DNA of 64,000 nucleotides from Mytilus galloprovincialis. Lineage: Eukaryota > Mollusca > Bivalvia > Mytilida > Mytilidae. This document shows, in pieces, positions 1-64,000 of the stretch. The notes beneath the pieces are model-generated. The model was not told where the DNA came from and ran no database searches. It was given only the letters and a program-made list of their open reading frames with translations. Location: positions 38,592,458-38,656,457 of the forward strand of contig NC_134842.1 of assembly GCF_965363235.1 (NCBI RefSeq). Direction: 5' to 3'. The number at the start of each line of letters is the position of its first letter. Position 1 is the first letter of the stretch. The position numbers were made by a program, and so were the translations under genes.

Positions 1-360
1 TGGAAAAAGGGAAACGGGGATGTGAAAAAAGGGGGGGGGGGTTAAATTTTTCTCATTTCAGATTTCATAAATAAAAAGAAAATTTCTTCAAACATTTTTT
101 TGAGAGGATTAATATTCAACAGCATAGTGAATTGCTCAAAGGCAAAAAAAAAACTTTTAAGTTCTAATGAACCACATTCATTCTGTGTCAGAAACCTATG
201 CTGTGTCAACTATTTAATTTTAGATTTAAATAAGAAGAAATCTTTAATTGATTTGTAAAATCTTGACATTTGTTTTGTGTAAAAAAACCCATGTAATGTC
301 AAAAATTTGATCACAATCCAAATTCAGAGCTGTATCACGCTTGAATGTTTTGTCCATACT
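1..360. other. No gene seen; AT-rich with a G run
   Basis: Only low-complexity AT-rich sequence and a G homopolymer near 31-41 are visible. I see no splice-bounded coding segment on either strand. Confidence 0.5.
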
Positions 361-430
361 TGCCCCAACTGTTCAGGGTTCGACCTCTGCGGTCGTATAA
401 AGCTGCGCCCTGCGGAGCACCTGGTTATAT
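361..430 (+). repeat. Short dispersed mollusc repeat
   Basis: A GC-richer block with a GGTTCGACC box-B-like core and two short hairpin-forming segments stands out from the AT-rich surroundings. I recognise this type of block as recurrent in mussel DNA. Whether it is a SINE tail or the end of a longer element cannot be decided here. Confidence 0.4.
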
Positions 431-2047
431 ATATGTATTGCAGTAGTCATATTACATATTGGGTACATAATTTTATAATTTTGACATTTGTTATGATTGT
501 TAATATCTATGACTTTGTTATTGTGTTATTTATTCCCTTTGTAGATGTTTTTTTTTTGGTAGATTTTAAATTATTAGACTTCAATATATTGTACAATTAA
601 ATTGATTAGGAATTATTTAGTTTTTTTTAGTTATACATCATCAAGTGACTTAAATATTATTGTCTCTGTGTGCAAAATGTTTTTCGTTTCATTACAGCTT
701 GTACTTTATATCTATTTCTTACCACTTTGTCTCATTATGAATATTTATATTTATTTTGTCAAAATTACCACAACAGATTATAACTATGTGTGTATCATTG
801 TATTGGAGGACGTGTTTGTCATCATTTCTTCCCTTATTGATGCTCTTATCAAATGACCACAATTATTGATGTTAGGTTTTAGTTTTACAGCAGTACATGA
901 GTGCAGCATATTTATCATTGTCGATTGGATACAATCTTGAATATAGATAAACCAAGATGTGGATATCCAAATCAATAAAACAGCAACCCAAGGTTGCAAA
1001 AGAACATCAAAGTTAACATACAATCTTCAACAACAGACATGCATTTTTAAAAAATTGCTAACTTAAATTGCTTACTAAAATTGCTCCAAAATTTAGAAAA
1101 GTTTGGAATATGTTTAGTAGGTACCATCAAAGATCTGCCATTATAACTAAATTGCACATTAATATTCATTTTTTTTCTCACTTTTTGGTGGAAGAAGACT
1201 TCAAGTCTTCTGAAGGCCAATGGTGCCGACTTTAAAATCATTGAATCTCCGTATGCCGCATTCGTTTCTGTGTATTACAATTTCATAACAACTTCCGATT
1301 CCTGACACTGATTTTTACACATGATTAAGCATCTGAATCATTTAATTTGTAAATTAGGATTGAAAAACAATCACTATCGTAAATATGTACTCTTTTATTT
1401 AAGTAAATTATCAGATTTCATCTCATCTACATGAGCGTCATTTGTTTACTTGTAAGCGGATGTTTTTACTGTAGATATTTGTAGTACGCATGAGTGAAAT
1501 TGGTATGGGGACAACTCGCCCTGTATACATGTTCGCCCTTGGTCTGTTTGTCCTGAGTTCTTTGCCTGTATAGTACAGTCGCCCTGTGTTTATTCTCTTT
1601 ACTCTTATCAAGGACGTTTTATAATACGTCCTTGCATTTATTAAAAAATATTAATATTAAGGGTATCGTTAAAAAAAAACTCTTAAACACGATTTAAAAT
1701 CATCTGTTCCTTGTAAGACAATTGTGTTCAGCTAATCAAATTCTGTGTTTCTCATGATCAATTAATAAGCCAATCAAAAACGTTTTCTCTGAAGATTATT
1801 CTGACATGCTAGATTTTGAACTTGTGTTGTTTGCTCTAGTTGTCAAATCGTGAAAATGGCATGTGAATTTTCATCTGCAAGCAGGTTCAAATCTTACACA
1901 GCTTAAAGATAAAAGCATGGCTGATTGACAAAATTCAATGATGCAGTACTACCATAAAAATAATGAATAGTATTTTTTTCACGATTTTTTTGACATAATA
2001 CTTGTTGCAATGCCAATGTACTATTCTTTTTTTTCATTAAGACCAAC
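431..2047. other. Non-coding stretch, one small hairpin
   Basis: No supported gene. A 9-bp perfect stem (CAAGGACGT / ACGTCCTTG) with an 8-base loop lies near 1611-1636. The short open frames here have no recognisable protein content. Confidence 0.45.
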
Positions 2048-2415
2048 AAACAGGTTGGGACAATTATGTGTGGTGTCCTTTAAATGAGGGACTGTCCCTA
2101 AAACAAGGGGTCATTTTACTGTTGAAAAAAAAGAAAGAATATTTTATTAAGATTTTTAACTCAAAAGTGGGAAAATTCATTATATTTGGAACAACTTTTC
2201 TAAATCAAATCATTTTAATAAAGAAGATATAAGTTTAGAAACATCACCAAATTATTTTGACATGTTTTGACTATTTAATACTTGATAGATGCATAGTTCT
2301 TGAGGAAAAGTTTCATCAAATAATATGAATATAAAGGTGCTCATTTTTTACAGTGGGTTGTAATGTACTTCCAATGAGGGTTACCCCTCATTTGGAGTGT
2401 TGTTCACAACCTGTT
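2048..2415. mobile_element. Possible short inverted-repeat element
   Basis: The left end AACAGGTTGGGACAA (about 2049-2063) is matched in inverted orientation by TTGTTCACAACCTGTT (2400-2415), and AAATGAGGG-type blocks lie inside both ends. The match is imperfect, so this may be an old MITE. No target duplication was established. Confidence 0.35.
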
Positions 2416-2669
2416 AAAGGTCCATCTTTGTGCATTATATAAATTCAAAATTGGAAATTTCAACAAGCGTCTAATATTCTTACACAAGAAAATAACCCCT
2501 GGTCTGCTTGCTACATGTTCATCTTTTCTACCGATGCAATAACTAGAATCATGAAAACAGACTTAGGAAAAAGAAAGGCATGTAAGTTCATCATACAGAT
2601 ATGACACTTTTTGTAGACAATCCAGATCGTTCAAAATACTTTGCGGGTATGTAACAAGTTTTACTATTT

Positions 2670-2965
2670 TTATGCCCCATTTATGGGCATTATGTTTTCT
2701 GGTCTGTCCGTCTGTCCTGCTTCAAGTTAAAGTTTATGGCCGAGGTAGTTTTGATGAAGTTGAAATCCGATCAGCTTGAAACTTAGTACACATGTGTTAC
2801 TTTTGATATGCTCTTTCTAATTTTTCTACCAAATTAAAGATTTTACCTAATTTTCAGTCCACTGAACATAGAAAATGATTGGACGGATGGGAAATCCATG
2901 TACTTGTTTGAAGAAAAAAATACATCATAACTATAATGGAACAAAGCAGACTTTGTTAGTGGGGC
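2670..2965 (+). repeat. Mollusc-wide dispersed repeat (GGGCATTATGTTTTCTGG type)
   Basis: It contains GGGCATTATG, TCTGGTCTGTCCGTC, AACTTAGTACACATGT and CACTGAACATAGAAAATGA in the order I know from a very common bivalve repeat. An inverted copy lies at 63770-64000, where the GTCC/GGAC microsatellite is expanded. Confidence 0.6.
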
Positions 2966-3119
2966 TGCTTTTATGGTAATTCAAGTTACCTTTTATTCAC
3001 CTTCTTCCACCTCAGAGCTATCAGCTCTTTGATTCTGTTTAGTAAATATAAAGTCAACACCCCCTGATTGAGTCATAACAATTTTTTTTAATTAGTTTGT
3101 GAAGTTATATCTTGAAAGA

Positions 3120-4585
3120 TGTAACAAGATTAAGTCAAGGATAACACCAAACACAGTATGATACAATATAAAATTGAGAAAGGAAATGGTGAATATGTCA
3201 AAGCGACAACCACCCGACCATAGAGCAAACAACAGCCGAAGGCAACCAATGGGTCTTCAATGTAGCGAGAATTCCCGCACCCGTAGGTGTCCTTCAGCTG
3301 GCCCCTAAAATATGCATAATAGTACAGTGATAATGGACGCCATACTAAACTCCGAATTATACACAAGAAACTAAAATTTAAAATCATACAAGACTTACAA
3401 AGGCCAGAGGCTCCTGACTTGGGACAGGCGCAAAATTGCGGCGGGGTTAAACATGTTTATGAGATCTCAACCCTCCCCCTATACCTCTAGCCAATGTAGA
3501 AAAGTAAAAGAATAACAATACGCACATTAAAATTCAGTTCAAGAGAAGTCCGAGTCCGATGTCAAAAGATGTAACAAAAGAAAATAAATAAAATGACAAT
3601 AATACATAAATAACAGCAGACTACTAGCAGTTAACTGACATGCCAGCTCCAGACCTCAATTAAACTGATTGAAAGATTATGTCTTCATCATATGAATATC
3701 AGGTACAATCCCTCCCGTTAGGGGTTTAGTATCATACTATCATAAAATATATGAGAAGAACATAACCCGTGTCATGCCAACAACTGTTTTTTTAGAAATA
3801 AATGTGTTTAGTTCCGATGCAAAGACCCTATCAGTGAATCAATGTTAAAGCCAAAATATGCAATCTTTAATGACCTGACAACAGTATCGTAACTATATCA
3901 CCTTTTAATAAGTCTATTTAAAGGTTTTGTTAGTTTCTGAGGAGAATACTGACATTTTTGTGCTTTATAAAGAATATTTCCATAAAATTTTGGATGTGAA
4001 ATACCTGAACGTATAAGATGTCTGCATGTTGAGTTATATTTACGAATTATTTCCTTATACCGGTGATAAAATTTAGTAAATGTTTTGACCAGTTTGTGAT
4101 ATCGAAAACCCTGGTGTAATAATTTTTCAGTAATACATAAATTTCTCTCGCTAAAATCTAATACATTGTTACATACACGAGCGAATCGTACAAGTTGAGA
4201 TATATAAACACCATAAGATGGTGACAAGGGAACGTCACCATCTAAAAATGGATAATTAACAATAGGAAACGAAAAATCATCTCTTTTATCATAAATTTTT
4301 GTATTAAGCTTCCCGTTTATGATATAGATATCAAGATCGAGGAAAGGGCAGTGGTCATTGTTATCATTAGCTTTATTTAAAGTAAGTTCTACAGGATAAA
4401 TTTCTTTAGTATACATACTGAAGTCGTCATTATTTAGAGCCAATATATCATCCAAATATCTAAAAGTATTGTTAAATTTTTGTATCAAATGTTGTTTTGA
4501 TGGGTCTTTGCTAATTTTAGTCATAAATTGTAACTCATAACAATACAAAAACAGGTCCGCAATAAGTGGTGCACAGTTAGTCTAT
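3120..4585 (-). mobile_element. Penelope-like RT fragment, 5'-truncated, with 3' tail
   Basis: Minus-strand frame 3898-4548 encodes the C-terminal reverse-transcriptase part: a TNCAPLIADLFLY block just upstream, the catalytic FRYLDDIL box, then [26 protein letters not shown] and YGVYISQLVRFARVC. It aligns block by block with the full-length copy at 10195-12033 but is clearly divergent and has a different C-terminal extension, so it belongs to another subfamily. About 780 bp of 3' non-coding tail follows (3120-3897). The copy is cut off at its 5' side within the GTNCAP motif. Confidence 0.75.
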
Positions 4586-4782
4586 GTGTTCATTAAATTT
4601 GGTACAGGATTAATATTGAAAAGCTGCAAAGTGTTTCATAGTTTTTAGAGGAAAAGAAACTAGATGGAGAAAGTAATACAAAAGTGATCTTAAAATGTAA
4701 AAAAAAAGAATCAAAACTACATTGTATTGTTTGTCATCTCCTTTGAAACTCAACAGCTCTTTATCTATTTAAAATTACATAG

Positions 4783-5187
4783 CTTGAAATCTATTTGAAA
4801 CCCACAGCTTTACATCTGTTTGAAACTTATCAGATTTGAATCTATTGGAAACCCTACAGCATTGAATTTATTTGAAACACCACAGTTTTGAATGCATTTG
4901 AAACCATACAACTTTGAATCTATTTGAAACACCACAGTTTCGAATGCATTTGACACCCTACAGCTTTGTATCTGTTTGACACTATAACTTTGCATCTTTT
5001 TTGAAACCACCACAGCTGTGAATGGATTGGAATCCGATAATTTGAATCTGTTTGAAACCCCACAACTTTGAATGTGTTTTAAACCCCACAATTTTGAATC
5101 TATTTGAAACACCACAGCTTTGAATCCATTTGAAACACCACAGCTTTGAATCCATTTGAAACCACACAGCTTTGAATCTATTTAAAA
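4783..5187. repeat. Minisatellite, about 16 units of 26 bp
   Basis: The unit is roughly CTTTGAATCTATTTGAAACC plus CCACAG, repeated about sixteen times with substitutions and small indels. Because 26 is not a multiple of three, the apparent minus-strand peptides (KLWGFKQIQSCGVSN style) only rotate through frames and are not evidence of a protein. Confidence 0.85.
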
Positions 5188-5519
5188 GAAACTAGGTCAA
5201 ATAAGATAACTTATCACACTATTTGCATGACAAGGAACCCTTGCAACAATCGTTGGTGGTCTAAAGCGCCTGTTACCTGGCAGAATTTCTGCATCTTTAA
5301 AACATGGCCTGCTTCAGTTGCAGACCCATGTCCAGTCCTTTATTAACCTGGTTAACACAGTTTGCAGAACTACTTAATTTTGTTCTAGTTCTGAATATTC
5401 GTAAAATAGTTGTCACCGAACGTTAACCAAACATCAAAATATATATTAATTATTTCAACTACATCACTGAATAAAAAGGAAAACAATACATTTAACCGAA
5501 TGTAACAACGCCATGTTAA

Positions 5520-5835
5520 GCAACCGCTGCGGCAAATAGATTTAAGAAGATGTGGTATGAGTGCCAATTATACAATTCTCAATCTAAGTCACACTTTAAA
5601 ATAAAGTAAACCGTTATAGGTCAAAGTGCGTCCTTCAACACGGAGTAATGGCTAACACCGAACACCAAGCTATAACGGGGCCCCAAACATGACTTGTGTA
5701 AAATCATTCAAACACGGAAACCAACAGGCTTATCTATATAAAACACGAAAAACACCTATGAACCACACCAGAAACGACAACCACTGAACTACAGGTTCCT
5801 GACTTAGACTAGGTGCAAACAAACACAGTTTTAAC
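5520..5835 (-). repeat. Dispersed retroposon-like repeat copy
   Basis: It begins with GATGTGGTATGAGTGCCAAT, the inverse of the CATTGGCACTCATACCACAT 3' end seen at 53385-53430. Similar ends occur at 21190-21227 and 60065-60100. Shared 3' ends with differing bodies suggest a SINE/LINE tail family. Confidence 0.5.
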
Positions 5836-6245
5836 GTTATAACTATGATGATAAATCTGTAGTTTTTGTATGCATTTGTTTAGTTATGAATCGCTTGATA
5901 TCCGTTTTCGGAAAAATTAATTGCAGTTCATAAAGGATATTGTTTGTTTCTAGATGGTCCACCATGTTACCATCGGTAGATTTTCAGTGGTGATACTTCC
6001 AGTGATGTTCTGAAATAATAACTTTGTGTTGTCTACCTTTAAGTGGACTCGTGATTAAAGTTAACCAAGACAACCCATTACTAGATTTATGAATATTGTT
6101 TTATTGGTATCAATATTGATGTTGTTATCAATAAATAATATCAATGTCATAAAATCTGTCGATATCTGTATTTTGGCATTGCACAAGCTGACGTCTTTAA
6201 ACTAAATCTCTTGGATGCTGGAAAGGTGCTTGTTTTTTTAGTCTT

Positions 6246-7200
6246 AAATAGTTATCAAAGGTACCAGGATTATAATTTAGTACGCCAGACGCGCGTTTCG
6301 TCTACATAAGACTCATCAGTGACGCTCATATCAAAATATTTATAAAGCCAAACAATTACAAAGTTGAAGAACATTGAGGATCCAAAATTCCAAAAAGTTG
6401 TGCCAAATACGGCTAAGGAAATCTTTGCCTGGAATAAGAAAATCCTTAGTTTTTCGAAAAATTTAAACTTTTGTTAACAGGAAATTTATAAAAAAAAAAT
6501 GACCACATTATTGATATTCATGTCAACACCGAAGTGTTGACTACTGGGCTGGTGATACCCTCGGGGACGAAACGTCCACCAGCAGTGACATCGACCCAGT
6601 GGTGTAAATAGTTATCAAAGGTACCAGGATTATAATTTAGTACGCCAGACGCGCGTTTCGTCTACATAAGACTCATCAGTGACGCTCATATCAAAATATT
6701 TATAAAGCCAAACAATTACAAAGTTGAAGAGCATTGAGGATCCAAAATTCCAAAAAGTTGTGCCAAATACGGCTAAGGAAATCTTTGCCTGGAATAAGAA
6801 AATCCTTAGTTTTTCGAAAAATTTAAACTTTTGTTAACAGGAAATTTATAAAAAAAAAAATGACCACATTATTGATATTCACCGAAGTGTTGACTACTGG
6901 GCTGGTGATACCCTCGGGGACGAAACGTCCACCAGCAGTGGCATCGACCCAGTGGTGTAAATAGTTATCAAAGGTACCAGGATTATAATTTAGTACACCA
7001 GACGCGCGTTTCGTCTACATAAGACTCATCAGTGACGCTCATATCAAAATATTTATAAAGCCAAACAATTACAAAGTTGAAGAGCATTGAGGATCCATAA
7101 TTCCAAAATGTTGTGCCAAATACGGCTAAGGAAATCTTTGCCTGGAATAAGAAAATCCTTAGTTTTTCGAAAAATTTAAACTTTTGTTAACAGGAAATTA
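6246..7200. repeat. Tandem array, 2.7 units of about 355 bp
   Basis: Units start at 6246, 6606 and 6959 (periods 360 and 353 bp), each opening with AAATAGTTATCAAAGGTACC and containing the GCGCGTTTCGTCTACATAAG block. The units are nearly identical. The third ends after TTTTGTTAACAGGAAAT, without the following A run. Dispersed single relatives, mostly in the opposite orientation, occur at about 8009-8150, 13880-14050, 15160-15350, 23735-23905 and 51885-52015. Confidence 0.9.
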
Positions 7201-8008
7201 AACACATAATTTACTGTTAGTTGTTGTTAGGTTTGAACTTACTTTGGTAACTGCAAGTACCCTCAGATTTCAGTCCTTTGTGTTTTTGCTAGATGTGTTA
7301 TGCCAGTTATCGTTCTGCTGAGTTATGCCTTTTTCAACTGGTTGTTAGAGTATGTTCTTGTGTTGTAATGTTACACTTCTGACTCACATTCAATTTGTGG
7401 CTGTCTAAAGACAGGAGCATAGATGCTGTTCAGTGTATGTCACGTGTTCATTTATTATGTGTATATGGTGTTTTTTCGGGACCTTTAATAGCTTTATATG
7501 CAGTTTGAGTTTTGTAAAATGTCGAAGGAATACGATAATCTATTGTGGCTTAAAGCTACGTTATTCAGTCCTTGATTGAAAGTTGTCTTGTTGGCAATAA
7601 CTCCTAACTGGTGGATCGAAATAACCCCTCCCCAAAAACACTTCCCGTGCCTTCAAAAGAGCAAAACAACAAAAAATAAAATAGCAGGTGGAATTACAAT
7701 AACGATACAAACCGACAAAACAGAAGTCCATAAAATTCACAAATGATACACTTTGCCTTATGGTGATATGTTTAACCATAATTTATATCAATTACATCAT
7801 TGTTTTATAAACAGAAAATCATATTTATAAGATATCATTCAATTAATACTATTGTTCACATATCTTAACAGTAGTTTACCTATGCTTGAAACACTTAAAA
7901 ATTCTTTTTGAAACCAAGATAAAACAGGTGTGAGGGAATACCATGATCTCAAAACGGGACGGAAAATGTGTCAAACAATCACGAAATGAAAACTACAGCA
8001 GCATCAAC

Positions 8009-8150
8009 ACTTTTTGGAACTTTTGATTCTCAGTGCTTTTCATCTTTGTACTTGTTTTGTCTTTCAAACTTTTTTCATCTCGGCGTCGCTGGTTAGTCTT
8101 GTGTGGACGTAGCGCGCGTCTGGCGTATTAAATTTTAACCAGGTATCTGT
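8009..8150 (+). repeat. Dispersed copy related to the 355-bp unit
   Basis: It carries TTTTTGGAACTTTTGATTCT, ...GGACGTAGCGCGCGTCTGGCG and AGGTATCTG, the reverse-complement consensus of the 6246-7200 array. It is single copy and diverged. Confidence 0.6.
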
Positions 8151-8164
8151 TGTTGGCTATTAAT

Positions 8165-8540
8165 CGTTTGTTTCTCTGTCCTATATTTTCTCCCATTTAT
8201 ATTTATTGTAGTCCTGTCATGTAATGTTGTCATTTTAATGTTATAATTAACATTGCCATTAAAGCGGGAGGTTTGGCATTCCACAAAACCAGGATCAACC
8301 CACCATTTTTATCTTAAAATGCCATTTATCAAGTCATGGAAATGGCAATTGTTATTTTATAGTTCGTTTCTGTGTGTGTTACATTTTAATGTTGTGTTTA
8401 TGTTGTGCCGTAGTTCTCTTATATTTGATGCATTTGCCTCAGTTTTAGTTAGTAACTCGGATTTGTTTTTTTCTCTATCGATTTATGAATTTCGAAGAAC
8501 GGTATACTACTGTTGCCTTTATTTACAGCAAAAATTAACC
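8165..8540 (+). repeat. Dispersed retroposon-like repeat (GCGGGAGGTTTGGC family)
   Basis: Blocks in order: TTGCCATTAAAGCGGGAGGT, AAACCAGGATCAACCCACCA, GTGTTACATTTTAATGTTGT, ATACTACTGTTGCCTTTATT. The same order appears inverted at 58875-59330, 20560-20850 and, partially, 16355-16600, and in partial form at 17040-17210, 13530-13610 and 60620-60740. The 107-residue frame inside it is repeat-derived. Confidence 0.65.
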
Positions 8541-8887
8541 CAAGAAGTTGTAAATTTTATATTTGATTGTAATTAATTTAAAACACATGCATTCGATCTG
8601 TACACAGACATGAGTATTTATAATAGCATTTCAAGAAATAAAAAATGGGAAAAAATGTACTACGAAACATGAATAGAAACAAAATAAAATAGTTATGCAG
8701 ACATTTCTAAAGTCATGTTTAGAAATGATAAGACCTCGTTATAACATAATATAATATAACTTCTTATGGGTGTATATGAGTAAATGTTTTGGATTTGCCT
8801 TTATCAAAAGGAACTCTCAAATCCTTAAAAAAATGGAAAGCCAGGGATGAATCAAAATCTATAAACATATTTTTGTGAAGATGGAAC

Positions 8888-9228
8888 TTAGCTATATTTA
8901 GGATCAGTACATTTACAAGAAGGAAAATTACAACAAGGTTGTAATAAAGGATTCCATAGAAGTTTACTTATTGTTAACTGAGAGTTTATAGTACCAACAG
9001 ATTTCACATGATCATCTAATTCTTTCATCAGAATATCTCTAAGATTTCTATATTTTTCACTAGAATCAGATGGTATAGGTTTTTGTTCCCCTAGATCTGA
9101 AGTCATTTCATAAAACACAGGCGGATCAAGAACTATAGCATTTTTACAAGCACACACTAAGCCAGCACATTTCGTTTCACCTGGCATGTAGTTTGGTTCT
9201 TTAAATACCAGCTTCCATATCTGATTAC
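8888..9228 (-). CDS. Sulfatase A exon 5 (last)
   Basis: 341 nt, acceptor CTTAAG|GTAATC, stop TAA at 8890-8888. It encodes [33 protein letters not shown] and the cysteine-rich end [25 protein letters not shown] near 8518 (AATAAA on the minus strand) is a weak polyadenylation candidate. Confidence 0.92.
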
Positions 9229-12200
9229 CTTAAGAGAAAGAGAAAATAAATACATTTAACTATATAAAAAAGTAAGTACGATAATTGAGCCGAATATCAA
9301 TTCCTTTACTTCAAGATAAAAAGTGTTTCAAGTTGGTAAATAGACATGTCAGAGAGTGCAAAATAATTTATTTTCGTTGAGTTGTTCGTTTAAAATGTTT
9401 CATTTAAGGATGTACTTAGGTGAGGTTAGGTGAAAATTAATAAATTAAGAAGTTAAAATTGATACTATTAGCTGGTAGAGCATCAATTAAGGATAAAAAT
9501 AAGCTAAAAATATTGATAGGTCATGGACCTCCTTTTCGAAATATTTGAGATTTAAAATATGGCGGGAAAAGGCTGACTCGGACTTTTACCTTATATTTGC
9601 CTTGGTATTATTAGGTCTCAAAACAAAAGAAAGAAAATTAAGAATCTTCTAAAATTTTGGTAAATGACCTTTCATGAGCTATTAAGACTTATATGAAAAA
9701 ATAAATGGGTGTTATGGGGCAAAATATTTTACATTGTATTGTATGGAAAAACACCAAGGAGTCCGAACATTTGACACAAATTCCGAAACCTCACCTAAGT
9801 ACATCCTTAAACCGAAAATAGACCAACATAGATTTTTTGGTAGAAGTTGACAAAGTAGTCTGGATTTCAGGCACGTCTACGTGTAGAAAACATAGAGCGC
9901 ACGTCTACGTGTAGAAAACATAGAGCACACGTCTACGTGTAGAAAACATAGAGCACACGTCTACGTGTAGAAAACATAGAGCGCACGTCTACGTGTAGAA
10001 AACATAGAGCACACGTTTCGATAAGCTAAATGTTCAAGTCAGATAATATGTTATTTTATACAGCAAACGTAATGTCAAATTATCTTTTTTGTCGACACAT
10101 ATATAATGTCTATGTTTCGGTCCAAAAAAAAACAAAAGAAATTGGTCTGTTTTTTAAATCCCGTAAAACCGGAGTCGAAGTATGGTGATTCGAAATGACA
10201 AACAGTTGTGTACCAATCATTTCTTATACCTATATCAAACCTATTGCAACTAAAATTTTCAATTACAAACACGTTTTGCAGGACCTCGATATTGACGACT
10301 TCAAGTCTAAACCTCCTGATTGCACTTGTGCTAGTTCCCTATTCACATATAATCCTGCTGGCCACGTTATTACCGGTGACCTCAACATTGTTAATAACAC
10401 TTCTCTACGATATGTGTTATCGAAAGGTCCGAAATATCGAGAGCCTAAATCCATCAATTGGAAATACAACTTTAAAATTTTGATGGATTCAGTTGAGGAT
10501 TATGCCAGGCAATGGGCTAAGCGCGAGAAGGAAGACGTAGACACTCTTTCCGAATGGATTAAGGCAGTGAGGTCGTTGATACAAATCAGAATTAAGAAAC
10601 TGAATGGGTCTATCAATGCCAATGCTACGTCAATCTTTAAAGACCCAAATGTTGCAAAACACCTATCCTACCTCCATGACAAATATGTTGTTGTCCCCGC
10701 AGATAAAGCCCCAAACAACATCGTTTTTGTATGTAAAACTCATTACATTAACTGCTTGATAAACGAATTAGGTATTGACAATTCACTTGGAAACTCAACA
10801 TATACCCTCACGACACTTACCAAAGAGGAAATCCTGAATAATCATAGGTCTGTTCTGTGTTCCTTTGGAATTTCAACCAAAGATGAAGAACTGGATCTGC
10901 CATCACTGTATTGGATACCTAAACTACATAAGTGTCCTTACAAGCAACGGTATATTGCTGGGTCTTCCAAGTGCTCCACGAAACCTCTTTCTAAATTATT
11001 AACATCTATTTTATCAGCAATCAAAGACGGGCTTCAAAGTTATTGTGAAACTGCCTATTCTAGAGGGGGCGTGAATCAGATGTGGATACTTAAAAATTCC
11101 AAAGATCTTTTAGAGTACATACAATCTAACTCTCTTTCATCTTGTAACAGTATTAAAACATTTGACTTTTCTACTCTGTACACTAGTATTCCACATTCCA
11201 AACTAAAAGACAAATTGAAAGAGTTGGTATTGCTTTGCTTCGTAAAAAAGAATGGCCAACGTAGATACAAGTATCTTGTCTTAGGGAGGGATAAATCCTA
11301 CTTTGTAAAGGATCACTCTGATTCGAACAAAAAATTCTCTGAAACTGATATTATCAAGATGCTTGATTTCTTGATTGACAACATATTTGTTACGTTTGGA
11401 GGACGTGTTTTTCAACAGACTGTCGGCATTCCAATGGGAACAAACTGTGCCCCTCTACTTGCCGACTTGTTTCTTTATTATTATGAGGCTGACTTCATGC
11501 AGGAACTTCTTAGGAAGAAAGATAAGAAGTTAGCAATATCCTTTAACTCTACTTTTCGCTATATAGATGATGTTCTTTCACTAAATAATTCAAAACTTGG
11601 TGACTATGTGGAACGCATCTATCCAATCGAGCTAGAGATAAAGGAAACTACAGATACAGTTAAGTCGGCCTCATATCTTGACTTACATCTAGAAATTGAC
11701 AATGAGGGTCGGTTAAAAACAAAACTTTACGACAAAAGAGATGATTTCAGCTTTCCAATTGTGAACTTTCCATTTCTAAGTAGCAACATTCCAGCAGCAC
11801 CTGCATACGGGGCATATATCTCCCAATTGATACGATATTCTCGTGCTTGCATTTCCTATCATGATTTTCTTGATAGAGGGTTGCTGCTCACAAGGAAGCT
11901 ATTGAACCAAGAGTTCCAAATGGTGAACTTGAAATCATCCCTTCGTAAATTTTACGGATGCCATCACGAGTTGGTTGACCGTTATGGAATAACCGTTTCA
12001 CAAATGATATCGGATATGTTCCTTACGTCGTAACTACAATCCACTTCCCTTTCATGAATGTGACCTACCGAATTAGACTATTTACCGGATTTGTTATCAC
12101 ATAAGCAACACGACGGGTGCCGCATGTGGAGCAGGATCTGCTTACCCTTCCGGAGCACCTGAGATCACCCCTAGTTTTTTGGTGGGGTTCGTGTTGTTTA

Positions 12201-15200
12201 TTATTTAGTTTTCTATGTTGTGTCGTGTGTGCTGTTGTTTGTTTGTCTTTTTCATTTTTAGCCATGGCGTTGTCAGTTTGTTTTAGATTTATGAGTTTGA
12301 CTGTCCCTTTGGTATCTTTCGTCCCTCTTCTTTTGTGACTCAAATATGACACCCGCCATTTTATCGGTTAAAACCAAAATGATAAACGTTAGCTGCTTTG
12401 CCTGTCCTACATCAAAGTTATATTACCTTTTGGAGGTCTGTATCTCATTGCATGAATTTCATTGTTACAATAATGATACAGAAACGGATTCGGAGTGATT
12501 TTTTCTTTCTGTTTCATTAGAGGCATGATATCTTTTCCGTCAATAAATCTATCCTTTGGTATGTCCGCCCCCATTAAATTGCTGATCGTTGTGAACATAT
12601 CCATCTGAGTGGTTGGTTCACTTATTTCGATGTTCTCTTTTATTTGATTTGGAAAACGTACTATTGATGGAACTCTTATCCCGCCGTCTACTGAAGTTTG
12701 AGCTTTACCACCTAAAAAGGTAAGAAGACAATACAACTGCTGTAAATTCAGAACTTATTGCGAAAATTGCGACAGGGTTAAAATCGCAATAATTTAAACT
12801 TGCATTTTGAAATTTAGTATATAACTTTAATAGGATTTTTCTCAATATCGCAAAAATAAAAATCGCATATTAGTCTATAATGACAAAATCGCTATAATGC
12901 ACCCAATAATTTCTGAATTTACAGTACATTCTTATATAATGAAAGAACGTCAATTTTTTATTTTTCTATGTTTATATTTTGCAGATTTCACATGCTGTTT
13001 ATTCTTTAAAGGTTTCATTCAAATGGTAATTGATTTGCCGGTTCCATTAGACAACACAATGCATATTGACTTGGACAAATAGAGTATTTCAGTATAGTCT
13101 TTCCCTTAACCTATTGAAGACAATCAAAGTCAAATGTTTCTATGTACAAACTCATGAGTATCTTTTTTAATATTTCGAGCAATAAAAAATTGGAAAAGAT
13201 GTTACATGAACTACGAATAGAAACAACTTTAGATAATTATGTTTTTTATTTTTTTCAAATATGACTGGATTTTTATCTATTCGTCTAACCAGATATTTTC
13301 TCGGAACTAAAATTGTCGATCGGAATATTCCAGTGCCTTCCAAAGGGGGTAGAGACTATTTCTGGAATAGCCAGATTAAAAAAAAATCAATAGCAATCGT
13401 ACAATATATAGTTGTCATCAAGTATTCCGTTTCTATTAACGTAGGCCTTTGATTTAGTAGCAGCTCAATGTTTCTGTTCTTACATTGTTTTCCTCCAATA
13501 TATAATTAAAGTGTGATGTAATTTTAATGTATGACCGGATTGTTTTCGCTTAATCGATTTATGACTATAGAACTGCAGTATACTACTGTTGCCATTATTT
13601 ATAGCAATCGTACCATATATGTATTTATTTACATATAATTTGTTAAACTGAACTGTGCTAGAGAACGCGAAATTAAAACAAAAAATGGACGACAGATGAA
13701 AATATCAAACAATATGAAACCTTATTTTAAAAAATAACAAACAGTTGTTATCAATCATTCTGTTTCTATGTATGTAGGCCTTATATTTAGTAGCAGCTCG
13801 GTGTTTCTTTTATTACATTGTTTTCCTCCCATATGTAGTTGATGTCTTTCCTTCGATTTTTTTTTCGCTTAATCGTTTTAGCTGTATTTGGCAAAGTTTT
13901 TAGGAATTTTGGTTCTCAATGCTCTTCAACTTCATAATTTATTTGGCCTTTTTAACTTTTTTGAATTCGAGTGTAACTGATGAGTCTTTTGTAGACGAAA
14001 CGCGCATCTGGCGTATATACTAAATTTAGTCCTGGTATCTATTATGGGTTTATTTTACTATTGAACAGCGCTATACTACTGTTTCTATTATTTATACTCC
14101 GAATTATTAAAGCAGTAAACATGTTCGCGCTGTTATCTCTGTAAAAATACATGTATTAGGTACGTAGCTTGATAAAAAGCAAAGAATGAAGAAACTATAC
14201 AGACACAAACCTTTAAAGGGTGTATTGACACCTCCATCTACTTCACCGTGCAGTCCTCTTTCTTCTAAATGTGCACCGTTATCAGATGTAAAATAAACAA
14301 GAGTGTCATCTGCAAGACCAAGTTTGGCGAGACTCGATAAGATCTGGCCTGTCCCATAATCCATTTCTTCGACGGCGTCACCATACCGACCATGTTTGGA
14401 TTTCCCTCGAAACTGTTTTGAAGTGATGAGTGCTGTATGAACATGACTCCAACTTACCACCAATAGAAATGGTACATTTTCCTTCTGACTATTTTCCAGA
14501 AATTCTATACTTTCCTTAGTATAGCGTTCAGACAATGTTTCTAAATTTATTGGTTGCTCTACTAAATCGAAATTACGATAAAGCAATGAATTGAAAAGCG
14601 TGACATGGTGAAAAGCAAAGAAAACGTATCCCCATACAAAACAAATTAGAAACAATATGAGAGATAAAATTACTGCTCCTATATATTTCTTTCGGTAAAG
14701 AAAATACATTGGAAGCATGATTGCAATGATACTTGCTAATGCTTGCCAATGTATCATTGGGTTCTGGGAATAAAAAACACTTGAGCCATCATCATACCAG
14801 TCTTGCATATTTGTAAGAGGATGTCCGTAGTAATAATCGAATCCATGGTTGAGAGGGTGGAACACACTATCGTTGTATTTTGACTCGCTCCATCCAAGGT
14901 GCCATTTTCCTTAAATCAAATATTTCAATTAGACATGTCGTTAGGTATGAAATGTGAATGAAAATGTGTTATGTATTAATTTTATGTCTATGACAAAATA
15001 AGTATGACCTTTAAATTTCATTTATTTGGATCACATTTTTTTTACTATATAGTTATTCCGGTACTGGCATGAAAATACGGATTTTTTGTGTTATTAAATT
15101 TGCTGTTACAAAATATTAAAAATTATTATAAATCAAGGAATGTATCTCCCTCATGCAAAGCTCTGATTCCTTTCACGGATTTGGCTATTCTTTTTGGAAC

Positions 15201-16253
15201 TTTTGGATTATAGCTCTTCATCTTTTATATAAGCTTTGGATTTTACATATTTTGGCCACGAGTATCACTGAAGAGACATGTATTTTCGAAATGCGCATCT
15301 GGTGCAGAAAAATTGGTACCGTTAATGTTATTATCAAAGGTACCAGGATTATAATTCTATACATGCAAGGAATTAAATGTATGCTTTGTTGGCTTATGGG
15401 TTGGAATATATAAGAATAAAAATAAGTTCCACCAAGTTAAATTCGTTTTTATAAACAATAACTAAATCATGTTTTTTTCGAGGACTGTGTATGTAGCACT
15501 TTAGTCCCTTAAATTTAATCTCGAAATATAAAACGTGAACTTAACGCCATGATATATTGTGCAATGTGTAACACTTTGTTTTATAATTATATATAATACT
15601 GAATACCTATCAATCCAGTTTTATATCCTTTTGATTTAGCTTGTTCCGCTATGGTAATCTCACTTTGTGGCAATCCTGCTGAACTTGCCAGAAACAAAAT
15701 AACACCAAATCTCGACGGCGGAGTAGGCACCATTCCTATAAAATATATTAATCAGTATTATAAAAGTTCCAGACGGTGATGGATGGCAGTGGGGCATCTT
15801 CGTAAGCTGCTGTTATCGATGCTGTGTACCCTCCATTTAAGATTTGCTTAAATATTTCCCCCATTTCTACATTCTATATTTCCATATGTTTAAATGTTAA
15901 TTTCAGACTAGTCTCCATAGTTAAAAAATCGACATAACCCAGCCATATAAGTCTTTAATCCATTTTTTTGTATATTTTCATAAATTAAATTTAAAATTGT
16001 TACCTGTACGAGAGGGATACCGCCCTGTGAGTAGTGAAGATCTGCTAGGAGTACAAAGAGCAGAAGAAGTAAGGTGATGAGTCAGTTTAACTCCCTGAGT
16101 AGATAGTTTGTCTATACTTGGTGTCCGAATGGTTTGGTTTCCGAAGCAACCGACATCTCCATAACCCAGGTCGTCGACAATTATTAAAAGAATATTTGGT
16201 GATTTTGCAGTGACCATAGATATACACAGAATAATACGCCATGTCTGCATCAT
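8888..16253 (-). CDS. Steryl-sulfatase-like gene A (five coding exons, 567 aa)
   Basis: A membrane-anchored sulfatase of the STS/ARSD/E/F type, predicted to hydrolyse sulfate esters in the ER or secretory lumen. CDS = join of minus-strand exons 16253-16004, 15735-15607, 14909-14211, 12711-12427, 9228-8888; every intron is phase 1 and GT-AG. Visible residues: signal peptide 1-16; metal-binding D27-D28 in VDDLGYGD; C67 in CTPSR, the formylglycine cysteine; R71; K128 and H130 in GKWHLG; a hydrophobic hairpin at about 179-198 and 203-226; H284; D336-N337 in [11 protein letters not shown]362. These track the human STS sites I remember with a steady offset of 6 to 8 residues. The cysteine-rich C-terminus ([13 protein letters not shown]) is STS-like. 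Length is near the 583 aa of human STS. All key residues are present, so it looks functional. Its substrate (steroid or other) cannot be told. Confidence 0.9.
9408..9806. mobile_element. TTAA-flanked non-autonomous DNA transposon (399 bp)
   Basis: Ends are inverted: GGATGTACTTAGGTGAGGTT at the left and its complement at the right. TTAA at 9404-9407 and 9807-9810 makes a clean target duplication. There is no coding content. TTAA targets are used by piggyBac and Kolobok families; the GG terminus favours Kolobok (inference). It sits in intron 4 of sulfatase A. The end of a similar element appears at about 56700-56766. Confidence 0.8.
9872..10016. repeat. Minisatellite, 5 units of 28 bp
   Basis: The unit CACGTCTACGTGTAGAAAAC plus ATAGAGCG/A is repeated five times with only a G/A alternation at the last base, followed by a partial CACGT. 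It lies about 180 bp before the reverse-transcriptase frame at 10195. Confidence 0.92.
10190..12345 (+). mobile_element. Full copy of the Penelope-like element with 3' tail
   Basis: The RT frame plus a 3' tail at 12034-12345. The tail carries ACGACGGGTGCCGCATGTGG, CTTCCGGAGCACCTGA, AGCCATGGCGTTGTCAGTTT and ends near GGTATCTTTCGTCCCTCTTC. The same tail occurs at 51360-51670, 56988-57300 (minus) and 63000-63385, which defines the 3' end. The 5' boundary is uncertain. Confidence 0.75.
10195..12033 (+). CDS. Penelope-like reverse transcriptase, uninterrupted 612-codon frame
   Basis: A retroelement RT in intron 4 of sulfatase A, antisense to it. Visible blocks: [17 protein letters not shown] (N-terminal RT block, residue ~160), [12 protein letters not shown], motif A-like [14 protein letters not shown], motif B-like [20 protein letters not shown], catalytic FRYIDDVLS, then [25 protein letters not shown] and [15 protein letters not shown]. 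No GIY-YIG endonuclease is visible after the RT. The family assignment (Penelope-like, endonuclease-lacking) is from motif style. The first ATG at 10195 follows no promoter I recognise; since the fold seems to start mid-domain, the copy may be slightly 5'-truncated. The unbroken frame suggests a recent insertion. Confidence 0.8.
   Translation: MTNSCVPIISYTYIKPIATKIFNYKHVLQDLDIDDFKSKPPDCTCASSLFTYNPAGHVITGDLNIVNNTSLRYVLSKGPKYREPKSINWKYNFKILMDSVEDYARQWAKREKEDVDTLSEWIKAVRSLIQIRIKKLNGSINANATSIFKDPNVAKHLSYLHDKYVVVPADKAPNNIVFVCKTHYINCLINELGIDNSLGNSTYTLTTLTKEEILNNHRSVLCSFGISTKDEELDLPSLYWIPKLHKCPYKQRYIAGSSKCSTKPLSKLLTSILSAIKDGLQSYCETAYSRGGVNQMWILKNSKDLLEYIQSNSLSSCNSIKTFDFSTLYTSIPHSKLKDKLKELVLLCFVKKNGQRRYKYLVLGRDKSYFVKDHSDSNKKFSETDIIKMLDFLIDNIFVTFGGRVFQQTVGIPMGTNCAPLLADLFLYYYEADFMQELLRKKDKKLAISFNSTFRYIDDVLSLNNSKLGDYVERIYPIELEIKETTDTVKSASYLDLHLEIDNEGRLKTKLYDKRDDFSFPIVNFPFLSSNIPAAPAYGAYISQLIRYSRACISYHDFLDRGLLLTRKLLNQEFQMVNLKSSLRKFYGCHHELVDRYGITVSQMISDMFLTS
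12427..12711 (-). CDS. Sulfatase A exon 4
   Basis: 285 nt, acceptor TTTTTAG|GTGGTA, donor AAAAG|GTAATA. It encodes [46 protein letters not shown] and [17 protein letters not shown], the usual sulfatase C-terminal subdomain start. Confidence 0.92.
12770..12930. repeat. Dispersed GCGATAAT-type repeat fragment
   Basis: It has alternating blocks such as AAATCGCAATAATTTAAACT and AATATCGCAAAAATAAAAAT, a type of intronic repeat I associate with mussel DNA. It has no coding content. Confidence 0.35.
12931..13879. other. Intron 3 of sulfatase A: repeat fragments only
   Basis: Two similar segments (about 13190-13510 and 13720-13830) share CGTTTCTATTAACGTAGGCC-like and TTACATTGTTTTCCTCCAAT-like text, a small local duplication. 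A fragment of the 8165-8540 repeat family is at 13530-13610. No exon was seen. Confidence 0.4.
13880..14050 (+). repeat. Dispersed copy related to the 355-bp unit
   Basis: GCTGTATTTGGCAAAGTTTT, CTTCAACTTCATAATTTATT, GTAGACGAAACGCGCATCTG and CTGGTATCTATTATG appear in the family order. It lies between exons 4 and 3 of sulfatase A. Confidence 0.6.
14211..14909 (-). CDS. Sulfatase A exon 3
   Basis: 699 nt, acceptor TTTAAG|GAAAAT, donor AAAG|GTTTGT. It encodes [15 protein letters not shown], the two-helix membrane hairpin, [26 protein letters not shown] and [10 protein letters not shown]. Confidence 0.92.
15150..15350 (+). repeat. Dispersed copy related to the 355-bp unit
   Basis: It carries TTTTTGGAACTTTTGGATTA, GAAATGCGCATCTGG and then TTATCAAAGGTACCAGGATT in an orientation not fully consistent with one simple copy, so two fragments may be joined. 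Intron of sulfatase A. Confidence 0.5.
15607..15735 (-). CDS. Sulfatase A exon 2
   Basis: 129 nt, acceptor TATAG|GAATGG, donor ATAG|GTATTC. It encodes [20 protein letters not shown] then [18 protein letters not shown], matching the STS segment ahead of GKWHLG. No ATG-started frame marks it; it was found by homology. Confidence 0.88.
16004..16253 (-). CDS. Sulfatase A exon 1
   Basis: It runs from ATG at 16253 to the donor ACAG|GTAACA and encodes the signal peptide, DDLGYGD and CTPSR. The bases directly before ATG are TTTTCAG, so the coding exon seems to start at an acceptor, implying an upstream 5' UTR exon. The in-frame ATG at 16268 would lie in that intron and is not favoured. Confidence 0.88.
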
Positions 16254-16354
16254 CTGAAAATATATCATGTATTCATATATAACTGTAAAAAATTAAAATT
16301 AGATTAAATTATTATAGTTGTAAGTACAATATCGGAAAATATAAACCTTATCGT

Positions 16355-17215
16355 CAGTTCGTGATGAAAAATAAAGGCAACAGTAGTATATCGCTGTTCA
16401 AAGTCATAAATCATTTGAGCGAAAACAAACTTCGGGTTAAAAACCAAAATTGATGGAAATAAGAGGACAACATTGGAACAACAGAAACACTGAAATGCAA
16501 CAAAAACAAATTTTAACAAACAGAGAATGAGAAAAAGTACCGATAAGGGCCAGTCTTCACTATTAACTTTGTTATGATGTATATATTTATTCACCTGTAG
16601 TTGCATCTTATTCCTGAAGATGATTTTATTAACGTGAGATTAAGTGTTAAGCATGAAGACTGATAGAGAGATCCCGCTTTTCTTGCTGTTTCTTTTTTCT
16701 TGCTGAAACATCCACGACTTATCTTATGAAACACCGGTCTTTTTGAGTGTTGGGTTAATATGTGATTTTGGGGTTTGCATTTTATGTTCAGATGTTTTAT
16801 TTTTCAAAACGCCTATTTAATGTATTAATAGGAGGTCTTGTGAACGGTCAAAATATTTGCCCTCTTTTACAATTGCAAGTAAAAGGCAATCCAAACTGTC
16901 TACCCATTTTCTCTGTAGGTCAACTATGCAGACCTCTTCTACTGAGTAAGTTGTTGACCTGTTCCCATATTGAATGTGCATGAATCACTAAATGTTATGA
17001 ACACGAACAAAATATGAAATTAATCTGAATGAAATACAGTACAAAATTGCACTTCAGTGTTTTCTGTTATTTCGTTGGTTCGTTGTTTTTCTCTTATAGT
17101 TGGTGTGTTTCCCTCGTTTGGGTCTGTTGCCCGGATTTGTTTTCTCTCAGTCGATTTGGGACTTTTTTTTACAGCGGTATACTATTGTTTCCTTTATTTA
17201 TCCATATATCCATTA
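16355..17215. repeat. Two partial copies of the GCAACAGTAGTATA repeat in opposite orientation
   Basis: 16355-16600 is on the minus strand (AAAGGCAACAGTAGTATATC at its start); 17040-17215 is on the plus strand and ends GGTATACTATTGTTTCCTTT. They lie upstream of sulfatase A. Short frames inside are repeat-derived. Confidence 0.5.
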
Positions 17216-19217
17216 ACGTACTAAAGTTTTTTTTTCAGATAAAAAGAAACCCTATTTTGTCATCTTAATATTAAAATTTTCAAATTATAGATTGATAATA
17301 CATCTCGCAATATCATAAGTAGACGTGAATTGTTGGTATCATTTCTGATAACAAAAGACAGTGTTTTTGGTTTAAATTATTATCATGATCACAACAGTGA
17401 ATAATTATTGAATTCAAGTTCAATTGAGATATTTCGTAGTATCTATTAACCCCTATTTAGAAGGATTTGAAGTAATTAACGGATTATTCAACAAATCAAC
17501 GTATGTAACAACGAGCTGGACGATCTTGCCTATTTTACCGTCTAATTATTTTCGAAAGATATTTGCAAAACATATTTCCAGTGTCTTTCTGAAAACTGTT
17601 ACTTTAACTTGTTAACTGACACGTTACAAAATCAGACTCGAAGTGCCGGTCTAGTAAAAAACAGGTTTGATATTTCATATTACATAATAAGGTTCAAGTC
17701 CTGAGCGCATTTTTTTTTGCCACTGAGCGTCGACAGCACTCTACCCATTCATCCACCGGAAAATCAATCCGATACGTGCGATGTAGTTAAGATATGCCCT
17801 TTTTCAATGCCAGTCTTAATTGTATGTCTTTCTTCTATGTCAATATTCTTCATGATTTACATATTGGATTTATTCTTAACTTGTTTTCGTCCCCAGCATT
17901 CATGGAGTATTTGCCATAGGACAACAGAAAAAGCCAATAACAATATAGGCAAGAAATTAAAGCAGAACGATAACAGTTTAGGATTACTTTTTGTTTCCAC
18001 GAAAATGGACATTGGACGAGACTAGAATATGCATCTTTTTTAATCTGGGCAATATTTGGTAGAAGAGATACATTAGTTGCCAGTTTGTATTGTTTCACAA
18101 AATTCGAAAATTCCTATTTGGAATTTTCGCAAAGTAGAACACATGTGTCAGCAAATTACGAAAATAATTCAATAATTCATGTCGAAATATAACATAACTG
18201 CGTATTTTTAAAACTATATATGATCATGTGATCGTGTTAACCTTGATTTAAATCAAATAAGGCAATCTATTACAAGAAAATGAAGAGTTTGATTATAAAT
18301 TTCACCGGCTCATCTGTTAACAATCTACTTTAAATGCCGTTTAATTAACTTACGATGTAAGACTGACGGGTTTCTTTTGATCTCCACTTGTTCAAATCGT
18401 ATCTTCAATTCATTATTTAAATGTCACTTTTTCAAGGCAGGTTGTAATAAGTACATGCACTTTTCTGTGTTTACTAAGCAAATAACGACCTACATTATGA
18501 CCTTTGATATATCATACATGTATATAAAAGATAACATAAAATTATTTAATGTAAATTGTGTAAACTGCTAATAGTCGATATAAATTGTAAATATGATATA
18601 TATGATTACACATGATAGCGTTGTATGATTCTTTTTAACGGAATTTACTTATGAAAACTTATTGATGTAATGTTTATTATATCATGTATATTGTTATTGA
18701 ATACACACTGATAGATTTCGTACACATACAAACATTGACAGTTAAGCATCTAACTTTTGTTGATATTCATTCAGGTTTTGATATAATGATCTCCTTTTCT
18801 TGATAGGTATGATATAATCTTGTTAAGATAAAATTTATTAGATTGGCACGTGTAGTACCCACACAAGTCGTAAAAGTCCAAGCAAACTTACGTAACAGTC
18901 CTATAGGACTGTATTTACACTTCGTTGATATTATGAAAGTCGTTGAAAGAACTTCAATGCTGCCGTTATTGTAATTTTCATGCTAAATGTAATATGTAGT
19001 ATTTGTAATTGCTATAAAATGTTCAAAGTAAGCTTTCATACAATTTTTCTTTTACAAATTCTTCTATATTCATAAGAATCAGATATCGTTTGAATTAAAA
19101 CATCTTGTATTCTGTCAAATATTTGTGAAATCACAACACATTATTACAGCCGATTTCAATGGGTATGTAGCTAAAGTTATATCTTTGGTCAGCTTGCTTG
19201 CTAGCTGAACCGTGAAG
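17216..19217. other. Intergenic, no feature seen
   Basis: AT-rich sequence between the two sulfatase genes. Frames up to 102 codons occur, but none has recognisable motifs or splice-bounded homology. An untranslated first exon or promoter of gene A could be here and would not be visible to me. Confidence 0.4.
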
Positions 19218-19335
19218 TCATTGTTAGGTAAGGTATACTACCCTCCTTTCGAAGTAGTCTAGTCCTAAAGACATATATATTGGTTCCCTGTCGGACTAGT
19301 CTACTCTTAAAGGAGGGTTGTTTACCTAACAATAA
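19218..19335. repeat. Short palindromic element
   Basis: TCATTGTTAGGTAAGGTATA..ACCCTCCTTTC..GTAGTCTAGTCC on the left is matched in inverted orientation by GGACTAGTCTACTC..AAAGGAGGGTTG..TTACCTAACAATAA. Arms are about 43 bp with mismatches and a short central loop, which fits a miniature foldback element. Confidence 0.65.
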
Positions 19336-20555
19336 CAAGTTTCCATGGGAGATAATCTTATATCGTTGATCTTTTGAAATATTGATCTTATCCCCCTAAA
19401 ATGCCAAGAGAACACCTTTAAGCTTAAGATATATATCACCAACTGTTTTAGAAATTAATTCATGAAAAAGTTTTGTAGCATACACAGGAAACACCATTTT
19501 AGAAGAAATAATCTAAAACTAAAATTTGCACATCTTTTTAGAGATTAAAAAAAAATACGACCTATCACCTTTCGCATGACAAATACAATAACAACACTAT
19601 TAAACTTCTTTGAACGATTATCTTAATATCAATGAAGTGGTATAAAAGTATCATGGGATTGTAAGTATCCTTTAATTCATCATGTTAATCACCTGGTACT
19701 TATACGACTTTACTCTGTTTTCTAAAGCAGTTCGTTGAAATTTCTGAACAGTTAAACGGTTTGGTTTGATAAAACAAATTGTAATTCAGTCAGAATTTTT
19801 TAGAGCAACCTTGTAGTAAAATCACAACTAGTACAGGTAAAATAAGTTTCCGTCTCATATTTGTCAAGGTTGTCGATTTAAGCGGATTATGATCGTTTTG
19901 CATTAGTATGGATTCTTGTTCAATTACAGTCCATACACATGGTATCTTGAAGAATGTGGAAAATGTGGATTCGTTACTTTTGTACAGTCCATACACCTGG
20001 TTTCTTAAGAAATGATGACAATGTTATCGGTATATTACATTTCGTATACTTGGTTTCACACACCTGTTTTCTTAACAAGTGACGACACTATTGTGAAATA
20101 GGGACGAACGTGGATGCATTAGTTCACTATTTATACACAGGGTTTCTTAACAAATAAATGGAAATACTGTGGATTTATTATATTGCAACACACTTTATCA
20201 TCCATACACTTATCTGATTTATAAACAATTTACGATTTAAAGAATGTGCTAATCTAATTGTCTCTCATCCCGAAATATTAAGACTAGAAATTGTAATGAT
20301 AACAGAGAATTTGAAAAAGAAAATATATCATGAAATTATTTGTTTCCAATTAAAATTAACAAATTAAGGTTTTACTTAAAAGTGTTGTTCCATTTTGCGA
20401 CCTACCTTCAAAATAAACACAACTATTTGCAGGTCTGAAGAATCAAGCTCTTTCAAACTGATTTGTACAGTTTATTCTAATGCTTTATTTGCTGTAACAT
20501 TTTACTTCAGGTTAGGTTGAGAATTGAGCGCTTGAAAACGTGTTTAATCTACCAT
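19336..20555. other. Intergenic, no feature seen
   Basis: No coding or structural signal. Near 19930-20140 a CAGTCCATACAC / CTGG TTTCTTAA phrase recurs three or four times at 60-80 bp spacing, a weak degenerate repeat. Confidence 0.35.
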
Positions 20556-21230
20556 ACTCAGTATATAAAGGCAACAGTAGTTTACCGGTGTTCAGAAGTC
20601 ATTAATCTATTGAGACAAAAACAAATCTGGATCAAAAACCAAAACCGAGGAAATACATCAATTATAAGAGGAAAACAAAGGAACAATAGGAACACCGAAG
20701 TGCCAAAAAAAAAAAAAAAACACCAAACAAACGCCAACACACATAGAAACGAACTATTTCATAACAACTGCCATATTTCTAATTTGGTACTGGTCATTTA
20801 AAAAATGGTGGGTTGAACAAGGTAAAATTGTATGCCAAACCTCCCGCTTTATGCCAATGTTATAAAATTATCGCCACAACACTACGTGACAGAAGTACAG
20901 CAAAAACACATACAAAAAAATTCAAAACAGAGAAACGCACACACAAATTGTATACCTGTCTCAAATCAGGAGACTGGAACTCAATGAATATAGTTTAGCT
21001 ATGTGTCCAGTTTGGTTATGTTTTTATTTATAGTTATTATGCCGTTAGTTTTCTTCGTTTAAATTGTTTTCTACCTAGTCATGCCGGGGTCTGTTTACTT
21101 TTCCATGCGGTATTGGTGTTGCTCATTAATCAAGACCGAACGGTGATCTATCTTTGCTTAAATCCGCTGCATTTTGACTTTATTAGAAAGCTTTCTCGTT
21201 AGCAATCATACCAAATCTCCTTATTTTATA
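20556..21230. repeat. Two adjoining dispersed repeats
   Basis: 20556-20880 is a minus-oriented copy of the 8165-8540 family (AAGGCAACAGTAG.. then ..AAACCTCCCGCTTTA). 20930-21230 resembles 53100-53430, ending GCAATCATACCAAATCTCC. Confidence 0.55.
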
Positions 21231-22381
21231 CAGATAACGAAACTCTTTTCATTTTCATTTACAAAATATACAAAAATATGAAAAATACTATACAATTTTC
21301 ACATAAAGAAAGTACAAAATCAAAACTTAACAACAACGGAATATACTTATAAGTACAGGACAAGATATATATTTGTCCTACAATCAACAAATTTGTTTCC
21401 GGTGTAAACGAATAAATAAACGAAGAAACGGAATGACCATATAAAAACAATTTAGTTTAGTTTAAACATATTTATTTATAGTGGATTGGGAAACAAGTTT
21501 TGCAACTTATATTAATCCCGTTCCACTCCACTTTAAAAAAAACAATTTATAATGAACCTATAATAAAGAAGAAACAATTAGATAGACACAGCGATATTGA
21601 TTAAGGAACAACTAAATTTCAATTGATTGGTTGTTTGGTTAACGTTAAATACTACATGCAAATTGACGAGAACATATTAACAATAAATCTTAACAATAGT
21701 TTCCAGACCAACGAGAAACCTGTACCCGCATTTTGAGTACATCTTTCTCCTCAACCTAAAAACCAAATCAGCTACCCTTGTTTGTTCTACGGAACATAAT
21801 AAACATAATTTCTGAAAATGAACATTAACGTAAACAATGTAAGAGAATTGTATTTCTCAATCAAATCATCAATTTAAATATTTTGATCAAATATTCAATA
21901 AACGCTCGCACAATAAACTATAGTGATACCGTTTTAAAATCCATTTCCTAGATACAAGAATATGGAAGTGTTATTTTTTTATAATAATTTAACAGACACA
22001 TTATTTTGCATTTTGTTTTGTCGGAATACTTAGTTTCTAAATATTCAGAATTTATGGAAATCTAAATAAATGATTTTTGACGCGAAAAACCCTTCACCAA
22101 AATTATTTACACATCTTTTAAATCCAATTCTTGTTTAAGTTAAAAGGGAAAGACGAACTTGTCCTCTCTTTACTCTTTATTTCAATTTTTAAAAAATCAA
22201 ATACATTAAATTGGTAGCACAAAAAAAAACTTCCCAGACTGTTACACATATATGCAGCAATTCAACATTCAAACCATACTCAGATTTAGTGTTGGGAATA
22301 TTAAACCCTTCACTATAATTTCTGAGTCTGATACCCTTATATAGCCTATTTTCATATTTGAAACTCACACCACACAATATT
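21231..22381. other. 3' flank of sulfatase B
   Basis: No gene seen. On the minus strand AATAAA lies at 22181-22176, about 200 nt past the sulfatase B stop, a reasonable polyadenylation signal. Confidence 0.4.
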
Positions 22382-22722
22382 TTAACTATATTTAGGATCA
22401 GTACATTTACATGTAGGGAAATTACAGCATGGTTGTAAAAAGGGATTCCATAAAAGTTTAGTAAATGTCAACTGAGAATTTATAGTACCAACAGATGTCA
22501 CATGATCATCTAACTGTTTCATCATAATATCTCTAAGATTTCTATACTTTTCACTAGAATCAGATGGTATTGGTTTTCGTTCTCCTAGATCTGAAGTCAA
22601 TTCATAAAACACAGGAGGGTTTAATACTAATGCGTTTCTACACAGACACGCTAAACCTTCACACTTCTCTTGTCCTGACATATAATTTGGCTCTTTAAAC
22701 ACGAGCTTCCAAACTTTATTTC
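22382..22722 (-). CDS. Sulfatase B exon 5 (last)
   Basis: 341 nt, acceptor TTATAG|GAAATA, stop TAA at 22384-22382. It encodes [36 protein letters not shown] and [18 protein letters not shown]. Confidence 0.92.
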
Positions 22723-25700
22723 CTATAAAAGAAAGGAATAAATGAAAACAACAATACACACTCTTTTTTTTATAAAAAACATTCAAACAATTAGGCTAAT
22801 ACAAATCGCTTGCAAGTCTAAAGCGAGTACAATATTGGTTAACTTGCATCAATAAATAAGCAGTTTTACAACAACACGTTCAACAAAAAAAATTTCATAA
22901 ACCATATAACATCAGCCCACGGAAGCCCACTATTCCGTATAACTACAGTGTACGGTCACGCGCTTCAACTGATTATTAAGTTATATTCTTCAGTTAAATT
23001 TTAAAAAGGTAAATAGATGATGTGTAATAATTGCTCTGAATAAATAATCTTTTTTGTTGCCCTTGTCGATTGATGTTCGTTATTTTATACTTCACATAAT
23101 TCATTTCCTACGAGTGGCGTGGGTATCATCAGGCACAGTAGTCCGGGGTTTGGTATTGACATGATTCAACTGATTTTTCCCCTGTTTTTGACTGTTTTGT
23201 TTAGGTTCTTAGGTTAGTGCGCTTTCTAGCGTTTTATGCTTTTGTTGACAACACTTTTTGTCTGGGTGAATTAGATGACTGTTATTCTAGTAACTCGTGT
23301 TGTTTGCACGGAAATCCTATCATATTTTTTTTGTCTTCAGTTATTAGAACGACATTACTTTTCCTGTTTGATATGAATAATAATACCAGCTTGCTTGACA
23401 TCACAGTATGGTCTTTACAATTCTTTTCTACAGGTAGATAAGTTATGAAAACATGGCTAGTTGATTGTCTGTGTGGCGCTTTTGTTGTTGTTTTCAAATG
23501 TCTCTGTAGTCTTTAATAGTGTGGTTTGCATAAAAGATAATCTAGTCTGATCTGACATTGGACGTTAAAACCAAAGCTGATTTCAAATAAAATGTTCACA
23601 TGCGTTGTCTCATTGATAATTATGCCACATTTTGTAACTTCTATTTTATTATTTTATGTTGGAAAGAGATTAAAAATTATTCTTTAAGATCGCCTATTAC
23701 AATCAGGATTTTCCTATCTCAGGCATAGATTACCTTAGCCGTATTTGGAAAACTTTTTGGAATTTTTGGTCCTCAATGCTCTTCAACTTTATACTTGTTT
23801 GGATTTATAACAATTTTTGATCTGAGTGTGATTCGTGCGTCTTATGTAGACGAAACGTGCTTCTTGACTATCGAATTATAAACCTAGTACCTTTGATAAC
23901 TATATATAAGCCTTAATCAACGACCTTACACTCAAAAACCTATTTTAATACATAGAAAAAATAAGATATCGTTCTGTCGTACTATTCCTTTCAAATGAAT
24001 ACAACCACTTAACACTAGGCAAGCATCAATCAACCTTTGCAATCGAATTCAAAATATAGGTCTTTGATTTTGGCATGCTGATATGAGCTTTTGCGTTTTG
24101 CAGTAGATCTGAATTTTAATCAGATTGCCAATCGTTAAAATACAAAAAAAATGTATCAATTTACCTTCTGGCGGTCTGTATCTCATTGCATGGATTTCAT
24201 TGTTACAATAGTGATACAGAACCGGTGTAGGAGTTATGCTTTCTTTTTGTTTCATTAGAGGCATGATATCTTTTCCGTCAATAGGTCTATCTTTTGGTAT
24301 GTCTGCCTCAATCAAATTGCTGATTGTTGTGAACATATCCATCTGAGTTGTTGGTTCGTTGATATCAATGTTCTTTTGTATTTGGTTTGGAAAACGGACT
24401 ATGGATGGGACCCTTATTCCACCATCTACAGAAGGGTGTCCTTTGCCACCTGCAAATTATAATCAACAATATAACATATGAAAGAATAATCCAAATTTGA
24501 AAGAATTGGTCAAATAAATACTCTAGCTGTTAAATGACATTTAACAACATGTAGACTCACAATCCATTATATATCTGCCGAAACGGTTTCAATCACGTAT
24601 ATTTACAGTTAAAATATTAAAGCATGCAATCCAAGAGTTTAAATGCCTTGCTTTCCAACTTTGTTTGGTTGTTTGCTCATGCATTGTAATTTAGATTGAC
24701 ACCTTAATTCAATGGGTAGGTGGAGTAACAATCTGTTTACTAAACACGAAGGTTTGATTGGTCAATGAATATTAAACTTGTTTCCAATATAATATCCATT
24801 GCCCAATCAACTCTTTTTTATATAGTAAACAAACTGTTACTTCACCTTTCCATTGAATTTAGGTGTCAATCTTAAGTACAATGCATGAGTATGCAAACAA
24901 CCAAAAAAAGTTGGCAAGCAAGGCATTTAAACTCTTGGATTGCATGCTTTAATATTTTAACTGTAATGTACGCAGTTGTTTTCGGATATGTAACGGGAAT
25001 GGCAACAATACAGAAAAAATCTTGCATGGTGTCTTTATTTATTTTTTGTTGTGTTTAAATGTTTCAATTTTTAACCGAAACAATACAAAAGTAAAATATA
25101 GACGGGGGGAAATAGTGTTGACTGATATCAATGTTCTCGTGTATGTTATTTGGAAAACGGACAATTTTGGATCCTTGTTTCACCACCTACAGCAGGGTGA
25201 CCTTTGTCATTTGTCAATAGTGTAATATAAAATGACACAATCACAGACATAATCAACACCGTGATAGGGACCGTCATAAACTTGCAGTGAGGTGATAGGG
25301 TTTTTTTTAGCTCCGTGTTGAAGGTCTCGCTCTGATTTTGAGATGAAGAACAGCAGTAAAGTCGCTGTTCTTTTGTTGTTATTTGTTTTGTTTTTTTGTT
25401 TGTTTTAATTGTGCATTTTCGGATTTTGTGCCATGGATAAATACCTCATATACTTTGTGTTTCTATTATATAAGAGGAACGAAAGAAACCAGAGGGACAG
25501 CCAAACTAATAGATCGAAAATAAAATAAAATATATAAGACGAACACACACCTTTAAAGGGTGAATTTATTCCTCCGTCGACCTCGCCGTGCATTCCTCTT
25601 TCCTCTAGATGAGCGCCATTATCTGATGTAAAATACACTAGAGTATCATCGGTTAGGCCAAGTTCGTCGAGTTTAGATATAATTTGCCCTGTTCCGTAAT

Positions 25701-28700
25701 CCAGTTCTTCAACTGCGTCTCCATAGCGACCATGTTTGGATTTCCCGCGAAATCTTTTTGATGTAATCAGAGCAGTATGAACATGGTTCCAGCTAACTAC
25801 CAGTAAAAATGGTGCATTATTGTTCGTACTGTTTTCCATGAACTCAATGCTTTCCTTAGTATAACGTTCAGACAAAGTCTCTAAATTTATTGGCTGTTCA
25901 ACGATATCTAAATTACGATACAGCAAAGAGTTGAGCAGGATCATATTTAGAAACGCAAAGAAAAAATATGACCACAAAAAAATCAACGAAAAAAGTACAA
26001 ATATTACTATTTTAAGTCCAATGTATTCTCTCTTGTAAAGAAAATACATAGTTAGCATCGTCACAATAACACTTGTTAATGCATACCAGCTAATCCTTGG
26101 AATTTGGTGATAGAGAAGGCTTGATCCATCATTGTACCAGTCTTGAACGTTTGTTAGAGGATGTCCATAATAATAATCAAATCCGTGGTTATTAGGATGG
26201 AATATATTGTCGTTATATTTTGATTTACTTAGTCCAAGATGCCATTTTCCTTTAATAAAGAATTCATTCAAATTAAAAGTATTAAGATATATATTTAAAA
26301 ATACATAGGGAGAATTCCCATTTTTATCATGTAATTATTTGGTGCTTTCAGGGCTTATATTAAGAGACGCAACCCAAATTTTTATGATCACGTCAACGTC
26401 TGTACACGATTTTGACACTTTTCATTTGATGTCAAGGAAAGTTTTGTCCGTGTTGTAAACTAGAGTTCATCGAAAGATACAAAGGCCCTGTTGATAAATA
26501 TATAAGTATACGGAAAGGAAACGAGCGCTGTAAGGAGATTGAAACAATATATGCTGGTCTTGACGTATAGATTAAAGGTACTGACGTTGTTTATCATCTT
26601 AATTACATGATGTAGTGTTGTTATTTGTCTTTTGTACGCCTACATTTTTAACGTTTACTGTTGAGTCCATTTTTTTTTGAAATATACTTTTGGCGTGGCT
26701 TAGTATTTATCAGGTTGGGAACAAACCCTCTATATGGTGATTATACATGTATAGAGGGATAATACTTCTTTAGAGGGATAATTATAATTTTATCCCTCTA
26801 AAGAAGGATTATCCCTCTATAGAGGAGTATTTTAGTTTAGATTGGATTTAAAGCAAATTAGGGCAGAATGGCATTTTCTACTTAGTATGGCAGTAACCTG
26901 CAACAGTTGATGCACCAATTGATGTACTTAATTTAACATTTAAATATAGACATGCCCAGTTTACTGATTATTTGACTAAATATCCAATCTATTGGTCACC
27001 ATGATTGAAATCTGTGAAGATCAGGTAAATTCCACTCACTTATGCCTCACTGAACAGAATTTCTATTGTTACATTTAACATAAAACTTCAAAGTCAACTA
27101 TCCCTTTTGTTGTTGATCAGATGTTCAGATAAGTATACAATAGATTGCAAGTTTTGTCACTTTAGCAGAAAACTGGCCATTACAATATTTAGTAAAGTGC
27201 AATAATTGATGCATATAATGCTAGAAATTATAGCCAATAAAACTAGAAAATGCCATTCTGCCCTAATTTGCTTTAAATCCAGTCTAAACAAAAATACCCC
27301 TTTATAGCGGGATAATTTTATTCCTCTAAAGAAGGATTATCCATCTGTACAGGTATGATCACCATATAGAGGGTTTGTTCCCAATCGGTTGAAAGAGGCA
27401 GAAGCTGTTATCGAAACAAAAGACCCATCTGCCGCGAGGGCTAAACAGAAGATATCTGAAGGTATTGAACTTTTAAATTATCGGCAAAAATTAGTAAAGA
27501 TGGCAGACTCTTCGGCATTTGGGTTGAAATTGGTTCAGGAGTATACCGCAAATCCTTTGGCGGACGATTCCGAAGATGACAGAAAGATATTTCGGGCACA
27601 AAACAGAGCGGAAAGGAAGATCAAAGCAGACAGAGTAAAGAGGAGATCCCGCGCTGACCCTTATGAAAAACCAGAGAGTTCCAGTGGAAGCAGAGATAGG
27701 CAGACATTATCAAGGAAGCTTGGTGTTTGTTATAATTGTTACAAGCCTGTCACTCGCAGAATGACGGTTCAGTCAGGTTGATGAGGGTAATGACCAGACG
27801 TCTGGTCATTTAAATTTACATGTAAACGTTTTGACACCAGTAGGTAAATTGAATAAGGCAATACACAAATGGAAGGAGACGGGTACAAGTGAGTACATTT
27901 TAAAAGTAATAGAGCAAGGCTATGGTATACCATTTAAAAGTCTCCCAGACTTATGATGAATCAGCTAAAAGAACTGCTAAACCTGTTGTTAATATGAAAG
28001 ACCAAGTCACTACTGATATCTTAATTCGGTTATGTTTTATGTTTCAATTTTCTACAGATTTACTGGTAGTTAGGGATCTTTAGATGACTTTGTTAGGTTT
28101 CAGTTTTTTTTTACGTTTTAATGAGTTAAGTCAGCTAAGACGTAACGATTTTTTCGTAAAAGATGAGCATTTAGTTATTAAGATTAGGTGAAGTAAGACT
28201 GATCAGTACAGATCAGTTGATGAAATTTTAATTTGTAAAGGTCATACTTTGGCTTGTCCTTATGCTATGTTTTTTTAGATATGCCAGTTTAGCCGAATTA
28301 GCTTTGGATAGTGATATGTTTTTATTTCGACCAATGTACAGAAATAAGAAAAATATGCATTAATTAGTATTAACAAACCTATTAGTTACACTACTGCTAG
28401 GGAGTGTGTTATTAAGAGATTAAGACTAGTTGCACCTGAATTGAATCTTGGGTTGCATTCGCTTAGGTCTGGTGATGCCACTATGGCGGCAAATTCAGGT
28501 GCCAATGAAAGGTGCTGGAAGCGCCATGGTAGGTGGAAAAGTGATTCAAGCAAAGACGGCTACGTAGCCGACTTCGTAGAAAGTAGGTTACCCGTATCAA
28601 AGACTTTATTTATTTTCTTATTTTTTCTATCTTTGTTGCTCTGTGCAGTACTCGAGCTAGTCAACAACATAAGTTTGTGTTGTGTTTTTCTTTAAATAGT

Positions 28701-31700
28701 TGAGTTTATATGTATTAAGTGGAAAGAAGACTAAAAAATGCCCGAGGCACATAAGTATAACGGGAATAATTGATTGTCTTCTTGCGCCTGTGTGATACAT
28801 GTACGTGAAGGTGTAGGAATTTTTGGTGCCAAAAAAATAGGTTGTAAAGTGACTGTTTTATATAGTTAATTCTAGCCTGTACTTCGTACTGTGAACCTCG
28901 TATTTTTAAGGGTTTTTAAGGAAAAAAGATAAGCATATTTTTGTATTTTGATAAATATATTGATTTTTATGTAGGTTGATTGGCTATACAAACGTAATCG
29001 TATTTCGACTTTTGTACCAAAATTTTTTATATCCCTTGAGTCCTAATGACTCGCTTTCTTTTCTATTTCAATATTTACAAACAAAATTAAAAAATGTATG
29101 TTTTTCTTTTTCTCATTTGATTAGTGAGGTCCAACATTTAGAGTTTCGTTGACATTGACAAAAGGACACAGGTTTCCTAAATTGGGTTTTCCTGGGCCGC
29201 CACGAAACATTCATTTATTCAGTTATTCAAATACAAAAGGTCAACATTTATGAGTATATATTTTTGTTGAACAATGGTGTTATTGACTTGTTTTCACATT
29301 GTATAGTGTATAATATGTTTATATTGATCATTTGTCTTATCAAATCGGCAGCTCACAATTTGCAGTACTCGAGCTAGTCAACAGAAGACATCTATCTCCT
29401 CAAAGGACTAAATGACACCTATAGGTCACCGTAAGGTCTTCAATAATGAGAATAACCCATACTACATTTCAGCTTTAGCTATAAAAAGTCCCGAAATAAA
29501 AAAGTAAAACTGTTAAAACGAGAAAACTAACAGATTTATGAACAAATTAGTGAACAGAAAAACTTATTTGTTGTATAGCAACGAACGACAACCCTTGAAT
29601 TGTAGTTTATTTATTTACCTATTAATCCAGTTCTATATCCTTTTGACTTGGCCTGTTCTGCAATTGTAACTTCACTTTGTGGCAATCCTGCTGAACTTGC
29701 AAGAAATAAAATTATTCCAGCTCTTGATGGTGGAGTTGGTACCATTCCTGTGAAACATTATGTTAAAGGCTATAATAAATTTTATTCGTTTAGCTCGCAT
29801 AACCATACACATTATACCTTGTATTATATAAGTATTATAACCAATACTAACTCGAACAATTCAGCGCCCTCTTACGATCAGTGTCCTCTAGAGGGCTTGC
29901 AGACAACAAAAAGCTGTGGACGCGTTAGTCCTATACAAATTGTAATGGTCTTTCGGGGGTAGATGTTGTGATCGTATTAACGACTGGAGTTTTGGGTTAC
30001 CTAAATACTAGGAATTAAAACAGAACTATTTCATTGTTTTCTTGGTTAATCTAATTTGAAACTTTTGCAACACAGCATTGCTCTTTGTTTGGTCATACGG
30101 TTATTTTTCTTGAAAAGACTATAATTGCAGAATATGCGACGTAAATGATGAAATGTGCACATGAAATAGGACGACTGTATGTATGTGATGCTTCTCTAGT
30201 AAACATTGGGCATTTAGGAGTACATGTAAGAACAAAGACGTGTCGGCTCAGCGTCAGTATAATGTACTCGGTAGAGTAACATGTCTTATTGCCGATTGTT
30301 ACATTGTGAACTAGCAAATCAAACAGTTCTTGCTCATCATGTCGATTTGAACAGGGTTGATTATTCCTAAAATTTAACCCCCTATATCCCACATCCAATA
30401 ATTAAGTGTGTCATCCCTTTCACTTAAAATAATCGGTTACACCAGAAATCGTCATACATGATTGAACAGTAGGAATTTGCTCTAAAAAAAAGTATGTCAT
30501 CTATGACAAACGAGACGATTTTAATTTTGAAATTATAAATTTCCCCCACCTTAGTAGCAATATACCAACTTCACCTGCAGATGGGATATATATTTTTCAA
30601 CTTATTCGATATTCAAGAGCTTGCAGCTTCTACTCCGACTTTGTAAAACGTCATCAGTGTCTGAGTAGAAAGTTGATGAACCAGGGTTATGTCAAAGAAC
30701 GTCTCGTCCTTTTTCTAAAAAGTTCATCGGAAGGTACCAAGACCTTGTTGATAAATATTCCGTATCAACTTCTCAAATAATACACGATGGTCTTGATGTA
30801 TAGATTCTGCGTACTGATGCTGTTTATCATCTTAACAACGTGTTTTATAGTTCTTTCATTTGTCTTTGTTCTATTAATAATATTACTTTTACTGTTGAAT
30901 GGTTTATGTGATATTCGTTTGACGTGGCTCGGTACTTATACATCTCGTCAATGTGTTTGTATTGGCTTTCATTTTTTGGTGGTTTGTTTTGTATATGCGA
31001 CTTTTTGTATTTCTTTTGTTCTTATAACGTCACTCTGTACTTTAAAAGATCCTGTCTGTATGATATTGTTCTATTATATGTCATTCTGATATATTTCTAT
31101 TATGAATTACTATATACGTTGAACCACAAACGTCAAAATCATTCAATCGCGTATTGGAATTTACTATTTGTGGATTCTTATAAATTCTATATATAACTTT
31201 TGGACTAGTTTCAATCTCGGTCTATTTCTGAAATTTATTCTTACATACTTTTGATTTTTTAACCCTGTATGCAATGTCAATGTAAAATTTTAAAATCGTT
31301 TGTATGCACATTGAACGACAAATTTATGTGACGTATAAAATTTTCTGACGTCAGATACTCAAATCAAAGAATGTGTTCGTAGATAGTAGATATTTTTGTG
31401 TTCTGTTAAATTGTTCCTTTTAAAATTGTTATACGATGATGACTGATGTACCCATATTTTGACTATTTTATTTATTGTGTCTGTTTATTTAACGCATCAA
31501 TGTAAATATAACGGAATTTGATGAGACTCACATTAAAGTGAGAGGGTTAGCGCTATAGAACCAGGTTTAACCACCATTTTCTACATTTGAAAATGCCTGT
31601 ACCAAGTCAGGAATATGACAGTTCGTGTCCATTCGTTTTTGATACGTTTTGTTATTTGATTTTGCCATGTGATTATGGACTTTCCGAATTGATTTTCCTC

Positions 31701-31994
31701 TAAGTTCAGTATTTTTGTGATTTTACTTTTTACATCCGTACCTGTTCGAGAAGGATATCGTCCCGTCAACATCGCAGATCTACTAGGTGTACACAGAGAT
31801 GAAGCTGCAAGATGGTGAGTTAGTCTGGCTCCTTGACTAGCTAGCTTATCAATACTTGGGGTAGGTATAGTTTTGTTTCCGAAGCAACCCACGTCACCAT
31901 ATCCCAAATCATCGGCAATAATAATTAGAATATTTGGTGGTTTCTTCGCGGAAATGATAGAAAATACGAGTAAAGTAACAATGGTTTGCAACAT
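22382..31994 (-). CDS. Steryl-sulfatase-like gene B (five coding exons, 568 aa)
   Basis: Tandem paralogue of gene A. CDS = join of minus-strand exons 31994-31742, 29747-29619, 26249-25551, 24449-24165, 22722-22382, all introns phase 1 and GT-AG. Exons 2-5 have exactly the same lengths as in A (129, 699, 285, 341); exon 1 is one codon longer. Key residues are all present: D28-D29 in ADDLGYGD, C68 in CTPSR, GKWHLG, a two-helix membrane hairpin in exon 3, [19 protein letters not shown], and [20 protein letters not shown]. The hairpin region is the most divergent from A, while the active-site segments are close. Predicted membrane-bound ER/secretory sulfatase; substrate unknown. Introns hold a decayed extra exon 4, a foldback element, a DIRS-like fossil and dispersed repeats, but the exons themselves look intact. 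Confidence 0.9.
23735..23905 (+). repeat. Dispersed copy related to the 355-bp unit
   Basis: It carries CCTTAGCCGTATTTGGAAAA, CTCAATGCTCTTCAACTTTA, GTAGACGAAACGTGC and CTAGTACCTTTGATAACTAT, the complete family order, in intron 4 of sulfatase B. Confidence 0.65.
24165..24449 (-). CDS. Sulfatase B exon 4
   Basis: 285 nt, acceptor TTTGCAG|GTGGCA, donor AGAAG|GTAAAT. It encodes [40 protein letters not shown] and [18 protein letters not shown]. Confidence 0.92.
24599..24970. mobile_element. Long-armed palindromic element in intron 3 of sulfatase B
   Basis: The left arm, from ACAGTTAAAATATTAAAGCA through TGATTGG (about 170 bp), is repeated in inverted orientation on the right, ending TGCTTTAATATTTTAACTGT. 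The arms differ by scattered substitutions and small indels around a ~30-bp centre. No coding content; a foldback/MITE-type DNA element. The target duplication is not clear. Confidence 0.8.
25118..25213 (-). pseudogene. Decayed extra copy of sulfatase exon 4 (5' part)
   Basis: Reading the minus strand from 25213, the text [11 protein letters not shown] aligns with [12 protein letters not shown] of exon 4, and downstream GATATCAATGTTCT, ATTTGGAAAACGGAC and CTACAGCAGGGTGACCTTTG match exon 4 of gene B on the plus strand. The acceptor AG is lost and the frame meets a stop (TAA) soon after, so it cannot serve as an exon. Only about the first third of exon 4 is recognisable. It sits in intron 3 between exon 3 and the palindromic element, in the same orientation, consistent with an old tandem exon duplication. 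Confidence 0.75.
25551..26249 (-). CDS. Sulfatase B exon 3
   Basis: 699 nt, acceptor TTAAAG|GAAAAT, donor AAAG|GTGTGT. It encodes [26 protein letters not shown], the membrane hairpin ([15 protein letters not shown] and [20 protein letters not shown]), [10 protein letters not shown] and [20 protein letters not shown]. Confidence 0.92.
26480..26712 (+). mobile_element. Penelope-like 3' tail fragment
   Basis: CCCTGTTGATAAATAT, ATGCTGGTCTTGACGTATAG, TTTATCATCTTAATTACATG and TTTGGCGTGGCTTAGTA correspond to 30745-30940 of the fragment in intron 1. Non-coding. Confidence 0.6.
26714..27387. mobile_element. Non-autonomous DNA transposon with long terminal inverted repeats
   Basis: Left end TTGGGAACAAACCCTCTATA and right end its complement; arms of about 160 bp continue to AGGGCAGAATGGCATTTTCT on both sides. 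Inside the left arm a second perfect hairpin is built from TTCTTTAGAGGGATAA and its inverse (about 26768-26809). No coding content; target duplication not established. Intron 2 of sulfatase B. Confidence 0.82.
27388..28620 (+). mobile_element. DIRS-like tyrosine-recombinase retroelement fossil (broken)
   Basis: A fossil of the tyrosine-recombinase (DIRS/Ngaro-type) retrotransposon group. The 5' part has a Gag-like, charged segment ending in a CYNCYK zinc-knuckle-like motif. The 3' part has the C-terminal recombinase signature [18 protein letters not shown] and [19 protein letters not shown] reverse-transcriptase part is not recognised between them. The element is clearly broken in several places and looks moderately old. 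It abuts the inverted-repeat element at 26714-27387 and lies antisense in intron 2 of sulfatase B. Confidence 0.7.
28646..29383. repeat. Pair of short direct repeats beside the DIRS-like fossil
   Basis: A 22-bp direct repeat beginning GCAGTACTCGAGCTAGTC occurs at about 28646 and 29362, roughly 715 bp apart, on the 3' side of the recombinase remnant. DIRS/Ngaro elements are known for split direct repeats at this place, so these may be terminal remains. Confidence 0.5.
29619..29747 (-). CDS. Sulfatase B exon 2
   Basis: 129 nt, acceptor TTCACAG|GAATGG, donor AATAG|GTAAAT. It encodes [20 protein letters not shown] and [19 protein letters not shown]; nearly the same as exon 2 of gene A. Confidence 0.88.
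30495..31090 (+). mobile_element. Penelope-like C-terminal fragment with 3' tail
   Basis: The plus-strand frame at about 30500-30780 carries [34 protein letters not shown] and [15 protein letters not shown], the C-terminal blocks of the 10195-12033 RT, followed by a hydrophobic-looking, T-rich 3' tail. 5'-truncated and broken. The 100- and 90-codon frames at 30787-31196 are tail sequence. Confidence 0.7.
31105..31730 (+). repeat. Dispersed ~620-bp element (AAATGCCTGTACCAAGTCAG family)
   Basis: It matches, inverted, the insertion at 50475-51092 along its length: ACGTTGAACCACAAACGTCA.., TTCTGACGTCAGA.., CACCATTTTCTACATTTG, CTGTACCAAGTCAGGAATAT, and the 3' end GTGATTTTACTTTT. Shorter copies lie at 53975-54290 and 61735-61990. 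No coding content recognised. It lies antisense in intron 1 of sulfatase B. Confidence 0.75.
31742..31994 (-). CDS. Sulfatase B exon 1
   Basis: ATG at 31994, directly preceded by TTTTCAG as in gene A; donor ACAG|GTACGG. It encodes signal peptide [16 protein letters not shown], then [20 protein letters not shown] and [20 protein letters not shown] dispersed element ends only about 12 bp beyond the donor. Confidence 0.88.
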
Positions 31995-32820
31995 CTGAAA
32001 ATGTATAAATTAAGTTCGTAAAATGGTAAAACAATATCATTTTCACGTGCATGAAGTTAATTTTAGATTTTGTTTGTTTTGCAAAACATTAAAAAAATGT
32101 AACGGTTCAATTTACAACTTAAGTCAATTTGTGTACTATTTGTTTTCTTTTTGTCAAATATGATCTGGCTACAGTACTGACTTCGACAATGAGCAAACCC
32201 ATACCACATAGTAAGCTATTATTAAAAGATTCCGAAGTAACAAATGTATAACAATTCAAACGAGAACAGTTGTGTTAAAAAAATGCAATTGATTCCTAAC
32301 AAAAATAAGATCATCTCATGGTTTATCGTAAAGTTACCGCTACGTCTGTTCTAAATGACACGCATGATGTTCACTCAGGAGAGGTAATTATAAAACATAT
32401 CAGTCGAATTTCAAATTTTCTTAGCCTCCATGGAGACGAAGAAATTTCTTTTAAAGCTGTTAAAACATGCATGTGGATGCTAACAATAGCCGTGTTGAAG
32501 GCGCAGGCGCTTTGCGATTTTGATATGAAGAGAAGCAATATGTTCTTTTGAGTACCTTTATTTATTTTGTGCCATTGGATGATAAATCCTGGCCTTCATT
32601 TCTGTAATTGGTTCCGGGAAGTTAATTTTTAACTATATTAAAGTACGAAGAATAAATATCTCTTTTACCAAAAAAAATTCATATTTTACTTTTTATCTTA
32701 ACAAAAAAATGTGTTATTGCAATGTTTAGTCCACAAGTCGCAATGAATATTTAGACTTTAGTAAAATAAAGATTTTTTTTGTTTCTTATAAAAAAAACTA
32801 TGGAATTTATAACTTATTTT
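31995..32820. other. Upstream region of sulfatase B
   Basis: The 5' UTR exon and promoter implied by the acceptor in front of the ATG should lie here or further right, but I cannot pick them out. No repeats recognised. Confidence 0.35.
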
Positions 32821-34153
32821 GGCGTTTTTCAATAAAAGCGTGAATTTTAGACATAAAAAAATGGAAAATCAACTTGTCTTAAATTTTATTTCAAGAGTTA
32901 TTATGAATACCTCTATTATAGACCTGTTTGTAAACAAAAAGTGCAATCTTAAATACTCTTTAAAATGACATTATTTTCATAATTTATGTAGTGTTTCGTA
33001 GGGGACATTGTCCAATACGAAACTGATTCTAAACACACATCTTATTGCAATTTTAAATATCTCCTATAGACATTCCAGTTTGTTTTACTTTGTATACTAG
33101 AAAGATCTCATTTGGTTTTTTTCTGAATTGGAGAACCTTTTTTTTTGTCGATAAAGATTAGACAGTACTTCACATATGAAGGTACAACTCACGTTACGTA
33201 GTGGAAATTTTGATGCGTTTCGTAGTTGAAAAACCGTTTCGTAGTGGACAAAACGTTTCGTAGTTGACATCAACCCTATTCTATGTTAACAAACACATAC
33301 TGAAAATTACATGAATCTAACCCTTGTTATTTGTTTTGCACGAATATAATTGAACAAAGAGTAAAACAAGACTGCATGGTAGTGGTAATGTCCACTACGA
33401 AACGTTTTTCTCCCATACTCGTTTCGTAGGTGACTGTTTCGTAGTGGACATATTCACATGTTTTATTTTTTCCCAACAATGCCTATATTGCAATAGTAAG
33501 AAGACCGATTGTATTCATCAAAGCACGTATTAAGCTGTACACTGATATTTTTTTTCATAATTTTAAAACCAGATACTGAAGGAGATTTGACCCGTTTCGT
33601 AGTGGACATTAACAAAAATACGGTATCACTCTGGTCCATTTGATGTGCTCAATTTTTTTAACAACAACTTAACTGCCGTTATAAAACAATCACTACTTTT
33701 GTAAGACCCTAGTGTTTATATCTCTTGCAAACAAAATTACATTGATTTTATAAAACTGTTTATAAGCAAAGTTTAATGACTTGATTTCGTAGTGGACATT
33801 TTGTCAGGGACACACCTTCTCAAATTAAAAATCCTTTGTCAAAAGCTGTTTATTAAAATATGTTGGCTCTAAACATACTTTTGAATACTTAAAGTACTTA
33901 TATTTACCCTTTTTTACAATATTTTAGAGTATGAATGTTGAACAGTTGGTCTAGAGACATGCCATTTTGGTTATTTTGGACCATTCAAGAATCAATATCT
34001 TATCAATCACTCTAAAAATAGACTGCTTCTTTGCTTAAAAATGTTAAAATTAATTCAATGTACTGACTGCACAAAAAATTACTTGTAAAGATCAAACACA
34101 TTGTTTTTTTAAACTAACTGGGACAAGAATTCACGTTTTTATTGAAAAACGCC
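32821..34153. mobile_element. 1.33-kb TIR element with eleven TTTCGTAGTGGACA motifs
   Basis: 26-bp terminal inverted repeats, one mismatch: GGCGTTTTTCAATAAAAGCG.. at 32821-32846 and its inverse at 34128-34153. Inside, a 15-bp motif GTTTCGTAGTGGACA or a close variant recurs at 32993, 33193, 33217, 33236, 33255, 33421, 33436, 33594 and 33784 on plus, and at about 33011 and 33389 on minus. No coding frame. TIR plus repeated internal motif suggests a non-autonomous DNA transposon with many transposase- or host-factor-binding sites (inference). Target duplication not clear. Confidence 0.7.
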
Positions 34154-34550
34154 TATTTATAGTTTCCCTATCGCAAAACCTATTTTCCCGCTAAAAGCGT
34201 TGTACCATAAGTTAAAATCTTTCGGTTGCTATGAGAATAAACGTCCTCCCGAATCGTCCAAAGTTACGTTGGGTTTTACAATAGATGTGATTGGTTTGTT
34301 ATTGTTTTGATTGTTTGATTGTTTCTGCTTCTTTTTTTTAACTTACCATTAAAATATGTTTCGCTGCTCCTCCAATCTTTTTCGTCTATCTTCGTAGGCG
34401 TTGTTCAATTCTTTACTTTTTCCAATACTATTTTTTTTTTATCAAACCTAAACATTTAATACGTTTTTTATTACTATTTGTAAAATAAATAACAAAGTAT
34501 GATGTAATCGAATAAACTTAACCAGGAATTCTCTCAAAACTCGTCTGCTA
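34154..34550. other. No feature seen
   Basis: AT- and T-rich sequence between the TIR element and the duplicated block; no gene or repeat recognised. Confidence 0.35.
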
Positions 34551-37500
34551 ACGGTTACCACCAAGTTCGCTCGAGATCCCCGCCAACTGTTAAGGAGGAT
34601 CGATACACCATTGTCAATGGTCTGGATAAAAGTTAGGAAAGGCAAAATTATGAAAAAAGTATCTGAATTTCAAAATAAAAAGCTCACAACAAAAGAGACA
34701 AAAAGTCCAGGGTCAGCTTTGCCTAGCTTTGAGTATTTTTACAAGAGTTCTAAATTGAAATTTACAAATAAATTATATCGTAAATAGATTACATTACTTT
34801 TTATGTATAGTGCTGTAGAAACTGCTTATTTCTACTTGGTAATTTGATTGGAAAATAACTCTGCATTTTACGTCTCTGGTCTGTTAAAACACATTCAATA
34901 ATAGTAGTTAGATATTTGAATTTAACAAATTAAAATTGCCGATAACAACATGAAATAACTGTATTTATTCAAATTTGTCTTCTTAAAATTATACTTAAAT
35001 CAACAATTCCTATATTTATTATGTTTATGCCAAATAAGCATATATTGTATAGTTCAAAAGTTTATCTTTCGGACTACTTGTATTATGATAATCCGTTTAC
35101 TTATAAGCTTACCAGAGTCCAGATCCACATTGAGCTCACAAGCAATTTTGATATGTTCACGTTAATACAATGTAACCGAGTTTTAACTACGAGAGGTAGT
35201 ATATTTACATACTTTTATATGATGTTAAATATTTTGATAGACGACGGTTTACATTATCAAATTACGATAAAGAATATTTATATTAAAAAATAAGACAAAA
35301 TTGGAGAGAATTGATGCAACAGTTATAACTGAATGATACTTTGCTTACCCGAGTCGAGTTCCTCATTGAACTAAACGAGCTATATTGATGTGAAAACTTA
35401 AATTCATCATGAGAGTTTACCGTAGTATTTACATACTTTTATATGTTTATTTAATTAATAGACGACGGTCTACATTATCAACTCACGTACTGATAAAAAA
35501 AAACTTTGATACTAGCAATTAAGGCAAACGTGGAGAGAGTTGATGCAACAGGTATAAGTGAATAATACTTTGCTTACCAATGTCTAGTTCCACATTGAGC
35601 TAACAAGCTATTTTGAAGTGAGAACTAAAATTCAATGTTATGAGAGGTAGTATTTTATTAATAGACGACGGTCTTCATTATCAACTCACATACATGCATA
35701 CTGATTAAAAACTTTTTATACTAAACAAATAAGACAAAATTGGAGAGAGTTGATGCAACAGGTATAATTGAATGATAATTTGCTTACCACAATAAGGTTC
35801 TACGTTGAGCTCACAAGCTACTTTAATTTGTTCACGTTTATTCAAGTTACCTATTATATCAACGAGCGGTAGTATTTACATACTTTTATATGTCAATTTT
35901 TTTATAAATAGGCGACGATCTACATTATGAACTTATAATAATTATGACAACACTATAGTGAATAAATTCAACAGGTGGGTAATATGTGTTATTATTAGCT
36001 TACTAAAGTCTACTTCCATATCATGCATATTGAGCTCACAAGTTATCAAATTACCAAGTAGAAATAAGCAGTTTCTGCAGCACTATACATAAAAAGTAAT
36101 GTAATCTATTTACGATATAATTTATTTGTAAATTTCAATTTAGAACTCTTGTAAAAATACTCAAAGCTAGGCAAAGCTGACCCTGGACTTTTTTGTCTCT
36201 TTTGTTGTGAGCTTTTTATTTTGAAATTCAGATACTTTTTTTATAATTTTGCCTTTCCTAACTTTTATCCAGACCATTGACAATGGTGTACCGATCCTCC
36301 TTAACAGTTGGCGGGGATCTCGAGCGAACTTGGTGGTAACTACAGATTTTAAAGTTATTTACAAGAGTTCTATATTGAAATTTACAAATAAATTATATCG
36401 TAAATAGATTACATTACTTCTTATGTATAGTGCTGTAGAAACTGTTTATTTCTACTTGGTAATTTGATTGGAAAATAACTCTGCATTTTACGTCTCTGGT
36501 CTGTTAAAACACATTCAATAATAGTAGTTAGATATTTGAATTTAACAAATTAAAATTGCCGATAACAACATGAAATAACTGTATTTATTCCAATTTGTCT
36601 TCTTAAAATTATGCTTAAATCAACAATTCCTATATTTATTATGTTTATGCCAAATAAGCATATATTGTATAGTTCAAAAGTTTATCTTTCAGACTACTTG
36701 TATTATGATAATCCGTTTACTTATAAGCTTACCAGAGTCCAGATCCACATTGAGCTCACAAGCAATTTTGATATGTTCACGTTAATACAATGTAACCGAG
36801 TTTTAACTACGAGAGGTAGTATATTTACATACTTTTATATGATGTTAAATATTTTGATAGACGACGGTTTACATTATCAAATTACGATAAAGAATATTTA
36901 TATTAAAAAATAAGACAAAATTGGAGAGAATTGATGCAACAGTTATAACTGAATGATACTTTGCTTACCAGAGTCGAGTTCCTCATTGAACTAAACGAGC
37001 TATATTGATGTGATAACTTAAATTCATCATGAGAGTTTACCGTAGTATTTACATACTTTTATATGTTTATTTAATTAATAGACGACGGTCTACATTATCA
37101 ACTCACGTACTGATAAAAAAAAAACTTTGATACTAGCAATTAAGGCAAACGTGGAGAGAGTTGATGCAACAGGTATAAGTGAATAATACTTTGCTTACCA
37201 ATGTCTAGTTCCACATTGAGCTAACAAGCTATTTTGATGTGAGAACTAAAATTCAATGTTATGAGAGGTAGTATTTTATTAATAGACGACGGTCTTCATT
37301 ATCAACTCACATACATGCATTCTGATTAAAAACTTTTTATACTAAACAAATAAGACAAAATTGGAGAGAGTTGATGCAACAGGTATAATTGAATGATAAT
37401 TTGCTTACCACAATAAAGTTCTACGTTGAGCTCACAAGCTACTTTAATTTGTTCACGTTTATTCAAAGTTACCTATTATATCAACGAGCGGTAGTATTTG

Positions 37501-37760
37501 CATATTTTTATATGTCAATTTTATTATAAATAGGCGGCGGTCTACATTATGAACTTATAATAATTATGACAACACTATACTAAGTGAATAAATTAGCTTA
37601 CTAAGGTCTACTTCCATATTGAGCTCACAAGTTATTTTAATAAGTTCACGTTCATCAAATGTTACCTATAGTATATCTACCAAGGGTAGTATTTACATAC
37701 TTTCATTAAATAGACGACGGTCTACATTATGAACTTACGTCTCGATAAAGAACGTCAACC
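34551..37760. repeat. Nested direct and inverted duplication built from ~210-bp monomers
   Basis: Block B1 (34741-35960) and block B2 (36361-37580) are direct copies at a constant offset of 1620 bp with very few differences. Between them, 36046-36346 is an inverted copy of 34551-34857, which overlaps the start of B1. Each B block contains four monomers marked by GACGACGGTCTACATTAT-like text at 35240, 35461, 35664, 35911 and 36860, 37081, 37285, 37531, with a fifth in B2 at 37713. The recent block duplication is therefore laid over an older monomer array. Confidence 0.88.
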
Positions 37761-39464
37761 TGTTTAATAATTGGGATTAAAGTCTGACCAGTTGTCAATT
37801 GACCGTAATATTTCAAATTATGCCATGTCATATTTAAGATGTTTTCTCAACTACAATACAAGATAAAAGATGAAAAATATTCTCCAATCAATAAGAAAGT
37901 TATTTTTCGTAATTTTTCTACCGAACTATAAAAAAAGGTATAAATATTAGATTTTTACATTTTGTCTTTTGCGTAATTGTTATCTGCAGTTCGTGCTTTG
38001 TATCGACCTAAGTCCGACTCTGTTCGATTGACCGCCTGATGCTTACAACTTTCTCCTATATATGTTATTATGTAACACCATTGTCTCAGATTTAAAGGTA
38101 AATAGTTGAGCACATAATGTTTAACGCCGCCACATTCTGTGTGTGCCAGTTCCAAACCCTGTTTTAATTGTCAACGTTTGTTGATTTCCGTCATTGTTGT
38201 TTTTCATTTATCTTTGTAGTATATATTAATCAGACCTTCAGTATTGTCTTCACATTTTTTCACCCGGGCTCGTTATAGCTTACTATACGATATAATTTGT
38301 TTTTATTATAAATGAAAGCTATGCGGTGACCTGTAATGGATCATATGTTTGGCATTTGGTTTAACATGGATAGTTGTCTGCATTGTAAATAAAAGAATAT
38401 ATGCAATACTTTTATATGAAAATATTTATTATGAAATTTCCTAGGCAAATTCTTTCCAAGATAGAAAAAAAAACGGTATAAAATATATGCAAAATTCAAC
38501 ACTTTGAAGTGCGAGTTTCCAGACGAACTGCATGTGTTCTTTCAGCTAGTAAAGTTCAATATAGTCTGCGGCTTTAAGAAAGGTAGCAAGGTCATCGATT
38601 AAATGTCGTAGTTATATAACTACCGAGTTTTTTTTTTTTAAAGTAAAGGACGAAATGATAATACTTTTAAATTCCTCTTATTGAACTTTAATATATAGCA
38701 CAATGGACGTTTATATTGATATGATGAGAAAGTGGTTACGTTTATTTAGCTAATGAAAACTTGTATCTCGAAATTCTACCTAATCACCTTTCAACTTACT
38801 ACGATCTACTATAGCAATGTACATTTTTGGTGTGTATTCATTGGATTTTTATTTTATTTTCTCGCCTTGAGCTTTATGCTATTGTTTACATAATGGGTTT
38901 AAGATCGTACTTTTACCGAATAGGTTGACGTAGGGTCTGACACAAATAAGTGTTGAATTGAAACTGTTGATAATTTACATTTCATATATTCATCTCTCTA
39001 TATATTGTAGCATGGAAATTTCTCCGCTTATCTAGATAAACTTTATGATACCGGTATATCGTAATGTATGCGATATGCTTCTTTTGATTTTTTTCCCTCT
39101 TTATCCCTAGCTTTGGATTTTTCTTCTTGGAAAGGAAGTAACCTTCAAATTTCCATTCTACATAAATTGCATGCAGTCTATGAACTCACAGTGAAGCTGC
39201 CATGTTAACGTCGCTAATTATTCACGCAAGCCTCAAGATCCGTTTATACGGAGACCGACCAAAGTCTTTTTTGAATTAATTTGTCAATGTCTTCCCTCCA
39301 ATGGATTTGTTGATCAATTAAGATGTACTGAAACACGACCCAAAACCTTGTAATCTCGTGGAATCGTGATTCGTAATTACTTTGATCCCATCAGGTATTA
39401 TCAAAGACTAAGACAAAAATTAATCGTTGCTTCGCTGAGCACGCGGTGGAATTTATGTACATAT
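37761..39464. other. No feature seen
   Basis: AT-rich sequence with small frames only; none has recognisable content. Confidence 0.35.
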
Positions 39465-39714
39465 TCTAAAAAGGATGGCACTTGTATATAGTTTAGAATT
39501 TAAGCTTATGATATTTTACTGTTATTTTTAATATAGAATATGTTTTATATGTATTCCAATGTTTTATGTTATACGCAATGTGTTATATGTGTATTGGAAT
39601 GTATAATGTCATACAAGTGGGGAGGCCTTAATAAAATATTGAATCGGAATCGGAATCTGCATAAAAAAAAAATTTCAACATTCTAAACTATATACAAGTG
39701 CCATCCTTTTTAGA
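39465..39714. mobile_element. 250-bp element with perfect 35-bp inverted ends
   Basis: The left 39465-39499 (TCTAAAAAGGATGGCACTTG..) and right 39680-39714 are perfect inverse copies over 35 bp. The interior ends GGGGAGGCCTTAATAAAATA then TTGAATCGGAATCGGAATCT plus an A run, which resembles the 3' end of a non-LTR retroposon. No clear target duplication. Confidence 0.85.
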
Positions 39715-41440
39715 CATGAATGCATGCGACTTGCACCTTTCCCTTTGCAATTAAAAAAACGAACAGACAATACCAAGGCAAAAACGAGAATCGAATCATC
39801 TTCTGTAAGCTTGATGTTGTTATGCTCTCCCTTCTTATTTTCTGATATTTTATACGCATATGGATCTTGGTTATAACAAAAGTACTCACTTCAGTTTCTT
39901 ATTCGACAATTATAGTATGATCCAATTCACTACACATAACATTTTTTTTTATTGCTGGTACTTGTTAAGTTACTAAACCCAGTCAGTGACACCATTGTCC
40001 TATATTTTGCCTTGTTTTAAAATAATAACTGACCATTTAAATCACTTGATATAGGATGTGCATAGTGGACGGATAATATAACTTATAATAACAATGCGAG
40101 AAATTTATAGGGACATTAACTTAGAGATATACACCAAATTAAAATATAATATTTCTTTTTGATCAATCATTGATGAAAGTGGAATATTGATATGTTTATA
40201 TCGGGTTGTGTGACCGTCGTCAGTCTTAGTAGGTCATCTCGGAGGTTAATTAGATTGCGTCCAGAATAAAATACACACGAAATGATGTTTGATATTATGG
40301 AGTCCTTGCATTTTTAATTGTTTTTTTTTCAGACTTATTGTGATTTGGATATACGTTATAGTATGTTTTACATAAAATATGAAATTGGTGTCAAATCGGT
40401 AAACATGAATTAATGCAGGAACTTTTTTTATTCAATATTTTACATATGAGATTAGTAATAGAAACATGTTGATAATGCTATATTGTTACTGCCCCTGTGT
40501 AACATTTTGAGTCTTAAACTATATTTCCCCTTCACTCTTTAAATGTTGATCTAACAGTTTCACTTTAAAAGTTTTCATTTTCGAAATTATATTAAAATTA
40601 TTTGCCGGAAAACTCTGCTTTCATTATAGGAATATTTCAGTCATTTAATTCCATGAACAATCCAAAGTGTGGTTGTGTATCAACTACGCAATGGTAACTT
40701 TATGCTTCAATTCTACAGACTCACATTTAACAATGAATTAATTATACAATAAACTACACATCTTTGGAATAAATTTTAATATTTAAACCCGTGAAGCAGA
40801 TGCAATAGGAAAACGCAAAACGAAATTTTAAAACTTTAATCCAAATGGTGATGCCGAAACAATATGATTTAGAAGTCGCCAACTCAGTATTATTCTTACA
40901 CAACTTCCTTTCAAAATTATAATCTGTATTAGTTAATTTGATGTCTCATCTGTCTTCCCTTTGCGGTGTGTATCGCGAAAATTCGCATCATTTATTTTAT
41001 CAAATGTATATTAAATTCAGAAATACGAAGTAAGCTTTTTGGAAAATCTTTGCTAAAAAAACTGTCAATTAAATATTTATCCATAATTATTCAGGATAAA
41101 AATGAAAATACCCTTTAAACATGTGTTTGAGTTTATGAGACGATCGAACATATTCCTCATTGTTAAGATGGTAAATGACCATACATCCATCATCCAAATT
41201 AAAAAAAAAAACCTTTTATCTCGTGTTCTATCGTTTTTTTCTCATATTTTGCGGCACTTACATTTTCTGTCCAATTTATAAAATGGTTGAAATGATGTGT
41301 AATCATGTATGTCTGCTCTCATATATGGTATTGATTAATAGGTCAAATAGAGAAGATTTCATAAGTCTGTTTGTCTGTTCGACTTATGTCTTATACAATT
41401 TTGTGTTTATGCAAATACAATATATTGTTACACTGAAACT
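39715..41440. other. No feature seen
   Basis: AT-rich sequence; no supported gene or repeat. Confidence 0.35.
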
Positions 41441-41445
41441 CGCAT

Positions 41446-42125
41446 ATTCTCTCCCCTCTCATCTCCTCACACACTGTCTCTCTCTCTCTCTTGCACTCTG
41501 TCTTCTCACACTCACACTCCTCTCTCCCTTCCCTCTTCTCTCGCACTCTCTTCTCTCACACTCTCTTTTCTCACAATGTGACTTCTCTCACACTCTCTTC
41601 TCTTACACTCTCACTACGCTCAAACTATATCTACTCTCACACTCTACTCTCACAGGTTGTCTACTCTCATCCTATTACCTGTCTCTCTCTCTCCTCTCAC
41701 ACTCTCTAGAGACCACACTCTCTCACCTCTCACACACAGAGTGGAATCTCTCTCTCTCTCTCGCCTCTACTCACACACTCACACTCTCCTCTCACACACT
41801 CAGTCTCTCCTCACACACTCACACTCTCTCTTCTACTCTCTCCTCTCACACACTCGTTCCTCTACTCTCTCCGCTCACAGTCTCTCCTCTACTCACACAC
41901 TCTCTCCGCTCACACACTCTCTCCTCACGCTCTCTCCGCTCATATATTCTCTCCTCTACTCTGTCCTGTCTCCTCTACTCTACTCTCTCCTCTTCTCTCT
42001 CCTCCTCTCTCCTCTTCTCTCACACACTTTCTCCTCTACTCACTCTTCTCACACACTCTCTCTTCTCACACACTCTCTCCTCTCACACACTCCTCTCACA
42101 CACTCTCTCCTATCACACACAGACT
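41446..42125. repeat. CT/CA-rich low-complexity tract (~670 bp)
   Basis: It is built from CTCTCTC, CTCACACACTC and TCTCCTCT phrases with almost no purine other than A. The long open frames crossing it (323 and 186 codons of SLSHTL repeats) are a by-product of stop-free CT sequence. Confidence 0.95.
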
Positions 42126-42224
42126 GTAATTTCAGCCCTACTCTGAAATTTAGCCCAATCCTTCAATTTAACCCAACCGTTCACTTAAGCACGACCTATA
42201 CTGACCTTAAAATTTAACCTACTT

Positions 42225-42310
42225 GACCCATCACCCTCTTGACTAACAAAATTCACCTTTCACCTTAACCCTTAACCTTAACCTTAACCCTTAACCCATA
42301 TCTAACTATC
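42225..42310. repeat. Degenerate CCTTAA/CCCTTAA tract
   Basis: ACCTTAACCCTTAACCTTAA-type runs follow the CT-rich tract. The unit differs from the animal telomere CCCTAA by one added T, so it is telomere-like only in appearance. Confidence 0.7.
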
Positions 42311-43566
42311 CCTACCACCAAAAACACCCCCGGTAAATTTCCTACCTTTTAAACCCTTACCCATATACATGACCGCAACTCCTCTCTCAGTGAATGCTCT
42401 GTATACGACTGTTTCCCATCCACATGAGAAATATCAACATAACAGAGATTCAAAATGGCTATGACAGTTCAGGAGTTCTACTCCTTCAGGGCTGTGGACA
42501 CCACAGTCCATCAGGGAGGACGCCACTGTCTACCATTGTCTGGGAAAGGTTGGTACTCTTCCCTTCAGTTAACCTTCATTAGGTAAGAGTACAACACCAT
42601 CTTAGAAAATCTATGCTTTTTATTGCAATGAAAATATCATACTTCACCGGTCTTTTAACATTTTACAATTTGCAAAATATACCTGTATGAAGAACCAACT
42701 TTTTTTTATTTCATTTGCATATCACTTTTTTAATATTCTTAACCTTTTTTATGTTCAGTTAGCTATAAAATTTCTTACATTTTGTATGCGCAAAAAATAT
42801 TAAATGAGACTAAATAAAGGGTGCTAACTGTGACAATCCTTAAGTCATTGTTAATATATAACGTAACAAATATACCACAATGTAAATCAAATATATTTTA
42901 TTGCTAATCAAAGCGCCCACAAGGAGCAGAACAATCAACATTAATTACATACAAATGATTACAAGTGATTCAATATGATTGAGACACAATGTTATAAAAA
43001 AAACAAAAAAACAAAAAACAACCAAATTTATGTCAAAAACATTCCAAATGTATGTCAAAATTAGTTCACTTGTAATCCTAGTAATCACTGAACTGTAGAA
43101 ATATCAACAGAACATTAATATCGAAAATTTTAATGTATATTATAAGTTTTTTTCTAATGAATTGAAAGTGGTTATGTATAACATTTTTTTTTATCTGATT
43201 CTCAAACATCGGTTGAATAATATCAGCCCTTGTTGTTTCCTATTATCCCATTTGTTCATCATATGTGTGATGCTTCAGTCATCTCTTGATTTAGATTTTT
43301 CATTGTTGAATTCAACTGCACTTGGTTGTATTCTTTCTTCTTGTAATGTCTTTTTTATAGCCTTTTTATTCACTATTATTCGTTGGATACCAACTTTCGT
43401 TGATTTCGTGGTTAATGTGAACCACAAATTTGATGATCAACACATTGTTAATTCTATAATCAAATATCCACGAAAATAAATGAATACACAGTTGTCATGT
43501 TTGTGATTTTATCTGGTAGGTCGTTGATTTCCGCTTAATGTATTTCGCACATTGGTTAATTTCAAC
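42311..43566. other. No gene supported; repeat-like remnants
   Basis: A GC-richer patch at 42450-42590 (GACACCACAGTCCATCAGGG.., then GTAAGAG) can be read as a 43-codon frame ending at a donor-like site, but nothing identifies it. 43380-43490 resembles common mussel CCACGAA-type repeats. Confidence 0.3.
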
Positions 43567-43640
43567 AAAATATTTCAATCATTAATAAAAATCATAATGA
43601 TTACTTTATTATGATTTTTTATTAATAATTGAAATTATTG
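43567..43640. repeat. AT-rich hairpin
   Basis: About 32 bp, AATATTTCAATCATTAATAA.., is matched in inverted orientation after a 4-8 base loop with few mismatches. It may be a foldback MITE remnant. Confidence 0.7.
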
Positions 43641-43707
43641 GTTCAAACACAATTAAGATTTAGTGATTTACTTTTTTTCACAAACAGACAGAAACTCCGC
43701 GAATGGT

Positions 43708-43857
43708 GGCGGATCCAGAACATTTCATAAGGGGGCCCGCTGACTGACCTAAAGGGGGGGGGGGGGGGCTCCAGTCATGCTTCAATGATTCCCTATCTAA
43801 TCAACTAAATTTTCCCAACGAAAGGGGGGGGGCTGCCTCAGGGCCTCTAGATCCGCC
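43708..43857. mobile_element. Short MITE with GGCGGATCCAGA ends
   Basis: The left end GGCGGATCCAGA (43708-43719) and right end TCTAGATCCGCC (43846-43857) are inverse with one mismatch, enclosing G-rich runs. I recognise GGCGGATCCAG ends from short elements in many marine invertebrates. Confidence 0.65.
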
Positions 43858-44089
43858 TTTGTCAATTTCATAGGGAAATTAGCTACGAGATAAAACGAAA
43901 AATCAAAACACTCTCCTTGATCATATTACTGTCATTTAATAAGTAACATTACTTTATTACTCTATTTACTGTAAAATTTGTTACATTACTGTATAAGAAA
44001 TTTATATCTATGGGTATCTCAGTTTGTTCGTCTTTTTTATGTCTGATTATTTTTTCCTTCTGTGTAATGGTTATTAAAACACTTTACAT

Positions 44090-45620
44090 GTAAGCTGTTG
44101 GAATATTAATGGTTTTAGACTAAAAGGATACAACAAGTACAGTGATTCAGATTTTTATTAGTGAATTGAATAAAAAAGATATTTTTGTTTACTGAATACC
44201 CATTGCTCTCTTGAGGATGTACTGTAAATAACAGATTTTAAAGCTGTGCATCTTATTCGGCCAATGTCTGCACTCACAAGAAAACGCTCTGGTGGTATTT
44301 CTGTTTATACTGCACTCGTTCTATTTGAGCAGTAAAAATGCGTTGACCGTATATTTCTATGTCAAATACAGTCACTGACATGATATCAGTTTCCCTCATG
44401 AATATTTAAAAAGAAATGACAGAAATTATAATTGATTATTCATACGACCTTTTCAACCTGTTCTTGTTTTCAATGTTCACAGCGACTCAGACTTATTTCT
44501 TTTGCAATTTTTATATAAAAAAAAAACATATTTCACTTGTTAACACTTTCGTGACACATTTCAGACCCTCGCATTTCCCCGTTTCTAAGCCTCATCCTTA
44601 TATAGGGGCAAGACACTTAACGACTTGTGTGTGCAGACAGGGATCCGGATCTTAAATGGTAGAACCCTTGGTGATTTCATTGGTCAGTGTACTTGCCACA
44701 CCCCTGTGGGAAGTAGTGTGGTAGACTATTTGTATATCTTCTTAAAATCTCTTTTAAGTAATATACTGTTTTTTAAGGTTCATGATTTTGAAGCCGACCT
44801 CCCTGATCACTGCCAAGTATCCACAATCTTAAGGGTTAACTGTAAATTTAATACAGTGCAAAAAGATGTTCACTTTATACCAAACCAATATATAGGGGAA
44901 AAAAATTCTGCAGATAAATTCCAAAATGCTCTAGCTTCACCATTGATTCAAGAAAAAATAAAAACCTTAAATAACACAAACTATACTGGTGATTCAAATA
45001 TTATGATACAAGATCTGAATAATATCCTTTATGAGTCAGCTATTATTTCTATTAAGAACAAGATTATAAAAAAGGTAAATGGTACTGCTAAAGTGAAGAA
45101 AAGTCAACAGTCTAAATGGTTTGACCTACCCCTTATAAATATGAAAAAACAGTTATTCGATAAAGAAAAGCTTTTCAAAAAAATAACAAACATCCTTATA
45201 TTAGATCCTCATTCTTTGCTTCACTGAAAAAAATACAGAAAAGCAAGAAAAACAAAATATAGACAATTCCGTGCTGATTGTCAGTGAAAATTGATCCCAA
45301 TCATGTAACTGACACTTTTTCATCTTTTATAGGAGTGAGACAGGGATATAATTTAAGTCCCATCTTATACAACATTTTTGTTAATGATATTCCCGATATA
45401 TTTGATGAGGATTCCTTTCCAGTTAAACTAAATAATACAAAACTTAATAGTCTGATGTATGCAGATGATCTAATTTTGCTTTCTGCTCCTAGGGTCTACA
45501 AGAATGTCTTGATAAACTACAGATCTATTGCAATAATTGGGGACTGAAAGTTAAGATAAGTAAATCCAAAGTCATGATTTCTAGCAATTCAGGCAGACTT
45601 CTTTCTACTCAATTTCATTT
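44090..45620 (+). mobile_element. Broken non-LTR retrotransposon (LINE)
   Basis: Endonuclease remnants begin near SCNINGLRLKGYNKYSDSDF (about 44096). RILNGRTLGDFIGQCTCH and GSSVVDYL (44640-44740) follow, then FKVHDFEADLPDHCQVSTIL, the C-terminal APE-type endonuclease block. The RT palm appears at 45290-45500 with FIGVRQGYNLSPILYNIFVN and LMYADDLILLSA (catalytic YADD). Between 45227 and 45278 most of the RT fingers are missing, a large internal deletion, and frames shift several times. Not functional. The surviving motifs fit a Jockey/CR1/L2-like LINE; the exact clade is undecided. Confidence 0.82.
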
Positions 45621-45659
45621 AATTGTAACATGAATGGTAAATTTTCCTTTGATCTTCTG

Positions 45660-45870
45660 GTGAGTTAACTCGGTTATTTTTAGCAGAGTGCGTTAACTGA
45701 ATGATTTTTTAGTTATTTCACTCTCCAATCCCGCCGTAGAGAACTTCTCGTTTGAAAAGCAAAGAATGGGAGGAGCTTAAACCAGTGCATTAACTTCCAT
45801 CTCAAAAGTTGTTAATGCACAGTCTAGCTCCGCCTCCTTGTGGTAGGGAGCAACCATTTAAACTTCCAGG
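45660..45870. repeat. Imperfect palindrome with GGAGG..CCTCC ends
   Basis: GGAGGAGCTTAAACCAGTGC..ATTAACTT (45770-45798) is matched by AAGTTGTTAATGCAC..AGCTCCGCCTCC (45805-45838). A second GTTAACTGAATGA-type repeat precedes it. Possible foldback element end beside the LINE. Confidence 0.45.
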
Positions 45871-47825
45871 GGCTATGTTTTTTGTCTCAGTCGGAAATTT
45901 GTTTTCACACAAAGCGTGATCAATCGTATTTAGTTTTTCAACGCTATCAATCAATTTTTTTTTTCAATATTTTACACAATAAGGTAAGGGGAAATTTGGA
46001 TTCAGATTTTTTTTGTCATCTGCTTGACCAGACGAAAAAAAAACTTTTCATCAAATTGGGGATCAGAATATCTTTTTAGAAGAATACAAAACATACCCCC
46101 CCCCCCCCTCTCCCCAACATAAAATTCTATTTTCGTGCAGTAGTGGCTGCTAGCTTGAGCCTGGTATTAAATTCAACACGCAATCAATTAACCGATCTTC
46201 CCCAGTTTTGGGGAATGAAAGAACATTTTGATTTACCTTCATAAGTACTCATTTCCAGGCTTCGATTTTAGAATCGTGTCTCCAGAATCGTGTCCCCCTA
46301 GCGGTTTCTTTGTAGGAAAGTGGTTTCGGGGGTTGGAAACTCACTTTTTTGGACGATCAATGCATTTAAATGTGACATATGGTTGGACCCCCTCCTCCAC
46401 CCCACAATCTCCTAGATTGTGAACGATTGTCTCTTCGGTTTACCAATTGGAAATTCAGTTGCTTCTTGGAAACTCAAGACCTTGAATTTCATTTCAACTT
46501 GAAGACTAATTTGCATGTCAGGCAAATGTATTTTTTTTTTTCGAACTGTCGGGAATAACATGAAATTTTTCAGTTGTACAGAAGGAAGCATATTGGACAA
46601 AACTGGACATTAAAATTTTTTAGCGACTTAATATTTTCCTTAAAACAATATATCCCAATTTGTCTGCTATTATTGTTTCCTCGTTCAACTGAATTGTAAG
46701 TATTTAACCTTAGTAGTATAACAGATCACTAAAACCAATTCAAGTTATATGTTTAAATGTACAATAAATCAAAAGATGACGAATATTTGTACCTTGACAT
46801 TTACAATTGGTACTGTTTAGCTCGTCAAAACATCCTGTTTAAATGCACTTGTACGAATCCTGTAAACGGATCTCGTTCACATGTATTTCTAAAAAAAAAA
46901 ATTGTTATTGTAACGAAAGGAGTCATACTATATTTTAACAAATGAAAATAACTTTAACAAACTGAATAAATTATAATGTAGAGATGAGTCTTATATCCTA
47001 CAAGTGAACGCTTTATGCATGTAAAAGGAAAGGGAAGAGTCAACAGTTTGTAAACTTATTTTGCAGTGGGTAAGGTGAAATATTTAGTTTGTTAACTTGT
47101 ATTTAATCCTAAATATTAAAATTAAATTCTAGATTTTATTCATCTAGACATAAGGAATATATAGTTATTGTGCGTATGTGAGTTAGGTTAAGGGAAGTAT
47201 TGTTAAACGATAACATTTTTTATGTTCAACACATATTCTTCTAAATCATTAAATCTTGAATTTCTCTTTAAACGAATTTTGTAGGAAATGGTGAGTACAC
47301 ATTTAAAAGTTGTTTTATTGGCTTATTGTGACAAAATTAGTATTGAATTATTATTAATATTGTATTATTATAGTTTAATTGAAAAAAAATCATGAAGAAC
47401 AAATTTCTTGCGTTTTTTTTTTTTTTTTGTTTTTTTTTTTGTTTTTGCGTTTTTGCTATTCATAGGACAGTTCTGTCATTTTGAAATTGATCTAATGAAT
47501 TTTAAGTTTATGGGCTTGTTATGGTCTGAATTGTAACAATGGGACGAAATCAGTTACAGATTATTTTCCAGAAATTAGTACACATTTGCAACTATTTATC
47601 AAATAAATGGCATATGAACAATATTGATTCACGAAAAAAAAAGACAGAGAGAAGTTACACAATGATTATGTACTAACTTTATAGGTTTTCCCAATTATGT
47701 ATTGTGTAAACTAGCGTAAAGCGGGAAGGAAAATCGGAAATCAAAACACTTAAGCTAAATATTATCTCATTGTTTATGTTACATAATTCATTCAGTTTTG
47801 CAAAGCAACGTTATTGTGAAAAGTC
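45871..47825. other. Upstream region of the TenA-like gene
   Basis: It contains dispersed repeat text (TTTTTTGGACGATCAATGCA near 46345, a C run at 46097) and a poly-T tract at 47408-47450. An acceptor-like TTCATTCAG at 47785-47793 ahead of the TenA start may mark a 5' UTR intron. No gene seen. Confidence 0.35.
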
Positions 47826-48024
47826 ATGTGGAAAGCCAGTCCAAGGTGTGTCAGTGGCGCTGCCGTCAGTAAACTTCTACAGTGTACACTTTCCGACAAA
47901 CCATGTAATGATTACGATTTCTGTGACTGGCTGTGGACAGAAACGAAAGACAAAAGGATGAAAGCATTAAACACCAACTTTGTTCAAGGCGTTAAAGATG
48001 GAATGCTCCATCCAACGTCTTTTG
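47826..48024 (+). CDS. TenA-like exon 1
   Basis: It ends TCTTTTG|GTAAAT in phase 1. It encodes YDFCDWLWTETKDKRMKALN and FVQGVKDGMLHPTSF. Residues before about 15 are weakly supported. Confidence 0.78.
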
Positions 48025-51000
48025 GTAAATAAATTAATAAATCATTTTAAAATGCGCTTCGGGTGTAGAAAATTTATAATAAAAAGTGTAATGTTCAATG
48101 TATTTTGGTAAGGGACGGTGTATTTTCAGAGGAACCTTTCATAATTTATGATGTAATACACGTTATATCAGTATAAAGTGAGTACAAATTTCATCAATCT
48201 TGAAATGAAATGTATAGTAAGTTAATTATATCATTTGTGACGTACAAGAAAAAGATCTAACTAAAGAGTTTATAAAGGTTACGTAGTACAAAATGACTAC
48301 TGTATTTGTTTAATTTGTAACGATTAAGGTGCATGTTGACAAAGCCTAGTTATGCGGAAACCTTTTTCTTAATCTAAAACGAATAGAAGAGCGTTCATTT
48401 TTCGTATTTGTTATACAATATGAAAATAAATGTCTGTTTGCAGAACTATTCAAAACCCTTTTTAAGAAGTCTATTTCACCAAATTATTCTATTACTTGAA
48501 GTCATTAATCTGAGAGTTAAACGAATACCATAATTATATTAAATTATTGATTGCCACAGATGCTTACATGTATGTTCTAAATGTTGTTGCTAAAAATCCA
48601 GTCATCTATTCAATGATTATGCAATAACCTAGTGCGACAAAAACCGAACTTAACTTGCAAGGCGGACCAGGGCGGATGCAATAGTAGGACAAGGTCTTCC
48701 TAACCTTTTAGAGCAACTGCAATCTGATAATTTATGTTGCAGAGATTAATTCAGAGATTAATTCAGAGATTAATTTAATACAGTTATGTATAATTGCTTA
48801 ATATATAATTGCTTATAATTAATTAACAAAACATCGAATGTTACTTCTAGGTTGTGTCAATACATAACATATTTGACCAATTAGATGCCAAAATACTGTT
48901 AATTTCAACTATTAAAGTAGTTGATCAAATTTGGAAAAGACGAAAGGAGGCGAGTTTTTTCAACTTGAAATTGACCTAAAATTTCTTATAGCAATTATCA
49001 GGATTCAACAGATTGGGACCAGATATCCAAGCGTCCGTCATGTTTTGACTGATTTTTAGAACATTCAGATATTGTAAAATTTGTATAAATTAGATATTGA
49101 CAAATCACTTGGAAACTCAACATATACCCTCACGCCACTAAACAATGAGGAAATCCTGAATAATCATAGGTCTGTTCTATGTTCCTTTGGATTTCAACCA
49201 AAGATGAAGAACTTGATCTTCCATCACTGTATTGAATACCTAAACTACATAAGTGTCCTTACAAAAAACGGTATATTGCTGGGTCTTCCAAGTGCTCCAC
49301 GAAACTTCTTTCTAAGTTATTAACATCTATTTTATCAGCAATCAAAGCCGGGCTTCAAATTTATTGTGAAACTGCTTATATCAGAGGTGACGTGAATCAG
49401 ATGTAGATACTAAAAAATTCCAATTTTTTTTTAGAGTACATACAATCTAACTCTGTTTCATCTTGCAATAGTATTAAAACATTTGGCTTTTCTCATCTTT
49501 ACACAAGTATTCTACATTCCAAACTTAAAGACAAATTGAAAGAGTTGGTATTGCTTTGATTCATAAAAAAGAATGGCCAACGTAGATACAAATATCTTGT
49601 CTTAGGGAGGGATAAATTCTACTTTATAAAGGATAACTCTGATTGAAACAAAAGAATCTCTGAATCTGATATTATCAAGATTCTTGATTTCTTGATTGAC
49701 AACATATTTGTTACGTTCGGAGGACGTGTATTTCAACAGACTGTCGGCATTCTAATGGTAACCAATTGTGCCCCTCTTCTTGCCGACTTGTTTTTTTTTT
49801 ATTACCGTGAGGCTGACTTCATACAGGAACTTCTTAGGAAGAAAGATGAGAAGTAGTTAGCAATATCATTAAGGAGGCTCGAGGGTACAAAAAAAATCAG
49901 CAAAAATTGAAACATTTGTTTTTTTCATTACAAATTTCATTTGTTACACTATTAGATGTTACTTTATGATATGGTACAAAAATCGACCAAAAAAATCAAT
50001 TCGTTTTAGACCCAGATGACTTTTAAAATTTTAATATCATTGGAAAAGCTCCAAATTATCTCCCTTTGGTGAAAAAAAAGGCTATTTGTTTTGCATAAAA
50101 ATTGAAATAACTTTTTTAATTATTCGGTGACCTATATTTTTAATTATTATTTTCAAATGAACTGTACTTTAACTAAACTATTGTAAAATTTAAGCGATTT
50201 CTGTAATTTAGTTTTTTTATTTCGATTTTACCTTTTTTCCTCCTTTTAATTTAACAGAAAAAAAGGACCTTAACAAAAAGTGAGCTTAAATTAACGGTGA
50301 CCCATATTTTTATTTTATTCTTCCATTAGATATAGGATAAAGTTTATTTAAAGAAAAAAATAGCGAAATCCTATATTTAAAAAATGATTTAGACCCGCGA
50401 GCCCCCTTAACTTAAATTCAAAATTTGGTAGCTATGTTGAACATATCTATCTTATCGAACTAGAGATGAAAAGTAAAATCACAATATACTGAACTCAGAG
50501 GAAAATCTAATCGGAAAATCCATAATCACATGGCAAAATTAAATGACAAAACACATCAAAAACGAAAGGACAAGAACTGTCATATTCCTGACTTGGTACA
50601 GGCATTTTCAAATGTAGACAATGGTGGGTTAAACCTGGTGTTATAGCGCTAAACCTCTCACTTTGTTGACAGTTTCATCAAATTCCGTTATATTTACAAT
50701 GATGCGTGAACTAAACAGACATAATACATAAAATAGTCAAAATATGGGTACAGCAGTCATCATCGTGTAACAATTTTAAAAGGAACAATTTAACAGAACA
50801 CAAAATCATCTATCTACAAACACATTCATTGATTCGCGTGTCTGACGTCAGAAAATTTATACGTCACATATTTTTGTCGTTCAATGTTTATACAAACAAT
50901 TTTAAAATTTCACAGCAATGTTAGCATACAGGGTTAAAAAATAAAAAGTATGTAAGAATTAATTTTAGAAATAGACCGAGTTAAAAATAGTCCAAAAGTT

Positions 51001-54000
51001 TTATTGAATTTATAAGAATCCACAAATAGTTCATTCCACTTCGCGATTGAATAATTTTAACGTTTGTGGTTCAACGTATTTTCTAATCATGATAGAAAAA
51101 GGATACAACAGATACAGTTTAGTCGGCCTGATATCTTGACTTACATCTAGAAATTGACAATTGATACGATATTCCCGTGCTTGCTTTTCATATCATGATT
51201 TTCTTGATAGAGGGTTGCTGCTCACAAGGAAGCTATTAAGCCAAGAGTTCAAATGGTGAAGTTGAAATCATCCCTTCGTAAATTTTACGTACGCCATCAC
51301 GAGTTGGTTGACCGTTATGGAATAACCGTTTCACAGATGATATCGGATATGTTCCTTACGTCGTAGCTACAATCCCCTTCCTTTCATGAATGTGACCTAC
51401 CGAATTAGACTATTTCCCGGATATGTTATAACATGAGCAACACGACGGGTGCCACATGTGGAACAAAATCTGCTTATCCTTCCGGAGCACCTGATCTTAC
51501 CCCCAGTTTTTGGTGGGGTTTGTGTTGCTTATTCTTTAGTGTTATATGTTGTTTCATGTGTACTATTGTTTGTCTGTTGTTTTTTTTTTCATTTTTAGCC
51601 ATGGCGTTGTCAGTTTGTTTCAGATTATGAGTTATACTGTCCCTATGGTATCTTTCGTCCCTCTTCTTTGACAAAAACCCAAATGCCCAAGTATTATGTA
51701 TATTATACAAACTTGCACGTATCTTAGTTATTAGACACATCAGTTTAATTGATTTTGCTTGAATGAATTTTCAGGAAAAAAACAGATCATAGATTAATGC
51801 AGTTTTACTGATCTAACTCTGATACTAAATCTTTTTAAGATTTCATTCATCTATACTTGATATATTTCTGACTGTTCGTTTATAAAAGTTACGTAACCGG
51901 TTTCGAAATGTGCGTCTGGCGTACCACAAATTATGGTTTTAAGAATCACTCGGTAAATTACACTGCTGGTAGATGTTTTTTAACAGGGGAAATCACCAGC
52001 ACAGTAGTCAGCCCTTTTTGGTTTTGACATAAATCAACATTAATATATTCATTTTCTGTTGGTTTATTGTTTATTAATGTAGAATTATTGGACACATTGA
52101 TAATTTTCTACCCCCGGAATATATTACCTTAGCAGTATTTTATGGAATTGTCCGTTTTTAATGCAAACAAGATTTGTATTTGATTTGGCCCTCTATCTAA
52201 TTTGAATCTGGCGCCACTTATGAGTATTGTGTCGACGAACCACGCATTATGTATGCCAAACTTTATAAGTCTTACACCGTTAGTGAGATAAACATATTGA
52301 TATGAGACAAATCCCAATTGCCTTGCACAAGATATGTAATAAATGAGTATATTTTGAGCAATAACCAATCACGGAAATGACCTAATATATTCAAACTCAT
52401 TATTTAAAACGAAGCTAAATAGAAAGGAATATTAGAATATCAGCAACGAAACATAGACAGCAAAGAAATATAGACAGCAAATATGTGTAGACCATTTTAA
52501 ACGAATTCTTACACTTCACTCTAACTCATAATGAACAAAGTATTTTTGAAATTCAACACCGCCCTCCTGTACTTGATGTTGGTGAAATTAGTCGTCTTTG
52601 ACCTAAGATGTTACAATTCTCAATGTTTTGTTTTCTCTTTTGTTGCAAGTGTATTTTCTATGTATTTTAGGGGCTTACACTGTGCAAGATGCAGTTTATT
52701 GCCAAAAAGCACAGGAATCTCTTTCAGTGGCTGCAAAACGTGACAAAATGGGTCCATTAAAAATATTTCTAGAGCATGAATCGACTGATTACAAAAGGTA
52801 TTATTATTTTAAGTATGCTTAATTTTAGCCTTTACTAGTCATGATTGATGATTTTCTAAAAATTGTTTAATATTTCACAGCGGTATCATACTTTAAATTC
52901 GTTTAAACCTGTTTATTTACTTTTAACCTCAATTATTTATCCCTTATAATTTTTATTAACTATGTATTTGCATTCAGGAATCGCAGATCAAATTTATTCG
53001 CTCATTGTGTGTTAATTTGCGTTTTTTTATTGAGTTAAGCATTCCAATGGATATTTTATAGTGTGTTTTTCTATGTTTTGATGTTCTACTATTGTTTCAG
53101 ATAAGGGAGACGTTTGGTACCATGAAAACGTTTAATCCCGCTGCACATTTTTGCACCTGTCTTAAGTCGGGAATCTGATGTACAGTACTTGTCTGTTTAT
53201 GTAGTTCAAACATGTTTCTCGTTTGTCGTTTTTATATAGATTAGACCGTTGCTTTTCCCGTTTGAATGGTTTTACACTAGTAATTTTTTGGGGCCCTTTA
53301 TAGCTTGCTGTTCGCTGTGAGCCAATGTTCAGTGTTGAAGGCCGTACCTTGATCTATAATTGTTTACTTTTATAAATTTTTATTTGGATAGAGAGTTGTC
53401 TCATTGGCACTCATACCACATCTCCCTATATGAAATAACGACAAAATTATCTTATTTCTACCTGTGTGGCGTCAAACGCGCAATTCTTTGTCTAAGCTTA
53501 TATTAATGTACCCATGTGCCTGTCAGTGTAAAGATTGGGTCCCAGCACTTAGAATATTTCAAACCTTTATGGGTTGATTTTACATAAACAGATATAAAAA
53601 TTAAATCGTATAATAAAAAAGCAAAATGAGGTTGTTAAATTTGATGTATGCCTTTTTGTTACAATTGTTTTGTTTTTTTATAGTGATTAAGGTGGTACCC
53701 AACACTTTAACTAAAATTAATTTGGCTCGTTTAATTTTCATTAAATTTTGTCAAAGTATTTACTTTGACCCTTTAACAAAAATATAAAAATTTCAAAAAC
53801 TTTGAACCAACCGTTTAATCAGAAAAATTACACTGGTTATATAGCAGTTTGACAAACTACAATTTTGATCATTGAGAAGCTTAATATTCCCTTAAGAACA
53901 CAACGTCATTAAAACGTTCTGCTGATTTTACAGAGTTATCTCCCTGTAGTGTTAGGTACCACCTTAAGATGATTATACAATATTGACTGTTGTACCCCTG

Positions 54001-57000
54001 CTTTGATATTTTTACCCAATGTGTCTGTTTTCTTCGCGCATCGTTGTCAATATAATTGAATTTGATGCGACTTTCACACAAGTGAAAAATTTAGCTAGCT
54101 GTAAAACCAGGTTTAATTCACCATTTTCTACCTAAGACAATGCCTATACCAAGCCAGGAATATAACAGTTTTTATCCATTGGTTTGATGTGATTGAGATT
54201 TTGATTTTGCCATTTGATAAGGGTCTTTCCTTTTTGAATTTTCCTCGGAGTTCAGTATTTTTTGTGATTTTACTTTTTTGTATATCAACAAAAGGAAAAA
54301 TCGAAAACAACTGTCGAATTCTTGACTTTGTGTAGCATTATAAGCGTTTCATGTTATACATGCATCACCCTCATGCGAATTAAAACTTAGTCAAAATGTC
54401 ACAATCGGGAATATAACACAATCAGCGAAATTTCAGATCACACATGTGTACTGGTTTACTTGGTTGGTGCACTAAGAAATCTTCATGGTAACCGTACAAC
54501 TTGTGTTGAGTCGATTTCAGCCCTTCTTCCTCATTACTCTGTTAAAGTATTTTTTCTGTAATAAGCATACCTCAATAAAGAAGTCCGTATAGTGTTTTCA
54601 TGCACTAGCATAACGAATTGATTCAGACATAAAAACGACAAACAATTAAGCAGAGGGTATTTTACTATTGAGTATGAAAAGAAGTATACAGTTGGAACGT
54701 TGAAATCATCACGTTAGTCTTCCACCTGTGTAAATATCGTGGAAAATATCAAGATATGAAGAAGGACTTCTACTATCGGTAGTATCCTTAATATTATATA
54801 GTTTTTCTGTAATATCTATATGATGACAGTACTCATTGAAATTAACTCTAAAAAATTAGACATATTCTAATGTCAAAAGATAAAATCTGCCGGTTTTGAC
54901 TGTCCTGGTTTGAAGCAGAGGGCGAGGATACCAACGGGGCAATACATTAGTCAATTGATAAAAATAAAAACGAGGAAATAGACTGACATTAATTAACACA
55001 CCGCTTAACCAAAAAATAAGAGAACAAAAAGTACCACACCAAATAACTAACAGAAGTCCCTTCTCTACTAGTGCGACCTTATCAGAACCTAAGCGTGCTT
55101 GTCTGCTCTACAATCCCCATTGCCATTCTCATTTTTATTTATGTTATATAGCCAATGATGACACTATTTCACTAAATTAGACTAATTATTAGAGGGCCGT
55201 TTAAAATAGTTGTCCAATCCACTATTCTATATTATCATGATTATGGTCAAATGTACCAAAATCAATAAATTAGTTGCAGGGAGTTCGCTTCTCAGTTTCA
55301 AAATAATTAACTTTTCAAAACACTAGTTCAGTCGGAAACCAGGTTGAAATAGAACAAAAGAATCGAAGTTCTCTATTAGAGAAGGCGATAAATGTTTACT
55401 GTATTGTTTACTATAGTGACAAATTTTTAAAAAGTTAATAGAAACAAACAAAACTGCAATTTTCTTCTCAATTACGAGATGTTTTATTTCAAAAACACCA
55501 TTTGCATAAGTTTTCAATTTATCTAGTACATAGTTAAGCAGAACAATTAGATATCAAGTCGACGACATGGGTATCTTTCAAGTTGGATGACAAAAATGCA
55601 TAACCTCCGATTTTTTTGAAAAAATTACCACGGACGGAAAAGATATCAATCTATTAGTTCAGTAATTTTCGTGTCTGCCCTTCCATTATGTGACTGAAGA
55701 AAAAATTCCAAAAATAGGTAAGAATTGTATCGAAAAGAGAAAATCGAGTGCACCTTTTTATGTTAGGGCGTGTTTGAGTTGAGTATTTTGTCTTGATATC
55801 GTTCAAAGTAAGAATATTTCATACATCGTCTCGCTTCAGATTCTATCATTTTTATAAATTAAAGCTACAGGTTGACTTTATAACACAAAAAAATAACAGT
55901 ACTAAAAGATGAAATATATGGGTCAAGTGAAATACCTATCTAATGAGTCACACAAACAGGGAAGGTGTGTTCGAATAGCTATTTCTTTACTGAAAGTACT
56001 TGACGACAGTCTTACAAGTTGGATGATGAAAATGCATATCTTCGAAAAATTCTAATTTTTTGTGTATGATAACTAGGGTTTATAGTCTTCAACCACTAAA
56101 AAATCTAGTCTGCCCTTCCACGAAATATTTAATTAGATTTTTTTTAAATGTTTATGATTTTTCGAAAATTCCACCTAAGAACCGATCAGAAAATAGTTTT
56201 AAGTTGAATCAATGCAGACAAGATCATTAACTGATGCTCATTAGCTAGTTGATACATTTGTCTTTTAAAATATAACTGACATATAAGGATCGTATTGGTG
56301 CAATGTGGATAAATTTATCGGTTTCCAAGAGCAAAATTGGTAGCGCGTCATCGCTACAATGGCTTCCATTTTTACGATTGTGAAAATGAACTGGCGTAAT
56401 GGGGAGATAATTTTGACGAAGTAGGATCCTGACTGTAGTTAATCTTTATAGGGGATTAATAAAGGAAGCAAAAAAACAGTGTGTTTGTTTTAGAGATATT
56501 AGCCATTGAAATTTTGGATGGAAATTGTTCTCTCTTGACTTTTTATAGCTTTATCACTACAAGTTAAAGTTCTCAAAAATTATTAAAGCATAAATTAGAT
56601 TTTATAAGACTTTTACAAATGGCTTATAACTATACATGCAAAAGATTTATAAAAAGAAAAATAGGGGTCAATGGGCAAATTTTTTTTAAGGCATTCAAAT
56701 TGATAAAACCAGAGGATTCCGAAAATCTGACAAAAATTCCAAAACATGACAAGCGAACATCCTTTAATCCGCTTTTATTTTAGCTATTACGAAGATTTAT
56801 TTGACAAATGGCACATAAGAGATGGAAAGGCCATCGAATTGGGAAAAGAATGTCAAGAATATGTTGATATTGTGGCGGATGTGGCATCTAACGATGATGC
56901 GTATTACATGTTAGTGGCATTAATTCCATGCGGACGTTTGTGGCCATGGCTTGGACAACAATTGACTGCAGCAAAGGTATATATATAAAATAGGGACGAA

Positions 57001-58232
57001 AGATACCAGAGGGAAAGTCAAACTCATAGATTGAAAATAAACTGACAACGCCATGGCTAAAAAATACAAAGACTAGCAGACAAATACTAGTACACAAGAT
57101 ACAACATAGAAAACTAAAGACTAAGCAACGCGAACCCAACCAAAAACTGGGAGTGATCCCAGGTGCTCTGGCATGGTAAGCAAATCCTGCTTCGCATGTG
57201 GCACCCGTCATGTTGCGTATATTATTTCAAATCCGGTTAACAGTCTTATTCGGTAGGTCACAATCTTGAAAAGGGACGGGTATTGTACTTACGGCATAAG
57301 TAACATATACGATATCATCTGTGTAACGGTTATACTATAACGGTCAACCAACTCGTCATTGCGTCCATAAAATTAACAAGGGATGATTTCAACTTCACAA
57401 TTTGGATTTCTTGGTTTTATAACTTCCTTGTGAGCAGGAACCCTTTATCATGGAAATCATGATAGGGAATACAAGCCATAGAATATCGTATCAATTGGGA
57501 GATATATACTCCGTATGCTGGCGCTGCTGGAATGTTGCTAAATAGAAAGGGAAAGTTCCCAATTGGGAAACTGAAATCATCTCTTTTGTGGTAAAGTTTT
57601 GTTTTCAGCAGAGCCTCATTGTCAATGCTAGGTGTAAGTCAAGATATGAGGCAGACTTAACTGTATCTGTAGTATCCTTTATCATATATATTTTGCAGAT
57701 GACCTTAACTTATTGACGTATACTATATCTATTTTTTTCATAATCGTTTTTAAACGTACATCTTGATCCTCTTTCAGTCTTTTTTTATATTGGCATGATG
57801 TTTACTCTACAGAAAGAATCTTTTCGGATATAATTCTCTTAGGAATATATACTAGAACACAAAATAATCATATTAAATACTTATTTCATAAACAAAAAAT
57901 GAATATAATTAATATTAATTGCAATTATTTGTAATAAAATATTATAATGAAATATAGAGTACGATATTAGTTTGGTATTGACCTTTCGTATCACATGCTA
58001 ATTTTCTTATATTATATAATTAATATTTTCTATTTATTTGTAGCATGATTTTGGGGCATATACTGACTGGTTCAAAGCAAATTTTGATCCTTCTTATGAA
58101 GGATATAAGAAGTTGGAAGTCCGTGTGAATGCTGCTTTCTCGAAGCAGGAAATAGATAAAAAGAAAGCTCTGGGTATCTATTCCAAATGCATGAATGGAG
58201 AAGCTAACTTTTTTGGTTCAGTACCGATATGA
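47826..58232 (+). CDS. TenA/THI-4 family protein (thiaminase-2-like), four exons, 235 aa
   Basis: CDS = join(47826-48024, 52671-52797, 56784-56976, 58044-58232), all GT-AG. TenA enzymes hydrolyse aminopyrimidines, and thiamin itself, to the thiamin precursor HMP; the mussel protein's actual substrate is unknown. Family pattern seen: FVQGVKDGMLHP then FGAYTVQDAVYC (residues 52-77), ALIPCGRLWPWLG (154-166), YTDWFKANF (179-187), GEANFF (225-230). Against B. subtilis TenA from memory, D73 and Y76 match D44/Y47, C158 matches catalytic C135, E226 plausibly matches E205, but W162 stands where Y139 is expected. 235 aa is the normal TenA length. The start is chosen because a TGA lies in frame 9 bases upstream; an earlier exon remains possible. 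AATAAA at 58306-58311 is the likely polyadenylation signal. No targeting peptide is evident. Confidence 0.85.
49873..50406. mobile_element. TTAA-flanked non-autonomous DNA transposon (534 bp)
   Basis: Ends GGAGGCTCGAGGGT and ACCCGCGAGCCCCC are inverse with two mismatches; TTAA at 49869-49872 and 50407-50410. The RT sequence on either side rejoins at a TTAA present in the intact copy (CCTTTAACTC), confirming the target. No coding content. Confidence 0.88.
50475..51092 (-). repeat. Dispersed ~620-bp element inserted in the RT copy
   Basis: Inverse of 31105-31730. The flanking RT text (CGAACTAGAGAT before, AAAGGATACAACAGATACAG after) rejoins cleanly, so both ends of this family are defined here. 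Confidence 0.82.
51885..52015 (+). repeat. Dispersed copy related to the 355-bp unit
   Basis: GAAATGTGCGTCTGGCGTAC is followed by CACTGCTGGTAGATGTTTTT and CACCAGCACAGTAGTCAG, inverse of the CCACCAGCAGTG / GGTGATACCC linker inside the 6246-7200 array. Confidence 0.5.
52671..52797 (+). CDS. TenA-like exon 2
   Basis: 127 nt, acceptor TATTTTAG|GGGCTT, donor AAAAG|GTATTA, phase 1 to phase 2. It encodes GAYTVQDAVYCQKAQESLSV and KIFLEHESTDYK; holds the QDxxY active-site motif. Confidence 0.88.
53100..53430 (+). repeat. Retroposon-like repeat ending CATTGGCACTCATACCACAT
   Basis: AAGGGAGACGTTTGGTACCA, CACCTGTCTTAAGTCGGGAA, AGCTTGCTGTTCGCTGTGAG and the CATTGGCACTCATACCACAT end form the order I know from an abundant mussel repeat. 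TenA intron 2. Confidence 0.6.
53691..53963. mobile_element. TTAA-flanked non-autonomous DNA transposon (273 bp)
   Basis: Ends GGTGGTACCCAACACT and AGTGTTAGGTACCACC are inverse with one mismatch; TTAA at 53687-53690 and 53964-53967. No coding content. TenA intron 2. Confidence 0.88.
53975..54290 (+). repeat. Partial copy of the ~620-bp dispersed element
   Basis: CTGTTGTACCCCTGCTTTGA, CACCATTTTCTACC, CTATACCAAGCCAGGAATAT and GTGATTTTACTTTT match 31440-31730. Sense orientation in TenA intron 2. Confidence 0.7.
54291..56270. other. TenA intron 2, no feature recognised
   Basis: AT-rich. Two stretches (about 55555-55720 and 55985-56130) share CTTTCAAGTTGGATGACAAA-like / CTTACAAGTTGGATGATGAA-like text and CTGCCCTTCCA, a diverged local duplication. 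No exon seen. Confidence 0.4.
56275..56766. mobile_element. Probable TTAA-type element next to TenA exon 3
   Basis: The right end (AGAGGATTCCGAAAATCTGA.., then GCGAACATCC before TTTAA) resembles the right end of the 9408-9806 element, and the interior GGGGTCAATGGGCAAA resembles its TGTTATGGGGCAAA. The left end was not pinned down. Confidence 0.45.
56784..56976 (+). CDS. TenA-like exon 3
   Basis: 193 nt, acceptor TTTTATTTTAG|CTATTA, donor GCAAAG|GTATAT, phase 2 to phase 0. It encodes YYEDLFDKWHIRDGKAIELG, DDAYYMLVALIPCGRLWPWL. Transposon-derived sequence begins within about 20 bp on both sides. Confidence 0.9.
56988..57690 (-). mobile_element. Penelope-like C-terminal fragment with 3' tail
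   Basis: On the minus strand: [35 protein letters not shown] and YHDFHDKGFLLTRKL, then the family tail with ATGACGGGTGCCACATG and ending near GGTATCTTTCGTCCC. Antisense in TenA intron 3, its end about 12 bp from the exon 3 donor. Confidence 0.82.
58044..58232 (+). CDS. TenA-like exon 4 (last)
   Basis: 189 nt, acceptor TTTGTAG|CATGAT, stop TGA at 58230-58232. It encodes HDFGAYTDWFKANFDPSYEG, VNAAFSKQEIDKKKALGIY and the final NGEANFFGSVPI. Confidence 0.88.
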   Translation, partial: HDFGAYTDWFKANFDPSYEGYKKLEVRVNAAFSKQEIDKKKALGIYSKCMNGEANFFGSVPI

Positions 58233-58375
58233 GAACATTCTTCTTGGTTATTTTTACCTAAAAGGTGACGATAAAAAAACCAAGGAAATATAAATTAAAT
58301 TAGATAATAAAGGTGAAATGTAATTTGTGTGTGTCTGTATTCTGATTGTTAATATTTGTTGGCCAATTGTAATAG

Positions 58376-58701
58376 AGGTCGGTCATTTAAAAACGTATCA
58401 ACCGTATCATATACGTTGACGTATACGCATATGCAGATATATATACTAAAAAGTATTATGTGATCCCGAGCTTAAGACTAATATACGTTTCTCCTCTGTC
58501 CCTCTGGTATATTTCGCCCCTCTTTTCCAACAATTAATTCAGCTACACAATTAACTACTAGCATTAGAAATTTATCAGTTGCCCATCTGCATTATAGAAA
58601 GTATATACAATTAAAGCTCGGGATCAAATAATGTGTATTTGTAAATCTACAGATGCGTCAACGTATATGATACGGTTGATACATCTTTAAATGACCGACC
58701 T
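58376..58701. mobile_element. Palindromic element with ~95-bp inverted arms
   Basis: Left AGGTCGGTCATTTAAAAACG, ATCAACCGTATCATATACGT, GTGATCCCGAGCTTAA; the same order appears inverted on the right. The centre carries CCCTCTGGTATATTTCGCCC, the 3' end of the Penelope-like family. It lies just past the TenA polyadenylation signal. Confidence 0.85.
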
Positions 58702-58859
58702 TTATAAGAAGTGTCATAACATATGTGAAAAGTAAAATAGCTAAAATACCAAACTCCAAGGAAATTTCAAAACGAAAAGTCATTTATTAAACCTCTCTCT
58801 TGTATGAAAGTCGCATACACCTCCATCACATTGACAACAATATGTTAGTAAAATAAAAC

Positions 58860-59335
58860 CGACGTAATAGTTATATAAAGGCAACAGTAGTATACCGCTG
58901 TTCAAAACTCGTAAATCGATGGACAAAAAACAAAATCGGGGTAACAAACTAAAACTGAGGGAAACGCATTAAATATAAGAGAAGAACAACGACACAACAT
59001 TAAAATGTAACACACACAGAAACGGACTAAGCATTAGAAAAAATCCGATGAGAATAACAAATATAACATCAAAACCAAATACATGAATTTGGGATAGAAA
59101 AGTACCGTGACACGTCTTATAGTAATGTGAATTCACACTCAAATATAAGAGAAAACAAACGACACAACGGAAACACAACGTTAAAATGTAACACGCACAG
59201 AAACGAACTATAATATAACAATGGCCATATTCCTGACTTGGCACAGGACATTTTTAAAGAAAAAAATGGTGGGTTGAACCTGGTTTTGTGGCATGCCAAA
59301 CCTCCCGCTTTAATGGCAATGTTAAATATAACATT
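58860..59335 (-). repeat. Dispersed repeat (GCGGGAGGTTTGGC family), near full copy with internal duplication
   Basis: From 59335 leftwards: AACATTGCCATTAAAGCGGG, AACCAGGTTCAACCCACCAT, GTCCTGTGCCAAGTCAGGAA, then two copies of the CGTTTCTGTGTGTGTTACAT / TTAATGTTGTG segment (near 59015 and 59190), and GCGGTATACTACTGTTGCCT near 58880. Confidence 0.65.
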
Positions 59336-59563
59336 CAAATGACAACATAAAACGTATAAAATCGAGGTTTAGCAGTCAACTTTTGAAATATAAGCTTCGA
59401 TTCATTTCTTCTATTCATACAACATGTGTTTCAAAATTGAAATTTTCCTTCTGATTTCGATGGCATTGAAAATTGCGATATTGTCATAAAACTGACATTT
59501 TTATTTTATTAATGAAAGTTTTAATATGATTATTGATTCTAAATGTCGATTTCGTTATTCACA

Positions 59564-59787
59564 TTATGCATATTGGTTAGATCCATTATCAGTCACGTCA
59601 TATGACTCTATATATGGTTGTAAAAATGGCACGTGGCGAAGAGGTTTACAGCTTTTTTGCAGTCGACTAACACATGGAAGGTCAAATAATCGAGAACGGG
59701 GTATCTCGTGATTATCTTGTAATAACATCTGCTTATTTTCCACCGATAACGCATCTTCTTTCAATATACCTCTTTCCCTATCGGTAC
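59564..59787 (-). CDS. SLC23 last exon
   Basis: 224 nt, acceptor TTGTAG|GTACCG, TAA at 59566-59564. It encodes TDRERGILKEDALSVENKQM then the cytosolic tail ending YDVTDNGSNQYA. Confidence 0.85.
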
Positions 59788-62632
59788 CTACAACAAAAAG
59801 CTTAAGTAACTGAATAAATTTGGTAATAAATTCAGTATTGTTTGTAAAAAGAGTATACGAATAAAATACGATGGTGTATGATTCCCGATGAGTCCGGAAA
59901 AACAAATGACGTAGTAGTTAGCATCTATAATTTGTCATAATGCTGTCATCAATTAGCCAAACCAATAAAAGACGAGTGAAATTATTTTTTATTTTAGTTT
60001 TATATCAAGTCAAATAGCTCAAGCAAGAAATCTAAAATCAATATACTGGTATATATAAAGATTTAAAGATGTGGTATGATTGCCAATGATTCAACTTTCC
60101 AACAGTGACCAAATGACGTATACGTATGGTTAGCAACATGTACTGACAATTGGCCGTTTCATAATTTAATGCATCCTGGGTAATATTTTCAAAAGCGTAC
60201 ACCGAAGCGTTTTGATTGGTTTAAAACGTTATCAACAATAGAAATTCAGTCAATGACGTCAACGTTATTTTCACTTTGGGGTACGAACAATGAAATTACC
60301 CATGATGCTTTAGATTCTGAAACGGCAAATTCATCCCACCAAGAAGTAAATCTTTGATCGTTGAATCTCTAAAAAGTACTGCACAGATAGAACCATTGTC
60401 GTCGGAGAGTCCATACAATTGTCAAATAAGAATGAAAGATATGAAAAGTAGTAAATTTTAGAAAATCACCTTTATAGAAATGACCATACAAAAAATTATC
60501 TGCAAAAATTGTTGAATAGAGAGATTTGATTTAAGCTTGATATTTCCTGTAATCAGGGTATCGAATTTAGCATCCCCCCAAACCAATACAACACTCAAAT
60601 GAATGGTGATGTCGGACAAAAAAGCAACAGTAGTTCACCGATGTTCAAATCTCATAAATCAACTAAGAAAACCAAATATATTATAAAAACCAAATAGCTT
60701 AGGGAATCGCCTAAAAGCCAAACATAGAGAGTGCACCGACAAGCTATGTCTCTGCTTCTAAATATACTTCACTCGCCAAAATATAATCTCTGTTCTCTAT
60801 AATGCATTGTCGACCTTTTGCATTAACTTTAAAGTCATTTGGCAATGCGAATTGTTATTATTCAACTATTGTATATCAAGTTTGGCCAGCATGTAATTTT
60901 TCTTTCATCGTAAAAATTTATAGTTTTATTGCATTCAATAAGTCGTTAGCATTTCATCCATTGAAAAGGTTAAACACATCTTACCTAGATGATTATCTTA
61001 CCTTTCACAGTGTTGTCCATTATCAACGAAACAATAAATCCTACGAACATTGCGTTACCAAGGGTAACTTTAACAATTTGATTCAGTTGGTCCGAATCTG
61101 AAAAAAAATGTCCTGTATAATTATTGCTGTTATACAGTGCTTGATACAACTTCAAACATGGTGTGTAGAACTGAAACACATGAATCTATGAGGGTCTGGA
61201 TGGTTTGTTTTACAGAGTAGATAATAATGAGCCAAAGTACAAATAAAGGGCAGAATAGAGAAAAAATAGAGAAAAATGGTTGTCAAAAGGACAATAATGG
61301 GTTGCTAACATATTAATAAAAGCAAATAAACAGCAAAATTAATACAGAATATAGAAAATTGGCCCCAAAAATTAAAGATTATAAAAATGAACCCTCCCAT
61401 CCCGACCCTCATCTATGACAACAGTTTTCGCGAAAAATACACTTATTTTTGAAATTAGCATCAGAAACGCTCGAATGAGGGGCAAACAAAACACACTGAA
61501 GGCACAAAGTTCAAAAGAGACCAGTCATAAACAGTTTATGTACACTTAAAATATTGCATGCCCACGAATTGTTTTAACACAAAATATCGGGGAACCCAAC
61601 CAAAGTGTTGAACGTAATATTTTTTCAATTAAAAAAAGAATAACAATTCACTTCTTTTTTATATAACTTTGGTGTGAAATTTCAAGTACACGAGTTCCGC
61701 GGACACCTTAACTTATATATAAAAAATGTTAATTTTACCTATTATGTCTGTTTGTTTTGTTCCCACATTGTTGCCAATATAATGGAATTTGATGCAGCTG
61801 TCAAGTTGAGAGGTTTAGCTACCTTTAAAACAAGTTTAATACACCATCTTCTACATAAGAAAATGCCTGTACCAAGTCAGGAATATGACAGTTGTTATCC
61901 ATTCGTTTGATGTGTTTTAGCTTTTGATTTTGCCATTTGATTAGGGACCGTCCGTTTTTAATTTTCCTCGGAGTTATTTTGTGATATAATAATTTCGGCT
62001 GTTTCGTGGCAGCCAGTTTTTAGGTGGAGGAAGCCGGAGTGCCCGGAGAAAACCACCTACCTTCGATATGAAAACTGACAATCCTAGTCAATTAAGATAG
62101 GAGTTGAGTGCACCTACACGAGGGGGGTTCGAACTCACAACCTCAATGTTGACTGGCTAGTAGTAATTACTTAGACCGCTCAGCCACCAAGGCCCCTCAG
62201 CAACAACAAGCTACGTGTTTAAACCAGTAAATGGTCTCATTTCCTCTATATCATTTTTGTTTATTTTACAGTTAAAGACACATGTTTTGCAAAAATATAC
62301 AAATAGTATGATCTTTCAGTACCTAGGCATGCCTTAAATTAAATTCTTATGCAAATACCTGTTTTCAGTGAATCCGGAAATTGTCGTTGCCATTCCGACA
62401 ACACCACAGCAAAATATAAAGAAATTCCAATAACAGACAAGTTTCTGCTGGATCTTAGTTCAACGTTTTGTAACGCAGAAAGGCCAAGAGAACAGAGTAC
62501 TCCCAACATAGCAAAGGTAATGCCTCCTAATACAGGGTCAGGTACCGACGTCATTACTGCACCAAATTTTCCAATAATTGCTAAAACTACTGCTAAAATT
62601 CCGGAGATGACCAGCACTATTCTGCTACCGAT
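59564..62632 (-). CDS. SLC23-family nucleobase/ascorbate transporter, last three exons (partial)
   Basis: Minus-strand exons 62632-62359, 61097-61002, 59787-59564 (stop TAA), joined through phase-1 GT-AG introns. The 197 visible residues match the C-terminal third of SLC23 (SVCT/NAT) carriers: GKFGAVMTSVPDPVLGG, LGLSALQNVELRSSRNLSVI, TLGNAMFVGFIVSLIMDNTV, KGTDRERGIL, and a cytosolic tail with LFDLPCVSRLQKSCKPLRHV. Several hydrophobic helices are visible. SLC23 proteins carry ascorbate with sodium or nucleobases across the plasma membrane; which substrate applies cannot be judged because the substrate-signature exons lie outside the window. Upstream exons are beyond position 64000 or not recognised. 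Confidence 0.88.
60060..60110 (-). repeat. Fragment ending in the CATTGGCAATCATACCACAT block
   Basis: AGATGTGGTATGATTGCCAA at 60069 is the inverse of the common retroposon 3' end. SLC23 intron. Confidence 0.5.
60615..60745 (-). repeat. Partial copy of the GCAACAGTAGTATA repeat
   Basis: AAAGCAACAGTAGTTCACCG followed by GTTCAAATCTCATAAATC, as in 58875-58920. SLC23 intron. Confidence 0.5.
61002..61097 (-). CDS. SLC23 second-last exon
   Basis: 96 nt, acceptor TTTTTCAG|ATTCGG, donor GAAAG|GTAAGA. It encodes SDQLNQIVKVTLGNAMFVGF and IVSLIMDNTVKG. Confidence 0.87.
61735..61990 (+). repeat. Partial copy of the ~620-bp dispersed element
   Basis: TTATGTCTGTTTGTTTTGTT, GTACCAAGTCAGGAATATGA and TTGATTTTGCCATTTGATTA match the 3' half of 31105-31730. 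It lies antisense in an SLC23 intron. Confidence 0.7.
62030..62197 (-). mobile_element. tRNA-derived SINE (Leu/Ser-like head)
   Basis: On the minus strand from 62197: box A TGGCTGAGCGG (62186-62176) and box B GAGTTCGAACC (62136-62126), spaced as in a long-variable-arm tRNA, followed by the core TGGTTTTCTCCGGGCACTCC read towards 62030. This is the composition of a bivalve tRNA-SINE with a conserved central domain. It sits in the SLC23 intron between the second- and third-last exons. Confidence 0.8.
62359..62632 (-). CDS. SLC23 third-last exon
   Basis: 274 nt, acceptor TTTTTAG|ATCGGT, donor AACAG|GTATTT. It encodes IGSRIVLVISGILAVVLAII, PDPVLGGITFAMLGVL and SSRNLSVIGISLYFAVVLSE. Confidence 0.88.
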
Positions 62633-62999
62633 CTAAAAATGAAAACAATTAATGAAAATAAAGAAAAAGACCAATAAATGTCACTGTTGTAGCAACCTTA
62701 ATGTATCGATAGTGTTGAACCTTAATACAAGCGCTCTGTTTTGCTATATTTGTCCTTTCCTGTTGTTGCAGATAATATAATATGAGTGTATATCTGTTTT
62801 TAACAAAATGTCTCTTGAAAGTAGACCACAAAGTGGACTCGGAATAAATATATTGCCACTTTGGACCGACAGTAAAACTTTCTCATACTAAAATGATTGC
62901 GTCTAATATTTCTGATCTTGTCACCAACTTTCAAGTTTTATTGTGAAAAAGTTATCTTTATTCATTAGTTGTGTTGATTATAACAAATTAATTTTACGG

Positions 63000-63385
63000 A
63001 CGCCATTACGAGTTGGTTGACCATTATGAAATAACCGTTTCACAGATGATATTGGGTATTTTCGTCATGTCTTAACTACAATCCCCTTCCCTTTTCACGA
63101 ATATAGAATTATAGAATTAGACCGGGTTTGTTACAACATTAGCAACACGACGGGTGCCACATGTGGAGGAGGATACACTTACCCTTCCTGAGTTACTGAG
63201 ATCACCTGAGAACCAAAGGGTTTTGGTGGGGTTCGTGCTGCTTAGTCTTTAGTTTTCTATGCTGAGTATTGTGTTTTTTTATTTGCCTGTTTGTCATTTT
63301 CTTTGTTAGTCATGGCGTTGTCAATTTGTTTTCGATATATGAGTTTTACTGTCCCTCTGGTATTTTTCGCCCCTCTTTCAAGAGG
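63000..63385 (+). mobile_element. Penelope-like 3' tail fragment
   Basis: GGACGCCATTACGAGTTGGT (last RT codons), ACACGACGGGTGCCACATGT, GTCATGGCGTTGTCAATTTG and TCCCTCTGGTATTTTTCGCC match 11955-12340. Strongly 5'-truncated. Confidence 0.82.
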
Positions 63386-63769
63386 GTTGAGCCGGGCTAA
63401 CTTTAACATTATATGAAGTCAAACAAATTAAGAAAATACCCTTTGGTTACATGAATTGGTATTTACATGACAAACCCCGATATTTTGATCATTGACTGCA
63501 CTTATTTTATTTTTACATCATATGAGGGTTTTTTTAGCACAGATCTTTCAACACATTCAAAAAGGAATATAGTTTTATAGAATAGTATATCAATGTTTGA
63601 GGTCAAAACGTGATAATTAAATTCTTGTTGCAAAACATGCACCGTCTAAAGCTGGTTGAAAAAAGATGGCATACATGTAAATGAAAGTCAATACAGGTGT
63701 TCGGGTTTTATCCAATTCTTGGCACAAACTTAGGATGGAAGGGAAAATGACAATGTTTTGGAATTTAAA

Positions 63770-64000
63770 CAAGAATGAGTCTAAAGTACACGGATGCCCC
63801 ACCTGCACTATCCTTTTCCATGCTCCATGGACTGTACAAATTGGGTAATAATCTAATTTGGCATTAAAATAAGAAAGATTATACTAAAGGGAACATATGT
63901 ACTAAGTTTCAAGTTGATTGAACTTCAATGTCATCAAAAACTACCTTGACCAAAAACTTTAACCTGAACGGACGGACGGACGGACGGACGCACATACGAA
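63770..64000 (-). repeat. Mollusc-wide dispersed repeat, inverted copy with GGAC microsatellite
   Basis: Inverse of the family at 2670-2965: GTACACGGATGCCCCACC, TACTAAGTTTCAAGTTGATT, AAACTACCTTGACCAAAAAC, then GGAC repeated about five times. It runs off the window edge. Confidence 0.65.

Follow-up and report, generated by a model that had tools for sequence, protein, structure and literature searches.

A putative TenA-type thiaminase gene of Mytilus galloprovincialis and its relatives in the mussel genome

INTRODUCTION

What would a gene of the TenA/THI-4 family do in the nuclear genome of a mussel? To our knowledge, animals do not make thiamin, and an anti-vitamin activity is known in mussel tissue. 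We analyzed a 64-kb stretch of Mytilus galloprovincialis DNA (the window) that contains such a gene on contig C5, referred to here as gene A, together with its paralogs elsewhere in the genome.

Earlier papers already place TenA-like genes in both fish and bivalves. A zebrafish TenA-like gene expressed in E. coli gave thiaminase I activity, TenA-like homologues were reported from the zebra mussel and other bivalves, and the alewife and carp TenA-like proteins were insoluble, so that their activity could not be tested (PMC9839694). According to other reports, the quagga mussel has thiaminase I activity (PMC3968017), thiaminase is distributed across fishes in a pattern that has been described (PMC10598016), and the BtTenA subclass of TenA proteins takes in animals, molluscs among them (PMC10277260). 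A 2021 description of MolluscDB lists Thiaminase-2/PQQC among 14 Bivalvia-restricted clusters, each found in five or more of the ten bivalves that were compared with other molluscs and an annelid. The cluster bears the same annotation as gene A, Mytilus edulis and M. galloprovincialis are among the species sampled (PMC8059625), and we infer that gene A belongs to it. An earlier sequence-only reading of the window had pointed to a TenA gene in an animal genome; given the zebrafish activity, the bivalve homologues and the Bivalvia-restricted cluster, such a gene is not new for animals or bivalves (PMC9839694 and PMC8059625). Gene A is therefore mainly a useful further member of a published group. 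What the present analysis adds is a family of eight loci, a tryptophan signature common with an active bacterial enzyme, and a hint of two compartments; a literature search over titles and abstract openings, with few subscription journals included, returned no description of a Mytilus TenA gene family or of a split between leaderless and secreted copies.

RESULTS AND DISCUSSION

Gene model

Gene A occupies window positions 47826-58232 on the plus strand. Exon 1 (47826..48024) opens with an ATG at 47826 and holds codons 1-66 plus one base of codon 67, exon 2 (52671..52797) carries Q72-D73..Y76, exon 3 (56784..56976) carries C158, W162, and W164, and exon 4 (58044..58232, stop included) carries Y179, W182, and E226. 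These are separated by intron 1 (48025..52670, phase 1, with GT and AG ends), intron 2 (52798..56783, phase 2), and intron 3 (56977..58043, phase 0), all on the plus strand. Every intron has its GT donor and its AG acceptor, and the exons join to a product of 235 amino acids followed by a stop, reproducing exactly the four-exon, GT-AG, phase-matched model of 235 codons first proposed from the sequence; the QDxxY motif, the cysteine in ALIPCGRLW, W162, and the late GEANFF (E226) that it pointed out are all present.

A stop codon in frame lies right upstream of the ATG at 47826 (the stop-to-stop frame starts at 47820), and the ATG-TGG opening recurs in two paralogs on the same contig, C5B and C5C. 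Downstream, an AATAAA read from the sequence at 58306..58311 (plus strand) is a candidate polyadenylation signal, and C5B likewise has an AATAAA less than 100 bases past its stop. Gene A looks like a genuine, apparently intact nuclear gene of the mussel. An Rfam search of the 64-kb window gave nothing at the gathering threshold.

Relationship to solved TenA proteins

The 235-residue protein matches PF03070 (TENA_THI-4) at 32.8 bits (E 7.8e-8, cut-off 22), and the same family was matched at E≤0.01 by all six mussel proteins scanned. Because PF03070 was the sole Pfam family listed for gene A up to E 10, there was no better match to an unrelated helical family, and no match to the Paenibacillus-type bacterial thiaminase I appeared within that range. 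Among solved proteins, the closest is BT3146, or BtTenA (BT_3146, PDB 2a2m and 2a2o), of Bacteroides thetaiotaomicron; the gene A protein matches 2a2m over nearly its full length (E 3.5e-26, residues 18-232) at about 30% identity. The Pfam match above cut-off and the 2a2m match bear out the original call of a TenA/THI-4 gene in an animal genome, and the protein search that it recommended ends at a TenA-type protein. The Bacillus subtilis TenA (1tyh, 1yaf) belongs to the same family and its Cys and Asp align with those of gene A, but the similarity is weak, with 1tyh at E 0.22 in phmmer and 3.3e-6 with a profile of the paralogs. When a six-copy mussel profile was compared with the PDB, 18 sequences were found at E≤1: by title, 10 were TenA, THI-4, thiaminase, or THI20 proteins, one was BT3146, five were regulators or hypothetical proteins that we take to be TenA-like, and two were Csy2. 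An all-helical TenA fold is predicted for the gene A protein from its sequence match to 2a2m.

The active-site residues and the tryptophan signature

Residues were compared over an alignment of 16 rows, comprising six mussel copies, BT3146, and nine plasmid-borne TenAs (eight from bacteria and one from an archaeon) that are not independent of one another, with four cyanobacteria and two close sphingomonads among them. Q72, D73, Y179, and W182 are conserved in 16 of 16 rows. C158 and E226 are each conserved in 15, the exceptions being an A in Haloferax and a D in the mussel copy C2e, respectively. Position 76 is Y in seven rows and F in nine, so Y76 is not essential to the family.

Y150, W162, and W164 occur in all seven of the mussel and BT3146 rows and in none of the nine other TenAs. 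At position 162 itself, the six mussel copies and BT3146 have W and all nine plasmid TenAs have Y. The residue is Y in the B. subtilis stretch too, where we take it to be Y139; at this position of the TenA_C tyrosine, gene A has W162. The other TenA_C-type residues are an active-site Cys at B. subtilis C135 and a Glu at E205 (PMC10277260). C158 aligns with the C135 position, and E226 corresponds to the Glu by alignment with the late Glu of BT3146, the B. subtilis stretch compared ending before that point. In cell-free extract, BT3146 degraded thiamin at 5.5 mU/mg versus 0.72 in the control (PMC10277260), which means that W at this position does not by itself abolish activity there. The replacement of the B. 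subtilis tyrosine by W162, put forward in the sequence-only reading as something that could change activity, holds as an alignment, but the active BtTenA has the same W. A unique lesion at W162 is likewise ruled out by its presence in all six mussel copies and in BtTenA.

A tree of the same 16 rows, with the mussel as the only animal and the partial B. subtilis row kept out, joins the mussel copies and BT3146 with support of 100/99, whereas the mussel rows alone form a group with support of just 77/88. The phylogeny called for at the outset was run with bacterial and archaeal TenAs and does group the mussel with BT3146; the join may be false, as the tree tool warns of long branches for BT3146, Haloferax, and Pseudosulfitobacter. 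The branch of the mussel/BT3146 group measures 1.48 changes per column. A plasmid search with BT3146 returned two cyanobacterial records, both already in the plasmid TenA set; scans of genome contigs and of viral contigs for relatives, and a phage search for TenA relatives, returned none.

A TenA family at eight loci

A protein search of the mussel genome (1.385 Gb in 331 contigs) gave 31 exon matches at E≤1 that fall into eight TenA loci, and repeating the search with C2c, a divergent copy, gave 28 matches at E≤0.01, all within the same eight; these counts are lower bounds. In the same genome, the decapeptide repeat of mussel byssal protein 1 is matched at up to 99% identity within an open frame of 770 residues on contig C4, as expected for Mytilus or a near relative. 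Seven of the eight loci have the same exon order and are readable with the same phases. Besides gene A, contig C5 carries C5B (C5:96975455-96969235), 58 Mb away, which has four exons in the same phases, is readable throughout, and is 66% identical to gene A. C5C, near 96.99 Mb on C5, is a remnant in which exon 1 is broken and exon 4 is present, and its exons 2 and 3 were not found. The remaining five copies, a to e, form a cluster on contig C2 at 30.755-30.839 Mb. Within it, the near-copy genes d and e (C2:30817220-30839397) diverge in different ways, with a stop in the exon-2 part of d and a late E-to-D change in e. Both also have an earlier exon-2 donor in the same phase; we preferred the later donor, which matches the other copies.

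Between gene A and C5B, dN/dS is 0.51 (bootstrap 95% interval 0.34-0.76, with a fraction of 0.0004 of 5,000 replicates at or above 1). Compared without gaps, the intron 1 flanks of the two genes reach 30% and 36% identity, and their exons 66% at the amino acid level. The dN/dS value speaks for selective constraint between gene A and C5B, and at 0.51 it leaves room for relaxation. The dS of gene A against the C2 copies is saturated in three of four comparisons and 2.99 in the fourth.

Leaderless and candidate secreted copies

The C5 and C2 copies appear to differ at their N termini. Gene A and C5B each begin in one single exon. By hydropathy, gene A shows no hydrophobic leader among the N-terminal windows computed, with a peak of 0.93 over 11 residues. 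Gene A is probably intracellular, because it has no recognizable signal peptide, although an upstream exon may supply a leader. In all five C2 genes, as read by eye, the LW motif is directly preceded by an AG acceptor whose phase is common to them, implying a first exon farther upstream and, apparently, an extra intron. Upstream of C2b, C2d, and C2e (three of five, d and e being near copies and so not independent) lies a candidate leader exon, hydrophobic and bearing a CAG|GTAA donor. The scan returned between 4 and 17 candidates for each gene, so chance could account for single finds; it gave no convincing leader exon for C2a and C2c. N-x-S/T sites number 3, 4, 4, and 5 in C2a, C2b, C2c, and C2e, translated without leader exons, with shuffling P values for so many sites of 0.11, 0.020, 0.024, and 0.012. 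Gene A and C5B have none, a shortage that does not reach significance by shuffling (P 0.46 and 0.26).

The N-glycosylation sites and the apparent extra upstream intron suggest secretion of the C2 copies, and together these features of the sequences suggest, rather than show, a leaderless C5 set alongside a secreted C2 set. A tentative extension, which we regard as possible but less likely than not, is that one mussel has two thiaminase systems: intracellular, unglycosylated C5 TenAs that would dispose of damaged or toxic analogues of thiamin brought in by filter feeding, and a secreted, N-glycosylated C2 array that would be the source of the known anti-vitamin activity. A defined set of genes with this apparent split offers concrete targets for tracing the activity to a particular copy and learning its purpose.

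Breakdown of thiamin or salvage of its pyrimidine

Gene A is likely to be an intact gene of the mussel nucleus that encodes a thiaminase of TenA type, belonging to the BtTenA/animal subclass. In the mechanism that we propose, C158 of an all-helical TenA enzyme would attack thiamin, or an analogue of it that is damaged or toxic, at the pyrimidine, assisted by D73, Y76, Y179, and E226, whose catalytic roles we assume from their counterparts in the B. subtilis enzyme. The thiazole would be released and the pyrimidine handed to water or a small nucleophile; the zebrafish relative uses pyridine or nicotinic acid in this way. The product of gene A would work within the cell, and those of the C2 cluster would be secreted. 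Two close counterparts also differ from gene A. BtTenA, with the same Y150, W162, and W164, is bacterial and occurs in extracellular vesicles (PMC10277260). The zebrafish homologue also has introns and an adjacent paralog but, compared by description only, has three exons and a signal sequence (PMC9839694), unlike the four exons of gene A.

A TenA_C-type salvage enzyme, which would hydrolyze the aminopyrimidine left by thiamin degradation and yield HMP that the mussel or its microbes could use again, retains some appeal through the conserved C158, E226, and D73 and through the top NCBIfam match of gene A, the ThiD-TenA fusion model PRK14713 (E 2.2e-18). That match stays below the model's threshold, however (66.3 bits, with 512 needed), and the salvage_TenA equivalog TIGR04306 scores 28.9 bits against a required 130. 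The genome encodes a thiamin pyrophosphokinase (TPK, E 1.6e-30), and in the same insensitive profile search ThiE reached at best 20.3 bits and ThiM 18.3 (cut-off 27 for both), with nothing for ThiD at E≤1. These absences agree with the rule that animals make no thiamin and would leave HMP with no known user in the animal; they are weak, because an exon-by-exon search with PF03070 gave 0 matches and missed gene A itself. The published animal relative, moreover, has thiaminase I activity (PMC9839694). Salvage, one of the two roles put forward in the sequence-only reading, is accordingly unlikely, and breakdown of thiamin or its analogues is the more likely role; as a candidate for thiamin cleavage, gene A is upheld by its family, its active-site pattern, and its kinship with BtTenA.

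Slightly more doubtful is a protein of TenA fold that no longer carries out thiamin chemistry and acts on another substrate or as a regulator. Such a loss would fit the W where Y is otherwise conserved, the branch length of 1.48 changes per column, and the paralogs that are decaying or varying (the C5C remnant, the stop in C2d, and the E-to-D change in C2e), but the catalytic residues of gene A are intact and BtTenA with the same W degrades thiamin in extract (PMC10277260). Assembly contamination or recent capture of a bacterial gene is extremely improbable. The relatives found outside the mussel genome are all bacterial or archaeal, among searched sequences that held no animals; against this stand three spliceosomal introns whose phases agree across seven loci, spread over a contig of 103 Mb, which holds the window, and another of 116 Mb, and contamination was rejected on this intron structure and the paralogs.

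Two further observations concern the thiamin pathway search. A weak ThiE match (L033) was discarded because its frame resembles another family, which we take to be that of dihydrouridine synthases. A TPK-like unbroken frame of 246 residues (L034 1393-2133, in the C8:15195583 region) is a possible retrocopy, and three separate TPK matches lie on C13.

Neighborhood of gene A

Elsewhere in the window, sulfatase-like frames lie on the minus strand at 14107-32009, with PF00884 matched in three of the eight frames scanned; by eye they form two similar sets, suggesting tandem sulfatase genes. An open frame of 614 residues at 10189-12033 (plus strand) has a reverse-transcriptase match of 27 bits, just below the Pfam cut-off of 29.6. 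Broken pieces that resemble it by eye lie at 3898-4581 (minus strand), at 49078-51366 in intron 1 of gene A, and at 57417-57638 (minus strand) in intron 3. About 1 kb of CT-rich low-complexity repeats with strong GC skew spans roughly 41175-42217, and the long open frames there are probably meaningless. Two near-identical frames of 115 residues (34946-35293 and 36566-36913), 1.62 kb apart and each followed by a tandem repeat with a 210-base period, are a recent local duplication.
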